Origin: an uncultured Verrucomicrobiota bacterium
GTDB lineage: Bacteria > Verrucomicrobiota > Verrucomicrobiia > Limisphaerales > CAIQOK01
Length of the DNA stretch: 64,000 nucleotides
Direction of reading: 5' to 3'
Assembly: GCA_903873415.1 (NCBI GenBank)
Contig: CAIQOK010000021.1
Location: forward strand, 1 to 64,000
The notes under the pieces were generated by a model. The model was not told the origin of the DNA and did no database searches. It saw only the letters and a list, made by a program, of their open reading frames with translations. This document shows positions 1-64,000 of this stretch, piece after piece. The translations under genes were made by a program, and so were the position numbers. How positions within the stretch are numbered: the stretch's first letter is position 1; every line of letters begins with the position of its first letter.

Positions 1-42
1 AGGTATGAAGTTGCAAATCTGCCGCAAAAGATTCAGCTTTGA
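1..42 (+). CDS. possible 3' end of an upstream gene
   Basis: Frame 1 is open from the window edge and reads RYEVANLPQKIQL before a TGA at 40-42. The hydrophilic composition and the hairpin that follows at 73-90 fit the end of a gene entering from the left. Another frame is also open to about 93, so the choice is weak. Confidence 0.25.
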   Translation, partial: RYEVANLPQKIQL

Positions 43-72
43 CGGCGCTGGGACGATTGGTTTTTTATTCAT

Positions 73-90
73 CCCTGCCGTGTGGCAGGG
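73..90. terminator. hairpin between window edge and the oxidase gene
   Basis: A perfect 7-bp stem, CCCTGCC / GGCAGGG, with a GTGT loop. It is followed by an A-rich stretch and not by a T run, so it is a weak candidate terminator or a 5' element of the oxidase gene. Confidence 0.35.
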
Positions 91-142
91 CTAAACAAAT
101 TGTTCCAGCACTTTTTTAAAAAATCCTGTGGGATGGCTGTGA

Positions 143-2572
143 ATGAATTCTACTATTTTTAATTGTGCCAAACCTGGGGCTTTGCCGGCTGTTTTGGCGG
201 CGGGGATCGTTCTGTCCGGCGCCTTGGAAGGGGTTGCGAACCAGCAAATTGTTCAAACGCCGCTTTCGGGCGCGGCTCTTCCCAAGTTTGTCGAGCCGGT
301 GCCCGTGTTCACCAACCGCGCGGATGGGACGCGCTGGGCTCTCAAGGGGGACACGTTTACAATCACCAGTTCCGAGTTCCAGCAGCAGTTGCTTCCTGCG
401 TCGTTTTATGCCGCCTTGCCCGCTTCGGCGAGTTACACCAGCCAGTTCACAGGTGCAGTGGTCGCACGGATCAACCCCCGAAATGGAACCTATCTTTGGG
501 GCTATCAGGTTGACGATGGCAAGAATGCTTTTGGCCCATCCTGCCCAGCCGTGACCATCGTCTCCACCCAAGGGGTGACGAGCCGCATCAAGATGGTCAA
601 TAAGCTCGTGCCGTTCAAGGACCTGGATGGCCGGCAGCTGAGCGGGCCCCTGCTCCAGAAGTTCCTCACGGTGGATCAATCGTTTCATTGGGCAAACCCC
701 TTGAACAATCCCATGACGCAGGGGGCGATGGACATGCTGACGGGTCTGGCCAACGGCAACCCCAATTTTTATAGCGGTCCCCAGCCAATGGTTGTGCATC
801 TGCACGGCAGCCAAAGCCCTTCGGCCTTTGACGGTCATCCCGATGCTTGGTTCACCCCGGGCCTGGCCAAGAAAGGGCCTGGATTCGTGTCGGACACCTA
901 TATCTTCCCCAACAGCGGAGAGCCCGCCACCGAGTGGTATCATGACCATACTCTGGGTGAAACCCGGTTGAACGTATATGCCGGACAAGCCGGCTTTTAT
1001 TTCGTCAGGGGCGGCATCGAAACGGCCGTCTCGCCAGCCCTGCCTTCGGGACTGCAAGAGGTAGAACTGGCCATTCAGGACAAGCAGTTTGATACCAATG
1101 GCCAGCTGCTTTGGCCCGATGGTAAGCCCTCCGGGGCCGGGCTCAACGGCGACCCCGGCAATCCAGGGATTCATCCCTACGCCGTCCCGGAATTCTATGG
1201 GGATGTGATGTTGGTCAACGGCAAGAGCTGGCCGTATCTGAACGTGGAGCCGCGCCGTTACCGCTTCCGTTTTCTCAACGGCTGCAATGCCCGGGTCCTG
1301 GCCCTGCAACTGGCGGACACCAAAGGAGCCACTGCCGGCTCGACTTTGCCCGCCATCTGGCAGATCGGTTCCGACGGTGGATTGCTGGATAAACCCGTCA
1401 ATCTTAACTCGTTTGTTCCATTCACTTTCAATTCGATGGACCTGACCACAAGCCCTTATGGTTCGCCATTGCTGGGAACCCCACGGATGCTTTTGTCCCC
1501 CGGCGAAAGAATGGACGTGATTGTGGATTTCGCGAGGTTTGCGGGAAAGACCTTCACCCTCATCAACGATGGGACCCATCCCTTTCCCGGCGGCGACCCG
1601 GTGGATCCGGCCACCGACGGGCTGGTGATGCAGTTCCGGGTAAACAAAAAGCTGTCCTCGCCCGATGCGAGCTTCGATCCGGCTCTGCCGGGGGCGGCTC
1701 TTCGCAAGGGGGCTCAACAAATGATCCGCTTGGCCGATGGTCTGGGCAACCTTGCCCCGGGAGTCAAGGTGGACAATGTGCGCCGCCTCACTCTCATTGA
1801 GCAGGAGGATCCGGACACGGGTGCGCCTGTCAAAGTGTTGATCAACAACACCCATTACGACGGGCTTGCCCCGATGGGCGGCTTTAGCTGGCAAAACTCG
1901 GCACCGCTTAAGGATTCAGTTTCCTTCAACAACGGCACCCTCAATGTGACCGAGATGCCCCAGGTGGGTTCAACAGAGATCTGGGAGCTTGTCAATCTCA
2001 CTCCTGATGATCACCCCATGCATATTCATTTGGTGCAATACCAGATGTTGAACCGCCAGATCCTCAACGTTGGAGCGTCCGTGCCGGACCTTGTCCCGCC
2101 CTACAGCACACCCCCTTACTTCACCACCCCCGGCTACCGAACCGATGCCTTCGAAGCCTCATGGTTCCTGGACGCCGGATCGACTATCGGGACCCAATAT
2201 GGCGGCGGAACTTCGCTGCCCTATGTCAACCCGGGTCAACCTATGGGCGGCAATCCGGATGTGACGCCCTATCTGGTGGGCAACCCCACCCCTCCCGATC
2301 CGAGTGAGACCGGATGGAAAGACACCATTAATTGCTTTCCAGGAACCGTTACCCGCTTGGTGGTCCGCTGGGCCCCTCAAGCAAATCCCGTGTCCGGTGT
2401 GCTGGCTGGGCAGAACAAGTTCTCCTTTGATCCGACCACTCCGCTGGGCATTCTCAATGACGGCTTTGGTTTGCCCGGGGGGCCCGGTTACATGATCCAT
2501 TGCCACATCATAGACCATGAAGACAACGACATGATGCGCCCGATCATGCTGAGAAAGTCTGCAGGCCATTGA
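143..2572 (+). CDS. secreted multicopper oxidase (CotA/bilirubin oxidase-like)
   Basis: An 809-aa laccase-type multicopper oxidase that should couple one-electron oxidation of phenols, metals or similar donors to reduction of oxygen to water. The N-terminus has a hydrophobic segment (about residues 13-30) consistent with export. All four copper-binding segments are visible: HLH at 219-221, HDH at 267-269, HPMHIH at 624-629, and HCHIIDH at 786-792 with a methionine at 797 as the type 1 axial ligand. The active site therefore looks complete. The protein is longer than typical CotA (about 510 aa); the extra length comes from insertions between the cupredoxin domains. The gene stands alone, with no copper chaperone nearby, and its start lacks a clear Shine-Dalgarno site. 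The physiological substrate cannot be read from the sequence. Confidence 0.9.
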   Translation: MNSTIFNCAKPGALPAVLAAGIVLSGALEGVANQQIVQTPLSGAALPKFVEPVPVFTNRADGTRWALKGDTFTITSSEFQQQLLPASFYAALPASASYTSQFTGAVVARINPRNGTYLWGYQVDDGKNAFGPSCPAVTIVSTQGVTSRIKMVNKLVPFKDLDGRQLSGPLLQKFLTVDQSFHWANPLNNPMTQGAMDMLTGLANGNPNFYSGPQPMVVHLHGSQSPSAFDGHPDAWFTPGLAKKGPGFVSDTYIFPNSGEPATEWYHDHTLGETRLNVYAGQAGFYFVRGGIETAVSPALPSGLQEVELAIQDKQFDTNGQLLWPDGKPSGAGLNGDPGNPGIHPYAVPEFYGDVMLVNGKSWPYLNVEPRRYRFRFLNGCNARVLALQLADTKGATAGSTLPAIWQIGSDGGLLDKPVNLNSFVPFTFNSMDLTTSPYGSPLLGTPRMLLSPGERMDVIVDFARFAGKTFTLINDGTHPFPGGDPVDPATDGLVMQFRVNKKLSSPDASFDPALPGAALRKGAQQMIRLADGLGNLAPGVKVDNVRRLTLIEQEDPDTGAPVKVLINNTHYDGLAPMGGFSWQNSAPLKDSVSFNNGTLNVTEMPQVGSTEIWELVNLTPDDHPMHIHLVQYQMLNRQILNVGASVPDLVPPYSTPPYFTTPGYRTDAFEASWFLDAGSTIGTQYGGGTSLPYVNPGQPMGGNPDVTPYLVGNPTPPDPSETGWKDTINCFPGTVTRLVVRWAPQANPVSGVLAGQNKFSFDPTTPLGILNDGFGLPGGPGYMIHCHIIDHEDNDMMRPIMLRKSAGH

Positions 2573-2916
2573 TGGTTGGGCGGGATGCTGGGGGGCAATC
2601 AAGCCTCGAAGGCCAATCTTTTGCGGCTTTTTTCCGTGGCAGGAAGAACGTCCAGTCCGGTCGAAGGGTTTTCACGGAGGGGCGCAAGCTCCAACCGGCT
2701 GGCGTCTATAAATCGCGTCTGTCTTTGGCAGGGCAGGGCCGTCGGGAGGGTTACTGTGAAGCGCCTAGAGGGCATGAAGGGAGGATGGTTTTTTGATGGC
2801 GCAACCTCTCTCGCCAATGCCCTGTGGCCGCCGACGTTAGGAAGCGCTATTGAGGGCAAGCGCCAAGAGCAAAGGGCAAAGGGGAAATCCCGAGGCGGAG
2901 GCGCGGCATGTTTATA
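2573..2916. other. intergenic stretch, no credible gene
   Basis: About 340 bp after the oxidase. Short open frames here have no recognisable domains. It holds one copy of a 40-bp 'catgaag' repeat at 2749-2788, listed separately. Confidence 0.6.
2749..2788 (+). repeat. dispersed repeat A, copy 1
   Basis: About 40 bp built around GAAGCGCCTAGAGGGCATGA. It aligns almost without gaps to a second copy at 48812-48853 (GAAGCGCATGGAGGGCATGA). It lies in noncoding DNA beside a transposase relic, as does the other copy. Confidence 0.7.
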
Positions 2917-2939
2917 GAACCTAAAATCCGCAGTTGGAG
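2917..2939 (+). repeat. dispersed repeat B, short copy
   Basis: GAACCTAAAATCCGCAGTTG and three further bases match the first part of longer copies at 39361 and 48642. The copy breaks off where the istA relic begins, so the relic and the repeat share a junction near 2940. Confidence 0.55.
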
Positions 2940-3620
2940 TTCAGCCGGACGGATCGGGCCCGGTGGGCGAGCCACTCGAGGGGATTATCCGTGGTTTGAC
3001 CGTCGAGCTGGGTCAGAACACCTCCGAAGTGCCGGAAGGCATTTTCCAGACACCGGATAAAACTCTCGGAGGTCTGGCGCCAAACCACTTCAGTGTAGCC
3101 TTTGCGCGAATGACTCAACACCGCGTGAAACAAATGCGGCCGGCGCCGCTGCCCGTCCACCAGAACCCAGGCACCCTGCCCAAAATCCACCTGCAACTCC
3201 TGGCCCGGAGCGCATTCCATCCGGCGAAAGGGCGGCTCCGTCCGGAGCGCCAGTCGGCACACGAAGCGTTTGACCGCATCATATCCACCGGTGAACGCGT
3301 GCCCGGCGACCAGGTCCTGATAGATGCGTTGAGCCGAAATCCCCGCCAGCAAACCCTGCTCGATCACAGCGGACAGCGGGGCACATTGGCTGGCTCGCCC
3401 CGCATTGGACCCGGGGGGGCACATTGGCCGGTTTTGAAGCCGAAGCAGCCTCAGAGCCGATGGGCGGAATGGCCGGTTTTGACTCCGAGGTCGTCGGCTG
3501 TAAATAGCGGCCCACGGTTTCGCGATGTACACCCAGTTCGCGGGCGATCTTGCGTGCCGACCAGCCTTTGGCGGCCAGCGTAGTGATAGAATGTTGTAGG
3601 CTCACGTTGAGTTGGTTCAT
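2940..3620 (-). pseudogene. IS21-family transposase (istA) remnant, frameshifted and truncated
   Basis: The start at 3620 gives an N-terminal helix-turn-helix (AAKGWSARKIARELGVHRET), the DNA-binding part of IstA. Near 3413-3419 a run of seven C on this strand breaks the frame. Removing one C joins the reading to the second frame, which continues with the IstA region GLLAGISAQRIYQDLVAGH, then LQVDFGQGAWVLVDG (start of the RNase H-like core), and ends around FGGVLTQLDG. The remaining catalytic core is missing, and there is no istB (the ATPase partner). The intact gene would be about 500 codons; this keeps about 220. It is a dead relic; whether the C-run frameshift is decay or an assembly error cannot be decided here. 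Confidence 0.85.
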
Positions 3621-3721
3621 TGCGCATCAATGCGGCCTTCGCCGCCGACTGCGCAATCCCACTCTCAAATTGGCCGGTTTTCATGTGCCCATTCCTGGCT
3701 GATTTTGACCGCCCGCTGACA

Positions 3722-3864
3722 CGAAAGGCATTGGAGACCCATAAAAGTCAGGTGGCCGAACTGCCCGGATTCAACGGAAGCCAAAGGACAGAAAGCCGAA
3801 AGGCATTGGAGACTACGGAAACATATTAACGGACTCACCCCGCTAATTGCGAAGCCAAAGGACA
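3722..3864 (+). repeat. two degenerate ~75-bp direct repeats
   Basis: The 17-mer CGAAAGGCATTGGAGAC occurs at 3722-3738 and 3797-3813. The 14-mer GAAGCCAAAGGACA occurs at 3777-3790 and 3851-3864. Both pairs are 74-75 bp apart, so the region is two tandem copies of a 75-bp unit whose middle has diverged. It lies just outside the istA start, where IS21-type elements carry terminal repeats. Confidence 0.65.
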
Positions 3865-3903
3865 TCACGTGCCGGCGACTTCAACAAGCCGCAGGATAAG
3901 GCA

Positions 3904-4896
3904 TCAGCGTCGCCACCAACTGCTTTTCTTAGGATTGGGCTCGTCGGGTTGAGTGGATTGCTGGAAAAGGAAATGCGCCCGGGCGGCCTCCAGGGCCATG
4001 CGGAATTCAAAGTAGCTGGAGTAGCGGTCCGCCGGTTCTTTGGCGAGGGTTTTGACCAGCGCGTCGCTGGTGGCTTGGGTGATTTCGGGCATCACAAGAT
4101 TGGGCGGCGTCAACGGCGTGTGCACATGCGCTGAGATAAGCTCCTCCACGGTTGGCGCGTCAAAAGGAACATGCCCGGTCAGCGCCTGATAAAGAGTGCA
4201 CCCCAGGCTGTACATATCCGAGAGGAAAGTTTCCTTTTCCCGTTTGATTTTCTCTGGGGCCACGTAATAGGGCGTGCCCTCGGTTTCGGCGAGGGATTCC
4301 GGCTCCGCCTCGGTGCTTCGGGCCAAGCCGAAATCCACCAGCTTGGGTTCATTGTCGGCATCAAAAAGAATATTGCCGGGCTTGATGTCGCGGTGCAGCA
4401 AGTCGTGTCTCAACGCCAGATCCAGAGCGGAGGAGATTTTGATCCCGATATCCAGGACCTCGAGTTCGGGAACGTGGTGATGTTTTTCAATGCGATTGTC
4501 GAGGCTGCCGTGGTCGGCCAACTCCATGACGAGGTAGCGCTGGCCTTCCCATTCATCAAAGGTATAGATATGGACGATGTTGGTATGATTGAGAGAGGCG
4601 CAGGCGCGGGCTTCACGGAAGAAGTCGTTGAGCGCCCGCTGGTCGTTCAACAATTCCATCTTCATCAATTTCACGGCGACCATCCGTTCCAGGACCGTGT
4701 CCCAGGCGCGATAAACCGTGCCCATGCCACCGGAAGCAATGATGCTGCGCAGTTCAAACTGGCGCAGCAACAGCGGCATCATGATGGGATGGCCGCATTT
4801 CTTGCATTTTTCGGTTCCCAGCGGCGGCAGGTCGCCGGAAATAAAAACCTTTGTGTCACAACCGCCACAGGTGACCATCTTTAAAGAAGCGCTCAT
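3904..4896 (-). CDS. Ser/Thr protein kinase with N-terminal zinc ribbon
   Basis: A 330-aa Hanks-type kinase. Residues 10-34 form a C-x2-C...C-x2-C zinc ribbon. The kinase domain follows: glycine loop ASGGMGTVY (54-62), VAVK lysine at 76, HRDIKPGN with catalytic Asp170, DFG Asp188, and GTPYYVAPE as the activation-loop end. All catalytic residues are present, so it should be active. There is no transmembrane segment and no sensor domain after the kinase; the tail is short and ends KKSSWWRR, so it is probably soluble. I chose the start at 4896 because the zinc ribbon begins there and a GGGGGC stretch lies just upstream; longer open frame to 5193 has no kinase-like content and overlaps the divergent sensor gene. 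Substrates are unknown. Confidence 0.88.
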   Translation of the reverse strand: MSASLKMVTCGGCDTKVFISGDLPPLGTEKCKKCGHPIMMPLLLRQFELRSIIASGGMGTVYRAWDTVLERMVAVKLMKMELLNDQRALNDFFREARACASLNHTNIVHIYTFDEWEGQRYLVMELADHGSLDNRIEKHHHVPELEVLDIGIKISSALDLALRHDLLHRDIKPGNILFDADNEPKLVDFGLARSTEAEPESLAETEGTPYYVAPEKIKREKETFLSDMYSLGCTLYQALTGHVPFDAPTVEELISAHVHTPLTPPNLVMPEITQATSDALVKTLAKEPADRYSSYFEFRMALEAARAHFLFQQSTQPDEPNPKKSSWWRR

Positions 4897-4999
4897 GTCC
4901 GCCCCCAGACTAGCACGGGATCGTCCGGCCACAAGCTCCGCGAGCTTGCGCCGGGTCTTTAGATCTTTGCTCCCCGCCTTGCAGCGGTTATTTTGGGGC

Positions 5000-7900
5000 G
5001 TGTTCAAGTCGCTGTTTCTCCGGATTGCGGCGCGGTGGGCTGCCTGCCTTGGATTGCTGCTGGTCTTGGCGCCAGTGGGGGCGGTGAGCAATCCGGCTTG
5101 GTTTTCCCGTTCCTGGCAAACCGAGGACGGGTTGCCGGAGCACACCATTGTGGGGTTGGCGCAGACTCCGGATGGGTATCTGTGGGTTGCCACCCGAGAG
5201 GGCCTCTTCCGATTTGATGGGGTGCGGTTTCAGGAGTTCACCCCGGCCATGCGCGCGGGCTCGCCCCCAGGCCAGATCCGGGCCCTCTTGATGGATCATC
5301 GCGGCCGGTTATGGGTCGCCCGAGACGGTGGCGGGGTGGTGTGCGTCCGCGATGGATTGCTGGATCAGGTGGTCGTTTTGGGCGAAGGGCTCTTTAAAGA
5401 CCCGGCCCAGAACCTATGCGAGGACGCAACGGGGGACATTTGGGTGAGCGAGAGCGCCGGTGCCGTCTACCGGATCCATGAGGGCAGCGCCCGGGTTTTC
5501 GGCAGCGCTGAAGGATTGACCAAAGACCAGTGCCGTCTGGCCGCCGACGTGCAGGGGCGGGCGTGGTTTTCGCAAGGCGGCAAGGCGGGCTTTTTTGAAG
5601 CGGGCCGGTTCAAACCGGTTCTGGAGTTGAAAGAGTCTCCGCTCCATATGGCACGGGCACGCCAAGGCGGCGTGTGGCTTTGCTCGGACACTCATTTGTA
5701 TCGATGCTCGGAGCGGGGTTTTGTGGAACAACTGGCCGAGTTGCAAACCGACCCTTCACGCAGCGCATTGGAAGTAACAGCCTTGTATGAGGACAAATCC
5801 CATGGCCTCTGGATAGGAACAGCTTCCAGCGGTCTCCTGCGCTATGACGAAAAGGGCGTGCAAAGCGTGGACGCCACCCTTCCTGCCATCACCGCCCTGG
5901 CCGAAGATTCGGAGGGGGATATCTGGGTTGGTACGCGGGGCAGCGGACTGAATCGGTTCCGCCCTCGGGCCGCGGAATTGGTGGGGGTGACCTCCGGGCT
6001 GCCATTTGTGGCTGTCCAATCGGCCTGCGAAGACGCTTCGGGCACACTTTGGGTGGCGGGTCAGAATGGGAATCTGGCCCGATTTAACGGCGGCATTTGG
6101 AAACCACTCTCCCTCAAGGATGGCTGGGCCTGGGGGGCGGTGAGTTGCCTGACCGCCGAACCGGATGGAGGCGTTGCGCTTGGCACCCGTGCCCAAGGGG
6201 TTTTCCGCTGGAAAGACGGTGTTTTTACGAGCCTGCCCATAAATCAAAAATTCACCAACGTCTTCATCCGCTCGATTTTCTCCAGAACCAACGGAGAGCT
6301 GTGGGTTAGTCCGAATTCCGGCGGCATTTTATATCGCTATCGGCAGGGCTCTTTGCACACCTTCGCACTCCCGCCCGGCTCCATCCACGTCCGCGCCATG
6401 ACATCCGGATCACACTCCAATCTCTGGGCCGCCACCGTGGACGGCCGCCTGTTGCAAATCGTCGGCGAGAGCCTGAGCGATGCGACAACCAATATCCCCT
6501 ACCGCCTCCACCAAAGCATTCGCTGCCTGCAATCGACCGACGATGGCAGCCTGTGGATAGGCTTTGCCGGTCAGGGTTTGGGCCGGCTGAAGAACGGACA
6601 CTATTTTGAATTCCATCGGCGCGATGGATTGTGGGATGAATACGTGTCGCAAATCCTCGCCGACGACCGGGGGTGGCTCTGGATTGGGGGGAACCGGGGG
6701 ATTTACAAAATGGCCCGCGCCGAACTGGAATCGGTGGCCGGCGGGCATCCTTTGCGGGCCCGCTCCGTGGTTCTAGGCCGGGGAGACGGATTGCCCGCCC
6801 TGCAGGCATCCTTTGGTGTCTGCCCGGTCAGCGCCCGCTGTCAGGATGGCCGCCTGTTGATGCCCATGCAGACGGGCTTGGCAGTGATCCAACCTAATAT
6901 GCTCCGCAGAAACGCACTCCCGCCCCCCGTGAACATCGAGCTGCTGCGGGTCAATGGCCACACCGTCGCCGGTTACGCGCTGGCAACTCCCCCGGTTGAA
7001 AAAGAACAAGAACAGTCCGCTCCTTTGAATTTGCGGGCCCTTCCTCCGCTGTTGCGGCTGGGTCCGGGAGTCAACCAGATCGAGTTCGAATTCACCGCCC
7101 TGAGCCTGTCATCCCCGGAGAATGTCACCTTCCGCTATAAGCTCCAGGGCGTGGACAACGACTGGCTGGAGGCGCGGTCCACCCGGACAGCCTCCTATCC
7201 GCGCCTCTCGCCGGGCAACTATCGTTTCCGGGTGATTGCCTGCAATCATGACGGGGTGTGGAATGAGAACGGAGACACTTTGAGTTTCTCGATTGAACCC
7301 TATCTCTGGGAGGCGGGGTGGTTTCGGGTCGCCATGTCCATAGCTGTCCTGAGCCTTTTAGGAGGCGGGCTTTGGCTGGGCATGCGGCGCCGCTATCGGC
7401 GCCGGATTCAGAGGCTGGAGCTCAGGCAGGCTGTGGAACGGGAACGCACCCGCATTGCCCAGGACCTCCATGACGATCTGGGGTCCGGTCTGGTGGAGAT
7501 CAATCTGGGCAGCGAACTGGCCCAGGACCCGACTCTGGCCGCGCACGAGATGCGTGAGCACATTCTGGAAATCGGGGCCCGGGCGCGGGAAATGGTCACG
7601 GCCTTGGACGAGATCGTCTGGGCGGTCAATCCCAAGCATGATACCGTGACTTCTCTGGCCACTTATTTTTGTCAGTTCACGCAGCATTTCCTGAAAACCA
7701 CCGCCGTCCGTTGCCATCTTGAAGTCGCCCGTGAACTGCCCTCGGTCGCTTTAACCACCGAGCAGCGTCACAACCTCTTCCTCGCCTTCAAGCAGTCTTT
7801 GAGCAACGCGGTGCAGCATTCCGGTGCCACAGAGTTGCGCCTCTCCATTGACGCCCCCGACGCAGTGCTCAGCGTGACACTGGCCGACAACGGCCGAGGA

Positions 7901-8062
7901 CTTGATCTCGCCGCGACACCGGAACAAGTCGGCGCGGACGGGCTGAACAACATGCGGCACCGCCTTCACGAACTGGGCGGACATTGCAAATGGACCAGTC
8001 ATCCCGGGCAGGGTACCAGCGTGACTTTCACACTGCCCCTGCCCGCCAGCCGCCAAGGGTAA
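5000..8062 (+). CDS. beta-propeller sensor histidine kinase (Reg_prop, Y_Y_Y, HisKA_3)
   Basis: A two-component sensor of about 1020 aa. After a signal/anchor (SLFLRIAARWAACLGLLLVL) come repeated propeller blades of the YLWVATREGLFRFDG type (about residues 30-660), a Y_Y_Y domain (about 690-770, ending in YRFRVIACNHDG), one transmembrane helix (about 777-797), HisKA_3 with the phospho-acceptor His824 in AQDLHDDLG, and HATPase_c (SNAVQHSG, DNGRGLD, GQGTSVTF). The sensing half should be periplasmic. I chose GTG 5000 because it gives a normal-length signal peptide; the ATG at 4895 would add 35 residues and overlap the start codon of the divergent kinase gene. The next gene is the matching NarL-type regulator. 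In Bacteroidota this propeller/Y_Y_Y architecture senses oligosaccharides, which fits the glycosidase genes downstream. Confidence 0.9.
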   Translation: MFKSLFLRIAARWAACLGLLLVLAPVGAVSNPAWFSRSWQTEDGLPEHTIVGLAQTPDGYLWVATREGLFRFDGVRFQEFTPAMRAGSPPGQIRALLMDHRGRLWVARDGGGVVCVRDGLLDQVVVLGEGLFKDPAQNLCEDATGDIWVSESAGAVYRIHEGSARVFGSAEGLTKDQCRLAADVQGRAWFSQGGKAGFFEAGRFKPVLELKESPLHMARARQGGVWLCSDTHLYRCSERGFVEQLAELQTDPSRSALEVTALYEDKSHGLWIGTASSGLLRYDEKGVQSVDATLPAITALAEDSEGDIWVGTRGSGLNRFRPRAAELVGVTSGLPFVAVQSACEDASGTLWVAGQNGNLARFNGGIWKPLSLKDGWAWGAVSCLTAEPDGGVALGTRAQGVFRWKDGVFTSLPINQKFTNVFIRSIFSRTNGELWVSPNSGGILYRYRQGSLHTFALPPGSIHVRAMTSGSHSNLWAATVDGRLLQIVGESLSDATTNIPYRLHQSIRCLQSTDDGSLWIGFAGQGLGRLKNGHYFEFHRRDGLWDEYVSQILADDRGWLWIGGNRGIYKMARAELESVAGGHPLRARSVVLGRGDGLPALQASFGVCPVSARCQDGRLLMPMQTGLAVIQPNMLRRNALPPPVNIELLRVNGHTVAGYALATPPVEKEQEQSAPLNLRALPPLLRLGPGVNQIEFEFTALSLSSPENVTFRYKLQGVDNDWLEARSTRTASYPRLSPGNYRFRVIACNHDGVWNENGDTLSFSIEPYLWEAGWFRVAMSIAVLSLLGGGLWLGMRRRYRRRIQRLELRQAVERERTRIAQDLHDDLGSGLVEINLGSELAQDPTLAAHEMREHILEIGARAREMVTALDEIVWAVNPKHDTVTSLATYFCQFTQHFLKTTAVRCHLEVARELPSVALTTEQRHNLFLAFKQSLSNAVQHSGATELRLSIDAPDAVLSVTLADNGRGLDLAATPEQVGADGLNNMRHRLHELGGHCKWTSHPGQGTSVTFTLPLPASRQG

Positions 8063-8154
8063 TAACTCAAATGAGGTATTGTGATCCATCCAAGCCCGGT
8101 CCAGAATATTCACCGTGAAATTCCGCACAGTGGCTTGAGCGTTTTATCATTCCA

Positions 8155-8874
8155 ATGACCGCCGACACCCAGACCCTGCAGGAATCCTTTTCGCCGTCCG
8201 GACCGGTGGGATCCACCTCGGTTGCCGTGGTGGAAGACAGCGCGGCGATGCGGCGCAATCTGGAACGACTGCTGGAGCGCTCGCCGGGTGTCCGCTGCGC
8301 CTGCGCCTGCGACTCCGGCGAACAAGCCCTGCTGCAAATCCCCCTCATCAAACCGGATGTGGTGCTGATGGACATCAATCTTCCCGGGCTCTCGGGGATT
8401 GAATGCACCGCGCGGCTCAAGCTGCTACTGCCCGCGATGCAAGTCATCATGCTCACGGTTTACGAGGACAGCACGAGTATCTTCAGCGCCCTCAAGGCCG
8501 GTGCCTGCGGCTATCTGCTCAAACGCGCCGCGCCGGCCGAAATCCTCGATGCCGTGACGACCGTGTGCGCCGGCGGAGCGCCCATGACCAGCGAAATCGC
8601 CCGCAAAATCGTGATGACCTTCCAGTCGCCACCTCCGGCGGCCTCCGGCGCAGCCCCCCTCTCCTCCCGGGAACTGGAAATCCTCGAACTCCTCTCCCAG
8701 GGCAAAGGCAGCAAGGAAATCGCCGACCAGCTTTCCATCAGTTACCACACCGTCCGGGTTCATCTCAAACACATCTACGAAAAGCTTCACGTCCGCTCCC
8801 GCGCCGAGGCCACGGCCAAATACATGGCCGAACGCGGCGACCACAACCCGGATCATAGACACCCTCCAGGTTAG
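8155..8874 (+). CDS. NarL/LuxR-type response regulator
   Basis: A 239-aa regulator with a receiver domain (about residues 22-140; phospho-acceptor Asp73 in VLMDINLPG, the conserved Thr in VIMLTVYEDS and Lys in GYLLKRA) and a C-terminal LuxR helix-turn-helix (about 165-225; LSSRELEILELLSQGKGSKEIA). It follows the sensor kinase by 92 bp and is the expected partner, since HisKA_3 kinases nearly always pair with NarL-type regulators. The receiver starts after a 20-residue extension of unknown role. Its targets cannot be read from the sequence; the adjacent redox and glycan genes are the obvious candidates. Confidence 0.92.
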   Translation: MTADTQTLQESFSPSGPVGSTSVAVVEDSAAMRRNLERLLERSPGVRCACACDSGEQALLQIPLIKPDVVLMDINLPGLSGIECTARLKLLLPAMQVIMLTVYEDSTSIFSALKAGACGYLLKRAAPAEILDAVTTVCAGGAPMTSEIARKIVMTFQSPPPAASGAAPLSSRELEILELLSQGKGSKEIADQLSISYHTVRVHLKHIYEKLHVRSRAEATAKYMAERGDHNPDHRHPPG

Positions 8875-8933
8875 AGTTCCTTATGCATAAAACCCAATTC
8901 CATTCACACATCGAACACCGTCCACATCCCTTC

Positions 8934-9404
8934 ATGAAACATCTGCCTTTTGCACCCTCCATCCTCACCGCCTGCCTCCTGCTAAACCTGATTACCCTGC
9001 CCCTGTCCGCTGAGGACACCAGCCTCAAGGAGGATTTGGCAAAGCTGCAAGGCAAATGGAAAACTTCGCTCACCACCGGGCAGGGCAGCTCTGTCTGGAC
9101 CCTTGAGATCAAGGGGAACAAATCCATAATCGTCATCGCCAGCCTGGCCGGTGATGAATTATTCAAAGGCGAAACCGATTTCAAACTCGAGCAGCACGGC
9201 GCCTTCAGGGCTTACACCTATTCGAACTTAAAAAACCTCGCCCCCCGACAGGATCAACCCGCACAAATCACCAACGGCAAAACCAAGTCGTCGATCTACC
9301 GGCTGGATGCCGACTCCTTCACCACCGTCGGCGGGTTTCGATCCGACGACACAGACAAACCAGTGCTCCTTAAGTGGGAAAAAGTCGTGGAGACGAAGAA
9401 GTAG
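8934..9404 (+). CDS. small secreted protein, TIGR03067-like
   Basis: A 156-aa protein with a clear signal peptide (cleavage expected after TLPLSA) followed by a domain opening with LAKLQGKWKTS. This opening resembles the planctomycete/verrucomicrobial TIGR03067 family, in which a 'LQGxW' segment begins a lipocalin-like beta fold. The function of that family is unknown. The start at 8934 was preferred over 8883 because only the shorter version begins with the signal peptide. It sits 59 bp after the response regulator and is convergent with the next gene. Confidence 0.65.
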   Translation: MKHLPFAPSILTACLLLNLITLPLSAEDTSLKEDLAKLQGKWKTSLTTGQGSSVWTLEIKGNKSIIVIASLAGDELFKGETDFKLEQHGAFRAYTYSNLKNLAPRQDQPAQITNGKTKSSIYRLDADSFTTVGGFRSDDTDKPVLLKWEKVVETKK

Positions 9405-9438
9405 GCCGGCTGGGAGCGGATTGGCACCGCCGACCGAA

Positions 9439-9467
9439 GCGCGGCTGCCTCCCAAGATCAGCCGCGC
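9439..9467. terminator. hairpin between convergent genes
   Basis: A 9-bp perfect stem, GCGCGGCTG / CAGCCGCGC, with an 11-nt loop in the 74-bp gap between two genes that end facing each other. It lacks a T run on either side, so it may be a bidirectional terminator without a classic U tract. Confidence 0.45.
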
Positions 9468-9478
9468 GCCGCCCCCGT

Positions 9479-12400
9479 TCAGCGCGTCATAAAAACAACA
9501 TCGCCCGAGCTTAACCTCACCGCATCCGGCAGTTTGGCTCCGTCGAGCTGAATCACCAGCGTGTTCACACCAGGCTTCAATTCGGCGCTGAATTGTCCGC
9601 CCGCTTTGATTGGAACACCGTTGAGCCACACGTCTTTGGAGCTGCCAACCAAAATAAAGCTGGCCTCACCTCCTTTAACGGACTGAAACTGCGTGGCGGC
9701 AAACAAACCCCGCGAACCTCCGCGGGCCGGCATCGAAACCTCGCAGATGTCTTTTGACAGCGAACCGCTGACCAGCGCCGGAATCACGGTCCATTCCCCG
9801 CGATTGAAGTCCCCGCTGATCACGCCTTCCATGCCGAGGTGGGCGTTCTGACTCGTGGCATGATAGAAACGCCACAACCGCGCCACCCCGCCCTTGGCTG
9901 CATCATAATCACCGGGCTTACCCAAAGTTGAAAGGAACTTGATGAGATCAAGACGCTCCTCGGGCAGCAGGGCGTCCACCAATCCGTTGGGCATGAGGGA
10001 ACCGCCGTTGACGCGCTGGGTGATATTGTTTTTAGCCACGGACACTTCCTGATTGGCGGCATTGCGCACAACGACCTCGTTGTCGGTTTCCTTAATCACG
10101 ATGCCGTTGTATTCCTGATCATCCTTCGTGGTGATGGTGGTGGAATGATAGCCCTCCTTGATCTTTGCGTTTGGATAAATCAGGGATTCCACGAGATAAT
10201 CCGGCTGTGCGCTGGCGCCAATGCTGGTCAGATCGGGGCCCACCTTGCCGCCGGTGCCGCCGATGCCATGGCAGCTCATGCAGGCCAGCTCGGCCCGGCG
10301 ATAAACCCGCTCGCCGCGCGCCGGATCGCCCTTGGCGACCGCTTCCTGCGCCAGAGCCAGAAGATCGGCCGCGGAGAGCTGTTTGTCGGAGAGAGTCAGC
10401 CCGGCAATTTTCATCAGACCTTGAACCAGGCCGGGACTGCGTGTTCCTTCGCGGGCAATCCGGGCACCCACCTTGGCGGCTTGCGGCGACAAGTCCAGAA
10501 CAGCCAGCTGAACTGCAAGCTTTGCGCTTGCGCCCTTGATGGCCAGAAGATCCCGCCAGAGCCCGGCGGCATCCGCATCGAGGGTGGCCGATTTGAAAGC
10601 CCCGGCAAACTCCGGCAGAGCCGCCGCAAAATCGAGATTGGCCAGCGTGACCACCGCCGCACAGCGCACTGGGCTTGATTGGGTTTCGCGCACGAGTTTC
10701 TGCAGTTGCTTGACCGTCTCGTCGCCGCCCAAGGCGCGCAGCGCCGTAAGAGCTGCACCGCGCTCGTCAGGGGTGGAATTAACGCCGCCGGCAACCTGAA
10801 CCAACTGCGGGCTTACTCCGGCAAGCTTCCAATAACCCGCCAATCGGAGACCCGCAACGCGGATCTTTTCATTTTCCGATTTAAGCAATGCGCCCAAGGC
10901 AGTCAGGTCGCCCCCCGGCAAAACCGTGCGGAGCCGTGCAGCATCCCCCAAAGCACCCATTACCCGCAGCGCGGCGGCATCCTCGAATCCGCCCCGGACC
11001 AGCTGGCCGAACATCTGTTGCAATGCCTTCGCATCCCCGGCGGCACCCACGATTTCAATCCAAGGTCCGGAACCGTCGCGGGGGATGCCTTGGGCGCCGA
11101 TCAGCTGCCCCAGCACCTCGCTGGCACGTGCCGGGTCGATGGACTTGAGGGCGAACTCGAATTGTTTTTCCCGGCCTTCGGGTTTCCAACCGCCGGATTT
11201 CACAGAAGCCAGCCAAGGCTCAGCCAGCTCGTTAATCGTCAACCACAGCGCGTACTCGAGAAATCCGTCCATCGGTTTGTTGAGCGCGTTCAGAGCAATG
11301 GCCGCCGCACGGGCGGAAGGAATGCGGCCCAGCGCGCGCACGGTTTCCAGCCGGACCCGGGGATGCTCGTCGGCGATGAGCTTCTCCAACTGCCCCGCGG
11401 CATCCGGCCAGGTTTCAATTCCATTCGCCATGGCCCGCACCGCGGCGGCCCGGATGCGGCCATCCTTGGCCCCAAGCAACTCAGCGGCCAGCCCCCGGGT
11501 CGCCTCATCCATCGGTCCGGCATTGAGCGCCTCGCTCATCCAAAGCGCCTGCAAGCGTGCGGGCTCGTCCTGATGACGCTTGGTCCAGCCGGCAAGATCC
11601 TTCCGCACCTTGGCCGCGCCGCGCTCGACCAGAACGCGTTTTGCCTTTTCACGTTCGTAGCTGTTGGGAGAAAGCAGCGCATCCAACAAGGCCGGATTCT
11701 TCAGCTGCGTTAAATCCGTTTTCACCAGAAGCGGACGACCCTTGGAGGTAATGCGCCAGATCCGGCCGTGTTCCTTGTCGCGCCGCGGATCGCGGAAATC
11801 CACCTCGCCGTGCTGGATGATTGGATTGCTCCAGTCGGCAACATAGAGCGCGCCGTCGGGGCCCATTTTCAGATCAATCGGGCGGAATGTGTCGGCGGTG
11901 CTGCGCAGCAGGTCGGGCATTTCCTTGGTGATGTAGCCGGAACCTTGTTCCGCAATTTTAAAACGGACAATCCGATGCGCCCGGAAATCGCAGGTGATCA
12001 TGTCGCCCTGCCAATCGGCGGGGAACTGCTGACTGCGGAGGATTTCCAGACTACAGAATTTCGGATAGCTGCCCGGGCTCACGCTGCCAAGAATGCGGCG
12101 GGCCTTGGGCGCGGTGACATAACTGGCCCCCGGCAATCCGTAGTTGATTCCTTCCCCTCCAGCGCCATCGGTGACGAAAGACTGGCCGAAATCGTCGAAC
12201 TGATGCCCCCAAGGATTCACCCAGCCCTTAAAGAGAATCCCCATCTCCTGGTTGCGCGGATCGAAGCGGAAGACGCCGCCGCCCTTCAATCGCACCACGC
12301 CGTTGGGCGTCTCCGTGTCGGTTCGGGTGTAGATCGACTGGTTCAGATAGAGGCGGCCGTCCAATCCCCACCGAAGGGTGTGGACATTATGATGGGCGTC

Positions 12401-13774
12401 TTCGGTTCCAAAGCCGCTGAGCACGGTTCGTTTCACATCGGCCCGCCCGTCTCCATCCGTGTCCTTGAAATACAACAACTCTGTGCTCTGGGCCACGTAG
12501 CATCCGCCGTCGCCCGGTTCAACACCGGTGGGAATCAACAACCCCTCGGCAAAAACCGTCGCCTTGTCGGCACGCCCCGCTCCTTTGGTGTCTTCGAGCA
12601 CAATGATTTTATCGGTCGCCGCCTGGCCGGGCTCGATCTGGGGATAGACCTCCGAGCTGGCCACCCAGAGACGTCCGCGCGGATCGAAATTCATCTGGAT
12701 GGGTTTGTTGAGAAAGGGGTTGTCAGCCCACAGGGTCACTTCCAATCCTTCCCCCACCGTAAAACTTGGAAGGGGCTGCTCGGTGTGCTTGGCAGTCAGA
12801 TTGCCGATGCGACGGGGTATTTGCGGAGCGGCGGCTCCGGGCTTGAGCGAGCGCAGTTGCGCAATGCGGCTTTCCTCGGCAGCAATCAAAGGATCGAACC
12901 TGGGAATCTCAACGGAGTTACGGCCCTGCTCGCCTTTGCGGAAGCCGAAGATATAAGCCATGTTTTCGGGGCGCGAGCGGTGGAAAAACCATTCGTTTTT
13001 CCGGACGATGGCCGAGCGCAGCGCTTCAGTCTTCGTGTTTTTCACCCAGCCGCCGGTCGAACCAAAGAGGGCGTCTTCTATCCCGCGGGCCGCCAGTTTG
13101 TAACCGGCACTGTTCAGATGAATTCCATCCTCCGTCGAACCAGGTTGCTTCGCCAAGGCGTGAAGCAGCGAGACATAGGTTGCCGAACGGTTCGCGGCGA
13201 TGCCCGCCACCGCATCGGCATAGGCATTGATCTGCAGATTGTGCGCCGCCGGATTGGGAAAAGGACCGGCCAGCCGCTGATGCGGCACCGGACTCAGAAG
13301 GACCAACCTGACTCCGGGCGAAACTTTTTCAAGGGTGTCCAGCAGCCGGGTATAGTCGGCTTTAAATCCGGCCAGTCCGGCCTCGCCCTCGAAGGATGCC
13401 GCCATGCCATAACCGACGAAAGCCACCGTGGGCTTGGCCTCCTCCAACTGCTTGGTCAACTGGTTCCACCCCTCATCCGCCGGCTCATGTCCAGCCTGCA
13501 GCAGGGAGAGTCCGAAGCGCGAGTCCCCGGCGGGAGTGTCGGCGCTCCATCCAATATTGCGAAACGTCACATTGCGATCGGCTGACCGGGCGGTGAGCAT
13601 CACCTCAATCCAGCCAAACTGCTGTTCCCGCTCCATCAGAGTGTCGCCGACAAAAACCACGCGGTCGCCTTCCCTCAATTCAAAGGCAACCTGCCGGTCG
13701 GCGGCGCGTGCGCCGCCGCAAACCAGAAGGATGCTGACAACGAAAACAAGGAACTGACTATTGATGAAGCGCAT
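9479..13774 (-). CDS. PVC-type multidomain haem protein: SGNH + propeller dehydrogenase + HEAT + CxxCH
   Basis: A 1431-aa exported protein. After the signal peptide (to about residue 23) comes an SGNH-hydrolase-like domain (24-240), then a membrane-bound-dehydrogenase-type beta-propeller (TIGR02604-like, about 330-700; 'FDPRGRLWVASSEVYP', DTDGDGRADVK), HEAT-like repeats (700-1080), a mono-haem cytochrome domain of the TIGR02603 type (CMSCH at 1165-1169), and a C-terminal beta-rich domain ending SSGDVVFMTR. The first SGNH block reads VVFVGDTLME: the catalytic serine of GDS is replaced, although the DGIHLNSAGY Asp-His pair remains, so the domain probably binds rather than hydrolyses. The start at 13774 gives the signal peptide; the longer frame does not. 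Proteins of this kind are abundant in PVC bacteria and their reaction is not known; the likely role is periplasmic oxidation of a sugar-like substrate passing electrons to the haem. Confidence 0.85.
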   Translation of the reverse strand: MRFINSQFLVFVVSILLVCGGARAADRQVAFELREGDRVVFVGDTLMEREQQFGWIEVMLTARSADRNVTFRNIGWSADTPAGDSRFGLSLLQAGHEPADEGWNQLTKQLEEAKPTVAFVGYGMAASFEGEAGLAGFKADYTRLLDTLEKVSPGVRLVLLSPVPHQRLAGPFPNPAAHNLQINAYADAVAGIAANRSATYVSLLHALAKQPGSTEDGIHLNSAGYKLAARGIEDALFGSTGGWVKNTKTEALRSAIVRKNEWFFHRSRPENMAYIFGFRKGEQGRNSVEIPRFDPLIAAEESRIAQLRSLKPGAAAPQIPRRIGNLTAKHTEQPLPSFTVGEGLEVTLWADNPFLNKPIQMNFDPRGRLWVASSEVYPQIEPGQAATDKIIVLEDTKGAGRADKATVFAEGLLIPTGVEPGDGGCYVAQSTELLYFKDTDGDGRADVKRTVLSGFGTEDAHHNVHTLRWGLDGRLYLNQSIYTRTDTETPNGVVRLKGGGVFRFDPRNQEMGILFKGWVNPWGHQFDDFGQSFVTDGAGGEGINYGLPGASYVTAPKARRILGSVSPGSYPKFCSLEILRSQQFPADWQGDMITCDFRAHRIVRFKIAEQGSGYITKEMPDLLRSTADTFRPIDLKMGPDGALYVADWSNPIIQHGEVDFRDPRRDKEHGRIWRITSKGRPLLVKTDLTQLKNPALLDALLSPNSYEREKAKRVLVERGAAKVRKDLAGWTKRHQDEPARLQALWMSEALNAGPMDEATRGLAAELLGAKDGRIRAAAVRAMANGIETWPDAAGQLEKLIADEHPRVRLETVRALGRIPSARAAAIALNALNKPMDGFLEYALWLTINELAEPWLASVKSGGWKPEGREKQFEFALKSIDPARASEVLGQLIGAQGIPRDGSGPWIEIVGAAGDAKALQQMFGQLVRGGFEDAAALRVMGALGDAARLRTVLPGGDLTALGALLKSENEKIRVAGLRLAGYWKLAGVSPQLVQVAGGVNSTPDERGAALTALRALGGDETVKQLQKLVRETQSSPVRCAAVVTLANLDFAAALPEFAGAFKSATLDADAAGLWRDLLAIKGASAKLAVQLAVLDLSPQAAKVGARIAREGTRSPGLVQGLMKIAGLTLSDKQLSAADLLALAQEAVAKGDPARGERVYRRAELACMSCHGIGGTGGKVGPDLTSIGASAQPDYLVESLIYPNAKIKEGYHSTTITTKDDQEYNGIVIKETDNEVVVRNAANQEVSVAKNNITQRVNGGSLMPNGLVDALLPEERLDLIKFLSTLGKPGDYDAAKGGVARLWRFYHATSQNAHLGMEGVISGDFNRGEWTVIPALVSGSLSKDICEVSMPARGGSRGLFAATQFQSVKGGEASFILVGSSKDVWLNGVPIKAGGQFSAELKPGVNTLVIQLDGAKLPDAVRLSSGDVVFMTR

Positions 13775-13911
13775 GATGTTTTGAAGGGAGAAAGATAGGT
13801 GACAGCCCAGCCCAAATCCAATAGTTTTCTCCCACTCAATTTTAGAGGCTGCATGGAGGATCTCCGGGGCCACGAATTCCTGATTAACAAAACACCAAAA
13901 ATCGTTTTAAC

Positions 13912-13931
13912 TTATTATACTCCCCCCCCCC
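13912..13931 (+). promoter_or_regulatory. TATACT box followed by a ten-C tract abutting the start codon
   Basis: The sequence TTATTATACT is followed by ten C (13922-13931) and then directly by the ATG at 13932. TATACT at 13916-13921 is a good -10 hexamer, but no convincing -35 is seen. If it is used, transcription would begin inside the C tract and the mRNA would be nearly leaderless. No Shine-Dalgarno site is possible in the tract. Confidence 0.35.
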
Positions 13932-15788
13932 ATGAGAACAAACCCGCTTCGCCTCGCCGCCGGACTTCTGCTAACGATCCTCTCAAGCAGAGCCTTGTTT
14001 GCCGGCGACTCCGGCGCCGAGCGTGCCCCGCGCCGGCTGGAGGCTCAGGCCAACGAAGTGATCAATTTCAGTCTCCTTGATTACAAGGGTAAACACTACG
14101 AACTGCGACGCAGTGAGTCGAAGGTGGTGGTTCTGTTCTTCACCAGTTTCGGCTGCCCCATCGCCCGCCAGAGCCTGCCCAAGCTGCGATCGTTGCGCAG
14201 TCACTATGAATCCAAAGGCGTTGCCGTATGGATGGTCAATTCCTGCCCGCAAGAGGATCCGGATGACACGATGATTCAGATGCTGCTGCATTCCCGAAAG
14301 AACGGGCTGGTGCCGGAACCGACCTTGAATGATCCCGAAACCGCGCGGCTGGAAGTGTTGAAATATGCCGCCGGAGGTCTGCCGGTCCTGCGCGACGAAA
14401 TGCAGGTGGTGGCGCAGCGACTTGGCGTCACCCGAACCTGCGAAGCCATTGCCATTGATACAAAGACCTCCACGATCCTCTATCGGGGCGCAATTGACGA
14501 CCAACTCTCCGAAGGGGCGCAGAAGCCCAAGCCCACACAGAATTATCTCACCGATGCCCTGGATGAGTTTTTCGCCGCCAAACCGGTATCGACTCCTAAA
14601 ACCAAGGTCCACGGCTGCCGAATCGCCTTTGACACCGAATTTCCGAAGCAACCGATTTCCTACAGTAATGAGGTGGCACCGCTGCTGCAGAAAAACTGCG
14701 TCCACTGCCACAGCCTCGGCCAGGTAGGTCCCTTCGCCATGTCCAGCTACAAAAAGGTCAAAGGCTGGTCGGCCATGATCGAGGAAGTGGTTTTGGACCA
14801 ACGCATGCCTCCGTGGCACGCAGACCCCCATTACGGCAAGTTTACCAACGATCGCTCCCTCGGCTCCACCGAGAAGCACACCTTGCTCAATTGGATCAGC
14901 CAAGGTTGCCCTCGCGGAGACGGCCCCGACCCCCTGACCAACGCCGTGCCGGCGGCGCCAACCTGGAGCTTGGGACAACCCGACTACATTGTTCCTCTGC
15001 CCAAACCGCAAAACATCCCGGCCACCGGCACGCTCAAATACGTCTATGTGGACACCGATTTTGAGATGCCGACCAACGCTTGGCTGCGCGCTGCCATCTG
15101 CCGCCCCGGCAATCCAAAGGTGGTCCATCATATCATTGTGAGGATCCGTTATCCTAAGGACTACGCGGATGCGCCGACAGAGGCCTATTTGTTTACCACC
15201 TGGGTTCCCGGGCTGGCTTCCAGCGAATTTCCCTCCGGCACCGGCGTATTTCTGCCCAAGGGTTCCCGTTTCAATTTCGAACTGCATTACACCACCTCCG
15301 GAGAAGCAACCACCGATGCAACCGAAGTCGGACTTTATCTCGCCAAGGAACAACCCCAACGCCGGCTCGAAGTCCGGGCCAGCGACGATCGTGACTTTGA
15401 AATCGCCCCCGGAGATCCTAATTCAAAGCACTTTAGCCACTACTGCTTCAAGCACGACGCGGTCATCTACGATTTGAGTCCGCATATGCATTTGCGCGGC
15501 TCCTGGTTCCGGTTTCAGTTGCTCTATCCCGACGGCCAACGCGAAACGATTCTCTCCGTCCCTCAATATGATTTCAACTGGCAGACCAGCTATCGGCTCA
15601 CCGAACCCAAGCATGTTCCGGCGGGCACCTGGGTGCTTTGCACCGGCGCCCACGACAATTCCGCCAAAAATCCCAACAATCCCGATCCCGCCAAGGTCAT
15701 CAAATTCGGACTCCAGAGCTGGGACGAAATGTTCATGGGTTTTATGACCGTGGCAGATGATCTGCCGCACAAAACTGAAAAACCTTGA
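13932..15788 (+). CDS. redoxin - cytochrome c - copper type II monooxygenase-like fusion
   Basis: A 618-aa exported protein with three modules. Residues about 40-200 are a thioredoxin/peroxiredoxin-like redoxin with a single conserved cysteine in SFGCPIARQ. Residues 240-320 carry a c-type haem site, CVHCH at 256-260. Residues 340-615 resemble the peptidylglycine monooxygenase (PHM/DBM) fold with all expected copper ligands: His399-His400 and His452 (FELHYTTSG) for one copper; His518-x-His520 (PHMHLRG) plus a C-terminal methionine (600, 602 or 605) for the other. The reaction would be an oxygen-dependent hydroxylation fed by the haem, but the substrate is unknown. Its stop codon overlaps the start of the next gene, so the two are translationally coupled. 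The first 22 residues form a signal peptide. Confidence 0.82.
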   Translation: MRTNPLRLAAGLLLTILSSRALFAGDSGAERAPRRLEAQANEVINFSLLDYKGKHYELRRSESKVVVLFFTSFGCPIARQSLPKLRSLRSHYESKGVAVWMVNSCPQEDPDDTMIQMLLHSRKNGLVPEPTLNDPETARLEVLKYAAGGLPVLRDEMQVVAQRLGVTRTCEAIAIDTKTSTILYRGAIDDQLSEGAQKPKPTQNYLTDALDEFFAAKPVSTPKTKVHGCRIAFDTEFPKQPISYSNEVAPLLQKNCVHCHSLGQVGPFAMSSYKKVKGWSAMIEEVVLDQRMPPWHADPHYGKFTNDRSLGSTEKHTLLNWISQGCPRGDGPDPLTNAVPAAPTWSLGQPDYIVPLPKPQNIPATGTLKYVYVDTDFEMPTNAWLRAAICRPGNPKVVHHIIVRIRYPKDYADAPTEAYLFTTWVPGLASSEFPSGTGVFLPKGSRFNFELHYTTSGEATTDATEVGLYLAKEQPQRRLEVRASDDRDFEIAPGDPNSKHFSHYCFKHDAVIYDLSPHMHLRGSWFRFQLLYPDGQRETILSVPQYDFNWQTSYRLTEPKHVPAGTWVLCTGAHDNSAKNPNNPDPAKVIKFGLQSWDEMFMGFMTVADDLPHKTEKP

Positions 15789-18298
15789 GATTCAACTTCC
15801 CAAGCGGTTCGTCGCTGTTGCTGCTGCTCTCGGCAAGTTGCCTTTGGGCCGTCGAACCATTCATCCCCTCGGTGCCGGACAAGCAGCCCTCGCCGCCTTT
15901 CCCCGCAACCCCCACCGATGCGGGCATTCAAATGCTGGTGCCCGGCTTCACCGTGCGCGAGCTGCCAGTCAAGCTGAGCAACCTCAACAACATCGAGTAT
16001 GCGCCGGATGGACGCTTGTTCGCCGGCGGCTACGACGGGAGATTTCACCTGCTGCGCGATACCAACGGCGACGGCCTTGAGGACAAGGTGGATACATTCT
16101 GGCCTGAAGTTAGTGAAAACTACCCGCTCGGCATGGTCGTCAAGGACGGAGAGCCCTATGCCGTCTTGACCGACGAGGTCGTTCGGTTTCGGGACACAAA
16201 CCACGATGGCGTGCCGGATATGCGGGAGACCGTGGTTCGGGGGGGTGATGATCCGGCTCTGGTCAAAGCCCCCTATCTCATGCATCGCCGCGTCGACAGC
16301 TCCATGGCGATCACATTCGGACCGGATGGCGCACTCTATGTGACGATGGGCAATGGTGCGCCTACCAGCGCCTATTGGGAAGATGGAGAGCACCTCCGGC
16401 ATTACTCAACCAACCAGCGCCGGGGATGCCTGCTTCGCTTAGGCAAGGACGGAAAGTTCGAGCAGCTTGCCACCGGCTTGCGCTACATCATGTCCCTCCA
16501 GTGCAATCGCTACGGCGACATCTTCGCCACCGATCAGGAGGGGGCGACTTGGGTCCCCAATGGCAATTCATTCGACGAATTGCTACACCTCCAGGCGGGG
16601 CGACACTATGGATTTCCACCAAGCCATCCTCGCTGGCTCACCAATGTTGTCGATGAACCCAGCGTCTGGGACTACGCACCGCAGCACGAGAGCACCTGCG
16701 GCTTCCGTTTCAACGGCCCTCTGCCGGGCCGCAAACGGTTCGGCCCCGCATTTTGGGCTGACAACGCGCTGATCACCGGCGAATCCCGCGGAAAACTCTG
16801 GCGCACCGCTCTTGCTAAAACGGCCGCCGGCTACGTGGCACGCACTGAACTTTTCGCCCGACTCGGAATGCTGGCTGTGGATTGTGCAGTCTCGCCCCAA
16901 GGGGATCTGGTGGTTTGCTGCCACAGCGGCAGCCCCGACTGGGGCAACGGCCCCAAGGGCGAAGGCCGGATTTTCAAGATCAGCCTCACCGAAAAAACCG
17001 CCCCGCAGCCCGTGCTCACTTGGCCTGCCAGCGAAACGGAAACCGTCGTCGCCTTTGACCGCCCCCTGGACACTGCCGCGTGGAATCCACTCCCGGCACG
17101 CACCCGCGTCTCCGCCGGACGTTATGTGGAGGCAGCCGACCGGATGGAGAAAATCCGACCGGGCTACGAAGTGGTAAAAATGCAGCAGCAGGAGAAGACC
17201 TCGGTCGTTGAAGTAACCCAGACCCGGATCGGCACCGATGGCCGGAGCATCCTGCTGACCACACCGCAACGCAAAGAGGCTGTCCACTACGCCCTGACCA
17301 TCGGACACAGGGACGGCACCCTTGATCTGGCGCATGATTTGTCCGGGGTGGAAGCCCTCTGGCACGGCCGCAAGGGCGCAGGGTGGAAAGGATGGCTGCC
17401 CCATCCGGATTTCATCGCCGCCCGGGAATTCACAAAATCGAGCGCTGCGCACGACGAGCTGTGGCGCGACCTAAAGAGACCGGGACAACTTTCCCTTCGT
17501 GGCCAGCTTGATCTTTGGCAAATGCTCATTCCAGCCACCCAGCCTGGCTCCAAACTCGACTACACCCCTGAACCCGAAACTGTGACGGTCGTTTTCAAGA
17601 GTGACGCCCCACTGGATTTAACCTGCATTGGCATCGATGTGAAGCGCCTTACCAAAGAGGAGTTACATTTCACCGTTACCGGCCCCCAGGAGGATCGTTG
17701 GTTGCCCTTCATTTTGTTTTTATCCACTCCAGCCCGGCGGCTGGATGTCTCTTATTTCACCTCACGGGATCCCCGGCCGCGAGCCATCGGGACCCGTCGT
17801 TTTCTCCTGCCCTTTGCCACCCCTTCGGCACATGGTGACACCGCCCGAATCATCCCTGAAATTGTCGGAGGAAATTGGAGGTCTGGACAAGCTCTATTCC
17901 GCGGCAAAGCAGCCTGCATCACCTGCCATAAACTCCGCGGAGAAGGCGCACCGGTGGGCCCTGACCTGGGCAACCTGATCCATCGCGACTATGCGAGTGT
18001 GCTCAGGGATATTGTGGATCCCAACGCCGCCATCAATCCGGATGCCGTGGGCTATGTTGTGCAGCTCAAGGACGGCGAGGAAATCACCGGCACCCGCTTC
18101 GGCCAGACAGCAACAGAACTTCAGATCGCTCAACCCGGCGGCCACGTCGCCAAAATCCCGACATCCTCCATCATCAAAACCACGCCAATGGCCGTCTCGC
18201 TCATGCCAGCCGGCTTGGACAGGGCCCTCACTCCGGCGGAGCTTCGCGATCTGATGACCTACCTGCTCACGAACTTGGCGGAGCCCGGCTCCAAGTGA
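15785..18298 (+). CDS. propeller dehydrogenase-like protein with C-terminal cytochrome c
   Basis: An 837-aa exported protein starting at a TTG that overlaps the previous stop (TTGA), so it is made together with the copper monooxygenase-like protein. After a signal peptide come propeller blades typical of PQQ/sugar dehydrogenase-like proteins (about 45-400; NNIEYAPDGRLFAGGYDG, DTNGDGLEDKVD), a beta-rich middle part, and a TIGR02603-type mono-haem domain (CITCH at 711-715). The DxNGDG segments look like calcium-binding loops. I cannot see quinone-binding residues with confidence, so the cofactor is open. The pairing suggests electrons flow from this protein's haem to its partner or the reverse. 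Confidence 0.82.
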   Translation: MRFNFPSGSSLLLLLSASCLWAVEPFIPSVPDKQPSPPFPATPTDAGIQMLVPGFTVRELPVKLSNLNNIEYAPDGRLFAGGYDGRFHLLRDTNGDGLEDKVDTFWPEVSENYPLGMVVKDGEPYAVLTDEVVRFRDTNHDGVPDMRETVVRGGDDPALVKAPYLMHRRVDSSMAITFGPDGALYVTMGNGAPTSAYWEDGEHLRHYSTNQRRGCLLRLGKDGKFEQLATGLRYIMSLQCNRYGDIFATDQEGATWVPNGNSFDELLHLQAGRHYGFPPSHPRWLTNVVDEPSVWDYAPQHESTCGFRFNGPLPGRKRFGPAFWADNALITGESRGKLWRTALAKTAAGYVARTELFARLGMLAVDCAVSPQGDLVVCCHSGSPDWGNGPKGEGRIFKISLTEKTAPQPVLTWPASETETVVAFDRPLDTAAWNPLPARTRVSAGRYVEAADRMEKIRPGYEVVKMQQQEKTSVVEVTQTRIGTDGRSILLTTPQRKEAVHYALTIGHRDGTLDLAHDLSGVEALWHGRKGAGWKGWLPHPDFIAAREFTKSSAAHDELWRDLKRPGQLSLRGQLDLWQMLIPATQPGSKLDYTPEPETVTVVFKSDAPLDLTCIGIDVKRLTKEELHFTVTGPQEDRWLPFILFLSTPARRLDVSYFTSRDPRPRAIGTRRFLLPFATPSAHGDTARIIPEIVGGNWRSGQALFRGKAACITCHKLRGEGAPVGPDLGNLIHRDYASVLRDIVDPNAAINPDAVGYVVQLKDGEEITGTRFGQTATELQIAQPGGHVAKIPTSSIIKTTPMAVSLMPAGLDRALTPAELRDLMTYLLTNLAEPGSK

Positions 18299-18421
18299 GC
18301 TCTCAAACATGGATTTTGCAACGCCGGCAGGGGGGATTCCGGGCAAAACAGCGGCTCAAGCAATCCGCCGGAGCAGCTTTATTGACCGTTCCGGATGGAA
18401 ATTGTCGAATAGAAAAAGATT

Positions 18422-21400
18422 ATGAATCGTCCGAAGTGGGTGACCACCCAGATTTCAAAAAAACGGCGATCAAACCCAACCCTCCTGGCACTTGGATGCT
18501 GTGTTTGGATGGTCCTGATGGGTGCTCTGCCCCAGCCTGGCTGGGCAGCCCCGGCAAAGGTGGATTTCAACCGCGACATTCGGTTGCTCCTCTCGGACAA
18601 CTGCTTGGCTTGTCATGGGCCCGACAGCGGCAAGCGCAAAGCCGGCCTGCGCCTTGATCTCAAAGAAGGCGCCTTAGCCAAACTGAAATCAGACAACTTC
18701 GCCATCGTCCCGGGCCATCCGGAAAAAAGCTCCCTCGTCGAGCGCATCCTCACCACGAACGAAGAAGATCACATGCCCCCAGCCAAGAGCGGCAAGAAGC
18801 TTACCCCGGCCCAAATCGACCTCCTGCGGCGCTGGGTGGCGCAGGGAGCGGAATGGAAACCCCACTGGTCATTCATCAAGCCCGAACGGCCACCCGCCCC
18901 GGCAGTGAAACTCAAAACCTGGCCCGGCAATCCGGTTGATTCCTTCATCTTGGCGCGTCTCGAAAAGGAAGGACTCAAACCCTCCAATCAAGCAGACAAA
19001 ACCACCCTTATCCGCCGTGTGACCTTCGATCTGACCGGCCTGCCACCCACGCCGGCCGAAGTGGACGCATTTCTGGCCGACCCGAGCCCCGAAGCCTACA
19101 ACCGGGTCGTGACTCGTCTCTTGAAATCTCCCCGCTACGGTGAACACGAGGCCCGCTATTGGCTGGATGTCGCCCGCTACGGAGACACACACGGGCTGCA
19201 CCTCGACAATGAGCGTTCCATGTGGCCCTATCGCGATTGGGTGGTGTCGGCCTTCAACCGGAATCTGCCCTTCGACCAATTCACCACCGAGCAGCTGGCC
19301 GGCGACCTGTTGCCCGAGGCGACCCGGGAACAACAAATTGCCAGCGGCTTCAACCGCTGCAATGTCAGCACCAGCGAGGGCGGAGCCATCGATGAAGAGT
19401 TTTATGTCCGCTACGGCGTCGACCGGACCGAAACCATGGCTACCGCCTGGCTGGGACTGACCGTCGGATGCGCCGTCTGCCACGATCACAAATATGACCC
19501 GATTTCGCAGCGGGAGTTTTACCAGCTATTCGCTTTCTTCAACAGCATGACCGATGCGGCCATGGACGGAAACGCGCTTCTCCCAGCACCAGTCTTGAAA
19601 CTACCCTCCGACGAACAGCAGAAAAAGATCAGGCAACTTGATGAGGCCATCCCCGGCGTGGAGAAAAGAATTGCCGCAGAACTGGCAAGGATCGACTACC
19701 ATGAACCCGACCCACGACCGGCCGCCACCAACCCACCCCAAGACTTTGTCTGGGTGGAAGATGCGTTTCCAGAAGGATCAACCCTTGAACCGGTCGGCGC
19801 GGCGACGCAATGGGTTGAAGGAGACCGCGTCTTCAGCGGCAAACGCGCTCTGATCCGCAGCGATGCCGGGCTGGCTCAGGACGTCTTCTCCGGTGCCGCC
19901 CAGCCTCTAACACCCGGCAAACAGGACAAGCTCTTTGTCCATGTTTATCTGGAGCCAACCAATCCGCCCAAGACCATCATGCTCCAACTGCACACCAGTG
20001 GGGGATGGACGCACCGGGCAAATTGGGGGGACGAAAACGCAATAGGCTGGGGGGAGAAAGGAACTCCAAGCAAATTGCTCATGGGGCAACTGCCCAAATC
20101 TGGCGTCTGGGTTCGACTGGAGGTGGACGCTGCAAAATTCGAATTTTCCGATGGCACCAAAGTGGATGGCATGGCCTTCACCCAATTCGGCGGCACGGTT
20201 CGCTGGGACAAAGCGGGAATCCAGAGCGGCGGGGGACAATTCGACCCGGCCTCCGAATCGTTGCTGGCGTGGGAGCAGCAGGAAGCAAGGCGGGACAAAT
20301 CCACAGCTCCAAAGGAAGTGCGGGAGGCGGTCAAACAAAAATCCGCAGACCGCAAGCCCGAGCAGGTTAAACTCATTCGCAATTACTATCTGGAACACAT
20401 TTACGAACCCAAGAGACTCATCTTCGCCCCGCTCCAAAAGGAGATCGCCGATCTGCGCGCCCAGCGCAGCATCCTTGAGCAATCCTTCACGGCCACTCTT
20501 GTGTCACACGAGATGGACAAGCCCCGAGGCGCCTTCATCCTTAAGCGAGGCCAGTACGACCAACATGGGGATGCCGTTATCCGAGGAGTGCCTTCGGTGC
20601 TGCCGGCGCTCAAGACCGGCGCCACCACCAACCGGCTCGATCTGGCGCGCTGGCTGGTTAGTCCGGAGCATCCCCTCACAGCCCGGGTCAGCATCAACCG
20701 TTTTTGGCAACAGTTTTTCGGCACAGGACTGGTGAAGACTGCCGGCGACTTCGGTGCCACCGGCGAGTGGCCATCCCACCCCGAATTGCTCGACTGGCTG
20801 GCGACCGAGTTCCTTCAGAGCGGCTGGGATGTGCGGCACATGATCCGGCTCATGGTCACCAGCGCCACTTACCGGCAGAGTTCGGCGGTAACACCGGCGC
20901 TGGTTCGAAGAGATCCCCAGAACCGGCTTCTGGCCCGCGGCCCCCGGTTCCGGCTGGATGCGGAGATGATCCGGGACAACGCGCTTTTTGTAAGCGGACT
21001 GCTGGTGGAAAAACAGGGCGGGCACAGTGTCAAGCCCTATCAGCCGCCCGGCATCTGGGAAGCGGTGGGCTACACCACCAGCAACACCGCAAAGTTTGAG
21101 CAGGATCATGGGGAAGCCCTTTATCGCCGCAGCCTCTACACCTTCTGGAAGCGCACCGCAGCACCGCCTTTCCTGACCACCTTCGACGCACCGTCACGGG
21201 AAAAATACTGCACACGTCGCGAGCGGACCGACACGCCGCTTCAGGCGCTCGTCACCATGAACGATCCCCAATACGTCGAAGCAGCCCGACAGCTTGGAAC
21301 CAGAATGATCGGGCACGACATCGATGCCGGCCGGCGCTTGGATTTCGGATTTAGGGTGGTAACCGCCCGGATGCCCTCCCGCTTCGAGAAGGCTGTGCTG

Positions 21401-21577
21401 AGCGAAGCGTTGAATAAATATCTTGCGCGCTACCGCAAAGACGCAGATGCGGCTGCAAAGCTGCTTTCCGTGGGGGAATCGCCTGTGAGTGAAAAGCTCA
21501 ACAAACCCGAGCTGGCCGCCTACACGATGATGGGCAGTCTGCTGCTTAACCTCGATGAAACGCTGAATAAAAACTGA
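18422..21577 (+). CDS. PSCyt1/DUF1549/DUF1553 (PSD1) protein, first copy
   Basis: A 1051-aa planctomycete-type cytochrome protein. After a signal peptide (to about residue 43, ending GWA) it has the PSCyt1 haem motif CLACH at 61-65, a DUF1549 (PSCyt2) region (about 165-375; LTGLPPTPAEVDAFLADPS, ARYWLDVARYGD), a variable middle part with a concanavalin-like beta segment (about 430-600), and the C-terminal DUF1553/PSD1 region (about 720-1040; PSHPELLDWLATEF, TYRQSS). The domain set and order are typical. Such genes are nearly always next to a DUF1501 gene, as here. The biochemical role is unknown; a periplasmic haem-dependent oxidation of carbohydrate is the usual proposal. Confidence 0.88.
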   Translation: MNRPKWVTTQISKKRRSNPTLLALGCCVWMVLMGALPQPGWAAPAKVDFNRDIRLLLSDNCLACHGPDSGKRKAGLRLDLKEGALAKLKSDNFAIVPGHPEKSSLVERILTTNEEDHMPPAKSGKKLTPAQIDLLRRWVAQGAEWKPHWSFIKPERPPAPAVKLKTWPGNPVDSFILARLEKEGLKPSNQADKTTLIRRVTFDLTGLPPTPAEVDAFLADPSPEAYNRVVTRLLKSPRYGEHEARYWLDVARYGDTHGLHLDNERSMWPYRDWVVSAFNRNLPFDQFTTEQLAGDLLPEATREQQIASGFNRCNVSTSEGGAIDEEFYVRYGVDRTETMATAWLGLTVGCAVCHDHKYDPISQREFYQLFAFFNSMTDAAMDGNALLPAPVLKLPSDEQQKKIRQLDEAIPGVEKRIAAELARIDYHEPDPRPAATNPPQDFVWVEDAFPEGSTLEPVGAATQWVEGDRVFSGKRALIRSDAGLAQDVFSGAAQPLTPGKQDKLFVHVYLEPTNPPKTIMLQLHTSGGWTHRANWGDENAIGWGEKGTPSKLLMGQLPKSGVWVRLEVDAAKFEFSDGTKVDGMAFTQFGGTVRWDKAGIQSGGGQFDPASESLLAWEQQEARRDKSTAPKEVREAVKQKSADRKPEQVKLIRNYYLEHIYEPKRLIFAPLQKEIADLRAQRSILEQSFTATLVSHEMDKPRGAFILKRGQYDQHGDAVIRGVPSVLPALKTGATTNRLDLARWLVSPEHPLTARVSINRFWQQFFGTGLVKTAGDFGATGEWPSHPELLDWLATEFLQSGWDVRHMIRLMVTSATYRQSSAVTPALVRRDPQNRLLARGPRFRLDAEMIRDNALFVSGLLVEKQGGHSVKPYQPPGIWEAVGYTTSNTAKFEQDHGEALYRRSLYTFWKRTAAPPFLTTFDAPSREKYCTRRERTDTPLQALVTMNDPQYVEAARQLGTRMIGHDIDAGRRLDFGFRVVTARMPSRFEKAVLSEALNKYLARYRKDADAAAKLLSVGESPVSEKLNKPELAAYTMMGSLLLNLDETLNKN

Positions 21578-21662
21578 AAAAGCATTTGGCAAGAACCCTC
21601 TCCCATCCTGATTTCGAAAAAGCTGCCGCTGAGTCACGTTAAACAGAATATTGAACACTCCC

Positions 21663-23138
21663 ATGAACCCGATTCACGAACGACTTCAACAGATCAGCCG
21701 CCGCCATTTCTTCAAGAGCACGGGCCTGGCCGCCGGACGCATCGCCTTGGCGGGAATGATGCTTCCCGAACTGGCTCAGGCTGCGGCAAAAATCAAACCG
21801 GGCCTCCGTTCGCATCCGGCCCTGCCGGGGCTCCCCCACTTCGCCCCAAAAGCCAAGCGCCTGATCTACCTTTTCATGAACGGCGGACCGTCCCAGATGG
21901 ATCTCTTGGATTACAAGCCGAGCCTTTCCAAGATTTATGACACAGACCTGCCCGAGTCGATCCGCAATGGCCAGCGCCTGACGACGATGACCAGCGGACA
22001 GACCCGCTTCCCTATCGCGCCGTCGAAATACAATTTCAAGCAATACGGCAAATCGGGCGCCTGGTTCAGCGAACTCCTGCCACACACGGCTAAAGTCGCC
22101 GACGATATCGCCGTGATCAGATCGGTCCATACCGAAGCGATCAACCACGATCCGGCCGTCACGTTCATCCAGACCGGCAACCAGATTCCGGGCAAGCCCA
22201 GCCTCGGCTCATGGCTTAGCTATGGTCTGGGCAGCGAGTGCGACAATCTCCCCGCCTTTGTCGTCATGACTCCCAGCTGGACCGCAAAACGCGATGCCCA
22301 GGCACTCTACCAGCGCCTCTGGGAGGCGGGATTCCTGCCAACCAAGCACGCCGGCGTATCCCTGCGGTCCAAGGGCGATTCTGTTCTGTATCTCAACAAC
22401 CCGCCTGGAGTGAGTCCGGACGGACGACGCGACATGCTCGATGCGCTGGCAAAGATTAATGCCGCAGAATATCAGAGGATTGGCGATCCGGAGATCAACA
22501 CCCGCATTGCCCAATACGAAATGGCGTTCCGCATGCAGACCTCTGTGCCTGATCTGACCAGCATCAAGAATGAATCCAAGGCCACGCTCGATCTTTACGG
22601 ACCGGAGGTGGTGATTCCCGGGACCTTCGCCCACAGCGCCCTGATGGCTCGCCGGCTGGCCGAGCGCGGTGTCCGCTGCATCGAACTGTTTCATCGCGAA
22701 TGGGACCATCACGGCGATCTCCAACGCGATCTGCCCCTGCAATGCCGCGATGTGGACCAGGCCTGCTACGGCCTGATCACTGATTTGAAAAACCGCGGCA
22801 TGCTGGATGAAACATTGGTGGTATGGGGTGGCGAGTTCGGACGCACCGTCTATTGCCAGGGCGCACTGAGCCGGGAAAGCTACGGTCGCGACCATCATCC
22901 CCGCTGCTTCACCATGTGGATGGCCGGAGGCGGCATCAAGGGCGGCACCGTCTACGGCGAAACGGATGATTTCAGCTATAACATTGTCAAAGATCCGGTC
23001 CACATCCGCGACCTCAACGCCACCATCCTGCACTGCCTTGGCATCAACCACAGCCAGCTGACTTATAAATTCCAAGGTCTCGATCAACGCCTGACCGGCG
23101 TCGAGGAGGCAAACCCGGTGCAGGGAATCCTTGTCTAG
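21663..23138 (+). CDS. Tat-exported DUF1501 protein, first copy
   Basis: A 491-aa protein of the DUF1501 family, which belongs to the alkaline phosphatase/sulfatase fold superfamily. The N-terminus has a twin-arginine signal ([10 protein letters not shown]), so it is probably folded in the cytoplasm around a cofactor or metal and exported. Visible family features are [16 protein letters not shown], the WGGEFGR segment and [17 protein letters not shown] near the C-terminus. I chose ATG 21663 over the TTG at 21651 because it gives the usual Tat leader. It follows the PSD1 gene by 85 bp and precedes the second PSD1 gene by 27 bp. Enzymatic activity is not established for the family. Confidence 0.9.
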
Positions 23139-23165
23139 AGTCGGCTAACCCGACAAATTCAAACC

Positions 23166-26100
23166 ATGAAACTCCGGGTTGTGAATCAGCAGCTAAAGCG
23201 TTTGGCTCCGGCCGACTTTATCTCGGGCGTTTTGAAGCGCCGGATTTTCGCACCCGGCGCCTGCTCCCTCATTCTTCTGGCGGCTGGTGTGGCATCAGCG
23301 GCAACAGCCAAGGTCGATTTCAGCAGCGAGGTCCGCCCTATTCTGGCAGGACATTGTTTCAAATGCCATGGCCCCGACGAGGTGGCTCGTAAAGCCAAGC
23401 TCCGTCTGGATATCAGGGAGGAAGCGCTCAAGCCGGCTAAGTCGGGGGAGGTCGCTATTTTTCCCGGAAAGATGGACAAGAGCGAACTGGTTGCCCGTGT
23501 TTCCAGCACTAATGAGGATGACATCATGCCCCCGCCGGCAATGAAAAAACCTCTCACTCCCGAGGAGAAAAATGTTTTGAAACGCTGGATCGCCCAAGGC
23601 GCCGAATACAAACCGCACTGGGCTTTTGTCGCCCCCAAGCAGTCCCAGCTCCCCAAGGTCCATGACAAGAGCTGGCCAAAAAGCCCCGTGGATCATTTTG
23701 TTCTGGCTCGATTGGAGAAAGAAGGCCTGAAACCATCAGCTCCGGCTGACAAATACACTCTGGTCCGCCGCGTCTATCTGGATCTCATCGGACTGCCCCC
23801 CACTCCGATGCAGGCCGATACTTTTGTAAAGGACGCCTCGCCCAAGGCCTATGAGCAACTGGTAGACGGCTTGTTGGATTCGCCTCACTACGGTGAACGA
23901 TGGGCTCGACGCTGGCTCGACCTGGCCCGCTATGCGGACACCAACGGCTATGAGAAGGACCGCGAGCGCTCCATCTGGCCCTGGCGCGACTGGGTGATCA
24001 ACGCTCTTAACCGGGATCTGCCTTTCAACCAATTCACGGTCGAACAGCTGGCCGGCGACCTGCTCCCCGGCGCAACGCAGGACCAGATCATTGCCACAGG
24101 CCTGCATCGCAACACCATGCTCAACGAGGAGGGCGGCATTGATCCTCTGGAATATCGCTTCTATGCAATGGTGGACCGGGTGCATGTAACCTCCACGGCA
24201 TGGTTAGGCCTGACGATGGCCTGCGCCCAATGCCACACCCATAAATACGATCCCATCCAGCACACCGAGTATTACCGGTTCATGGCCTGCCTGAACAATG
24301 CCGACGAACCGCGCATGGACGTGGTAAACCCTCAGATTGGCGAAAAGCGCAAAGAACTCCTGACGCGGATCGCAGCTCTCGAATCCGAACTGCCCAACAA
24401 ATTCCCCATGGAATCCGGGGTGACCTGGCAGATACCAGGAGCGGTCGAGTTTGAATCCAAGAACGGCTCCGAGGCCCGGTTCCTGGATGACGGCTCCGTG
24501 CGCATCTCCGGCACCGGACCGGAAACGGATGTTTACACCATCAAGTTCACTCCGGCGGCACAGCACCTGACCCACCTCCAGCTTGAGGCCCTGCCGGACG
24601 ACGGCGTTGTCAACGGCGGCCCCGGTCGCAGCGGGTCGGGTAATTTCGTTCTCAGTGAAGTGAAACTTGAAGTCGTGGATGCCGGTTCGGAAAGGGCGGT
24701 GCGCAAGGCCAGGTTTTCCAAAGCAGAAGCCGATTTCTCCCAGGATGGATTCAAGGTCGAATCAGCCATCGATGGGAAAACAAATACCGGCTGGGGTATC
24801 GCCGGATCGCCCGGAAGCTCGAAGCATCGCCATGCCATTTTCACACTGGCCGAACCGCTGGAACTCAAGGAAACATCCACTGTCGTGGTCCGTCTGATTC
24901 AAAGTTACGGGTCTCATCACACGCTGGGCCGCTTCCGTTTAAGCCTCGGACGTCAATTGGCAGACCCCGCCTTTACCGAGCAGCATCGGCACGAACTGCG
25001 CGATCAGAAGTGCGTAGAATGGCTGGAAAAACACTTGCCCTCGGCCAACAACTGGACCCAACTCCGCCCTGCCACCGCCACCGCCACATCGCCAACACTG
25101 ACAGTCCAGGAGGACAATTCCATCTTCGCCGGCGGGGACTTCACCAAGAACGACACCTACACCCTCAAATTCCGCAATCTGCCTTCGGGTCTGAAAGCGG
25201 TGCGGCTGGAGATGATGCCTGATGACCGCCTGCCCAATAATGGCCCTGGATCCGTCAGCTACGAAGGACCGGAAGGGGACTTCTGGCTGTCCACCTTCAA
25301 GGTGAAGGCCGACGCCCGGTCTATCACCCTTACCAATGCCTCGGAAAGTTTTGCCAACGGTGGAAACAATGCGGCCAAGGCCATCGACGACGATCTGCAG
25401 AGCGGCTGGTCCGTCAATGGCGGACAGGGCAAGACACACAATGCGGTGTTCCAATTCACCGAAGGCGTCACCAGCACCAATGAACTGCAGCTCGATCTGA
25501 TCTGTGAAAAATACCATGCCGCCGGGCTGGGCAGGTTCAGGATTTGGGTGAGTACCGACGACCACGCCAAAGCATCCGCCTTGAGCAATGAGGCTGTCGC
25601 CATTCTCGCCGGCCATAAGGATGCGGCCTGGTTGCGCGGGCTTTTCACCAACACGAATAGCGCCGCCGATCAACGCGCTGTTTTGCTGAATGAGTTTGTC
25701 CGGCTCTCCCCCGCATTCTCCGGTCCGCGCCGGGGGATTGAAAACCTGCGCGGGCAATTGCCCAAATTCCCCACCACTCTCGTGATGCAGGAGCGGCCGG
25801 CCGGACACGAGCGGACCACCTTCCGCCATAATCGCGGCGACTTCCTCCAGCCAAAGGAGGCGGTGACAGCGGGTGTGCCGTCATTCCTGCCGCCCCTGCC
25901 CGAAAACGCTCCGAAGAACCGGCTGGCTCTCGCTCAGTGGCTCGTCTCCGGAGCCAACCCCCTCACGGGCCGCGTGGTGATGAATCGCCACTGGGAAGCG
26001 CTCTTCGGGCGCGGCCTTGTCCGGACCACCGAGGATTTCGGATTCCAAGGGGAGCTCCCTTCCCATCCGGAGTTGCTGGACTGGCTGGCTGTGGAGTTTG

Positions 26101-26840
26101 TGAAACAGGGCTGGTCGCAGAAAAAAATGCTCAAGCTCCTCGTCATGAGTGCCACCTACCAACAATCCAGCGTCGTCACACCGGAGCTGCTGGAGCGCGA
26201 TCCGCTCAACATCCTTTTGACCCGTGGCCCGCGGTTGAGGCTCGAGGCGGAGATGGTGCGAGACTCGGCCTTGCTCGCCAGCGGACTGCTCTCCGAAAAA
26301 CTGGGCGGCCCCAGCGTCTACCCACCGCAACCTTCCGGAGTTACTTCCGAAGGCACCTACGGCGCATTGAACTGGGCGACCAGCACCGGTCCCGACCGCT
26401 ATCGGCGAGGCCTCTACACTTTTGCCAAACGCACGGCACCCTACGCCATGACGGCCACATTCGATGGCCCCAGCGGCGAGGCCTGCCTGGCCCGCCGCGA
26501 TCGCTCCAATACCCCCCTCCAAGCTCTGAGCCTGCTCAATGACACCGTCTTCATGGAATGCGCCCGGGCATTGGGCCAGGCAGCCACCGGAACAGGCGGC
26601 GGCGACGAAGCCCGCGTTGAATTCATCTTCCGCAGATGCCTGACCCGTCCGCCCTCGGCCGAGGAGCAGACAAGGCTGCTTCGTTTTTATCAGACACAAC
26701 TTGCCCGCTTTGCAAGCGGAGAATTGAAAGCGTCAGAAATACTCGATGCCGGAACCGGCGACCGCCTTAATGAGCAGGCCGCTTGGACCACCTTGGCCCG
26801 TATCCTGTTGAACCTCGACGAAACCGTCACCAAGAGCTGA
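23166..26840 (+). CDS. PSCyt1/DUF1549/DUF1553 (PSD1) protein with duplicated insert, second copy
   Basis: A 1224-aa relative of the gene at 18422. It has the haem motif CFKCH at 64-68, DUF1549 (about 170-375; LIGLPPTPMQADTF, ARRWLDLARYAD) and DUF1553 (about 905-1215; PSHPELLDWLAVEF, TYQQSS). It is longer because the middle carries two similar domains of roughly 190-200 aa: one near 405-610 (TWQIPGAVEFESKNG, ALPDDGVVNGGPG, TNTGWGIAG) and one near 620-815 (MMPDDRLPNNGPG, QSGWSVNGG). Their alternating 'PDD...NGGPG' and 'DG/DD...SGW' patterns resemble discoidin-like carbohydrate-binding folds and look like an internal tandem duplication. The next gene, a DUF1501 protein, begins 6 bp after the stop. 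Confidence 0.88.
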   Translation: MKLRVVNQQLKRLAPADFISGVLKRRIFAPGACSLILLAAGVASAATAKVDFSSEVRPILAGHCFKCHGPDEVARKAKLRLDIREEALKPAKSGEVAIFPGKMDKSELVARVSSTNEDDIMPPPAMKKPLTPEEKNVLKRWIAQGAEYKPHWAFVAPKQSQLPKVHDKSWPKSPVDHFVLARLEKEGLKPSAPADKYTLVRRVYLDLIGLPPTPMQADTFVKDASPKAYEQLVDGLLDSPHYGERWARRWLDLARYADTNGYEKDRERSIWPWRDWVINALNRDLPFNQFTVEQLAGDLLPGATQDQIIATGLHRNTMLNEEGGIDPLEYRFYAMVDRVHVTSTAWLGLTMACAQCHTHKYDPIQHTEYYRFMACLNNADEPRMDVVNPQIGEKRKELLTRIAALESELPNKFPMESGVTWQIPGAVEFESKNGSEARFLDDGSVRISGTGPETDVYTIKFTPAAQHLTHLQLEALPDDGVVNGGPGRSGSGNFVLSEVKLEVVDAGSERAVRKARFSKAEADFSQDGFKVESAIDGKTNTGWGIAGSPGSSKHRHAIFTLAEPLELKETSTVVVRLIQSYGSHHTLGRFRLSLGRQLADPAFTEQHRHELRDQKCVEWLEKHLPSANNWTQLRPATATATSPTLTVQEDNSIFAGGDFTKNDTYTLKFRNLPSGLKAVRLEMMPDDRLPNNGPGSVSYEGPEGDFWLSTFKVKADARSITLTNASESFANGGNNAAKAIDDDLQSGWSVNGGQGKTHNAVFQFTEGVTSTNELQLDLICEKYHAAGLGRFRIWVSTDDHAKASALSNEAVAILAGHKDAAWLRGLFTNTNSAADQRAVLLNEFVRLSPAFSGPRRGIENLRGQLPKFPTTLVMQERPAGHERTTFRHNRGDFLQPKEAVTAGVPSFLPPLPENAPKNRLALAQWLVSGANPLTGRVVMNRHWEALFGRGLVRTTEDFGFQGELPSHPELLDWLAVEFVKQGWSQKKMLKLLVMSATYQQSSVVTPELLERDPLNILLTRGPRLRLEAEMVRDSALLASGLLSEKLGGPSVYPPQPSGVTSEGTYGALNWATSTGPDRYRRGLYTFAKRTAPYAMTATFDGPSGEACLARRDRSNTPLQALSLLNDTVFMECARALGQAATGTGGGDEARVEFIFRRCLTRPPSAEEQTRLLRFYQTQLARFASGELKASEILDAGTGDRLNEQAAWTTLARILLNLDETVTKS

Positions 26841-26846
26841 AATTTT

Positions 26847-28307
26847 ATGAGCTGTCACGACCATCTCTATGCCTGCAGCACGCCGCGCCTGAATTCGCGC
26901 CGCTGGTTTTTAAAGGAATGCGGACTCGGACTTGGCAAAGTGGCCCTGGCCTCAATGCTCACCGATGCCTTCAGCTCGAAACTCTTGGCGACGCCAGCCT
27001 CGGCCAGTGAGGCGCTCAAGCCGCGCGCCCCTCATTTTCCCGGCAAGGCCAAGCACGTCATTCACCTTTTCATGGCCGGCGCCCCCAGCCAACTCGACCT
27101 GTTTGATTACAAGCCGGAGCTGGCCAAGCTCCAAGGCAAACCTTTACCGCCCTCCGTCATCGCCGGCCAGCGCTACGCATTCATCCGCTCCGACGCCGCA
27201 GTGCTGGGACCACAGTTCAAATTCGGCCGACACGGAAAGTCCGGAGCCGAAATCTCCGAGGCCCTTCCGCATCTTGCGGGTGTGGTGGACGACATCTGCA
27301 TGATCAAGTCGATGAAGACGGAGCAGTTCAACCATGCGCCTGGCCAGATTTTCCTCAACACAGGTTTTGCCCAGCCCGGCCGCCCCAGTCTTGGTTCCTG
27401 GGCCCTCTACGGACTGGGCAGCGAATCCCAGGATCTCCCCGCCTATGTTGTCATGTCCACCGGCGGTGGTGTCAGCGGTGGCTCGGCCAACTGGTCCAGT
27501 GGTTTCATGCCCTCTCTCTACGCCGGCGTCCGCTTCCGAAACCAAGGCGATCCCATCCTCGACGTCACCAGTCCCAAGGGCGTGGATCCCAAGCTTCAGC
27601 GGGCATCGCTGGATTTGATTGAAGAGATGAATCATGCGCGGCTGGGGATCGTAGGGGATCCGGAAATTGAATCGCGCATCGCCTCCTACGAAATGGCCTA
27701 TCGCCTCCAGAGTTCCGCGCCGGATCTTATGGATCTCAAAAAGGAGAGCAAGGAGACGCTCGACATGTATGGCTGCGATCCCGACAAGCCGAGTTTCGCC
27801 CGGGCCTGCCTGCTGGCCCGGCGGATGATCGAACGCGGCGTCCGTTTCGTGAACATCTACCACGAAGGCTGGGACGCGCACTCCGATGTGGTTGGAAATC
27901 TGAAGAGTAATTGCGCCGCCACCGACAAGGCCTCCGCCGCTTTGGTGAAGGATCTCAAGCAACGCGGGTTGCTCGATGAAACCCTGGTGATCTGGGGCGG
28001 GGAATTCGGACGCACGCCGATGGTGGAGAGCAATGTGGCTCTGGGCCGCAGTCTGGGCCGGGATCATCATCCGGCTGCCTTCACCATGTGGATGGCGGGC
28101 GGCGGAATCAAAGCCGGACTCACCCACGGCGCCACGGATGAGATGGGCTTCCACGTCGTTCAGGACGAGGTTCAGATCTACGATTTACAGGCAACAATCC
28201 TTCATTGTCTGGGCTTTGATCATGAACGATTGACCTACACTTATCAGGGAAGGCAGTTCCGCCTTACGGATGTGCACGGCAAGGTGGTCAAAGCAATACT
28301 GGCCTGA
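26847..28307 (+). CDS. Tat-exported DUF1501 protein, second copy
   Basis: A 486-aa paralogue of the gene at 21663, with the same order of segments: a twin-arginine signal [36 protein letters not shown] and [17 protein letters not shown]. The leader before the arginine pair is longer than usual (17 residues) and includes two cysteines. It starts 6 bp after the second PSD1 gene, so the two are surely cotranscribed. Having two separate PSD1-DUF1501 pairs in tandem suggests two substrates or two forms of one substrate. Confidence 0.9.
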   Translation: MSCHDHLYACSTPRLNSRRWFLKECGLGLGKVALASMLTDAFSSKLLATPASASEALKPRAPHFPGKAKHVIHLFMAGAPSQLDLFDYKPELAKLQGKPLPPSVIAGQRYAFIRSDAAVLGPQFKFGRHGKSGAEISEALPHLAGVVDDICMIKSMKTEQFNHAPGQIFLNTGFAQPGRPSLGSWALYGLGSESQDLPAYVVMSTGGGVSGGSANWSSGFMPSLYAGVRFRNQGDPILDVTSPKGVDPKLQRASLDLIEEMNHARLGIVGDPEIESRIASYEMAYRLQSSAPDLMDLKKESKETLDMYGCDPDKPSFARACLLARRMIERGVRFVNIYHEGWDAHSDVVGNLKSNCAATDKASAALVKDLKQRGLLDETLVIWGGEFGRTPMVESNVALGRSLGRDHHPAAFTMWMAGGGIKAGLTHGATDEMGFHVVQDEVQIYDLQATILHCLGFDHERLTYTYQGRQFRLTDVHGKVVKAILA

Positions 28308-28401
28308 ACATCACTTTGGACGAGTAAAGCCCGGTTTGCAAAGCTGGAACGCAACCTCCCTAAACAATCAATCCGGATTGAAATCCTTTTGTCCAGATGG
28401 T

Positions 28402-28429
28402 CCTCAGCCCTTTCCCTTTTGGGCTGAGG
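28402..28429. terminator. hairpin after the DUF1501 gene
   Basis: A 9-bp stem CCTCAGCCC / GGGCTGAGG with a pyrimidine-rich 10-nt loop, 95 bp after the stop. There is no T run after it. It separates the redox block from the glycan block and may be a terminator or a 5' regulatory hairpin of the following gene. Confidence 0.35.
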
Positions 28430-28522
28430 CACGGTGAGGTTGTCAGCCTTGGGTTTGAAAGGTCGCCATGAGGTTTCGAGGAAGCTTGATTGCCGGCAAA
28501 AAACACGTGAACCACCAACAAA

Positions 28523-30493
28523 ATGAAGAACGCATTTGGAAATCCTCGCATCCGTCATTTCTATTTTTCAGGGCCGATTGCACGGTTCACCCTGCTGACT
28601 CTGTTAGCGGGAGCCCAATGCCCTGTGCTGGCTGCCCCTGCAGCCGGATCAGAAAAAATCACGCATTCCACCTCCAGCAATGGCCGGGAGGAGTTGAAGC
28701 CCGTGCCTGCGGCTCAAATCAAAAAACGGATCCTCATCGGTGAGGCTGCGGGGCTTTTGCCCGATACGGGCAAAGACTGCACCCAGGCTTTCCAAGCCGC
28801 ACTCGAAATTCTGCGCCAGCATCCAGGCACAACTCTGAAGCTCAACGCCGGCGCCTATCACTTTTGGCCACTCCACGCCGCAAAACGCGAGCATTACCAA
28901 TCCAACACCGATGCCACTGTTCCCAAGGCCTACGCGCTCCTGCTGGAAGGCCAGATGAACACCGTCATCGACGGCGGTGGTGCCACGCTGCTCTTCCATG
29001 GTCCCATGTCGGCAATTGGAGTGGACGGGTGCGCGAATATCAAGATCCGGAACCTGAATATCACCACGCCTCGGCTCTTCACATCACAGGGCAAGGTGGT
29101 GGACGCCGGCGCAGACTGGCAGGTTCTGCAGATTGATCAGGACCGTTTTCCCTATGTCGTCGAAGACGGTGTTTTCAAAACCATGTTGGAAGGAGTGAAG
29201 TCCAAAATTTGGGGCCGGATGGAATACGACACAGCTGATGGCCGTTTTTCCCATGGGGATCAAGGAGGGGTTTCACGCGCCGAAGAACTCAAGCCGGGGC
29301 TCGTCAAGTTGTGGTCCTCGCACGATGTGGCCAAAGCAGGTAACATTCTCGTCCTCCGCCACCACGAACGCACTCATGCCGGAGTCTTTATTCTTGGTTC
29401 GCAGAATGTGACCCTTGAAAACGTCGAGGTCTGGGGCACCGCCGGCTTGGGAATTCTTTGCCAGCAGAGCCGCAAGCTGACCTTCCTTCACACCCATGTC
29501 CGCCCGCAGCCAGACACCGGCCTGGTCTGCGGACCGAAAGACGACGGTTATCATTTCTCCGGATGCAGCGGTCAGATCACTCTGGACGCCTGCATCGTCG
29601 CCGGCACCGCCGATGATCCAATCAATGTTCATGGCACCAGTCTGCCGGTGGTGGAGCAGACGGGACCGGCCACCGTCACAGCCCGCTTCGGCCATCCCCA
29701 GTCGATCGGACAGTCGCTCTGGGCTCGACCCGGCAACCGGATTTCCGTGATTGATCGGGAAACGCTGCTGCCTTCGCAGGAAAATTGCGTGAAGTCATTT
29801 CGGTTGGTGGATCCTCAGACCGTGGAAATTGAATTCGCCAAATCTTTCCTTGAGCCGGTGACTCAGGCGCACGCTCTGGAAAATCTCTCGGACACCCCGG
29901 ACGTGACCATTCGCGGATGCGCCTTCAGCAACGGCCGGGCCCGCGGCATCCTGTGTTCCACCCCGGGCAAGGTGCTCATCGAAAACAACACTTTCATCAT
30001 CCACGGCGCGGCAATCCTAATCCCAGGAGATGCCAACGGCTGGTATGAGTCCGGCGCGGTCAACGATGTTATGATCCGCGGAAACCGGTTCGATAACTGT
30101 CTGGTGGCGGACAGCCAGTTCTCCGACGGAGTGATTGCGATCTGGCCGGAGATTCACCGGCACGTGGCGGGCCACCCGTTCCACCGCAACATACGGATCG
30201 AAAACAACATCTTCCGGGTGTTCGACCGGCCGATACTTTACGCCTCGTCTGTGAACGGTCTGTCCTTTACCGGCAACACCGTGGTGCGCACGGAAACCTT
30301 CACGCCGTGGCATCGCAACTCCAATGCGATCACGCTGAAGAATTGCCTAGCTGTAAAAATCAGAGGCAATCGGGTTCAGGGTGAATTACTTGACCGAAAA
30401 ATCCAGTGTGAATCCACTCCGGCCGCCGAGATCCAGATTGGAGTAACCGAGCCTTTTTTTCTGGCGGCAAAACAAACTCCTGTGGTCCGATAA
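28523..30493 (+). CDS. GH110-like exported alpha-1,3-galactosidase
   Basis: A 656-aa protein with a signal peptide (about residues 1-38) and a right-handed parallel beta-helix built from repeats such as NIKIRNLNITTPR, NVTLENVEVWG and KVLIENNTFIIHG. The segments PKDDGYHFSG (Asp340-Asp341) and ADDPINVHG (Asp364-Asp365) match the pattern I recall for GH110 catalytic aspartates, including the spacing of 23 between the third-from-last and next aspartate. GH110 enzymes remove terminal alpha-1,3-linked galactose (for example from blood group B-type glycans or algal galactans) with inversion. Length fits the family (about 600 aa). It heads a cluster of four glycan-active genes. A different beta-helix glycosidase or lyase is possible. 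Confidence 0.65.
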   Translation: MKNAFGNPRIRHFYFSGPIARFTLLTLLAGAQCPVLAAPAAGSEKITHSTSSNGREELKPVPAAQIKKRILIGEAAGLLPDTGKDCTQAFQAALEILRQHPGTTLKLNAGAYHFWPLHAAKREHYQSNTDATVPKAYALLLEGQMNTVIDGGGATLLFHGPMSAIGVDGCANIKIRNLNITTPRLFTSQGKVVDAGADWQVLQIDQDRFPYVVEDGVFKTMLEGVKSKIWGRMEYDTADGRFSHGDQGGVSRAEELKPGLVKLWSSHDVAKAGNILVLRHHERTHAGVFILGSQNVTLENVEVWGTAGLGILCQQSRKLTFLHTHVRPQPDTGLVCGPKDDGYHFSGCSGQITLDACIVAGTADDPINVHGTSLPVVEQTGPATVTARFGHPQSIGQSLWARPGNRISVIDRETLLPSQENCVKSFRLVDPQTVEIEFAKSFLEPVTQAHALENLSDTPDVTIRGCAFSNGRARGILCSTPGKVLIENNTFIIHGAAILIPGDANGWYESGAVNDVMIRGNRFDNCLVADSQFSDGVIAIWPEIHRHVAGHPFHRNIRIENNIFRVFDRPILYASSVNGLSFTGNTVVRTETFTPWHRNSNAITLKNCLAVKIRGNRVQGELLDRKIQCESTPAAEIQIGVTEPFFLAAKQTPVVR

Positions 30494-30522
30494 ATGCCTG
30501 TTAAACAAACGCCCTCCCTACG

Positions 30523-33180
30523 ATGAACATCCGGAACTCGACTATCATCCTCGCCGCTGCAATCTTGTTCTCCCCGCTGGCGCAGGGCAGTGACACGATG
30601 CTCACCCTCATGGATACGGCCCAAGTCCAATCCATCGCGGCGCGCCATGTGGGCGAAACCGCCCTGGTGTTCACGGAATCGAGGGGGTTTCCGATCCGGC
30701 ATTCGAACGGATTACCCGCCCGCTGGAGCGGGCAGGCTCAATCCCAAAAAATCAGTTTCGCGGGCGTCGCACAACCGGGTGAGTTTTTTGTCTTCCAGCT
30801 CGGCATTTACGCGCTCACCAACCTCGGCCCAATCTCCCTGACCTTCAGCGATCTCAAGGGTGACTCCGGCATGCTGCCCGCCGGCGCATTCAACTGCCTG
30901 AGCCTCGGTGGACTCAATTTTCAGGGGCAGCCATTCACGAAGGGAATCCACATGGAAGCGGGCCAACTACAGGCGCTCTGGGTGGGCGTGACTATTCCCG
31001 TCAAAGCCAAGGGCCGGTTTGTCGGCAACATGCAGCTGGATCCGGGACGGGATAAAAAAATCCCCGTCGAACTCACGCTGCAGATCGAAGGCCCCGCACT
31101 CGCCGATCAAGGCGATTCAAGTGCCGGCAAGCTCTCCCGCCTGCGCTGGCTCAATTCCAACACCGGCACTGAACCGACCCTGACCAAGCCGTTCACCGCG
31201 GTGCGCACCGGCAGCCGGGTTATAAAAGTGCTGGGGCGCGAGCTATTGCTTGGGGAAAACGGGTTGCCCAAACAAATCCTCAGCCATTTTTCCCCTGCCA
31301 ATACTCGGATCGAACCCCAAGCCCGCCCCTTGCTCGCCCGACCCGCAGCTTTCCTGGTTGAAACCTCCACAGGAAAACAGGCTTGGCAGGACAACTTCGG
31401 CTCCCTGAAACACAACACTCTGAAAGCAGACTGGACAGCGACCAGCACCACAGACGGGCTGAGAACCGAAACCTGCGGACATCTTGATTACACCGGTGCC
31501 GGCGAAATCCGCATCCGCCTGATCGCGGATAGAGACCTCGACTTGAAGGACGTCGGGCTGGAGGTGCCCTTTCGCGAAGACTCAGCCCGATATTTCATGG
31601 GCCTCAATCATCCGGGCGGGCTTCGCCCCGAATCAGTGCAATGGAAGTGGGATGTCCAAAAGCACCAGGACTGTTTTTGGCTGGGCGCTCTGAACGCCGG
31701 CTTGATGCTGCGGCTTAGGGATGGCGATTACCTGCGCCCGCCGGTGAACATCTACTATGCATTCCGCCCGCTGGCATTGCCCTCGTCTTGGGGCAACGAG
31801 GGCCGCGGTGGCGTGGAGCTGCGATCAGAGGCCGATTCCTGCGTTTTGGCCCGGGCCTACAGTGGTCCGCGTCGCCTCAAGCAGGGTCAACACTTGGACT
31901 TCACCTTCGAACTTTACCTCACGCCCTTCCGCACTCTGGATACGGAGAAACAGTGGTCTGTGCGCTTCATTCAACCGTCCCCGAGCCACCTGCCCGACCG
32001 GCTGGATCAGGCGGTTGCCTCGGCTGATTCCAGACACGGCCCCAATGTCATCAACGTCCATCAAGGCACCTACTACAGCCCCTACATCAACTATCCCTAC
32101 AGTGACGCATCGGCTTCTGCCTTTCATGATCTTGTCCAACGCGCCCATGCAAAAGGGGTAAAGGTCCGCGTTTATTACACCACCCGCGAGATCACCCAGA
32201 ACATGCCGGAACTCTTTCCGCTCCACTCGCTCAATGGCGAAATCATCCTGCCCGGCCCCGGCAAAGAGGCCCGCACTCTGATCCATCCCGGCGGACCCCA
32301 TCCCTGGCTGACTGAAAACCTGATCTCGGATTTTATTCCCGCCTGGGTGGACCACGTGGGAGGCAAATATGCGGAGCTGGATCTTTCGGTGATCACCACC
32401 CCCGACTCGCGCTGGAACAATTTCTATCTGGAAGGGTTGCGGTGGCTGGCAGACAAGTCGGATTTCGACGGCGTGTACATCGACGATACCGCGCTGGATG
32501 CAGGGAGCCTCAGGCGGGCCCGGCGGATTCTCGACACCCGGCCCGGCCGTTACATGGATCTTCACACATGGAATCATTTCAACAGCCACGCCGGTTTCGC
32601 CAACAACCTGACAATTTACATGGAGCTCCTGCCCTACCTCGATCGCCTCTGGCTTGGCGAAGGTTTCAACGCGGACACCGCCCCGGCAGATTTCTGGTTG
32701 GTGGAAATGAGCGGCCTGCCCTTTGGCCTTATGAGCGAAATGCTGGAGGAGGCAAACCCTTGGCGCGGAATGGTCTTCGGCGAAACCTCGCGACTGGGCT
32801 GGTCAGGGGATCCGCGGGGACTCTGGAAAGTCTGGGATGAGTTTGCAATTCAAGGCACCGAGTTTTTGCCCTCCTTCGCTCCCGGCTGTCCCGTCGCCAC
32901 AGGCGAAAAAAACATCCTTGCCACAGTGTATCGCAAGAAGGGCCGCTCCTTCATCGCTCTGGCAAGCTGGGCGGAAAAAGAAACCGCCGTCAAACTCCGC
33001 ATTAACTGGAGCGCCTTGGGGCTGGATCCCGCACGGGCCACCCTTTACGCCCCAGCCATCGCAGGCATGCAACCCGAACGATTGTGGCAACCCGCAGAGG
33101 AAATCCCGATTAAGGCCAAGCAAGGCTGGTTTCTGGTGCTCGACCAACAGCCGCGCAAACCAACAATAATCTCCAAATGA
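30523..33180 (+). CDS. DUF6067-like glycoside hydrolase-domain protein
   Basis: An 885-aa exported protein. The first 23 residues are a signal peptide, the N-terminal half (30-480) is beta-rich, and the C-terminal half reads like a TIM barrel: HQGTYYSPYINYPY, GVKVRVYYTTREITQ, DGVYIDDTAL and RLWLGEGFN. The acidic pair in DGVYIDD (about residue 655) is a reasonable catalytic site. The layout matches uncharacterised DUF6067 proteins near GH123/GH-N clans; I cannot name the substrate. It lies 30 bp after the GH110-like gene and 68 bp before the GH101-like gene in the same direction. Confidence 0.6.
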   Translation: MNIRNSTIILAAAILFSPLAQGSDTMLTLMDTAQVQSIAARHVGETALVFTESRGFPIRHSNGLPARWSGQAQSQKISFAGVAQPGEFFVFQLGIYALTNLGPISLTFSDLKGDSGMLPAGAFNCLSLGGLNFQGQPFTKGIHMEAGQLQALWVGVTIPVKAKGRFVGNMQLDPGRDKKIPVELTLQIEGPALADQGDSSAGKLSRLRWLNSNTGTEPTLTKPFTAVRTGSRVIKVLGRELLLGENGLPKQILSHFSPANTRIEPQARPLLARPAAFLVETSTGKQAWQDNFGSLKHNTLKADWTATSTTDGLRTETCGHLDYTGAGEIRIRLIADRDLDLKDVGLEVPFREDSARYFMGLNHPGGLRPESVQWKWDVQKHQDCFWLGALNAGLMLRLRDGDYLRPPVNIYYAFRPLALPSSWGNEGRGGVELRSEADSCVLARAYSGPRRLKQGQHLDFTFELYLTPFRTLDTEKQWSVRFIQPSPSHLPDRLDQAVASADSRHGPNVINVHQGTYYSPYINYPYSDASASAFHDLVQRAHAKGVKVRVYYTTREITQNMPELFPLHSLNGEIILPGPGKEARTLIHPGGPHPWLTENLISDFIPAWVDHVGGKYAELDLSVITTPDSRWNNFYLEGLRWLADKSDFDGVYIDDTALDAGSLRRARRILDTRPGRYMDLHTWNHFNSHAGFANNLTIYMELLPYLDRLWLGEGFNADTAPADFWLVEMSGLPFGLMSEMLEEANPWRGMVFGETSRLGWSGDPRGLWKVWDEFAIQGTEFLPSFAPGCPVATGEKNILATVYRKKGRSFIALASWAEKETAVKLRINWSALGLDPARATLYAPAIAGMQPERLWQPAEEIPIKAKQGWFLVLDQQPRKPTIISK

Positions 33181-33247
33181 ACTCAACCCCGGCCCGACTG
33201 GTCCAACCCGATTTTCTATCGTCTAATCACATCGATCAAACAACTCC

Positions 33248-34990
33248 ATGAACTGCGTCCATCTTTTTCTCTTCGCCGTAGCCCTCACCTTACCACCACG
33301 CCGCATCCAAGCCGAACCTGTTTCGGCCAAAACGCTCCAACGCATCTCCATCGATGTCGCCCCACGCATCCTTACCCCGGCACGCACAACCAACACCACG
33401 GGCCGATTGATTCTAACAGGCTTCTACTCGGACGGCTCGAGCCATCCTATCGCCCCCGCCAAAGCCGTAATCACCGCCCGCACCAAGGCCGCCAGCGGCA
33501 ATGTGCAGGTCGTCAGCCTTCACGGTAATAAAGTGATCCCCGAGGAGGGTGGAGTGGCCACCATCGAGGCCAGCCTGAGCGATGCCGGCAGAACTTTCAC
33601 CGCCGCCACACAGGTTGTCGTGGAACCCTATTACCGGGATTATCACCAGACACTGGTCTTGAAATTATTTCTAGGAATGGAGGGGCAACCGGTGGAACGG
33701 CTTGCAAAGGAACCCATGTTCCTAAAACCGCACGACGTCTTTCACACCTTCGAGCAGGCTCTGGACATCATCCGCAAGACCGACAATGTGACCCGAGGCA
33801 TCCCAAAGATCATCTACCTCGTTGGCTGGCAGAAGGGCGGACACGATCACGGATATCCAGACTGGTCCGAGGTCAATCCGCTTTTGAAGCGGGCTCAGGA
33901 TGCCGCTCCGCTGGACAGTTTGCGCTGGCTCATCCGCGAAGGCCGGAAGTTCAACACCACAGTCAGCCTGCACATCAACATGGTGGACGCCTATCAACAG
34001 AGCCCGCTGTGGGATGAGTATGTGGCCAAGGACTGCTTCGCCAGAGATGAAGGCGGAAAGTTATTGGTGGGCGGAATCCAGATGATAGGCGAGGACATGT
34101 ACAACGTGGTTTATCCCAAGGAATGGGCGGCAGGACTCGCCCAGCGCCGCATCGACGGATTGATCCGGATGATTCCTGAACTCAAGGACGGACATACCAT
34201 CCACATCGACGTCTTCATCGCCAACCGCGACGGGGGCAGGCCGATCAGCCCCTGGCACTTGAAACCCGAGAATGGCGGATTGACCCCGGACAAATATGTC
34301 GAGACCCAACGCAAGATTTTCCATTACTGGCGCGACCGTGGTTTCGATGTCACAGGTGAGGGCACTGGCTGGGCGCATCCGCCCGGCGAACACTTTGTGG
34401 GCTTGCAGGCGATGTCCTGGTGGTATTCCTGGAACCCCATGGAAATTCCCGAATGCCTCGGCGCTCGCGGGCGGACGACCCGCGAAGGGGAGGGTGACTT
34501 TCGCTTTGGCGAAAGCATGCATGGCGAGACCCTCTGGCTGGCCGAGGGCAGCAGCATGCCAGGTTTCCTGGGATCCTTCTGCCGCACCGCTCTTCCGTGG
34601 CACTACCTAAGCCGCTTGGAGCGGAAGAAGTTCGAAAACGATACGCTTTTCTACAGCAATGGAGTGGTCGCCCGCAACGAATCTGGAAAACGCATCATCC
34701 GCAAAGGGGATTTCGTCTTGCGCGAAGACGATGATCTCTTTGTTCCCGCCCTTTGGCACAAACAGGAGATCTTCGCATACAGCAAGCTGGGCTATACGAG
34801 CAAGTCGTGGCAGTTGCCGGATGACTGGGGCAAGGTTAAGAATGTTGACCTTTATCGGATTACTCTGGACGGCTGCGCGCCTTTGCAAAAACGCGTTCCG
34901 GTCTCCGATGGCAAGCTTCTCTTCTCGTTGGAAAAAGATGAGGCTGTTTCCATTCTGCCCGCAGGCTCCAAGCTTCCCGAAAAGAAATGA
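33248..34990 (+). CDS. GH101-like endo-alpha-N-acetylgalactosaminidase
   Basis: A 580-aa exported protein. After a signal peptide (to about residue 22) there is a short beta domain (30-130) and a TIM-barrel region: KIIYLVGWQKGGHDHGYPDW, TVSLHINMVDAYQ, IHIDVFIANRDGG and VTGEGTGWAHPPG. Asp321 (IHIDVF) and Glu371 (GEGTGW) are the likely nucleophile and acid/base. These segments match the catalytic core of GH101/GH129 enzymes, which release core 1 Gal-GalNAc or GalNAc from mucin-type O-glycans. It is much shorter than the classic multidomain GH101 proteins, having only the core. Its stop overlaps the start of the next gene (ATGA). Confidence 0.6.
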   Translation: MNCVHLFLFAVALTLPPRRIQAEPVSAKTLQRISIDVAPRILTPARTTNTTGRLILTGFYSDGSSHPIAPAKAVITARTKAASGNVQVVSLHGNKVIPEEGGVATIEASLSDAGRTFTAATQVVVEPYYRDYHQTLVLKLFLGMEGQPVERLAKEPMFLKPHDVFHTFEQALDIIRKTDNVTRGIPKIIYLVGWQKGGHDHGYPDWSEVNPLLKRAQDAAPLDSLRWLIREGRKFNTTVSLHINMVDAYQQSPLWDEYVAKDCFARDEGGKLLVGGIQMIGEDMYNVVYPKEWAAGLAQRRIDGLIRMIPELKDGHTIHIDVFIANRDGGRPISPWHLKPENGGLTPDKYVETQRKIFHYWRDRGFDVTGEGTGWAHPPGEHFVGLQAMSWWYSWNPMEIPECLGARGRTTREGEGDFRFGESMHGETLWLAEGSSMPGFLGSFCRTALPWHYLSRLERKKFENDTLFYSNGVVARNESGKRIIRKGDFVLREDDDLFVPALWHKQEIFAYSKLGYTSKSWQLPDDWGKVKNVDLYRITLDGCAPLQKRVPVSDGKLLFSLEKDEAVSILPAGSKLPEKK

Positions 34991-37308
34991 AAGACCGAAA
35001 AGGATTAGAGACCCTGCAGAAGATGAATCGGGGGCGTTTTCTGAAAGCCAACCTTGGCGCAATGATCGGAGCGTCGTTGTTGGTCGCGCAGGCGGCATCT
35101 CCGAATTGGGATCTGAAGCATGGTGGAAAACTCAACCTCGCCCAGAGCGTGGCAGCCGCCGATTTTCTAACATCCGAGTCCTTGGCCATGCCTCGGCGGC
35201 AGATCGCGCTCAACGGCACCGATCTCCGCCTGTTCAACGCCCGTAGTTCGTTGACATTCCGGGAACGCACCGTCACCGGCATCGGTGAGTTATTCATAGC
35301 GCCTCGGGCGGCCAGCCGGGTGCCCATCTCTTTTAATCTATCCTTCCGCGAGGAGAGCCTTGGTGCGCTGATCGAGGATAACCAGGATGAATGGGGCGAA
35401 GGCACGCTAAATGTCTGGCAGCATTGGAATCCGGCCAACAAGGAACTGGGAATCTACAAGGGTTGGGGCTATGCGCTAATCCTGCCGTCCCAGCGAGCCA
35501 CGTGGGCACCGGACGCGTATACCCGCCGCGGGACCTTTCACCATTACCTCGGCAAGGATCTGATCTCCTTTGGTGTAATATCCCGGACCTTGCCGGCGGC
35601 GGATGTGGACGGGGCATACGAGGAACTCACTATCACCAATCGCACCGACCGACCCCTATCGCTCACCCTCATCCCCGACCAACCTCGCGGCGATAAAAAA
35701 CGCTCCGCCTGCTTCACTCGGCGGGAGGGTGAATTCGCGCTTCAGGTATTGTGCGACCTCGGTCCGTCACAAGGTGATGGTTGGCGGTTGGAAATCCCCT
35801 CACAAGGGCAGCGCATCATCCACGTTGCCTTACTGGTCGCGGACGCGGGTGCCGCCGAGCCTGCGGGCCATTATTCATCGGATCTGGCCGCTCGCTTCGC
35901 ATCCAGCCGCCAGACAACCTTGGATTTACTGCACCGAGCTGCAACTCAACTGCCCCAAATTGAAACTGGCAACCCGCGTCTAAATGAGTTTTATCAACGC
36001 TCCATCCTCAGCCTCCTCCAGTGCCGACGCGAACGGGCTGATTCGCCAATACGTCCCTTCTACGATATCGGGTTCGGTGACGGCAATTCCGTGACGTGGG
36101 ACGTGTCGTTCTCCACGGGGCTGCTTACCATGTTCGCTCCGGACGAGGCCAAACACATGCTCAGCGCCTTCCTGTCTGCCGGAGGCGTCTTCAACTCCAC
36201 CTGGCTAAGCGCAAAGGGGGGAGGCGGCGGTTTCTACATGCAGTCTCCCTTTGCTCTGCTTGATATCGCCCAGCGCCACATGCGCCAGACCGGTAATCGT
36301 GCGCTGCTTGACGAGAAGGCGGGGACGAAGACCGTCTTCGAGCACTTCCGGGACGGCGCGCAAACCTTGCTGGACTCTTACGTGAAGGATGGGTTGATCG
36401 ACGCCGGCGAGGGAACTGGCAAATTGCTCGAGATCCGCACCAGCGGTTACGAGCACACCGTCGCCGCAATCAACGGTATGGCTGTCGACTATCTTGACCA
36501 GGTCACGACCTGGTGCCGGGAGCGCGGCGATATAAAGTCCAAAGCCTTTCAGGCTGCCGCTCGGCGCCTGCACGATGAAATCGAGCGGCGGCTGTGGGAC
36601 GAGGGTTCCGGTTGGTACATTAATCTGTATCCAGACGGCAGACGGCACCGGGTGATGAGCTACCACGTCTTCGATCTGCTGCGCCAGCCATCCGTGCCTG
36701 CTGAGCATCGACGACGACTTGCGGAGCACATTGTCTCCGGTGAATTCCTGGGGCCCTACGGCATGTATTCCATCGCCTTGAGCGACGAGGAACATTGGGA
36801 CATGCAGGATTGCGACTGGGGTGGCGGGGGGCAGTATGTGGGGCAGCCTTTGCGGATTGCGGAATCACTCTACCGCATGGAGGATCCAAAGCGTGGTTGG
36901 GACGTGCTCTCACGCTGTCTACTCTGGGTGGATCGATTCCCCTATTTTCCCCAAACCATCTATACTGAAGAACTGGCAATACAGGACCACGAACGCGGCT
37001 GGTCATTACAGATCTCCGCAGGTGCCGGTGCCGAGGCCGTCATCTACGGCGTGTTTGGGCTTATGCCGCAGGATGACGGCAATCTTGCGGTAAATCCCCA
37101 CTACGAGAAATCGCTCGGAACAGCGACCCTGAGAGCGTATCGATTTCGGGAACATAGTTATGACCTCTGCATGGATGCCAAGAGTTTTAAGATTTTCCGT
37201 GATGGCGTCCAATTGAGTAAAGAGTGTCATGGCCACTGTATTACCATCACGGAAAATGGAAAAATCCGGCGGAATCTGACCGGTGCGGATCTGAAAGCGG
37301 GAAAATAG
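34987..37308 (+). CDS. (alpha/alpha)6-barrel glycosidase-like protein
   Basis: A 773-aa protein starting in a 4-bp overlap with the GH101-like gene, so it is translationally coupled. The N-terminal 300 residues are beta-rich; residues 310-700 form a helical barrel typical of six-hairpin glycosidases: SILSLLQCRRER, DGNSVTWDVSFSTG, YEHTVAAINGMAVDYL, AARRLHDEIERRLWDEGSGW and QDCDWGGGGQYVGQP. Acidic residues in WDVSFS and DEGSGW are candidate catalytic sites. It resembles GH63/GH37-type barrels but I cannot assign a family. The first 18 residues are polar before a hydrophobic patch (LGAMIGASLLVAQAA), so either a Tat-like/Sec signal or a later start (ATG 35023) is possible. Confidence 0.6.
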   Translation: MKDRKGLETLQKMNRGRFLKANLGAMIGASLLVAQAASPNWDLKHGGKLNLAQSVAAADFLTSESLAMPRRQIALNGTDLRLFNARSSLTFRERTVTGIGELFIAPRAASRVPISFNLSFREESLGALIEDNQDEWGEGTLNVWQHWNPANKELGIYKGWGYALILPSQRATWAPDAYTRRGTFHHYLGKDLISFGVISRTLPAADVDGAYEELTITNRTDRPLSLTLIPDQPRGDKKRSACFTRREGEFALQVLCDLGPSQGDGWRLEIPSQGQRIIHVALLVADAGAAEPAGHYSSDLAARFASSRQTTLDLLHRAATQLPQIETGNPRLNEFYQRSILSLLQCRRERADSPIRPFYDIGFGDGNSVTWDVSFSTGLLTMFAPDEAKHMLSAFLSAGGVFNSTWLSAKGGGGGFYMQSPFALLDIAQRHMRQTGNRALLDEKAGTKTVFEHFRDGAQTLLDSYVKDGLIDAGEGTGKLLEIRTSGYEHTVAAINGMAVDYLDQVTTWCRERGDIKSKAFQAAARRLHDEIERRLWDEGSGWYINLYPDGRRHRVMSYHVFDLLRQPSVPAEHRRRLAEHIVSGEFLGPYGMYSIALSDEEHWDMQDCDWGGGGQYVGQPLRIAESLYRMEDPKRGWDVLSRCLLWVDRFPYFPQTIYTEELAIQDHERGWSLQISAGAGAEAVIYGVFGLMPQDDGNLAVNPHYEKSLGTATLRAYRFREHSYDLCMDAKSFKIFRDGVQLSKECHGHCITITENGKIRRNLTGADLKAGK

Positions 37309-37354
37309 AAGGACGGCTTTCGTCTGGTTGCGACCGGATAAAATATAAGTGCAA

Positions 37355-39184
37355 ATGAAACTTCGAAACCAGTGGCCCGGCTTTTTTTGGTCAATAGTAC
37401 TAACATCGGCTTTTCTTGCGCTCACCGGTTTTGCAAGAGATGGTGGTCAATTTATCACTCGTCTCAAATCCGGAAAGCCCCAAACCATAGTTACTTATGG
37501 CACCAGCCTGACAGCAGGCGCTGCTTGGGTCGGCCAGCTACAAACTGTTTTGCAAAGCAAATACCCAGGGTTGGCGACAGTGATTAACAGCGGACAAGGC
37601 GCAATGTGGTCCAAGTGGGGCGTTGATCATCTCCACGAGCGCGTGCTGCAAAATAAACCCGACGCGGTGTTTATCGAGTTTGCGATCAACGATGGGTATC
37701 TCGATTACCAGACCACCGTCGAACAGGGGCGCAAAAATCTGGAAAACATGATCCAGCGGATTCTGCAAATGAACGCCGGCTGCGAAATCATCTTGATGAC
37801 CATGAACCCGCCCATCGGTGTGCATCTGGAGCGGCGCCCAAAGGTTGCCGAGTATTACCAGATGTATAGGAATGTGGCCCATGAGATGAAGCTGATGCTG
37901 ATCGACCACTATCGGAACTGGGGAACAATTCTAGAAGCCGACGAGAGACTTTATGCCAGGTATGTCCCGGATGGCATTCATCCCAACGCCGAAGGCTGTG
38001 AAAAGGTAATAACTCCGGCAATCATAGAAGCATTGGGATTGGCAACAGACGCGGACTTCCGTCCCTCAATCCGGCGCATTGAACTGGATCGTGAAAAAGT
38101 CTGTGCGCACAAAAACTTGCGAATCCGCATCGACTGGCAGGCCAACGCGGCCACGCGCCAGACTTACCAACTGACGCTCAACCTGGTCGGGATTGGGAGG
38201 CCGCCGGATTTCAGCACAAACATCGTGCTCCAACCTCCCACCACCCAGTGGAAAGCGGGCACTATCGTGAGCGGCAAAGATTTCGTCATCACCATTCCCG
38301 GCACTCTTTCGCCCGGCTGGCGTCGCATGTTATGGAGCCTCACTCAGGCCAGCCTCCCCGGTCAGGCGCTTCCGCTCGACAACGCCGACCGCCACGAACG
38401 CAATTCGCAGTATTGCTTCGGTGAGATCGAAATCCTGCCGGCCAACTCCCAAGCGCCCGGCGAAACTCTCGTCCGCCTTCCTACCAGTGATCCGGCAAAA
38501 CCGGAGCGCCCAAACGAGGAGTGGCGCATGCGGCACGCCGAGCGGGTGGCTGATGTGAAATCCCACGCAGACCGGTTAGATGTTTTGTTCATCGGCGATT
38601 CCATCACTGGCGGATGGCGCGACATTGGCAAGGCGGTTTGGGAAAAGCAATTTGTTCCATTGCACGCGGTGAACATCGGCATCGCCGGCAGTCAGACGCA
38701 ACACCTCCTATGGCAGTTCGAAAACGGCGCAATTGATGGGATCAATCCGAAAGTGGCTGTGCTAATGATCGGGGTGAACCATTTTCTGGCATCGCCGTCG
38801 CATACCACTGCCGACATCGCTCGCGGCATTTCGGCTGTTGTTGCGAAGTTGCGCGAGAAACTGCCCCAAACCCAAATTCTGTTGCTCGGCACCTTTCCCA
38901 AGGACAGGGCAGCAACCTCGACGGATCGTGTGAAAATCAAAGAACTTAATGCTATGATTGCCAGACTCGACGACGGAAAGAAGATCCGGTTTAATGACCT
39001 AACACTGAAGTTTCTGGCCACAGATGGCTCGCTTCCGCCCGACATTTCCCCGGATGGAGTGCATCTCAGCCCCGCTGGCTACGCAATCTGGGCTGACGCG
39101 CTCAGACCTGTTATCCGCGAAATAACGGCGCAGGACTCATCCCGGAACGTGCGCACAGATCTACCCGTCAAGTCGTCGCAATAG
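37355..39184 (+). CDS. tandem SGNH/GDSL esterase
   Basis: A 609-aa exported protein with two SGNH-hydrolase domains. The first (about 40-230) has YGTSLTAG (nucleophile Ser), EFAINDGY and DGIHPNAEG. A linker of about 160 residues follows. The second (about 405-590) has FIGDSITGGW, GIAGSQTQH, IGVNHF and DGVHLSPAGY. Both catalytic Ser and Asp-His sets are intact, unlike the PVC-type protein at 9479. Such enzymes remove acetyl or other ester groups from sugars. Starts are possible at GTG 37349 or ATG 37355; I prefer ATG. Placed at the end of the glycosidase run, it may deacetylate the glycan before or during its breakdown. Confidence 0.8.
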   Translation: MKLRNQWPGFFWSIVLTSAFLALTGFARDGGQFITRLKSGKPQTIVTYGTSLTAGAAWVGQLQTVLQSKYPGLATVINSGQGAMWSKWGVDHLHERVLQNKPDAVFIEFAINDGYLDYQTTVEQGRKNLENMIQRILQMNAGCEIILMTMNPPIGVHLERRPKVAEYYQMYRNVAHEMKLMLIDHYRNWGTILEADERLYARYVPDGIHPNAEGCEKVITPAIIEALGLATDADFRPSIRRIELDREKVCAHKNLRIRIDWQANAATRQTYQLTLNLVGIGRPPDFSTNIVLQPPTTQWKAGTIVSGKDFVITIPGTLSPGWRRMLWSLTQASLPGQALPLDNADRHERNSQYCFGEIEILPANSQAPGETLVRLPTSDPAKPERPNEEWRMRHAERVADVKSHADRLDVLFIGDSITGGWRDIGKAVWEKQFVPLHAVNIGIAGSQTQHLLWQFENGAIDGINPKVAVLMIGVNHFLASPSHTTADIARGISAVVAKLREKLPQTQILLLGTFPKDRAATSTDRVKIKELNAMIARLDDGKKIRFNDLTLKFLATDGSLPPDISPDGVHLSPAGYAIWADALRPVIREITAQDSSRNVRTDLPVKSSQ

Positions 39185-39762
39185 TGGCGAACAGGCCGCA
39201 TCGGCAACTATTTTGTTTTCACACCGTTCCCGAAACAGCCTGTTTTTTGGGGCGTGTGTCAATTGTTGCCCCACATTGACGCCAGATTTGGGTCCGCCAG
39301 GAATTTTTCATAAGTTGGCAGGCTGGGTTGCTAGCGCGCTAAAGGGATCCAGGCTCGCATGAAACTGAAAGCCGTAATTGGAATCAACCGAGGATCTCCG
39401 ACCAACCCGAAAGCGACTTTGAGATAAAAGTGAAGTAAACATGAAGCGCTGTATGAGGGACAAGGGGTAAGATGGTTGCTGTGGTTTTCGTTGTTTCCTC
39501 AGGCCAGAAAGGAGCACGCGGAAGATCGGAGGTCAGAAGGCAAGGTTTGGTGGAGGTTTGTCAGGCGGCGCAGAGCGGGTCCCCACCTCTGGGTTTTTTG
39601 ATGGGGTTTTTCAAGCGTCACTGGCGTGGTCTGTCTATAGATTTGAACGGACAAAAAATATTCAAGAGCCTTGCAGGGGCGCGAGTTGAGCCAAGCGGGA
39701 ATGGCCAAAGGGGTAAGAGAGAGCGGCCGGTTTGCTCCGCTGCCACCGTTCTTGCGAGGGGC
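39185..39762. other. 578-bp intergenic stretch
   Basis: No credible gene. Short open frames lack any family resemblance. It contains a copy of dispersed repeat B (39361-39464). It separates the + strand glycan block from the - strand LptE/BamD-like genes, and both flanking genes end toward it. Confidence 0.6.
39361..39464 (+). repeat. dispersed repeat B, long copy 1
   Basis: About 100 bp aligning with 48642-48743 along its whole length with one single-base gap; I estimate roughly four in five positions agree. The best conserved parts are ATCAACCGAGGATCTCCGAC, TTTGAGATAAAAGTGAAGTA and the following ATGAAGCGCTGTATGAGG. It is not coding in either copy. The same first 20 bases appear as a fragment at 2917. 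Confidence 0.75.
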
Positions 39763-40281
39763 TTACCAGCTGCCGTCGGCCAGAAGTGAGATGACGTTTT
39801 TAGCCAGATCCTCGGCGAGCAGGGGAAAGGCTTGGCGTTCGGCGCTGGTCAGGTCGCTTCCCACGCGCACCAAAGTGGATCCCTTAACGGTTCGATCGAG
39901 AATCACCTTTCCGGTGCGGATTTCGCGGGCTGTCACCTGAGCCGTGGCGGTGATGCGGAAATCACTCACCGTCAAGACATCTTTGGGAACGAAGCTCAAC
40001 TCGTGGCGTTCAAAGCCGGTCAATGTGCCCGTGACGATGATGTCGCCGTCCCCTTGTGTGGCCAGGCGGAAGGTGGCGTCGCGCTGGGTTTCGTGGCGCA
40101 GGGCCGTGGTGAGGGCGTCGCCCAAGCGCGGCTCGAGGGTTTGGTTGGAGAAGGGGTGGATTTGGAGGGCTTTTTCGCCCGCAGTCAGGCCGTTGGTCGG
40201 GCCGAGTTTATAGGACGCACATCCGCCGCAGGCGATGAGAGAGGCGCCGAGTAAAAGAGTGAAAAGCCGGAGCATACTCAC
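39763..40281 (-). CDS. lptE: LptE-family outer membrane lipoprotein
   Basis: A 172-aa lipoprotein with a lipobox at the end of its signal (LIAC then GG) and a core typical of LptE: LQIHPFSNQTLEPRLGDALT, GDIIVTGTLTGFER and TLVRVGSDLTSAERQAF. LptE plugs the LptD porin that inserts lipopolysaccharide in the outer membrane, so a diderm envelope is implied. It starts with GTG 40281 in a 4-bp overlap with the stop of the upstream TPR gene (GTGA), and an in-frame ATG lies two codons later. The coupling favours the GTG. Confidence 0.8.
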   Translation of the reverse strand: MSMLRLFTLLLGASLIACGGCASYKLGPTNGLTAGEKALQIHPFSNQTLEPRLGDALTTALRHETQRDATFRLATQGDGDIIVTGTLTGFERHELSFVPKDVLTVSDFRITATAQVTAREIRTGKVILDRTVKGSTLVRVGSDLTSAERQAFPLLAEDLAKNVISLLADGSW

Positions 40282-41261
40282 TTGCTCGCGGTTTGAAGCC
40301 GTTTCTTGATTTGGTCAATCCGTTCCCGGGAGGCGGCGGCAAAAGGGGAAAGCGGATCGCGGAGCAGGACTTCGTTGTAATAGACCAGAGCTCCGTTCCA
40401 TTTGCGGTTTTTCTCGTAATACCGGGCAATCTCATAACTGCCCCGGGCCTGCTCGGTGTGGAGTCGGCCGATGGTCTTCTGTGCCCGGGGAACTCGCGGA
40501 TCATCGGGGAACAGCGTCATGAAATCGGTGAAGGTGGCGATGGCCTGGGCGGCGGTGTTCTGGTCGTATTCGGCGGTGGTGGCCATTTTCTCGTAGGCAA
40601 GAGCCTGTTTGAAAACAGCTTCGGCGGCGATCTTGGGCTGGTCATGATAACGGTCGGCCGCCAGTTCGTAGGCCTTGACCGCATCGGGGTAGTTGGACTG
40701 TTTTTCCCGGGCGGCACCTATCCGCATCTGGGCCTGGGGCCCGATTTCCGTATAAGGCCCGTTCTTGACGACCTGTTCGTATAGTCCGGCGGTCTTTTCC
40801 ATCGAGGGATAGAGGGGGAAATAGTTCCAGAGGCGGAACCATTCGCCGGCGAGAAAGCGGCCGGCGATTTCATATTGGCGTTGGAGCACCTCCTGGTAAT
40901 TCACCGCCTTGGGATATTTTTCGAGGAGGGTTTGAAAGGACTTGAAGGCTTTTTGGTCCCAGCCTTTTTGCTCATAGCAGCGGCCCAGTAGGTATTGAGC
41001 CTGGGGGGCGTAATCGGAAAGCGGCCACAAACGCACGACGCGGTGGGCCGCTTTTTGGGCCAGCGCAAAATCCTTCTTGTCGAAGGCCTCTTGGGAGACC
41101 GCCAGCTGGTCTTTGGCCCGGGTCCGCATCCATTTTCCCGTGCCGCCCACCGGCTCATAACTCCAACCTTCGCCCGGGGTGTAGACAAAAGGAGCCGGCG
41201 CGCGACCGGCAGACAGCCAGAAGGCGGCTGTCAGCAGCAGGAGAATGAAACGACGCTTCAT
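40278..41261 (-). CDS. BamD-like TPR envelope protein
   Basis: A 327-aa exported TPR protein. The signal peptide (MKRRFILLLLTAAFWLSAG) has no lipobox cysteine, so this is not a classical BamD lipoprotein. The body holds TPR units such as QAQYLLGRCYEQKGWDQKAF, AVKAYELAADRYHDQPK and SYEIARYYEKNRKWNGALVY. BamD/YbgF-type TPR proteins assemble outer-membrane proteins. Cotranslation with lptE supports an envelope-assembly role. The missing lipid anchor is worth noting. Confidence 0.75.
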   Translation of the reverse strand: MKRRFILLLLTAAFWLSAGRAPAPFVYTPGEGWSYEPVGGTGKWMRTRAKDQLAVSQEAFDKKDFALAQKAAHRVVRLWPLSDYAPQAQYLLGRCYEQKGWDQKAFKSFQTLLEKYPKAVNYQEVLQRQYEIAGRFLAGEWFRLWNYFPLYPSMEKTAGLYEQVVKNGPYTEIGPQAQMRIGAAREKQSNYPDAVKAYELAADRYHDQPKIAAEAVFKQALAYEKMATTAEYDQNTAAQAIATFTDFMTLFPDDPRVPRAQKTIGRLHTEQARGSYEIARYYEKNRKWNGALVYYNEVLLRDPLSPFAAASRERIDQIKKRLQTASK

Positions 41262-41306
41262 GGCAGGACGTTAATGACCCGGCCCCGGCGAGTCAAGACA
41301 GGCCCT

Positions 41307-41843
41307 TCAGCCCCGATAAACGATCATCACCGCATACTCGGTGAGCAGTTTTTGCGAGCCGATGTCCGCATGCGTATAGCTCATCGGGGTGATACTGATG
41401 ATGTTGGGTTCGCCCGTCACCTGCAGAAAATTCGAGACAACCTCGTCAAAGGTGTCGTGTCCGACCTCGATGCAATCGGTATGGCGGATGGTTTTGACGC
41501 GGATTTTTTTATCGCTTTCCCTTGCGGTGACCTCCAAGGGCTTAAGCGTGCGGGCAATGAGAGTGGTCACAGGTTTGTTGTGCACGGGCACCTTCAAATG
41601 CATCTCCACCTTGGCGGCGGCAGAGGTGGCAATGGAGCTGGCTTGGGCTGGAGGCAGGGTGGGAATGCCTCCTGTGGGGATGCTTCCGCTGGCCGGTGCT
41701 CCGGCGGTGCGGGCCCCGTCGGTTCCGGCATGGGGGATGACGATGGTTTCCTGGCAATTGGGACATTCGATCTGGCTGCCGGCACCGGTGCTGTCCACCT
41801 CTAGTTCCTGCTCGCACTTGGGGCAATTGAAAACAATGTCCAT
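41307..41843 (-). CDS. zinc-ribbon protein of unknown function
   Basis: A 178-aa protein. Residues 7-31 form a zinc ribbon (CPKCEQEL...CPNCQET), a flexible Pro/Ala/Gly linker follows, and the C-terminal half (about 85-178) is an unnamed alpha/beta domain: NKPVTTLIARTLKPLEV, IRHTDCIEVGHDTFDEVVS and YAVMIVYRG. No signal peptide, so probably cytoplasmic. I chose ATG 41843 because it begins with the zinc ribbon. It is 45 bp upstream of the TPR gene and may share a transcript with it. Confidence 0.65.
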   Translation of the reverse strand: MDIVFNCPKCEQELEVDSTGAGSQIECPNCQETIVIPHAGTDGARTAGAPASGSIPTGGIPTLPPAQASSIATSAAAKVEMHLKVPVHNKPVTTLIARTLKPLEVTARESDKKIRVKTIRHTDCIEVGHDTFDEVVSNFLQVTGEPNIISITPMSYTHADIGSQKLLTEYAVMIVYRG

Positions 41844-42040
41844 AAATTTTTTCGTCCGCCGCAACCGCACACTAAATCCCGCCTGTCTCCTTGGCCAGAA
41901 TAAATTTGGCGGCGGCTTTTGGCAGGGACGGTCCGGCGGCCGGAGAAAGATCAGCCCGCCTGGTTCGGAAGGGGGGGGAGTTTCTGTGGACGTTTCGCGG
42001 GTTGATTGCTCGCTTTTGGAGCGGCAATTGGATAGTTGTG

Positions 42041-42874
42041 ATGTATCCGAATGAAATGAGTCTCCGGCTTTTTGATGCGCACAACCATCTGCAGGACGAA
42101 CGGCTGGTGCCGTATCTGAACGATATCGCGGTCTTTTTACCTGTTGCCGGTATTGCTCGAATGGTGGTCAATGGCACGTGTGAGAAGGATTGGTCCGGAG
42201 TTCTGGAACTGGCCGGAAGGCTGCCGCAGGTTGTTCCGTCCTTTGGCTGTCATCCGTGGTATGTGGGCAGCCGCACAGCGCAGTGGCGCGAAAACCTGGT
42301 ACGGTTTCTCGATGCGGTTCCCTCCGCAATCGGGGAGATAGGGTTGGATAAACGTGTGGAGGATGCTGACTTTGCGGTGCAAGAGGAGGTGTTCTTGTGG
42401 CAGTTGCGCTTGGCCTCGGAAAGGAATTCGCCTGTCAGCATTCATTGTCTTCAGGCTTGGGGGAAATTGCTGGAACATCTGCGCTCCAATCCTCTGCCGC
42501 GCTGCGGTTTTGTTCTCCATTCCTTTGGAGGACCGCGCGAGATGATCGCGCCGCTGGCAAGGCTTGGCGCTTACTTCTCGATGCCGGGAGGTTTTGCCCG
42601 CGACCGCAAGAAGCGGCGGCGGGAGGTTTTTCGGCATGTCCCGCCCGACCGGTTGTTGATCGAAACCGACGCGCCGGATCAGTTGCTGCCCGAAAAACTT
42701 GTGGAGTTCCCCCTTCCGCTCTCGACGGAGGGCAAGCCAGTGAATCATCCGGGCAATCTCGGGGCCGTCTATCGTTTTGCGTCTGAATTACTAGGGATTT
42801 CGCTGGAAACTCTCGCAGGGCAGGTGGAAGAAAACTTTCACCGCGTTTTTGGCGGCGTGCAGACTGGCGGATAG
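42041..42874 (+). CDS. TatD-family metal-dependent hydrolase
   Basis: A 277-aa TIM-barrel hydrolase. Metal ligands are visible: FDAHNHLQD (first HxH), GCHPWY, the Glu of AIGEIGLD, SIHCLQAWG, LHSFGG and LIETDAPD. TatD proteins are 3'-5' DNases or D-aminoacyl-tRNA deacylase-type enzymes. The long open frame to 41891 has no TatD-like content before the start chosen here; ATG 42056 is also possible. The stop codon lies within a good terminator. Confidence 0.85.
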   Translation: MYPNEMSLRLFDAHNHLQDERLVPYLNDIAVFLPVAGIARMVVNGTCEKDWSGVLELAGRLPQVVPSFGCHPWYVGSRTAQWRENLVRFLDAVPSAIGEIGLDKRVEDADFAVQEEVFLWQLRLASERNSPVSIHCLQAWGKLLEHLRSNPLPRCGFVLHSFGGPREMIAPLARLGAYFSMPGGFARDRKKRRREVFRHVPPDRLLIETDAPDQLLPEKLVEFPLPLSTEGKPVNHPGNLGAVYRFASELLGISLETLAGQVEENFHRVFGGVQTGG

Positions 42875-42893
42875 GGAATCCCACCGCTTTTTT
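42867..42893 (+). terminator. intrinsic terminator overlapping the tatD-family stop codon
   Basis: A compound stem: GCGG at 42867-42870 pairs with CCGC at 42884-42887, and GGG at 42874-42876 pairs with CCC at 42880-42882, followed by six T. The TAG stop (42872-42874) lies in the left arm. Confidence 0.6.
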
Positions 42894-42910
42894 CAAACCC
42901 TGGCCGGCGG

Positions 42911-43684
42911 TCAAGGATGTTTGCAAATCCTCCGCACCACCTGGGCTGCGGCGGCAAAGCCGAAGGCACCGGTCACAAAACTTGCCGTTCCCAACCCAGT
43001 GCTGCAGTCGATCCTCAGGTCGGTCGTCTCGCCGCGATCGCAGCCGACGGATCCGTCGTCTTTGGCATAAACCATTGGCTCCCTTGAGAATATGCAATCC
43101 ACACCAAACGGTGTTTTTTCCCGGGGAAAGCCGAAGTCCGCGCGGAGTTTTTTCCGCACCTGCGCCAGGAGCGGGTCGCCGCCGCTCAGAGCAAGATCGG
43201 CGATTTCCAGCGCGGCCGGATCACGCCGGCCCCCGGCGCCACCGGTGGTCACCAGCGGCAAATTTCTCTCCCTGCACCGGGCGATGAGCAGGCACTTCAT
43301 CGACAGTTGGTCAATGGCGTCGAAGACGGCGTCGAAGGGAGCCTCCAGGAGCGCCTCGGAGTTGGATTTGAGAAAAAACTCCTGCCGGGCATAAACCTGA
43401 CAGTCCGGATTGATGGCGCGGACCCGTTCGGCCATGACTTCCACCTTGGGTTTGCCGAACGTTCCAGTCAGGGCGTGGAGCTGCCGGTTGGTATTGGTGA
43501 TGCAGACGTCATCCAGATCCACCAAGGTGAGGGTTCCGATGCCTGAACGGGCCAGGGCCTCGACCCCCCAGGAGCCGACGCCGCCGATGCCGATCACGCA
43601 GACATGGGCTAGGCGGAGTTGGCGGGCTCCAGCCCTGCCGAACAGGCGTTCGATGCCGCCAAAACGTGCTTCGTGAGAGTTCAA
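42911..43684 (-). CDS. tcdA: tRNA threonylcarbamoyladenosine dehydratase (TcdA)
   Basis: A 257-aa E1-like (ThiF/MoeB-fold) enzyme that cyclises t6A37 in tRNA to ct6A using ATP. The nucleotide-binding loop [19 protein letters not shown], the [13 protein letters not shown] segment with the Arg, and [11 protein letters not shown] are typical of TcdA/CsdL. It begins with TTG 43684, preceded by GAGGTG four bases upstream, which decides the start. It is convergent with the tatD-family gene. Confidence 0.88.
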
Positions 43685-44130
43685 ATCACCTCGGGATAAA
43701 CATCCGGGCTAGACCGGAAAATAAAGACATCTTCGGGGAGTGTGCCGGCTTCCCCGGTCCCTCTGCCCCCGGTCGGCAGGGTGGATGGCGCGAAGACGGT
43801 GTCGCCTCCCCGGATCAGCAGCGGGTCGTTGAAGGATACAAGGGTGCCCCGGGCTTGAAACGTAGCGGCACGCGCATTGACGAGTCGGTGGGATGCCCGT
43901 GTGGCGAGTCTGACACGGAAGGGAAATCTGCCGCCGCCGGCGTCGATCAGGCCGGCCTGTTTGAAATGTTCTGCCAGAATCATGGCTTTGCGGAGAATTG
44001 TATGGCATTGACAACCGTGAAATCCAAGGTAAATCAAGCCCGTCTCGGTTTGGGCACCGACCTGCCGGTCGCGCGATCGCGGATTCAAAACACTTGCGCC
44101 AACCAGCGGTTTTTAGAATTCTTGCCTGCC

Positions 44131-45054
44131 GTGCTGTTATTGCTGCCACCGAATGCTGGGAAAACGAAAAAAGGCTTCAACCTCATGGAGCTGCTTGTGG
44201 TTATTGCAATCATAGGGATTCTTGCTGCTCTGTTGTTACCGGCTTTGGCCCGGGCCAAGGCAAAGGGGCGGCAGGTCGGATGTTTCTCCAATCTCCGCCA
44301 GATTGGTTTGGCGGCGCACCTTTATATGGATGATAATCGCGGAGGGCTGTTTCATCATCATGAGGGATGGGTTCTGGATGACGGAACGCAAGTGGACGTT
44401 CTGCCCGTCAATCTGAGTGGGGCGAGTGGGGGAGGTTCGGGTAACAGTCAGGCGGAGAAGCCGTGGGTGATTTTTTTTCAGCCCTATTTGCATAGCCGTG
44501 AAGCCTGCTTTTGTCCCGCGGACCCTACTCCTCGTTCGATACGCTTGGCAACCGATCTTGCGGCATACAATGGGGCCATCACCAGCACGATTCAGGCACC
44601 ACCCGACGACTCTGAGCAGGCGTTGGCCCAATCCCAATACCTGACCATTGAAAGTTATTTGCTCAATTCGATTTTCACACATAGGTCTGCCCGCTACGCC
44701 CTGGAAGGCGTGCTGCGGGGCTTTGCCACCGATCAGGCGGTCAGCCAGTTGTCCAATCCGAACATTATCATGTTCTCAGAACGGAATAGCGAGGCGCTCA
44801 ATGCTCCTGATAACAGTCAATTTGGCAGCGTGAATCAGGATGATTACGACACTTGGGTTGGCGAGGCGGCTTTGGTGCGTTGGGGAGCCGGTCTTTATGC
44901 GGATGAAGGGTGGATTCGCCGCAATCGTCATGGTCTTCGGGCCAACTATATTTATACCGACGGTCATGTGGACAATTTGGATTGGAGTTCGGCACGCGCG
45001 GATCAGTATCCCGATCACCGCGTGCGGCTGCCCTTGGTGAATCCGCCGCACTAG
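44131..45054 (+). CDS. prepilin-like protein with type IV pilin N-methylation site
   Basis: A protein of about 307 aa with the classic processing site [21 protein letters not shown], one of the large verrucomicrobial prepilin-like family. The glycine before Phe is the cleavage point and Glu at +5 is kept. The C-terminal half has the usual [13 protein letters not shown] segment (H-x-DG family). Starts: GTG 44131 gives a normal short leader; ATG 44002 would add 43 residues. I chose the GTG with moderate confidence. No pilus genes adjoin it, but a PilM locus lies in the last 4 kb. Such proteins are often secreted rather than pilus subunits. Confidence 0.75.
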
Positions 45055-45083
45055 TGAAAGCAGTTCTTAGTCGTAAGGTAAAT

Positions 45084-46244
45084 CTACTTTAACCCCAGAA
45101 ACAGGATCACCAGATCGATAATGAACAGCAGCACGATGGTGGTTTCTAGGATGAGCATCCAGCGATTGGTCTGGTCGTGGTTTAGGAGTTGATACAGGTC
45201 GGCCAGCGTGCGCAGTTTCCCGTCAATGGTGCGATGCCAATCGGGCAGGTGGAATCGGGCGGCGATGTTTTCGTAGATGCGCGCCAGGTGCCAGTCGCCA
45301 AAAAACTTGGTGATGTTGCCCAACTCGTCGCTGAACCGAGCCAGATCAATCCGTAACTCGCGTAGTTCGCGGAGCATGACCGCCCGCCCCCGCAGCGGGC
45401 GCGAATTTAGATCGCGGTAGGCCCGGACCAAGGAATCGTCAAGGATGCGGTCGTAGGCCTCCAGTTCGGCCAGTTGCAGGTTGGCCAGTTCCATCACATA
45501 GAGGGTCTCCTCAAAATGCCGGCGTTCATCCAGAACCAGCGCCGCGTCCCAATCCACCACGACGAGATCATGCGCGTAATAGCTCAGGTGCCGGGTGGTG
45601 GATTCCTCGGCTTCCTGCTTGGAGAGGCGGTCCATCTCTTTTTCCTGCGCCAGCAAGGAGGCAACGGTCCGGCGGTGGGTGAGCCACCATTTTTCGGCGT
45701 TGAGGGGAGTGCCGTCATTTGTCTGCAGCGGGGATTCGATGCAGAACACCGTGTAAGCCTCATCTTCGGCGAGTTGGAGGACAGGCCGGACATAATGCGG
45801 TGCCAGTTCGCGCCTGACCTCTTCGGCCAAGGCCCAGACCTCGTCATGCAGCGATCCGTTTTGAAATTGAAGGTCGTGGTATCCGACGAGATCCTCAATG
45901 CCTGCGACGGCAAAAGGCACATGGACGGCGATGCTGATGGCTCCGACAGGCAGGAGTTTGATGATGCGCTCGATGAGCACTGAGCCGCCCGGGCCGATTC
46001 GTTTCGCCGGTGGGAGTCGAATCATTTGGGGGCGGTAAAAGAAGAGGTGGCGCGGGTTGCGTTTGCCGGTATCCACCACGAATTGTGCAACCGGTTGGCC
46101 GAGTAGTTCCCGCACTGGCTGGCGGGTCATCTCATAGGCAACGTCGAAGGCGTAGAGATAAACCACCTCCCCGCGATATCCAGGGCCCTCGGCTGGATCC
46201 GGCCCGGGTTCGGGGGTGTTTGGGGCGGGTTGGGGGATTTTCAT
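45084..46244 (-). CDS. membrane-anchored protein resembling RMD1/DUF155
   Basis: A 386-aa protein with a Pro-rich N-terminus, a soluble alpha-rich body and a single C-terminal transmembrane helix (WMLILETTIVLLFIIDLVILFL). The last third, HRTIDGKLRTLADLYQLLNHD followed by the helix, resembles the end of RMD1/Sif2/DUF155 proteins ('...LYELL...LEWIIIILIAIEI'), which are tail-anchored. The function of this bacterial branch is not known. It stands alone and faces the prepilin-like gene. The assignment rests on the C-terminal pattern only. Confidence 0.45.
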   Translation of the reverse strand: MKIPQPAPNTPEPGPDPAEGPGYRGEVVYLYAFDVAYEMTRQPVRELLGQPVAQFVVDTGKRNPRHLFFYRPQMIRLPPAKRIGPGGSVLIERIIKLLPVGAISIAVHVPFAVAGIEDLVGYHDLQFQNGSLHDEVWALAEEVRRELAPHYVRPVLQLAEDEAYTVFCIESPLQTNDGTPLNAEKWWLTHRRTVASLLAQEKEMDRLSKQEAEESTTRHLSYYAHDLVVVDWDAALVLDERRHFEETLYVMELANLQLAELEAYDRILDDSLVRAYRDLNSRPLRGRAVMLRELRELRIDLARFSDELGNITKFFGDWHLARIYENIAARFHLPDWHRTIDGKLRTLADLYQLLNHDQTNRWMLILETTIVLLFIIDLVILFLGLK

Positions 46245-46329
46245 AGGCGCTGGAACCTACTCCAAGGTTGGCGCCAAGTCTAAGCCCGGCCGGGCATCCC
46301 GGTCGCAGGCAGAGGCGGATCCCGTAGGC

Positions 46330-46551
46330 TTAACGGCGGGGCGGGCTGTTTTTTTTCCTGCCGCGCCAAGTGAGAAGCAGCATGAGCAGGCCGAAACCGA
46401 GCATCACCGCGCCCCAGATCAGATTGATGTTCAGCCCCAGCGAATGGGCCGTGTAAATGTCGTTGCCGGAGGTGGCCAGTCCGAAGATGGCGATCATTCC
46501 GCCGAACAGGGTGAACATGATGCCAATGGGAAAGCGAAGGTCGAAGTTCAT
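46330..46551 (-). CDS. small two-helix membrane protein
   Basis: A 73-aa protein with two predicted transmembrane helices (about residues 9-29 and 42-62) and a basic C-terminus (RGRKKNSPPRR), which would place the tail in the cytoplasm. It lies 36 bp downstream of the symporter and in the same direction, so it is probably part of the same transcript and may help the symporter. I recognise no family. Confidence 0.65.
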   Translation of the reverse strand: MNFDLRFPIGIMFTLFGGMIAIFGLATSGNDIYTAHSLGLNINLIWGAVMLGFGLLMLLLTWRGRKKNSPPRR

Positions 46552-46587
46552 GGTTTTATAAAGGGGGTGGCGGGTAGCCGGTGGTGT

Positions 46588-48297
46588 TCACCAGAAAATG
46601 ATGTTTAGGGTGACGGTCACGATTAGCACCAGGATGCCGACGGTGACGGGTTGTTGGTACCACGGTTCGTGGGCGGTTTCCGGCTTGGGTGTCAGCGAGT
46701 AGACAAGCCCTTTAAGTTCTTCGTCACTCTTGGTCCGTTTGGTGGCCAGCGAAATCAGGATGGTCAGCGCAAAGCAGGTGGTCCAAGCTACGATGGCCAT
46801 GGTGAAGTTCTGGGCCATCTCGCTGTTGAACGGAAAATGTTGCGCTATCCAGCCGCCTTTGATCCCAACTTCCGTGCCGTTGGTGTGAGCCAGTCCGTGG
46901 AAGAGGGCGGCTCCTGCGGTGCCGCCCAGCAGGCCGAAGAATGCGCCGTGTCCGGTTGCCCGTTTCCAGAACATCCCCAGCAGGAAGGTGGCAAAGAGCG
47001 GGGCGTTGACGAATCCGAACACCAGTTGGAGCATGTCCATGATGTTGTTGAACTTTGAGGCCAAGTAGGCGCAGCCGACGCTGATCACGATGCCGAAAAC
47101 AGTCGCCCAGCGCCCCATCCACAAATAGTGATGGTCGGATTTTTTTTGGGCGATGTAGCTCTGATAAATGTCGTAGGTCCAAACTGTGTTGAAGGCCGTC
47201 ACGTTGCCGGCCATGCCGGACATGAAGGAGGCCATTAAGGCGGTGAAGCCGACGCCCAAGAGTCCGGTTGGGAAGTATTTCGCCAGCAGGGTCGGGATTG
47301 TCATGTTGTAGTCGGGCGTGCCGTCCTTGCCGAGCGGAAGGAATTGGTTGCCGCTGGCAAAATGCAGGGCGATGGCGATCATGCCCGGCAGAATCACCAG
47401 GGCGGGGAAGAGCATTTTGGGGATGGCGGCGATAAGGGGGGTGCGGCGTGCGGCGGACATAGAGTTGGCGGCCATGGCCCGCTGCACCACGAGGAAGTCG
47501 GTGCACCAATAGCCGAAGGAGAGCACGAAGCCCAAGCCCGCAACCATCGTGAACCAGTCCGCCCCCATCGGGTTTTCCTTGTAACCACCCATGTGGGCCC
47601 AGGATTGCGTCCAGGTGCCGGCGGCATAACCCTGACTGGTGGCAACGGGGATGAGCTTGGCCTTCAGCGCGGTCCAGCCGCCCACATCCCTCAGAGCCAG
47701 GAACACCAGCGGGGCGAAGCCGAAAACAATCATAAAAAACTGCAGCACCTCGTTGTAGATGGCCGAGGTGAGGCCCCCCAGAAAGATGTAAACCAGCACG
47801 ATGACGGCGGAGATGGCGATGCTGTAGTTGTAGTTCCAGCCCAGGAGGAGTTCGAGCAATTTTGCCAGCGCGTGCAGCGAGATGCCCGACGAAAACACGG
47901 TCATCACTGCGAACGAGACCGCGTTGAATCCGCGCGTTTTTTCGTCGAACCGGAGCTTGAGATATTCGGGAACCGAGCGGGCTTTGGAGCCGTAATAGAA
48001 CGGCATCATGAAAATCGCCAGAAACACCATCGCCGGAATCGCCCCCACCCAATAGAAGTGGCTGGTCATGATGCCGTATTTGGCGCCCGAGGCGGCCATG
48101 CCGATGACTTCCTGCGCGCCGAGGTTGGCGGAGAGAAATGCCAGACCGGTGACCCAAGCCGGAATCGAGCGGCCGGAGAGGAAAAAGTCGCTGCTTCCCT
48201 TCATGTAGCGCTTGAGCCCCCAGCCTATGCCGATGACGAAGCCGAAATAGATGAGCAGGATGGAATAATCGATTCCGCCGAGATGTATTTGCTGCAT
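46588..48297 (-). CDS. sodium:solute symporter (SSS family, SglT-like)
   Basis: A 569-aa transporter with about 13-14 transmembrane helices. It begins with GIDYSILLIYFGFVIGIGW and continues with SSDFFLSGRSIPAWVTGLAFLSAN, a typical SSS sodium-site region, and GFGYWCTDFLVVQRAMAA-type segments in the middle. The family takes up sugars, myo-inositol, sialic acid or similar solutes with sodium. SglT-like members of this length often carry galactose or N-acetyl sugars, which would fit the GH110/GH101-like cluster, but that is inference. It is followed by the small membrane gene at 46330. Confidence 0.85.
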   Translation of the reverse strand: MQQIHLGGIDYSILLIYFGFVIGIGWGLKRYMKGSSDFFLSGRSIPAWVTGLAFLSANLGAQEVIGMAASGAKYGIMTSHFYWVGAIPAMVFLAIFMMPFYYGSKARSVPEYLKLRFDEKTRGFNAVSFAVMTVFSSGISLHALAKLLELLLGWNYNYSIAISAVIVLVYIFLGGLTSAIYNEVLQFFMIVFGFAPLVFLALRDVGGWTALKAKLIPVATSQGYAAGTWTQSWAHMGGYKENPMGADWFTMVAGLGFVLSFGYWCTDFLVVQRAMAANSMSAARRTPLIAAIPKMLFPALVILPGMIAIALHFASGNQFLPLGKDGTPDYNMTIPTLLAKYFPTGLLGVGFTALMASFMSGMAGNVTAFNTVWTYDIYQSYIAQKKSDHHYLWMGRWATVFGIVISVGCAYLASKFNNIMDMLQLVFGFVNAPLFATFLLGMFWKRATGHGAFFGLLGGTAGAALFHGLAHTNGTEVGIKGGWIAQHFPFNSEMAQNFTMAIVAWTTCFALTILISLATKRTKSDEELKGLVYSLTPKPETAHEPWYQQPVTVGILVLIVTVTLNIIFW

Positions 48298-48641
48298 AGT
48301 TGTCAGATGTTTTATTCCCCGTCGTTGCCAACTGCCACGGAGGCTTTGGCTTAGCCGCGGAGCACCGGGTGGTTTCAGGCGATAAAACCAGACTTTTCAA
48401 AGCGTTGCCAGAAAAAAATGAGCGCCAACACGCACTCCGGCCTTCTGGTGCTCGGGCTGCATCAGGAACTTCGCGCCGTATGGAATTCAGCGGAGTACGC
48501 ACGGCGAGGTGATTGGGTTTGGTTTTCAGGCCGCGGCGGAAGTAGGCCCCATGCAATCCACCAAAATGCTGTATGTCAAGACGGGGGGCTGGCACAGGAG
48601 TTTTATGCCGATATGCAATCTTTGGTCCAGTGTTCTTCCTT
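48298..48641. other. intergenic stretch upstream of the symporter
   Basis: No credible gene and no strong promoter I can point to. It precedes repeat B and repeat A and probably carries the symporter promoter on the reverse strand. Confidence 0.4.
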
Positions 48642-48743
48642 GAACCTAAAAACCGCACTTGGGATCAACCGCGGATCTCCGACCACCCGAAACCACCCTT
48701 GAGATAAAACTGAAGTAACCATGAAGAGTTGTATGAGGCGGAG
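48642..48743 (+). repeat. dispersed repeat B, long copy 2
   Basis: Aligns with 39361-39464 along its length: GAACCTAAAAACCGCACTTG, ATCAACCGCGGATCTCCGAC, TTGAGATAAAACTGAAGTAA and ATGAAGAGTTGTATGAGG. The first part also occurs at 2917. Confidence 0.75.
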
Positions 48744-48811
48744 GAATCGGAACCCTTTTTCTAAATACCTGGTCCTCATGAACTTGAGGGTCGATTTGGC
48801 TCGGGGGCGCG

Positions 48812-48853
48812 AGGTTCACCATGAAGCGCATGGAGGGCATGAAGGGGGGAATG
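48812..48853 (+). repeat. dispersed repeat A, copy 2
   Basis: About 42 bp around GAAGCGCATGGAGGGCATGA, the match of 2749-2788. It abuts the transposase relic that follows. Confidence 0.7.
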
Positions 48854-48854
48854 A

Positions 48855-49115
48855 ATGATTTTCCTGTGGCGAAAACCTTACACACGCCGCGGATTCATCC
48901 ACGTGCATTTCCCAGAACTGATCCTGCGGGCCAGGATTGGTCGGATTGAGCATGCGGACGATGACGATGCGCCGTTCCCGGCTCCAACCTTGCAATCGCA
49001 CGGTTGTCCCGGCCAACGGCTTGCGGGTCGTTGGGTGCGCCCAGAGTTTTTCTATCGCCGGTTGCCAGTCGGTCGCGCTCACGGTGCCGCCCGGCCGCCA
49101 AGCTGTGCCGAGGTG
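48855..49115 (-). pseudogene. transposase relic, possibly IS1380-like
   Basis: About 85 codons on the reverse strand with TDWQPAIEKLWAHPTTRKPL, LQGWSRERRIVIVRMLN and QDQFWEMHVDES. The 'WSRERRIVIVR' core resembles the middle of IS1380-type transposases, where a WxRxRRVVV segment is common. There is no start, no DDE triad and no terminal repeats; the reading ends where repeat A begins. Assignment rests on this short motif, so the family is uncertain, but the coding-like composition supports a decayed gene. Confidence 0.4.
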
Positions 49116-49565
49116 CGCGGCGTTTACGCCGCTTCATCGTCCTTATGGGTTTGATATTCTCATGGGTCGCAGGCGGGGTCTGCATTGAAGCGGCCTGAAG
49201 GCCTCGCTCCGCGGGTTTTAAGCGGGAGCCGGCTTTTTGTCAGCCAAGAAAAGGCTGAAATAGAATGGGATAACAGGTTCACTTAAAAATCTCATCCTAC
49301 CCTTTACCCGCCAAGTGAATCGAAACCAGCGGTGCCAAAGGGCTCGTCGCCCCCGATTTTACTCGCCCATCCACTTCTTGACCACCACGTCAATTGCGGA
49401 GATTAGGTTGAGGCGGAGCATGCGTTTTGAGCACCTGCTGGTGACTGCGAAGATTTTTCACATTCAGATTCTTGCAGGTGAACATAGGAGGGTGCCAGCC
49501 GGCCTTTTCGTTTGAACTCCGGTTGGGTTGTAGGGCGAAAGCGGATGGGTGGCGGCGGGCGGCTC
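49116..49565. other. 450-bp intergenic stretch with small hairpins
   Basis: It opens with a 6-bp hairpin GCGGCG-ttta-CGCCGC at 49117-49132. A GGCC-rich palindrome lies near 49190. No gene is supported. Confidence 0.5.
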
Positions 49566-51620
49566 TCAGCGTCCGTTTCTGGGATTCGGGGAGTTGTTGT
49601 TATCCGGCCTATGCTGATTCTGATTTGGATTGGCGGGTCCGCCTGGTTGCGTGGCGGGCGTTGGGTGGACCGGTGCGATTGGCGGGCGCGGCGCGGGCGC
49701 CATGATTGGCTCAGTAACATGCTGGGCGGCAGGTCGTTCTAAATTTTGTCGGGGTATGGGCGCGGTCCATTGCGGTTGCGGCCGGAGTTGATTGGCCGGT
49801 GCGGTGACGGAAGGTGCCGACGGATTTATTTTGGCAGCCGGGGCAAGGGAAGGGGTCGTGGGCTGTTGCTGCGATTGCCAGTTGCGGGTGTTCTGCGGGA
49901 CAAAGACCCGTTGCTCAGGCCAGACTTTTTGTCGAGGCGGGGTGGTCCGCAGCGGGGCGGTCACTTCGGGTTGCCGTGCCGTTGTGGCGTTGTTTACCGG
50001 CGGTTGGTCGACGGTCAAACCCGAACGATGCTCTGAGTCAGCGGAGGTTTCATGGAATGAGGCGGGACTCAGAGGGGGGTGTTTGGAAATCCGCTCTGCG
50101 GGGTGCGCCAAGTTGGGGCTGGATTCAATCCTGCCGGACGCGGGTTTGGGTGCGGATCCGGGGTTGACCGCAGGCGAAGGGTTGTTGGCTGGAGCGGGGG
50201 CGAAAGTCTTAAATAGAGGCACCGTCTCGCTGCGGTGACTGGGGCGGGTTGAAACCGGATGCTTGACACCCGAGTCAAAGAGCGACCCGCTGCCTGTGAA
50301 TCCTGATCCTGATCGGGCTGGGCTGCTGTTAGGAGGTGCTGGTTTTATCCCGCCGCCCACCCAGACGCTCTGGTGCGTGGCTGAGGGTTGGGGCAGGTTT
50401 GGCCTGAAGGCGGTGATTGATCGTCCGCCAGACTGGGTTTGTTGGATTCGAGTGGCTTTGGCTAAGTCCGTGGTTTCATGCACCCGCACCGGGCGAAGAT
50501 CCCCACGGGTCTTGGCAATGATGTGTTCGGCTGGCAGGCCCCTGTGGATTTTTTCATGATTTCGGCCTTCCACAATTTGATGGCTGACCACGGTGCGGCT
50601 GTAAATTGCCACAGCCTCATGTGCCGGCAGGCGATGCTGCCATGGGTGTGGACTGCAAACGTCTCCAATCGCGACAAAGTTGAACCAGCCGACACCCAAG
50701 CCAAAGGTGAAATCCCACCCCACCGGGTGACCCCAGAAAGTGAAGCCCAGCCCGGGCCGGAAACAGGCCGTTGGCGGGAGCGGCGCCCAACCGCAGTAGG
50801 CATCGTTGTAGCGCCAAGTCACCCAGGACGGTCCCCAAACCGTGTCGGGTGCCCAGCACCATCCCCACCGGTTGTGGCGAAACCATCTGCCATAGTGGAA
50901 GGGGGCCCAACCCCAAGAATAGCCGGAAGACCAATACCAGCCGCAGTCCGAGTTGACCCAGTGCCCGTGGTCAAAATAGGGTTGCCACCCGCGGTTGACC
51001 GCCATCACAGTCGGTTGCCAGCACAGTCCATAGCCCTCCACATCAATCCAGCTTCCGTAAGGGGACAGGGAATCATAGAAATAGGTGTAGGAAGGGTTTA
51101 TGGATGCCGGAGGGGCGGCGGGATCCTCCACGGCGGCAGTCGTGCTTCCGGCTCCAAGAGGTGCTGCCGCAGGAGGGGGTGGCGGGGCAACCGGCTGGAC
51201 GAGCCTGGGAGCCGGCAAGGTGTTCGTCACGGTGGCGTCGTGCTGCAGCATGGCGGTGATTACGGCGGATGGAACTCCGATGTCTGTCAGATAAATGATC
51301 CGCTGTGAATCCAGCGCAAATTTGTTTGGCGAGTTGGTCACATAGGACAGCATGACGGACTCATCCAAACCGGCTTGAGCCAGCCTGACCACTTCCGCCG
51401 CGGGTTCCAAGGGGGTGATGGGGCTGGCATCGGTTGCCGGCGGGGCGAGAACCTTGCCCGCGGCATTTTCCAAGGAGGCTTGTGCGATCTCGGGAGAGAT
51501 TGCGTTGGTGTCCGGAGCATCCCTTTGGAGCTGCGATTGGGCCAATGAGAGTGAGGAGGGCGATGCCAATTGCAGCAGCGCAAGTCCTAAAACCATTTTT
51601 GCAAAAGCTTTGATTTTCAT
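49566..51620 (-). CDS. exported Tyr/Trp-rich protein (DUF6600-like) with Pro-rich tail
   Basis: A 684-aa exported protein. After the signal peptide (to about residue 28) comes a short helical segment, then a remarkable aromatic repeat region (about 180-330): YFYDSLSPYGSWIDVEGYG, WQPYFDHGHWVNSDCGWYW, WGWAPFHYGRWFRHNRWGWC and GPSWVTWRYNDAYCGWAPL. This matches the YxSW...WxPxxxGxW pattern of DUF6600 proteins. The second half (330-684) is Pro/Ser/Ala-rich and of low complexity. The family is common in Verrucomicrobiota and Acidobacteria; its role is unknown, probably at the cell surface. ATG 51626 is an equally good start; the longer frame to 51764 has no signal peptide. Confidence 0.65.
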   Translation of the reverse strand: MKIKAFAKMVLGLALLQLASPSSLSLAQSQLQRDAPDTNAISPEIAQASLENAAGKVLAPPATDASPITPLEPAAEVVRLAQAGLDESVMLSYVTNSPNKFALDSQRIIYLTDIGVPSAVITAMLQHDATVTNTLPAPRLVQPVAPPPPPAAAPLGAGSTTAAVEDPAAPPASINPSYTYFYDSLSPYGSWIDVEGYGLCWQPTVMAVNRGWQPYFDHGHWVNSDCGWYWSSGYSWGWAPFHYGRWFRHNRWGWCWAPDTVWGPSWVTWRYNDAYCGWAPLPPTACFRPGLGFTFWGHPVGWDFTFGLGVGWFNFVAIGDVCSPHPWQHRLPAHEAVAIYSRTVVSHQIVEGRNHEKIHRGLPAEHIIAKTRGDLRPVRVHETTDLAKATRIQQTQSGGRSITAFRPNLPQPSATHQSVWVGGGIKPAPPNSSPARSGSGFTGSGSLFDSGVKHPVSTRPSHRSETVPLFKTFAPAPANNPSPAVNPGSAPKPASGRIESSPNLAHPAERISKHPPLSPASFHETSADSEHRSGLTVDQPPVNNATTARQPEVTAPLRTTPPRQKVWPEQRVFVPQNTRNWQSQQQPTTPSLAPAAKINPSAPSVTAPANQLRPQPQWTAPIPRQNLERPAAQHVTEPIMAPAPRPPIAPVHPTPATQPGGPANPNQNQHRPDNNNSPNPRNGR

Positions 51621-51854
51621 ACCCATCACCAAGTCAACATAGGCTGTTTGATTTCGAGGTCCAGCCGGTTCGACTCCGGGTGGTTCGGGGCTATTCAACA
51701 TTGGCGTTTGGGATAACACGGCCGATCGTAAAAGGATCTGATGTTTGAAGGGGGCTTTAAGCATCGGTTTTTTTTGGGGGGGAGACGTTGAAAGCCGGTG
51801 GGCGCAGTTTTTTAGGGGGAGTAGGGGGAGGTGTGAAAATGATGGAATTCAGGC

Positions 51855-51882
51855 TTGCCATCCGGAATTGAGCGGCTATTCT
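51855..51882 (+). promoter_or_regulatory. sigma-70-type promoter of rpmB
   Basis: TTGCCA (51855-51860), a 16-bp spacer, then TATTCT (51877-51882), 28 bp before the rpmB start. The match to consensus is moderate; position and orientation are right. Confidence 0.4.
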
Positions 51883-51910
51883 AGTGATCTTTACTTTAGA
51901 AAAGAATTTT

Positions 51911-52192
51911 ATGTCAAGAATCTGTGAATTGACCGGCAAGCGCCCGATGAAGGGCAGCATCATCTGGCGTAGTGGTAAAGCCAAGAAACTTGGCGGTATC
52001 GGAACCCACGTCACCGCCATCACCAAACGTCGCTTTTTCCCCAACCTGCAGCGCGTCAAGGCGCAGTTGCCTAACGGCGAAGTCCGCTACATCCGGGTGA
52101 CTGCCGCCGCTCTGAAAAAGGGGCTGGTGCAGAAAGCGCCCAAGCGCACTTGGAAGAAGGAGCTTGCGGTCAAGCCGACCAAGAAATCCTGA
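51911..52192 (+). CDS. rpmB: 50S ribosomal protein L28
   Basis: A 93-aa ribosomal protein with the L28 opening MSRICELTGKRP, the ITKRRFFPNLQRV core and a Lys-rich tail. L28 is often next to rpmG, which is not seen here. The start is ATG 51911 because upstream residues are not part of the family. A strong terminator follows. Confidence 0.95.
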   Translation: MSRICELTGKRPMKGSIIWRSGKAKKLGGIGTHVTAITKRRFFPNLQRVKAQLPNGEVRYIRVTAAALKKGLVQKAPKRTWKKELAVKPTKKS

Positions 52193-52213
52193 GTTTTGTT
52201 TTTATCCCGCAAG

Positions 52214-52240
52214 AAAGCGAGGCTTCTGCCTCGCTTTTTT
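52214..52240 (+). terminator. rpmB intrinsic terminator
   Basis: AAGCGAGGC / GCCTCGCTT stem (52215-52236) with a TTCT loop and a run of T to 52240. The stem is perfect. In the opposite direction the A-run before the stem gives a T-rich end, so it may also stop transcription of the convergent rmuC gene. Confidence 0.85.
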
Positions 52241-52257
52241 GCTTGGGGGGGCCTTCC

Positions 52258-53625
52258 TCAGCCCGATGACGGGCGCAGGGTGTTGTCCAATGGTTGAAAG
52301 TCGGCCAAGGCTTTTCCGGAGTGGGAGCCCCCCAACTCCGCCAAGCGCTCGCCGGCCGGCCGCACCCTGGTTTGGAAACTGGCCGCCGCGTCATTAAATG
52401 CGGAGTTGGCCCGCTCCAGCCCGGAGCGGATTTTTTCAAAGTGTTCGGTGAACTTGACCATGCGGGAATAAAATTCCCGGGCTGCTTCAGCTATTTTCTG
52501 AGCATTCTCGGTCTGGGCATGCTGCTGCCAACTCACACTCACCGAACGCAGCAGCGCGATGAGCGACGCGGGGGTGGCCAGTAAAATCCGCTTCTCCGCC
52601 GCCCACACAATCAGGTCCTGGTCCCCTTCCAACGCGGCGCTGAAGAGCGATTCCGCCGGAACGAAGAGCACCACATAATCCAGCGCGTTTGGGAACCGCC
52701 GCGGGTAATCGCGCTCGGCCAAGGCCTTGATGGTGCCTTTAAGCTTGGCGGCATGTGCCGCGATCGATTTGCTCCGCGTGCCCGGGTCCGCCGTTTCCAG
52801 GGCATGGAGAAAATCCAGATCCGGCACCTTGGCGTCGACGATGATGAACCGGTCTCCGGGCAGGCGTACGATCAGATCGGGCCGGTCGTCACCGGACTGG
52901 GTTTGTTCGGTAAAGTCGCACAAGGCGCTCATGCCCGCCGCCTCAACCACCCGGCGGAGGGTTTCCTCGCCCCATTTGCCGCGCGCTTGGTTTGACTTCA
53001 GGACGGAGCGGAACTGGGCTGTCTCGGTCGCGAGGGTTTGGTTGGACTGGGCCAGGGTTTCCAAATGCTTTTTCACTTCTCCCAGTGCCGAAGACTGGCT
53101 TGTCTCGCTCTGCTGGAGCCTTTGTTGGTAGGTGTCGAGTTGCTGTTTAAGGGGTTCGATCAGGCCTTTGATGGCTTCCTGCCGCTGGGCGAGATCGCCT
53201 TTGGCGTTCTCCTGAAATTTGGCAAAGCTCTGTTCGGCCAGCCGGATAAAGTCCGGGGTGGTTTGTTTGAGGGCATCGGCGCTCAGGGCCTTGAATGTGA
53301 CGCAGAGGTCGGAGAGGGCTTTTTCCTGGGCGGCTTTGGCATCGCGCTGCGAGTTTTCATGCAGTTGCCGCTGCTCGGCCAGCAGATGTTGGGCGGCAGC
53401 CTCGTTGGCCAGCGCGGTGGCCAGGGATGTTTTTGTCGCTGAAAGCTGCTCGCGGGACCGGGTGGTTTCCGTTTCACGCAGCGACAGTTGCTGGCGCAGT
53501 TCGTTTTCCACTCTCAAGTCCGCCGCCGCGGGTCCCTGCCGCCGCAAACCCAGCAGCCAGCCCAGAGTCATTCCCACCCCGCCGCCCAGAGCGAGGCCGA
53601 TCAGCAAACAGATGGTTCCAGACAT
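52258..53625 (-). CDS. rmuC: DNA recombination protein RmuC
   Basis: A 455-aa protein: an N-terminal transmembrane anchor (LLIGLALGGGVGMTLGWLLG), a long coiled coil (about 40-190) and the RmuC nuclease-like core (about 210-400) with RGKWGEETLRRVVEAAGM, DLIVRLPGDRFIIVDAKVP and YVVLFVPAESLFSAAL. RmuC limits DNA inversions at small inverted repeats in E. coli. The organisation is typical for the family. It is convergent with rpmB. Confidence 0.92.
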   Translation of the reverse strand: MSGTICLLIGLALGGGVGMTLGWLLGLRRQGPAAADLRVENELRQQLSLRETETTRSREQLSATKTSLATALANEAAAQHLLAEQRQLHENSQRDAKAAQEKALSDLCVTFKALSADALKQTTPDFIRLAEQSFAKFQENAKGDLAQRQEAIKGLIEPLKQQLDTYQQRLQQSETSQSSALGEVKKHLETLAQSNQTLATETAQFRSVLKSNQARGKWGEETLRRVVEAAGMSALCDFTEQTQSGDDRPDLIVRLPGDRFIIVDAKVPDLDFLHALETADPGTRSKSIAAHAAKLKGTIKALAERDYPRRFPNALDYVVLFVPAESLFSAALEGDQDLIVWAAEKRILLATPASLIALLRSVSVSWQQHAQTENAQKIAEAAREFYSRMVKFTEHFEKIRSGLERANSAFNDAAASFQTRVRPAGERLAELGGSHSGKALADFQPLDNTLRPSSG

Positions 53626-53764
53626 TGTTTTATTGGTTCAGATCAAAGGTCAAAAGATTCCTTGAGTCAATAGCCCAAGCTGCAACTCTAGGCTTCAATT
53701 CCGCCCATCGCGGAAACAGTTGCGGTGGCCTCCAATCCGCTTTGAGCACAGGGGCCTGAGGAAA

Positions 53765-54148
53765 TTAGAAATGGGCCACCACTTCGATCTCCACCTTGGC
53801 GCCCTTGGGCAGGGCGGCGACCTGCACGGTGGAACGGGCTGGAAAGTGCGCGGTGAAGTGTCCGGCATAGACCTCGTTCATGCCGCTAAAGTCAGCCAGA
53901 TCTGTGAGAAACACCGTGCTTTTGACGACGTGGGCGAACGTGAGGTTCTGGTCGTCGAGGATGGCTTTGATGTTTTGCAGGACGCGCTCGGTTTGAACCC
54001 GAATATCGCCCGGGACGAGTTGTCCGTCCTGCGGGTCAACCGGGATTTGGCCGGCGCAAAATAGCAAATTTCCGGTGCGCACCGCATGGCTGTAGGGTCC
54101 AAGGGCGGCCGGGGAGTTGGCGGGGTTGATGATGGTTTTGGTCGCCAT
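53765..54148 (-). CDS. ridA: RidA-family enamine/imine deaminase
   Basis: A 127-aa RidA protein, of the usual length, with GPYSHAVRTGNLLFCAGQIP, the active-site Arg in PARSTVQVAALPKGAKVEIE and the terminal AHF. RidA hydrolyses reactive 2-aminoacrylate and related imines made by PLP enzymes. It follows rmuC at 139 bp upstream in the same direction and is likely separate. Confidence 0.92.
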   Translation of the reverse strand: MATKTIINPANSPAALGPYSHAVRTGNLLFCAGQIPVDPQDGQLVPGDIRVQTERVLQNIKAILDDQNLTFAHVVKSTVFLTDLADFSGMNEVYAGHFTAHFPARSTVQVAALPKGAKVEIEVVAHF

Positions 54149-54382
54149 AAACAGTGCTCAAGGTCTAGCGGCTTTGATGCCCAGGGTCAAGGCTGCCCAC
54201 CGGGTCGGCGGAGGTGCCGGAGCGGGGGTGGCTCTTTGTGTTTCGGGGTGGACTGGGTTTAGGCAAAGCAGATCGTTGCAAAAGGGGTGCGTGTAAATCC
54301 ATAAAAAACTTGATATCCAGTCTGCCGGGAATTAAAACAACCAAGAGCCGCAGATTTGAATCCATAAAACGTCTGATTTCAC

Positions 54383-55129
54383 ATGAAACGTCACCTTTCA
54401 ACTATATGGGTACTTTTCGTTTTATGCGCTTTGGGTGCCGTGTTTCCGGCAGTGGCCGAAACCTCCACCAACAGCACTTGGACCGGCAGCAGCGCCGTCG
54501 GGCTCACCCTGACCCGAGGGAACAGCAAAACCGCACTGGCCAATCTGAGCCTTCAGGCAAAAGACAAATGGAGCAAGAACGAGCTGCTTCTGGGCAGCAG
54601 CCTCACCTACGGTGAAAACGCGGGAACGGAAACCACCGAGGCGGTCGATGCCAACGGTCAGTACAACCGCCTTTTCGACGAGCGCTTGTACGGGGGATTG
54701 AAGCTGGACGTTTTTCACGATGGCATTGCCGACCTGAAATACCGCATCACAATTGCCCCGGTGGCCGGTTATTATTTCGTGAAAAACGCCAACACAACAC
54801 TCAACGCTGAAGCCGGTCCGGCTTATATTTATACCGATCAGGGGCGGGGGGTGAATGAGACCAGAAATGGCTATCCGACGGTCCGCTTGGCAGAGCGTCT
54901 GGATCAGAAACTTAGCGGATCGGCAAAACTCTGGGAGTCTTTGGAATATTTGCCCAAGGTTCAGGAGTTGGCGAATTATCTCGTGAATTTCGAGTTGGGA
55001 GTTGATGCGGCGGTCACCAAGCAAATCAGCCTTCGCACGACTCTGCAGGATTATTACAACAGCCGTCCGGCCGCCGGCCGGTTTAACAACGATGTTCGGT
55101 TGATTGCCGGAGTGGCTTATAATTTCTAG
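54383..55129 (+). CDS. DUF481 outer-membrane beta-barrel protein
   Basis: A 248-aa protein with a signal peptide (cleavage after AVAE or nearby) and the DUF481 (putative salt-induced outer-membrane protein) pattern: SSAVGLTLTRGNSKTALANL, YGGLKLDVFHDGIADLKYR and terminal VRLIAGVAYNF, whose final aromatic is typical for barrel strands. Its pore or receptor function is unknown. Confidence 0.82.
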   Translation: MKRHLSTIWVLFVLCALGAVFPAVAETSTNSTWTGSSAVGLTLTRGNSKTALANLSLQAKDKWSKNELLLGSSLTYGENAGTETTEAVDANGQYNRLFDERLYGGLKLDVFHDGIADLKYRITIAPVAGYYFVKNANTTLNAEAGPAYIYTDQGRGVNETRNGYPTVRLAERLDQKLSGSAKLWESLEYLPKVQELANYLVNFELGVDAAVTKQISLRTTLQDYYNSRPAAGRFNNDVRLIAGVAYNF

Positions 55130-55178
55130 ACCGTTCCGCGGAAAACCGGTGCACCCGCTCCGCAGGGGTATTCAGCCT

Positions 55179-55200
55179 TTCAGGAGCCGTCGGCCCTGAA
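55179..55200. other. intergenic hairpin
   Basis: TTCAGG...CCTGAA with an inner GCC/GGC stem. No T run follows, so I list it as a hairpin only; it lies 50 bp after the DUF481 gene. Confidence 0.4.
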
Positions 55201-55304
55201 CCTCCCGTGTTCTTGGAGGCGGCTGCTCCGCGGAGTGCCACAATGGGATTTACAAATGAAGTCCGTCTCCTAAGCTTCACCTGAGCTTAATCCGATCCAT
55301 CCAA

Positions 55305-57545
55305 ATGAACGAGACACCCTTGCATGTCTGGAAATTCTTCCGCGCAGGCGGCTTTGATCAGGTCAAGTTGGAGACCGGCGCCGATCTGGCGAATTTGGAT
55401 CAGCTCGACCAGAAACTCTGGGTGGCACTGGCCTGCCCGACCCGCGGACTGGAGTTTGACACCCGCACCCTTGACCTGATTGATGCCGACAAGGACGGCC
55501 GGGTCCGCGCTCCCGAAGTGATTGCCGCCGCCAAGTGGGCCACGAGCCTGCTCAAAAATCCTGACGATCTGGTGTGCGGTGCGTCCTCGCTGCCGCTTGC
55601 TTCCATCAATGACGGCACTTTGGAAGGCAGGCAGATCCTTGCTTCGGCCCGCCAGATTTTGATCAACCTGGGCAAGGCCCAAGCTGAGGCCATCAGCCTG
55701 GAAGACACGGCGGACACCTCGAAAATCTTTGCCGCCACGAGTTTTAATGGCGACGGCATTATTCCCGTTGATGCTGCGGCTGATGACGCCACCCGGGCCC
55801 TGATTGGCGAGGTTTTAAGTTTGTTCGGTGCGGAGACCGATCGCAGCGGCAAGCCCGGGGTCAGCCAGATCAAGGTGGAAGCCTTTTTTGCCGAAGCCGC
55901 GGCCTATTCCAACTGGTGGAAGAAGGCGGAGGGGGACGCTAATATTCTACCGCTGGGTGAGGCGACTGCCGCTGCCGCTGCCGCGGTGAAAGCCGTGCAG
56001 GTGAAGGTGAACGACTTTTTCGCGCGCTGCCGTCTGGCGGCGTTTGATCCCCGTGCGCTCGCCGCGCTGAACCGGGAGGAAAAGGAGTATCTTGCGCTGG
56101 CCGCCAAGGACCTGACCATTACGTCTGCTGAAATTGCAGCCCTGCCGCTGGCGCAAGTGGCTGCCGGCAAAGCGCTGCCTCTTTGTGAGGGGGTAAATCC
56201 CGCTTGGGCCGCCGCCTTGGCCGCATTCCAAGCCGCCGCCGTCGGGCCTCTGCTCGGAAATCAAACCACCCTCTGCGAAGCAGACTGGAACGCCCTTCTG
56301 GCCAGGTTCGGCCCCTTTGATGACTGGAATGCCGGCAAGACGGGGGCCAAGGTGGAAGGCCTCGGATTGAAGCGCATCCGCGAAATCCTGACCGGTTCGG
56401 CGCAGGCGGACATTGCCGCTCTGATCGCCCGGGACAAGGCGTTGGAACCCGAGTCCAATGCGATTGCCGCCGTGGAGAAGTTGATCCGCCTGCATCGCGA
56501 TCTGCACACCCTGTGCCTGAATTTTGTCAGCTTTCAGAATTTCTACAGCCGCAAGACGCCGGCTGTTTTTCAGGCCGGCCGGCTGTTCTTGGACCAGCGG
56601 AGCTGCGATCTTTGCCTGAGCGTGGAGGATGCGGGACGCCACGCCAGCATGGCGGGGTTGGCGGGGGCGTATCTGGCCTATGTGGACTGTGTGCGCAAAG
56701 CCACCGGGGAAAAGTTGAGCGTTGTGGCCGTTTTCTCCCAGGGCCATGACGACAATTTGATGGTCGGGCGCAACGGGATTTTCTATGATCGCAAGGGCCG
56801 CGACTATGACGCGACAATCACCAAAATCGTCTCCAATCCGATCAGTCTGCGGCAGGCTTTTTTCTCCCCCTACAAGAAACTGGTGCGGATTGTTGAGGAA
56901 ATGGCCTCCAAGCGGGCCGCCCAAGCGGACGCGGAGGTGAATGCCAAGTTGCAGAACGCCGCGCAAACCGCGCTTTCCCAGGATCAGAAAAAGCCCGAAC
57001 CGTTGAAAAAAATGGATGTCGGTGTGGTTGCGGCCATCGGGGTTGCTTTGGGCGCCATTAGCACCGTGCTGGCGACTGTTTTCACGAAAGTGGTCGAGCT
57101 GACAGCCGCCCAGAAAATCATGCTGCCGGTCGTCTTTATGGTCGCGGTCTCCGGTCCTTCGATGATCATTGCTTGGTTCAAGCTGCGCAAACGCAATCTC
57201 GGCCCTATCCTCGACGCCAACGGATGGGCCATGAACACCAGCGCCAAGATGAATGTGCCCTTCGGTGCGAGCCTGACGCAGATCGCAGTGCTGCCGCAGG
57301 GCGCGGAACGGGACCTTGTTGATCCATTTGCGGAGAAGAAAAACCCCTTGCCTTTGTATGCCCTGCTGCTGGCTCTGATCGGCTTTTGCGCCTTGGCCGC
57401 AGCCTGGTATTTCCAATGCTTTGATGCCCGGCTCCCTGTGCACCTGAAAGCATCCAGTATTCTCGGCACCAACTCTTGGAACTGCGCGGCACCCATCAAT
57501 TCCGTTGGATCCCTTGTTTCCACCAACCGCCCGGCGGCAAAATAA
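55305..57545 (+). CDS. 746-aa uncharacterised membrane protein with EF-hand-like start
   Basis: I do not recognise a named family. The N-terminal part has EF-hand-like loops (DADKDGRVRAPEV at about residue 60 and SFNGDGIIPVDAA near 145) and long Ala-rich helices. The central part carries conserved-looking segments RLFLDQRSCDLCLSVEDAG, MVGRNGIFYDRKGRDYDATI and NPISLRQAFFSPYKKL. Three hydrophobic helices lie near the C-terminus (about 587-610, 616-633 and 684-704), so the bulk is soluble and tethered. The protein has no signal peptide. Genes of similar pattern seem to occur in PVC and other phyla, but that is from memory. Confidence 0.6.
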   Translation: MNETPLHVWKFFRAGGFDQVKLETGADLANLDQLDQKLWVALACPTRGLEFDTRTLDLIDADKDGRVRAPEVIAAAKWATSLLKNPDDLVCGASSLPLASINDGTLEGRQILASARQILINLGKAQAEAISLEDTADTSKIFAATSFNGDGIIPVDAAADDATRALIGEVLSLFGAETDRSGKPGVSQIKVEAFFAEAAAYSNWWKKAEGDANILPLGEATAAAAAAVKAVQVKVNDFFARCRLAAFDPRALAALNREEKEYLALAAKDLTITSAEIAALPLAQVAAGKALPLCEGVNPAWAAALAAFQAAAVGPLLGNQTTLCEADWNALLARFGPFDDWNAGKTGAKVEGLGLKRIREILTGSAQADIAALIARDKALEPESNAIAAVEKLIRLHRDLHTLCLNFVSFQNFYSRKTPAVFQAGRLFLDQRSCDLCLSVEDAGRHASMAGLAGAYLAYVDCVRKATGEKLSVVAVFSQGHDDNLMVGRNGIFYDRKGRDYDATITKIVSNPISLRQAFFSPYKKLVRIVEEMASKRAAQADAEVNAKLQNAAQTALSQDQKKPEPLKKMDVGVVAAIGVALGAISTVLATVFTKVVELTAAQKIMLPVVFMVAVSGPSMIIAWFKLRKRNLGPILDANGWAMNTSAKMNVPFGASLTQIAVLPQGAERDLVDPFAEKKNPLPLYALLLALIGFCALAAAWYFQCFDARLPVHLKASSILGTNSWNCAAPINSVGSLVSTNRPAAK

Positions 57546-57550
57546 AACAG

Positions 57551-57592
57551 GCCCGCCCTACTCCGGTCCGGGTATGCGCGTCCGGGCTTTTT
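57551..57592 (+). terminator. candidate terminator after the 746-aa gene
   Basis: GCCCG at 57551-57555 can pair with CGGGC at 57583-57587, followed by TTTTTATTT. The stem is short and the loop long, so confidence is low. Confidence 0.35.
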
Positions 57593-57623
57593 ATTTGTCC
57601 TGAATCCTGAGAGGCTTTAACGA

Positions 57624-58289
57624 ATGCCACGCGAAAGCCAAGCCGACCGGAAAGAACGCGCCCGGAAAATTATAGATGCTCTCAAGCGCGTCTATCCCGA
57701 CGCACACTGCGAGCTGGAGTTTTCCAATCCGCTTGAGCTGCTGGTGGCCACCATCCTCTCGGCCCAATGCACCGACAAACGGGTCAACCAGGTCACGGCG
57801 GAGCTCTTCAAGCAATACCGGACGGTCCGGGATTTTGCGCAGGCCCCGCCTGCCAGATTGGAGGAGGCGGTCAAGTCGACGGGCTTTTTCCGGAACAAGG
57901 CGAAAAACATCCAGGCTTGCTGCGCCGCGCTTCTCAAACACCATGGAGGAGAGGTGCCGCGCACCATGGACGAGTTGCGGGCCCTGGCCGGCGTTGGGCG
58001 CAAAACCGCCAATGTCGTGCTGGGCAACGCTTTCGGGATCAACGCCGGGGTCGTGGTGGACACCCACGTGGCCCGGCTGGGCTTGCGCCTTGGCCTGACC
58101 CGCCAGACCAATGCCGTCAAGATCGAGCAGGACCTCATGCCGCTGGTGCCGCCGGCCGATTGGACCTTGTTCAGCCATTGGCTCATCTGGCATGGACGCC
58201 GCCGGTGCCAAGCGCGGAAGCCGGATTGCGCGCACTGTGAAATCCGGCAGCTTTGCCCGCAGGTCGGGGTGAAGGAGGTGAAACTGTGA
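57624..58289 (+). CDS. nth: endonuclease III
   Basis: A 221-aa DNA glycosylase/AP lyase for oxidised pyrimidines. The helix-hairpin-helix ALAGVGRKTANVVLGNAFG carries the catalytic Lys, VVDTHVARLGLRLG the catalytic Asp, and the C-terminus the [4Fe-4S] ligands in the spacing C-x6-C-x2-C-x5-C (CQARKPDCAHCEIRQLC). All are present. A GAGG lies 10 bp upstream of the ATG. Its last codon overlaps the next start (GTGA). Confidence 0.95.
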   Translation: MPRESQADRKERARKIIDALKRVYPDAHCELEFSNPLELLVATILSAQCTDKRVNQVTAELFKQYRTVRDFAQAPPARLEEAVKSTGFFRNKAKNIQACCAALLKHHGGEVPRTMDELRALAGVGRKTANVVLGNAFGINAGVVVDTHVARLGLRLGLTRQTNAVKIEQDLMPLVPPADWTLFSHWLIWHGRRRCQARKPDCAHCEIRQLCPQVGVKEVKL

Positions 58290-59053
58290 GGGCTGAAGAG
58301 CGATTCTCCCCCCCCCCGGGAGAGTGCCGCGCGGAGGGGGAGGGGCTACGAACGGGTTTGGATGACTGCGCCCCAATCTGGTTTTTCCTGGACTCCGGCC
58401 GGTGTGAGGCGGCTTATAACATGTCGCTGGACGAGGCGTTGCTCGAGGCGTTGCCCCGCCTGCAAAAGCCCGTTCTGCGATTCTACGGCTGGAGCGGCCC
58501 GGCAGCGACTTTCGGCTACTTCCAAAAAATGTCGGAGGTGGAGCAGGTCACTTCGCTGCGTCCGTTGATCCGGCGTCCGACGGGCGGCGGTTTGGTGCCG
58601 CACGATGCCGATTGGACTTACAGTCTGGGTTTTCCGCCCGGGCATGAATGGCATTTGCTGCCGGCGGAGGAGAGCTATCGGCGGATTCACGAGTGGCTGC
58701 GTCTGGCGTTTGCGCACCTGGGGATGGAGAGCGACCTGGCGCCCTGCTGCAAAAAAAACCTGCCCGGCCAGTGTTTTGTTGGCCATGAAAAATCCGACCT
58801 CCTTTGGCGGGGGCGGAAGATCGCCGGGGCCGCCCAGCGCCGCAACAAGCTGGGCCTGTTGATCCAAGGGTCCGTGCAGCCGCCGCCTAGTGCGCCGGGG
58901 CGGGAAGATTGGGAGGATGCGATGCGCCAAGCCGGATCGAAGGCGTTCGGTGCGGAGTGGAGGCGGTTGCCGTCGGATCTGCCTCTGTTCACCCGGGCGG
59001 CCGGATTGGCATGCGAGAAATATTCGGCGGACGCCTATAACCGAAAACGCTGA
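58286..59053 (+). CDS. lipoate-protein ligase-like (BPL/LPL) enzyme
   Basis: A 255-aa protein of the biotin/lipoate transferase fold. Key segments are RRPTGGGLVPHDADWTYSL and the catalytic-lysine region GRKIAGAAQRRNKLG. GTG 58286 starts in a 4-bp overlap with the nth stop, so it is translationally coupled. The first 35 codons, which contain a run of ten C (58308-58317), are not conserved-like; the true domain begins at WFFLDSGR. A later TTG near 58357 is an alternative start. It may attach lipoate or octanoate; the partner genes are not here. Confidence 0.7.
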   Translation: MRAEERFSPPPGECRAEGEGLRTGLDDCAPIWFFLDSGRCEAAYNMSLDEALLEALPRLQKPVLRFYGWSGPAATFGYFQKMSEVEQVTSLRPLIRRPTGGGLVPHDADWTYSLGFPPGHEWHLLPAEESYRRIHEWLRLAFAHLGMESDLAPCCKKNLPGQCFVGHEKSDLLWRGRKIAGAAQRRNKLGLLIQGSVQPPPSAPGREDWEDAMRQAGSKAFGAEWRRLPSDLPLFTRAAGLACEKYSADAYNRKR

Positions 59054-59101
59054 GCACGAAGGCGGTTGGCATTCTGTTTTTTTCAAGCGAGGTTGGCCGC
59101 T

Positions 59102-60211
59102 GTGCATTGGAAACGTTTGGCCGGTCTGGCCCTGATGTTGGCCGCGCCCTTGGCCCGGGGTGTGGCTACCTTTTCTTTGGTGACGTGGAATACCGCTGGA
59201 AACGGCGTTGCCGACTGGAGCACCAACTCACCACAGATCCAAGCTATGGGCCGCATTCTGGCGTATCTCGACCCGGATGTCGTCGCTTTGCAGGAGATTC
59301 CTTTCACCAACTCATGGCGGATGCCGGAGTTCGTCCGCACCTATCTCCCGGGATTTTATCTGGCCACAAATTCGGGCGGTGACGGTTATATTCGGAGCGT
59401 TTTCCTCAGCAGGTATCCCATCACCCGCTCGCAGAGCTGGCTCAACCGCACCAATTTGGCGGCGTTTGGCTATGACGGACCGTTCACGCGGGACTTGTTC
59501 GAGGCCCAAGTGGCCGTTCCCGGATTTGCCTTGCCGCTTCATGCCTTCACCACCCATGCCAAGGCGGGGACGACTGCCACCGACGCCCGGCGTCGGGTGG
59601 CGGAGGCGGCGGCCGTTTCCAATTTTCTGGTGAACTCCTTTTCGCCGACCAATTACGCACCCTATTTTCTGGCAGGCGATCTCAATGAGGATCCGTCGCG
59701 GCCGGCTGACACCAACCAGCAGTCCCTTCCAATCCTGCTCAGCGCACCCACCGGCCTGCTGCCTACGCTCCCGGTCAATCCGGTCACAGGGTCGGGGCTG
59801 ACCATTGCCAGCGGCAGTTTGTTTGCCCGTTATGATCACATTCTGCCCTGTGCCCTGCTGTTTTCCAACATTTCGGCAAGCCAGGTTTTCCGAACCGGTG
59901 TTCTCGATCCCCTCCCTGGGGACCTGCGGAGCGGCGATGACCAGGCCGCCTCGGATCATTTGCCGCTGTGCATGGTGTTTAATAATCCATATGAGCAACC
60001 GTTCCGTCTTACGGCCGTCGGCGTGCAGGGCCGCCAACTTAGAATACAGTGGGAGTCCGTGCCGGGGCAGGCATACCGGGTGGACGTGTCGTCCAACCTG
60101 ACCGGCTGGACTGAGCTGGTCACGCGGCTCATTGCCACGAGTCGGGTGAGTCTTATCAGCATCGGGTTGGGGGAGGCTCCTGACTTTTTCCGGGTTGGGC
60201 GATTGCCCTGA
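59102..60211 (+). CDS. exported endonuclease/exonuclease/phosphatase-fold protein
   Basis: A protein of about 369 aa. GTG 59102 begins a signal peptide (RLAGLALMLAAPLARG). The catalytic fold follows with SLVTWNTAGNG, DVVALQEIPF, FTTHAKAG, FLAGDLNEDP, YDHILP and SDHLPLCMVF, which cover the usual Asn, Glu, His, Asp, Asn and His positions. The last 75 residues form a beta-rich add-on (LRIQWESVPGQAYRVDVSSN), a pattern common on verrucomicrobial secreted proteins. Substrate is unknown; secreted DNase or phosphodiesterase are possible. It starts 49 bp after the ligase-like gene. Confidence 0.75.
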   Translation: MHWKRLAGLALMLAAPLARGVATFSLVTWNTAGNGVADWSTNSPQIQAMGRILAYLDPDVVALQEIPFTNSWRMPEFVRTYLPGFYLATNSGGDGYIRSVFLSRYPITRSQSWLNRTNLAAFGYDGPFTRDLFEAQVAVPGFALPLHAFTTHAKAGTTATDARRRVAEAAAVSNFLVNSFSPTNYAPYFLAGDLNEDPSRPADTNQQSLPILLSAPTGLLPTLPVNPVTGSGLTIASGSLFARYDHILPCALLFSNISASQVFRTGVLDPLPGDLRSGDDQAASDHLPLCMVFNNPYEQPFRLTAVGVQGRQLRIQWESVPGQAYRVDVSSNLTGWTELVTRLIATSRVSLISIGLGEAPDFFRVGRLP

Positions 60212-60376
60212 ATTTTCAGCGCCGGGTCCGGGAGTTTTGAGGTGTCCGTGGGGAGGGGCGGCGAGGAAAAAGTATTTTATGTTTGACCCGTTTGCGTCTT
60301 TTGGATTAAGAATGCTGCGTCGCCATGACCGGACTGTTTGCATCCGCTCGGTTCAGGCGCGAGCGATGGACGGTCA

Positions 60377-62299
60377 ATGCTGAATACCAAATCATTTTTG
60401 GCGGTGGACTTCGGGGCCGGCAGCCTGAAGCTGGGTGAATTTGAGGCCAACGAGTCGGGCGGCCTGCGCTTGCTCCAGTTCGCAATCAAGCCCCTTGGTC
60501 CGGAAGGTGCCCAAGAGTCCACACGCGAGGCGACGGTGCTCAAAGCGCTGCAGGAAGTGATTGCCGACAAAGGAATTGCTTCCAAGACCGTCAATGTGTG
60601 CGCGCCGGGCTTTCACGTTTTCTCTAAATTTCTCAAGCTGCCTCCGGTAGATGCCGGCAAGGTCACTCAAATCATCCAATACGAGGCGCAACAAAACGTT
60701 CCTTTCCCTCTGGCCGAAGTCGTTTGGGACTACCAGATCCTCGGGACCACTGCCGGGGGCGAGCTGGAAGTGCTTTTGGTCGCGATCAAGTCTGACATCG
60801 TGGAGGGTTTGTTTCGCGTGGCCGAGTCGGCCAAGCTCAAGCTCAGTCTGGCGGACGTTTCTCCGGCCGCCTTGTGCAATTCTTTCCGATATAATTACGC
60901 CGATTTGGATGACTGCACGATGCTCTTGGATATCGGGGCAAAGACGAGCAATCTGCTCTTCTTCGAGAAGGGGAAGGTTTTCTCCCGCAGCATCAATCTG
61001 GGTGCCAATTCCATCACCCAAGATTTTGTCACCGAATCAAAGCTGAAGTTTGAGGTGGCGGAGAAGATCAAACGGGAAGAGGGGTTTGTGAGTTTGGGCG
61101 GGGCCTATGAAGAGCCGGAAAACCCCAATCAGGCGGCCATCTCGAAGATCGCCCGCCAGTTCATGACCCGGTTGCACATCCAAGTCAATCAGACCATGCA
61201 GTTCTACCGCGGGCAGCAGGGCGGATCGGCCCCGCAGCGGCTCTTCCTCTCCGGTGGCGGTTCTATCATGGGCTACACGCCCCAGTTTTTCGCCGAAAAA
61301 CTCAGCATCCCCGTCGAATATTTCAATCCGTTCCGTAACATCCAGATCGACCCGTCGGTCAATCTGGAGGAGCTCTCCCCGGTGGCTCATTCGTTGGGCG
61401 AGGTTGTGGGATTGGCCTTGCGGAATCTGGCGCAATGCCCGGTGGAGTTGAATCTCATCCCTGAGAGCACGCAGCGCTTGCAGTCTTTCAACGAGAAAAA
61501 GCCCTATCTCATGGCCACGGTCTTCAGCTTGGCGCTGGTGGTGGCGGCAATGGGCTACCTCTTCCAGCAGTTGGCTGATGTGAAGTCGGACGAGCTTAAC
61601 AGCAAGGTGAAACCCGAGCTGGAGCCGGCGCAGCGCCGGGAGGCGCAGTTTAAAAAAACCTATGCCGAGTTGAAAGCAGCCGGCAAAGAACTGGGCCAGC
61701 TCTCCCAGTGGGCTGAAGACCGCTACTACTGGCCCAGCGTAATGTCCGAGCTGCGCCGCATCCTCATCCGGACTGAACAGGTCAGCCAGCAGAAGCTCCG
61801 GGCCGATACCGGCGTCTGGATCGAGAAATTCATCACCGCCACCCCATCCGATTCCGGAGTGGCAGGCTCAAATCCCTATATGCCCGGTCTGGCGGCCCCG
61901 GCGGCTCCCTCCGTAGGTTCGGATCTGGCCCGTATTCGTGAGGAAATGCGCCGCCGCTACATGCATCCGGGCGGCGTCACTCCGCCTTCTTCGATCACCG
62001 GCGGTGCGGCTGAGCCCGGCGCGGCCCCGGCCCCAGCCCCGGAAGGCACACCGGCCAGCGTGGTGAATTCCAACGAGGTGTCCACGATCACCCTGACCTG
62101 CCGAGCCATTGACCTGAGCAGCCAGATTCCCGATGCGAACCAGACGATCATTTACACCCTGCAGAGCGAGTTAAAGGGGAGCACGAATTGGTTCGATGCG
62201 GACAAGACGGAGTTGGATGGTCAAATCGTGCAGGATCCAAACACCTCGACCTTTACGTTCGGCGTGAAAGTCGTTCTAAAGCGGCCGCTCAAACTGTAG
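60377..62299 (+). CDS. pilM: PilM-like ATPase fused to a periplasmic PilN-like part
   Basis: A 640-aa protein. Residues about 1-350 are the actin-like PilM domain: LAVDFGAGSLKLGEFE, LDIGAKTSNLLFFEKG and RLFLSGGGSIMGY are the phosphate and nucleotide loops. One transmembrane helix (about 375-397) follows, then a helical stretch, a Pro/Ala-rich linker (about 505-560) and a final beta-rich part. Standard PilM ends without a membrane helix (about 350 aa) and pairs with a separate PilN; here the two are one chain. It anchors the type IV pilus machine at the inner membrane. The next gene starts 1 bp after its stop. I chose ATG 60377 because the domain begins there. Confidence 0.85.
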   Translation: MLNTKSFLAVDFGAGSLKLGEFEANESGGLRLLQFAIKPLGPEGAQESTREATVLKALQEVIADKGIASKTVNVCAPGFHVFSKFLKLPPVDAGKVTQIIQYEAQQNVPFPLAEVVWDYQILGTTAGGELEVLLVAIKSDIVEGLFRVAESAKLKLSLADVSPAALCNSFRYNYADLDDCTMLLDIGAKTSNLLFFEKGKVFSRSINLGANSITQDFVTESKLKFEVAEKIKREEGFVSLGGAYEEPENPNQAAISKIARQFMTRLHIQVNQTMQFYRGQQGGSAPQRLFLSGGGSIMGYTPQFFAEKLSIPVEYFNPFRNIQIDPSVNLEELSPVAHSLGEVVGLALRNLAQCPVELNLIPESTQRLQSFNEKKPYLMATVFSLALVVAAMGYLFQQLADVKSDELNSKVKPELEPAQRREAQFKKTYAELKAAGKELGQLSQWAEDRYYWPSVMSELRRILIRTEQVSQQKLRADTGVWIEKFITATPSDSGVAGSNPYMPGLAAPAAPSVGSDLARIREEMRRRYMHPGGVTPPSSITGGAAEPGAAPAPAPEGTPASVVNSNEVSTITLTCRAIDLSSQIPDANQTIIYTLQSELKGSTNWFDADKTELDGQIVQDPNTSTFTFGVKVVLKRPLKL

Positions 62300-62300
62300 T

Positions 62301-63284
62301 ATGCCCTGGATAAAACGTAATCTTCTCTTCCTGATAGGGGCCGTGGTGGCTGTCATACTGCTCGGCTTGGGAGGCTGGTATCTCTACGCCAAGTCCGAAT
62401 TGAACAGCGCCAATCTCGAGGAGCTTAATAAAGCCTATGCGGAGCTGGAGCGGATTGCTGGCCTCAACCCCAACCCGGGCAACTCCAAGACGGACAACAT
62501 CGCTCTGGCCAAGGAGCAGCAGGCACGGGTGCGCGATCAGATACGAAAAGTGGGCCGCTTCTTCACGCCTATCCCCCCGATCCCGGCGGGAGCAAATGTC
62601 ACCAGTGAGGCTTTTTCAGCCGCCCTTCGACGCACGGTCGTGGAGTTGGTCAGTCAAGCCGGCATGGCCAGTGTCGGTCTTCCCCCGAAAAACGCCACCA
62701 CAGGCGCGTCCTACAACTTCTCCTTCGACGCCCAGCGTAATCTCGTCAAGTTTGCCTCCGGCAGCCTGCCCGCTCTGTCCAGTCAGTTGGGTGAAATCAG
62801 AACCATTTGCGGTGTTCTCTATGCAGCCCGTATCAATTCGTTGGACGGCATCCGGCGCGAGCGTGTTTCCACGGATGATTCCAGCGGGGCCGCCACGGAT
62901 TATCTCGATGGCCAGTCGGTGACCAACGAGCTGGGGGTTTTAACGCCTTATGAAGTGACGTTTCGTTGCTTCAGTCCGGAGTTGGCCGGCGTCCTTGGGG
63001 GATTGGCCAGCGACCCGCACGGATTGCTGGTGAAAACAATCAATGTGGAACCGGCTCCGCCAAGTTCGGCGCCTGCATCGGATGCTTCCGGAGCGATGGG
63101 GGCCTATAGCCAAGGCTTTGCGGGTTCGCGTTACTTTCCGGGCGGGGGCAATCCCTATGCCGCGGCGGCGGCACCAAGCGGGGTTCCGGCCGTTGGGGCT
63201 GGTGGGTTACCGATCCTTTTGGATGAAAAGCCTCTGAAAGTCACCATGGTGGTTAACGTGCTGAAATTGCAGCCCAGGAAATAA
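62301..63284 (+). CDS. Amuc_1100-like pilus-assembly protein
   Basis: A 327-aa protein with an N-terminal transmembrane helix (LLFLIGAVVAVILLGLGGWYLY), a coiled segment rich in Glu/Ala (SANLEELNKAYAELERI) and two beta-alpha folds, ending with a Pro/Ala/Gly linker and KVTMVVNVLKLQ. Length, topology and gene order match Amuc_1100 of Akkermansia muciniphila (317 aa), a PilN/PilO-type protein that lies next to a PilM gene. The identity level cannot be judged here. It starts 1 bp after pilM. Confidence 0.7.
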   Translation: MPWIKRNLLFLIGAVVAVILLGLGGWYLYAKSELNSANLEELNKAYAELERIAGLNPNPGNSKTDNIALAKEQQARVRDQIRKVGRFFTPIPPIPAGANVTSEAFSAALRRTVVELVSQAGMASVGLPPKNATTGASYNFSFDAQRNLVKFASGSLPALSSQLGEIRTICGVLYAARINSLDGIRRERVSTDDSSGAATDYLDGQSVTNELGVLTPYEVTFRCFSPELAGVLGGLASDPHGLLVKTINVEPAPPSSAPASDASGAMGAYSQGFAGSRYFPGGGNPYAAAAAPSGVPAVGAGGLPILLDEKPLKVTMVVNVLKLQPRK

Positions 63285-64000
63285 ATGCAGTTCCTAAAGA
63301 AAAATTACGAAAAGGTTCTGCTCGGCTTGGTGCTGGTAGGACTTGTGGTGTCGGTGGGCTTTCTGGTGGTGCTCGTCTCCAAGGAAAAAGAGGCACAGGA
63401 AGAGCGCCGGACCAAGATTTTCAACCGCCCGGTCAAGCCTATTGAAGCGGCGGACACCACCGCTCTGGAAGCGCTGCTGGCCAAAGCCGATTCTCCTTTG
63501 GCCCTCGATTTGTCGAGTAGCAACAAGGTGTTCAATCCGGTGCGCTGGCAAAAGGACGCCAATGGAAAGCCGTTGCGTAACCCGGCGGGCAGCGAGTTAC
63601 GCAACCTGCAGGTAGTTAAAATTTCTCCGCTCTACTTTGTGCTTACTTTGGATTCCGTGAGCGTTTCCGATTCCGGGGTCCGCTATGTGCTGGGGTTGGA
63701 CCAGCAGAGCAAGGCCCGCGCGGGCAAGCGTCAGTATTACGTGTCCAAGGGCGATAAAAAGGATCTCTTTTCTGTGGTCGAGGTGCGGGGACCCGCTGAG
63801 AACCCCACGGCCCTGGTGCTGGAATTGACCGATTCGGGTGAACGCGTGTCCATCGCGAAGGAACATCCCTTCCGACGTGTTGACGGATACATGGCCGATC
63901 TAAAATACCCCCCCGAGAACCGCTCGTTTTTGGCCCGTCGCACGGGAGCCACCCTTTCTTTTGGCGGCAGCGAATATAATCTCGTTGCCATCACGGAGGA
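63285..64000 (+). CDS. Amuc_1099-like pilus-locus protein (partial)
   Basis: A frame open from the ATG directly after the previous stop (TAA then ATG with no gap) to the window edge: 238 codons are visible. It has an N-terminal transmembrane helix (VLLGLVLVGLVVSVGFLVVLV), a basic/acidic linker and a beta-rich periplasmic part with two similar segments (SPLYFVLTLDSVSVSDSG, TLSFGGSEYNLVAITE). The position in the operon fits Amuc_1099, and a secretin (PilQ-type) gene would be expected next. The gene is cut by the window end. Confidence 0.6.
   Translation, partial: MQFLKKNYEKVLLGLVLVGLVVSVGFLVVLVSKEKEAQEERRTKIFNRPVKPIEAADTTALEALLAKADSPLALDLSSSNKVFNPVRWQKDANGKPLRNPAGSELRNLQVVKISPLYFVLTLDSVSVSDSGVRYVLGLDQQSKARAGKRQYYVSKGDKKDLFSVVEVRGPAENPTALVLELTDSGERVSIAKEHPFRRVDGYMADLKYPPENRSFLARRTGATLSFGGSEYNLVAITE

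Follow-up and report, generated by a model that had tools for sequence, protein, structure and literature searches.

An uncultured bacterium of the order Limisphaerales (Verrucomicrobiota) carries five same-strand genes, and the question that this locus raises is which glycan their products take apart. We analysed a stretch of 64,000 nucleotides of its DNA (contig CAIQOK010000021.1, hereafter the window), in which an earlier note had proposed a single cluster acting on blood group B-like, mucin-type O-glycans or on an unfamiliar algal or plant polymer. An ORF check of the window found the five open reading frames, all on the + strand between 28523 and 39184:

28523 to 30493, + strand: gene 1, 656 amino acids, GH110 alpha-1,3-galactosidase with a beta-helix, predicted to be exported
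30523 to 33180, + strand: gene 2, 885 amino acids, PF19543 protein (Pfam label GH123_N; DUF6067-like in the earlier note)
33248 to 34990, + strand: gene 3, 580 amino acids, compact GH101-like enzyme
34987 to 37308, + strand: gene 4, 773 amino acids, (alpha/alpha)6-barrel glycosidase with an N-terminal beta-sandwich
37349 to 39184, + strand: gene 5, 611 amino acids with a GTG start, tandem SGNH esterase
38486 to 39148, + strand: second SGNH domain of gene 5 (SGNH2), PAF-acetylhydrolase-like

The gaps from gene 1 to gene 5 are 29, 67, -4 and 40 bases, and the ATGA overlap at 34987-34990 couples gene 4 to gene 3, as had been read from the sequence. The five genes are probably one transcription unit; candidate promoters and terminators were no more numerous than in shuffled sequence and were uninformative. 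All five proteins have a hydrophobic N-terminal stretch in a hydropathy scan, which is not a signal-peptide predictor, and this suggests that all five are exported.

Both the GH110 and the GH101 assignments made earlier agree with Pfam and with searches of PDB sequences; the mismatch with these families that the earlier note named as grounds for refutation did not arise. Gene 1 matches GLAA-B beta-barrel I (E 4.9e-9) and II (E 6.3e-7) as well as a beta-helix, and it matches GH110 structures over nearly its full length at E 1.9e-81 and below, the best including PpaGal (9i4f, E 1.9e-81) and alpha-1,3-galactosidase B (8pvs). According to the PdGH110B study, Asp321, Asp344 and Asp345 of that enzyme are catalytic, and Arg451 and Arg453 bind galactose (PMC7939477). 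Alignment to PdGH110B places D341 (29543-29545) and D364 and D365 (29612-29617) of gene 1 at the three aspartates, and R472 and R474 at the +1 and -1 arginines. On the other hand, Thr323 in the D-A-T-H segment of PdGH110B is replaced by Tyr343 in gene 1 (DGYHF), and the +1' loop, which sets fucose versus sulfate tolerance, does not align to that of PdGH110B. Judged by this alignment, gene 1 is a GH110 enzyme with all three catalytic aspartates.

Gene 3 has an N-terminal beta domain (about residues 30-125), a catalytic barrel (about 126-455) and a C-terminal beta-sandwich (about 459-571). It matches Glyco_hydro_101 (PF12905) at E 8e-11 and 42.3 bits against a cut-off of 25, over positions 38-178 of the 272 in the profile, and it finds the GH101 structures EngBF and SpGH101 at 5e-9 to 6e-7. 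When its profile was aligned with that of canonical Verrucomicrobiota GH101 (Prob 99.6, E 5e-24), the nucleophile D321 (34208-34210) fell on the invariant D640 and the acid/base E371 (34358-34360) on E666. Both residues are invariant in all 26 rows of alignment A1, which holds the window protein and 25 of 29 related loci (L016, L018, L022 and L023 were excluded because they are near-duplicates, truncated or split between frames). SpGH101 D658, H694, N696, D764 and E796 correspond to gene 3 D200, H242, N244, D321 and E371. Gene 3 has the fold of EngBF and SpGH101 and, like them, a C-terminal beta-sandwich segment; besides the nucleophile and the acid/base, it keeps three of the four further residues that contact the substrate. 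It differs from them in its length (580 residues against more than 1100) and in an identity of only about 17-23%; Tyr stands at the position of SpGH101 H661, and canonical GH101 has a WxW segment that is missing from gene 3 or replaced in it.

The predicted model of gene 3 has a middling mean pLDDT of 70.8. Its best fold match was GH101 (3ecq, Z 22.4, rmsd 4.4, 381 aligned residues), followed by GH129 NagBb (Z 18.0, rmsd 4.4, 298 aligned) and the carrageenan-type ZgGH129 (Z 15.4, rmsd 4.8, 294 aligned); the next family ranked at Z 12.7. Gene 3 resembles the two GH129 enzymes in fold and size, and GH129 offers precedents for exo-action, but the structural alignments gave only 12-14% identity, and no GH129 profile hit gene 3 in Pfam at E 0.1. 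We conclude that gene 3 is a compact, divergent relative of GH101, and that it is more likely exo-acting or single-sugar-recognising than an endo core-1 O-glycanase.

Close relatives of gene 3 (59-76% identity to the window protein) were found in 29 contigs whose titles (Verrucomicrobia, Hydrogenedentes, Planctomycetota or Chthonomonas) cover four phyla, and the clade has a long stem to its nearest outgroup. Rampant recent transfer between phyla was considered and is not supported, because the 30 rows of the gene 3 tree group mainly by phylum, with 3 changes against a minimum of 2. The commonest neighbour is an SGNH2 domain, adjacent or fused, in 7 of 31 contigs. Whole gene 3/SGNH2 fusions were identified by Pfam in L023, L024 and L030, and L103 has a gene 3-like and an SGNH2 part in one open frame; SGNH2 is thus a recurrent partner of the GH101-like enzyme. 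GH95, GH29, GH27, GH106 and CE15 also recur near gene 3 relatives, and GH43-like neighbours are present. Among the 31 contigs, 24 had no match at threshold for SGNH, 26 none for GH95, 27 none for GH29 and 30 none for GH110, partly because many contigs are short; since many of them break off near gene 3, the numbers of partners given here are minimum values. The count omits L082, L100, L101, L102 and L104, duplicates of L008, L007, L002, L010 and L026, respectively. The label GH106b was not used, as its query contains a GH101-like part and its matches are artefacts; the GH27 label also catches SGNH sequence and was counted only in L005, L009 and L023, by Pfam. Alignment A5 is weakened by one wrong-frame row (L057), and alignment A4 contains a distant member (L107).

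Among 146 genomes of the order, strong GH110 matches occur in 6, the tight GH101-like clade in 7 and both in 4, which is above expectation (p 2.8e-5); without the window's genome, both occur in 3, of 5 GH110 and 6 GH101-like genomes (p 3.9e-4). These p-values rest on cut-offs set after the scores were seen and ignore kinship and genome size; G431 and G453 belong to the same family, and the genomes sharing both genes are mostly large. GH110 lies within 10 kb of gene 3 in two genomes, that of the window and G453. In G453, GH110 (72%), GH106, GH95-like, GH29 and GH101-like (66%) genes form one same-strand run, in which the GH110 and gene 3 homologues bracket the other three, and in G431 GH110 adjoins GH106. 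The cluster of the window itself contains neither a rhamnosidase nor a fucosidase.

The tandem esterase of the earlier note was recovered as two PF13472 SGNH stretches in gene 5 (E 5.7e-48), namely SGNH1 (about residues 50-220) and SGNH2 (about 380-600), with a linker region at 236-375. The translation contains the GDS, G, N and DxxH blocks, which we take to be the Ser, Gly, Asn and His blocks that define SGNH/GDSL esterases.

The DUF6067-like label of gene 2 corresponds to PF19543 (E 2.7e-260); we found no paper under the term DUF6067. Gene 2 is probably a TIM-barrel glycosidase, with D654 and E713, and also E637 and D620, as candidate catalytic acids. The strong PF19543 match recalls GH123 and the beta-N-acetylgalactosaminidases, as does a marginal profile match to the N-terminal domain of 8k2j (E 0.0015), the best that the profile search returned; the single sequence found nothing credible in PDB. 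However, GH123 relies on an adjacent Asp-Glu pair for substrate-assisted catalysis, according to an excerpt of PMC11087588, and in seven PF19543 homologues no such pair is conserved within residues 505-560, 610-690 or 700-760, nor is one found in the list of invariant residues. The Pfam scan of gene 2 had no DUF4091 match. A kinship of PF19543 with GH101 was rejected (hhalign Prob 1.2).

Gene 4 matches only (alpha/alpha)6 families below threshold (MGH1-like at 4.9e-6, GH94, trehalase), none of the GH94, GH65, GH78 or GH95 profiles passing its cut-off and the best, MGH1-like, reaching 26.8 bits against 27. The fold comparison supports the barrel proposed earlier, a fold shared with GH94, GH65, GH78 and GH95 at Z of about 20-27. 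Fold comparison does not point to a single family, since GH94, PGGHG, GH78, BT_1020 (Z 25.4 at VIA), GH121 (HypBA2, 6m5a, Foldseek rank 2, E 2.6e-16) and others all lie at Z of about 20-27 or at similar E; families missing from these fold lists are not thereby excluded.

Taken together, the reading that we prefer, and that has an even chance of being right, is the stepwise breakdown of an acylated, fucose/rhamnose-rich algal, cyanobacterial or plant polysaccharide bearing terminal alpha-1,3-galactose. We infer the substrate specificities of all five enzymes. The GH110 enzyme, with its catalytic residues in place, would trim terminal alpha-galactose by inversion, and the SGNH esterase would strip O-acyl groups. 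Gene 3 would next act as a retaining enzyme, by way of D321 and E371, on an alpha-linked sugar of galacto configuration, either galactose or GalNAc. Gene 2 and the barrel may take off further side-chain sugars; they would be additions particular to this locus, in place of the GH106, GH95, GH29, GH27 or GH43 enzymes used by relatives. The target is probably a slime or wall polysaccharide rather than animal mucus. Two papers describe a fucose/rhamnose specialism in freshwater and marine Verrucomicrobia (PMC5615132, PMC8857213). The GH29, GH95 and GH106 genes near gene 3 relatives resemble the clusters in those papers, while the cluster of the window differs in having GH110 and the GH101-like/SGNH pair and no sulfatase; the text of PMC8857213 does not mention GH110, and that of PMC5615132 mentions neither GH110 nor GH101. 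More tentatively, the gene 3 clade could represent a new subfamily or family of glycosidases whose substrate is an alpha-galactoside, and not GalNAc-Ser/Thr, in an acylated aquatic polysaccharide, and whose activity depends on a dedicated SGNH deacylase, fused to them in several lineages.

A plant hydroxyproline-rich glycoprotein or arabinogalactan-protein, from which genes 1 and 3 would take alpha-galactose off side chains or serine, is an improbable target. The GH27, GH43-like, GH95, GH106, GH29 and CE15-type neighbours would suit arabinogalactan- or pectin-like side chains, and the barrel is close in fold to HypBA2 and BT_1020, but the fold ranking does not separate GH94, GH65, GH78, GH121 and others, and no linkage of the barrel to the other cluster genes was found at other loci.

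A loose pile of unrelated CAZymes, without a common substrate and in a genome rich in such enzymes, is likewise an unlikely account of the cluster. PF19543 and barrel homologues elsewhere show no conserved linkage to GH110, gene 3 or SGNH and have different neighbours (of 8 control loci, 6 PF19543 and 2 barrel, none matched the GH106, GH95, GH27, CE15, SASA or SGNH references, and 2 had a weak GH29 match), and GH110 is absent from most gene 3 contigs. A conserved five-gene unit was therefore rejected. Against a loose pile stand the tight spacing and ATGA coupling, the single run of GH110 and gene 3 in G453, and the fusion and adjacency of gene 3 and SGNH2 elsewhere; outside the window, pairwise combinations of GH110, gene 3 and the SGNH domain are found again.

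The mucin-type target, in which GH110 would remove alpha-Gal and gene 3 would free the O-glycan core from protein, is disfavoured and seems quite doubtful. Consistent with it are the blood-group-active-type enzymes among the best matches of gene 1, the five SpGH101 residues conserved in gene 3, one relative contig (L008) titled Akkermansia muciniphila, and 4 GH20, 6 GH29 and 22 sulfatase matches in the window's genome. The GH20 and GH29 counts in themselves discriminate neither for nor against mucin. T-antigen recognition by SpGH101 uses a -2 galactose triad, K1156/E1253/D1254, according to PMC12550630, and this lies beyond residues 513-1051 of SpGH101, the range to which gene 3 aligns; the structural alignment stops at residue 1051, which is also where gene 3 ends. 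The replaced WxW segment and H661 also argue against mucin, as do the missing M60 mucinase hit in the window's genome and the rhamnosidases, fucosidases and glucuronoyl-esterase family beside gene 3 relatives. Rhamnose is not known as a sugar of mucin. A gut sample is named in none of the 29 record titles of gene 3 relatives, whose sample codes appear to denote lakes. The families and the overlap of the earlier note thus stand, while its mucin-type target is not supported, nor is a single conserved unit of five genes; its unfamiliar algal or plant polymer stands as possible.

A sulfated red-algal galactan (carrageenan, agar or porphyran), in which gene 3 would attack 3,6-anhydro-D-galactose as ZgGH129 does, is hardly probable: GH110 and GH129 occur in carrageenan pathways (PMC7939477; titles of 5opq and 8rzk), ZgGH129 is the third fold group of gene 3, and the genome has those 22 sulfatase matches, but none lies on the window's contig, gene 3 is closer to GH101 than to GH129 in sequence and fold, and no GH16/GH167-type enzyme is among the Pfam matches of the scanned neighbours.

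If the breakdown of an acylated algal, cyanobacterial or plant polysaccharide is indeed the function of this cluster, a branch of the GH101/GH129 group would move outside animal glycans, tied by fusion to an esterase and accompanied by galactose-, fucose- and rhamnose-removing enzymes. It would provide a concrete route to a polysaccharide contested by aquatic bacteria of several phyla, and a first testable substrate for the PF19543 and gene 4 barrel families.

Five consecutive genes lie at 28523-39184 (+), spaced by 29, 67, -4 and 40 bases (the -4 being an ATGA overlap), in a 3.8-Mb assembly of 189 contigs that is 97.8% complete. The same-strand run with its ATGA overlap had been described in the earlier note, and the family or fold named there for each of genes 1 to 4 is borne out by the matches and the models described below. 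A hydrophobic stretch at the start of each protein is compatible with export. The features are as follows:

4718-8062, +, hybrid-type sensor kinase with Reg_prop/Y_Y_Y domains, farther upstream
8155-8874, +, LuxR-type response regulator, farther upstream
9479-13873, -, 1464-aa protein with an SGNH esterase domain, DUF7133, HEAT repeats and a cytochrome c domain
18422-28307, +, two tandem pairs, each a PSCyt1-DUF1549-DUF1553 protein then a DUF1501 protein, directly 5' of the cluster
28523-30493, +, gene 1, GH110
30523-33180, +, gene 2, PF19543 (DUF6067)
33248-34990, +, gene 3, GH101-like
34987-37308, +, gene 4, (alpha/alpha)6 barrel
37349-39184, +, gene 5, tandem SGNH esterase

The sensor kinase and the LuxR-type regulator (4718-8874) may act together to sense glycans for this locus. 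Comparable PSCyt1-DUF1549-DUF1553/DUF1501 pairs were found close to gene 3 relatives on contigs L008 and L022, and relatives of the DUF7133-cytochrome protein close to those on L014, L015 and L018. In excerpts of PMC5615132, freshwater Verrucomicrobia are reported to have PSCyt domains close to glycosidases.

Gene 1 is a GH110 protein. Solved GH110 enzymes match it across almost the full length (best E 1.9e-81, PDB sequence search), and alignment with PdGH110B (7jw4) places the catalytic Asp 321, 344 and 345 on D341, D364 and D365, while R472 and R474 take the positions of Arg451 and Arg453 (residue roles from excerpts of PMC7939477). With these residues kept, gene 1 is predicted, with good support, to encode an inverting exo-alpha-1,3-galactosidase. 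Unlike these residues, the PdGH110B loop that decides tolerance of a neighbouring fucose or sulfate does not align with gene 1.

Gene 3 encodes a compact protein related to GH101. The protein scores above the cut-off of the Pfam GH101 profile and matches only GH101 structures in the PDB by sequence; a 26-row profile recovers the same structures. The closest folds to the AlphaFold2 model (pLDDT 70.8) are SpGH101 and EngBF (Z 22.4, rmsd 4.4, 381 aligned); the GH129 enzymes NagBb (Z 18.0) and ZgGH129 (Z 15.4) come after them, ahead of the next family at 12.7. In a comparison with canonical GH101 of other genomes in the phylum (hhalign, Prob 99.6, E 5e-24), D321 aligns with the invariant D640 and E371 with E666. 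Of the six substrate contacts named for SpGH101 in the part of PMC10949244 available, gene 3 keeps five (D200, H242, N244, D321 and E371, invariant in 26 rows), while H661 is replaced by Y203, a position occupied by Tyr in 25 rows and by Phe in one; D658, H661, H694 and N696 were placed by residue spacing in the EngBF alignment. In contrast, the triad K1156, E1253 and D1254, which holds the second galactose in SpGH101 (PMC12550630, in part), lies beyond 513-1051, the range aligned to gene 3, which also has nothing equivalent to the canonical GH101 WxW segment. So gene 3 is predicted to retain GH101 chemistry and lacks the portion conferring endo-acting core-1 O-glycanase action; its action would be exo.

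Gene 2 is a strong member of PF19543. The Pfam label GH123_N would make it a GH123 enzyme, a reading we rejected: the Pfam scan gave no DUF4091 match, and the homologue alignment has no conserved adjacent Asp-Glu pair, the GH123-defining feature in the part of PMC11087588 available. The invariant acids D620, E637, D654 and E713 are catalytic candidates. Six other loci with close homologues have differing neighbours. Gene 4 has an N-terminal beta-sandwich followed by an (alpha/alpha)6 barrel (model, pLDDT 70.6), a fold common to many families (Z 20-27), with the invariant acids E482, D600, D608 and D610 as candidates; the roles of both proteins are putative. Gene 4 homologues occur in 12 of 337 genomes of the phylum at 1e-10. 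Distant barrel homologues (L035-L041 and L044, families f20 and f36; about 22-27% identical) are spread over several of the phylum's genomes, some of which carry two.

When one genome of each species was scanned, proteins 59-76% identical to gene 3 turned up on 29 contigs, titled Verrucomicrobia/Kiritimatiellaeota, Hydrogenedentes, Planctomycetota and Chthonomonas; L008 bears the title Akkermansia muciniphila. Lac Pavin is named in six titles, and the remaining sample codes presumably denote lake and reservoir surveys. In the tree these relatives make up a single tight clade with a long stem, in which members of a phylum mostly group together, and their occurrence is sporadic (above 1000 bits in 2 of 337 genomes across the phylum, above 900 bits in 7 of 146 of the order). 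A second branch of compact GH101-like proteins (L048-L051 and L090, other Verrucomicrobiota; about 540 aa, GHDSKYP motif) is 37-70% identical internally.

Partners of gene 3 were counted by tblastn at 1e-10 on 31 distinct contigs (the 29 plus L076 and L103); because many contigs are short, the counts are lower bounds. An SGNH domain resembling the second of gene 5 (38486-39148) occurs on at least seven, GH95 or GH95-like on at least five, GH29 and CE15 on at least four each, GH27 (confirmed by Pfam) on at least three, GH106 and SASA on at least two each, and GH110 on at least one. SGNH and the gene 3 homologue are fused in a single open frame on L023, L024 and L030 (Pfam) and also on L103, and on L007 the two genes share a 4-base overlap. 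The L023 frame (8854-13449, 1532 aa) additionally carries NPCBM and a GH27 alpha-galactosidase domain, and a second GH101-like copy adjoins it (7053-8718). A domain resembling the gene 5 linker (residues 236-375; 27-28% identity) precedes the GH101-like part on two contigs:

L103:3192-6194, linker-like domain before GH101-like domain
L023:8917-9315, linker-like domain before GH101-like domain

so the same modules have been shuffled between arrangements.

In the order, genome G453 (different family) has one same-strand run of GH110 (72%), GH106, GH95-like, GH29 and GH101-like (66%); GH110 is followed by GH106 in G431 and by a GH95-type protein in G386. Among 146 genomes sampled in the order, strong GH110 occurs in six, the gene 3 clade in seven and both in four (hypergeometric p 2.8e-5; 3.9e-4 minus the window's own genome; 0.004 with all weak matches, four shared of 12 and 10), with cut-offs chosen once the scores were known and no correction for kinship. 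The window's genome has GH106 on two contigs and six GH29, 22 sulfatase and four GH20 matches; no M60 peptidase was found in it. Freshwater Verrucomicrobia have been described as rich in GH29, GH78, GH95 and GH106 (PMC5615132, in part), and marine ones as specialists in fucose and rhamnose (PMC8857213, in part).

The literature searched, mostly by titles, gave no title on a cluster joining GH110 to GH101/GH129 or to GH106/GH29/GH95, and the term DUF6067 was not found in it. The polysaccharide degradation cluster is a known kind of system; within the reach of this literature search, the compact GH101-like and esterase pair is a new form of it. Taken together, GH110, the GH101-like protein and SGNH, with GH106, GH95, GH29, GH27 and CE15 near relatives, fit an acylated heteropolysaccharide bearing alpha-galactose, fucose and rhamnose, which would be the substrate that the cluster takes apart in an order of steps we infer.

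Follow-up and report, generated by a model that had tools for sequence, protein, structure and literature searches.

The protein Amuc_1100 of the gut bacterium Akkermansia is studied for its probiotic effects and is described as a surface pilus protein. An operon at the end of the window analysed here, 64,000 nucleotides from an uncultured bacterium of the order Limisphaerales, encodes a distant counterpart of it. The window comprised bases 1-64000 of contig C21 (152,763 bases), which belongs to a 3.8-Mb genome that is 97.8% complete. It ends in three + strand genes with intergenic gaps of 1 bp and then 0 bp, and the contig continues past it with a secretin gene, three genes for secreted proteins (S802, S755, and S1293), and coaE, as follows.

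60377-62299, + strand, PilM/N gene, counterpart of Amuc_1101 (640 aa)
62301-63284, + strand, PilO-like gene, counterpart of Amuc_1100 (327 aa)
63285-64073, + strand, 1099-like gene, counterpart of Amuc_1099 in the PilP position (262 aa; cut by the window at 64000)
Contig C21 64060-67023, past the window end, secretin gene (987 aa)
Contig C21 67134-69542, past the window end, secreted protein S802 (802 aa)
Contig C21 69571-71838, past the window end, secreted protein S755 (755 aa)
Contig C21 71869-75750, past the window end, secreted protein S1293 (1293 aa)
Contig C21 75851-76504, past the window end, coaE (dephospho-CoA kinase)

The best NCBIfam matches of the four core proteins were, in genomic order, Amuc_1101_fam, Amuc_1100_fam, Amuc_1099_fam, and Amuc_1098_fam; all four scored under the equivalog cut-offs, and the match to Amuc_1099_fam was weak. 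Gene calls and family matches agreed with the preliminary description, which had placed the three genes 0-1 bp apart in Amuc_1101-1100-1099 order. A promoter scan upstream of the operon gave no sigma-70-like site. In the PilM/N protein, Pfam PilM_2 was found at residues 10-350 (3.4e-38), and the profile of the protein matched the solved PilM structures 3jc8, 2ych, and 5eou. The model NF045709 (Amuc_1101_fam) gave E 2.5e-140 and 469 bits against a cut-off of 650, BLASTP with Amuc_1101 gave 30% identity over 462 aa, and hhalign of the PilM/N family with the Amuc_1101 side gave E 1e-102 over 593 columns. The protein combines a PilM with a membrane-anchored domain at its C-terminus, which stands in the PilN position and had no Pfam or PDB match; by position and architecture alone, this domain is a putative PilN. 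Judged from the sequence, the type IVa pilus component PilM is present in the operon.

The secretin gene directly follows the 1099-like gene. Its start was taken as a TTG, and the true start is possibly slightly downstream. Amuc_1098_fam was the best family (E 1.1e-104), PF00263 was found by Pfam (1.4e-32), and the A. muciniphila counterpart was matched at 1e-47, so that the next gene of the operon on the extended contig, at 64060-67023, is a secretin and not a gene unrelated to pili, in keeping with the pilus operon proposed earlier. The GspD model scored 154 bits and the PilQ model 117 bits, both under cut-off, and the long N-terminal region had weak TPR matches. A type IVa pilus secretin (PilQ) is accordingly a predicted component of the operon. 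In several Limisphaerales relatives (L016, L018, L020, L117, and L124), the operon secretin was read as two consecutive frames of about 760 and 215 aa; these split frames recur too often for one assembly error, and in these relatives a gene of its own may encode the channel domain. The 1099-like protein has a membrane helix and beta-rich domains and is 262 aa long, as against 337 aa for Amuc_1099 of A. muciniphila. Its alignment with the Akkermansia-side family by hhalign (88.5%, E 2.7e-6) was weaker than that of the other pairs, the match to NF042425 (Amuc_1099_fam) was weak (16.5 bits, E 0.005), and Foldseek of its model against the PDB returned no fold match at E <= 0.001. From its position, it would take the PilP role.

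The 327-aa PilO-like protein begins with a short basic stretch (MPWIKRN) and a single membrane helix, which are followed by a coiled coil and an alpha/beta domain; a disordered loop rich in Pro and Gly (residues 258-306) precedes the last strand. Residues 31-317 of the Amuc_1100 query are identical to PDB chains 6lad and 6kny, and the A. muciniphila reference cluster was taken from a genome whose Amuc_1100 is 100% identical to this query. Neither BLASTP nor phmmer matched the 327-aa protein to Amuc_1100 or to PDB sequences; its relation to Amuc_1100 came to light through profiles and structure alone. The NCBIfam model NF038287 (Amuc_1100_fam) matched at E 1.3e-15 with 57.7 bits, under the curated cut-off of 180 bits; other Limisphaerales-side members scored 58-82 bits, as against 248-301 bits for Verrucomicrobiales members. 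The NCBIfam search also gave a weak secondary GspM match, and Pfam recognized neither the PilO nor the PilP position protein. Profiles were built from 24 Limisphaerales-side (A1) and 20 Akkermansia-side (A3) sequences, and the PilO-like profile aligned with its Akkermansia-side counterpart over its full length (311 columns; 99.7%, E 3.2e-26, range 3e-26 to 8e-26) at about 12-13% identity. The six mismatched profile pairings and all control proteins, taken from the PilO, GspM, and GspC positions of the genome's other clusters, gave E 2e-4 or worse. The homology of the core proteins to Amuc_1101-1100-1099-1098, as estimated from these comparisons, exceeds chance; by its NF038287 score, the 327-aa protein is classed as a distant homologue of Amuc_1100, not an equivalog.

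An AlphaFold2 model of the 327-aa protein had a mean pLDDT of 76, with a high-confidence core. When it was compared by Foldseek with 350,542 PDB chains, ranks 1-10 were all Amuc_1100 (6lad/6laf/6kny; E 3e-8 to 2e-7, TM by target 0.68-0.78), and this structural match upholds the kinship with Amuc_1100 that the preliminary description had suggested. The next matches were PilO of P. aeruginosa (2rjz and 5uvr; TM by target 0.60-0.67), and PilO within the type IVa pilus machine model 3jc8 was found lower down. The predicted structure places the protein in the Amuc_1100 fold superfamily, with a PilO-type fold. At the N-terminus, WIKRN is followed by a hydrophobic helix that runs into the coiled coil, with no evident cleavage site; read from sequence and model, this fits a putative inner-membrane-anchored periplasmic protein. 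Immunofluorescence has put Amuc_1100 outside the cell (PMC5332112), a location that sits uneasily with a PilO role.

Other pilus and secretion genes were located on three further contigs. Contig C145 carries a pilB-pilT-pilC cluster with a PilB-like protein at 615 bits (cut-off 676), a PilT family match of 444 bits that exceeds its cut-off, and a PilC/GspF family member, with no secretin among the matches on that contig; PilB, PilC, and PilT are thus predicted to be present in the genome. A second PilB/GspE-like ATPase in two frames (G000:C145:22384-23536; L077:9361-10600), attributable to a frameshift or assembly error, adjoins these genes. On contig C133 there is a further, T2SS-like cluster that has a secretin of its own, and a second compact pilM-to-secretin cluster lies on contig C1 (G000:C1:19937-24180; L076:7881-12343) beside prepilin-like genes. 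Because this second pilM cluster has its own secretin, we only infer that the C145 motor is paired with the operon of the window. The PilB/PilC-type and PilT-like genes of A. muciniphila also lie away from its Amuc_1098-1102 cluster.

In A. muciniphila, the cluster runs Amuc_1102, 1101, 1100, 1099, 1098 (secretin), coaE, and rho. This locus (MUL2 plus secretin) and the operon described here have in common the succession PilM/N, PilO-like, 1099-like, secretin, with coaE downstream, as well as the same predicted fold of Amuc_1100 and the 327-aa protein. They differ in that Amuc_1102 stands upstream of PilM in A. muciniphila and is lacking here, whereas three secreted genes separate the secretin from coaE here and none do there. 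Of the features of the MUL2 locus, homologues of amuc_1099-1100-1101 in conserved order were found, that of 1099 being weak. With Proteobacterial type IVa pilMNOPQ, the operon shares the functional order M-N-O-P-Q, PilM homology, and the PilO fold, but here PilM and the N-position domain form one protein, the PilO and PilP positions are unseen by Pfam, and the secretin, at 987 aa, has a long region at its N-terminus. In the type II secretion system (gsp), too, a secretin is coupled to an inner-membrane platform with actin-like and GspM-like parts, but a PilM-type protein is found here where the T2SS has GspL, and a gsp-like cluster is present separately on C133.

Loci of this kind have been described before. 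NCBIfam already holds families Amuc_1098 to Amuc_1102, and in one review Amuc_1098 is treated as PilQ and Amuc_1100 as associated with pili (PMC10688800). In a 2026 study, MUL2 (amuc_1099-1102) synteny is reported across Akkermansiaceae and frequently in further families of Verrucomicrobiales, more rarely in Chthoniobacterales, and as absent in Methylacidiphilales; pilus-mediated glycan attachment is proposed for MUL2, and Limisphaerales go unmentioned in the main text (PMC13174399). The preliminary description drew attention to the locus as one outside Akkermansia, but such an occurrence is not unusual: the locus is published across Verrucomicrobiales (PMC13174399) and was found in most Limisphaerales. 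As far as searched, the new points are the evidence from profiles and fold that covers the Limisphaerales branch, the near-universal occurrence there, the absence of Amuc_1102, and the extension by three genes.

The PilO-like gene was detected in 101 of 116 sampled Limisphaerales genomes, and its presence in 69 of the 72 good ones indicates that this gene is widespread in the order and probably vertically inherited. Among 388 Verrucomicrobiota genomes, the Limisphaerales profile was positive in 115 and the Amuc_1100 query in 53; nine genomes positive with both (G013, G167, G188, G200, G234, G238, G314, G316, and G339) appear, by these sequence searches, to bridge the Akkermansia and Limisphaerales groups. 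In a quick PilM tree rooted on a distant paralogue, the Limisphaerales-side group had support of 0.96 and most Akkermansia-side proteins stood apart (0.91), with one Akkermansia-side sequence (L064) beside the Limisphaerales-side group. The PilM tree and the distribution fit vertical descent, and on these grounds a horizontal transfer out of Akkermansia was discarded. Three metagenome assemblies, two titled Akkermansia muciniphila (L017 and L029) and one Klebsiella pneumoniae (L033), carry an operon that groups with Limisphaerales-type sequences, and the species names on these public records look wrong.

The accessory genes differ between the two sides. In all 13 long Limisphaerales loci, picked for length of contig and not at random, the order was MN-O-P-Q-S802-S755-S1293, with coaE further on in five. 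Six Verrucomicrobiales-side loci had the order 1102-MN-O-P-Q, followed in five by coaE and rho, and the S802, S755, and S1293 genes were not detected at these six. Amuc_1102 (MUL2A, pilin-like) was searched with the full protein and with its family model plus controls: no match was found at 27 related loci, and the model was positive in none of 116 Limisphaerales genomes, this one included, and in 8 of 9 Verrucomicrobiales-side controls. The three large secreted proteins (L006:7134-15750; contig C21:67134-75750) belong to no clear family, and their N-termini are Sec-type by eye. S802 had faint matches to fn3, one GH43-like propeller, TSP3, and F5/8-type hints, S755 had an Ig-like He_PIG match, and S1293 had almost no domain match. 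PilY1 was considered for the 802-aa protein and rejected, as there was no Pfam PilY1 match. Most speculatively, and as a guess, the three may be surface or pilus-associated glycan-binding proteins that replace Amuc_1102 in Limisphaerales. A tentative extension of this idea, doubtful in its entirety, is an ancestral Amuc_1100-type pilus machine with a Limisphaerales-specific surface module, in which S802 (propeller-like repeats, fn3, and galactose-binding-like hints), S755 (Ig-like), and S1293 (long, of no known family) might serve as pilus-tip or cell-surface glycan catchers, the role proposed for Amuc_1102 in Verrucomicrobiales.

The evidence that the operon is a divergent form of a known locus is good, and we consider it likely to represent the Verrucomicrobiota pilMN-O-P-Q operon in Limisphaerales. 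It would encode the secretin and alignment complex of a type IVa pilus whose genes are split, with PilB, PilT, and PilC elsewhere in the genome. Direct support exists for the homology of PilM/N, the PilO-like protein, and the secretin, for the gene order, for the PilO-type fold as predicted, and for the widespread, apparently vertical presence. PilM on the cytoplasmic face and the membrane-anchored N, O, and P proteins would form an alignment complex linking the inner-membrane motor (PilB, PilT, and PilC on C145) to the outer-membrane secretin, a link that, as predicted from the genes, would let the pilus extend and retract. In favour of a pilus are the ordered family matches, specific profiles with clean controls, a fold closest to Amuc_1100 and then PilO, and the adjoining secretin, together with coaE downstream as in A. 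muciniphila, a motor cluster without a secretin elsewhere, split as in A. muciniphila, the T2SS-like cluster that stands apart on C133 and has a secretin of its own, a PilM tree that largely parts the two orders, and the bridging genomes. Against it are the slightly better score of the secretin on GspD than on PilQ, the weak GspM match, the positional assignment of PilN and PilP, and a 1099-like model without a solved-structure match. Those secretin and GspM scores, with the three secreted genes right after the secretin in 13/13 long Limisphaerales loci, would suit a secretion machine, in which secretin and inner-membrane platform export the three large downstream proteins; this is rather unlikely given the strong match to PilM, a type IV pilus component, PilO as the next structural relative after Amuc_1100, the secretin that the C133 cluster already has, and PilT-type retraction ATPases in the genome.

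A likeness to Amuc_1100 that were generic to PilO, without any special kinship to the Akkermansia locus, would agree with the nil pairwise similarity and with the Pfam PilO model weakly touching one Akkermansia-side member. It was already disfavoured and is very improbable, since the ten best PDB folds are all Amuc_1100, with E values about four orders of magnitude lower than those of PilO, the PilO- and GspM-position proteins of the genome's other clusters fail to align, the neighbours 1101, 1098, and coaE are kept in order, and intermediate genomes connect both sides. Recombinant Amuc_1100 activates TLR2 (PMC5332112), and its host signalling had been the reason given for interest in the locus; fold and locus in common might suggest the same function for the 327-aa protein. 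Yet what is shared amounts to a PilO fold and a place in the operon, with about 12% of residues identical when the profiles are aligned, many relatives come, by record titles, from sediment, lake, and soil metagenome assemblies, and the gene is near-universal in Limisphaerales, as for a machine part, which makes a host-signalling factor the least credible of these explanations and leaves that ground for interest unsupported.

For the family, the reading as a pilus alignment complex suggests that Amuc_1100 is not an Akkermansia invention and has its origin in an ordinary component of pilus machines that is widespread among environmental relatives. The Amuc_1100 fold and operon position, occupying the PilO slot across an environmental order, argue that the ancestral job was the alignment of an envelope-spanning pilus machine, and host signalling by Amuc_1100 would then be a by-product or a later gain. 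The exchange of accessory genes, Amuc_1102 on one side and three secreted proteins on the other, suggests which parts are the likeliest to determine the binding target of the pilus.
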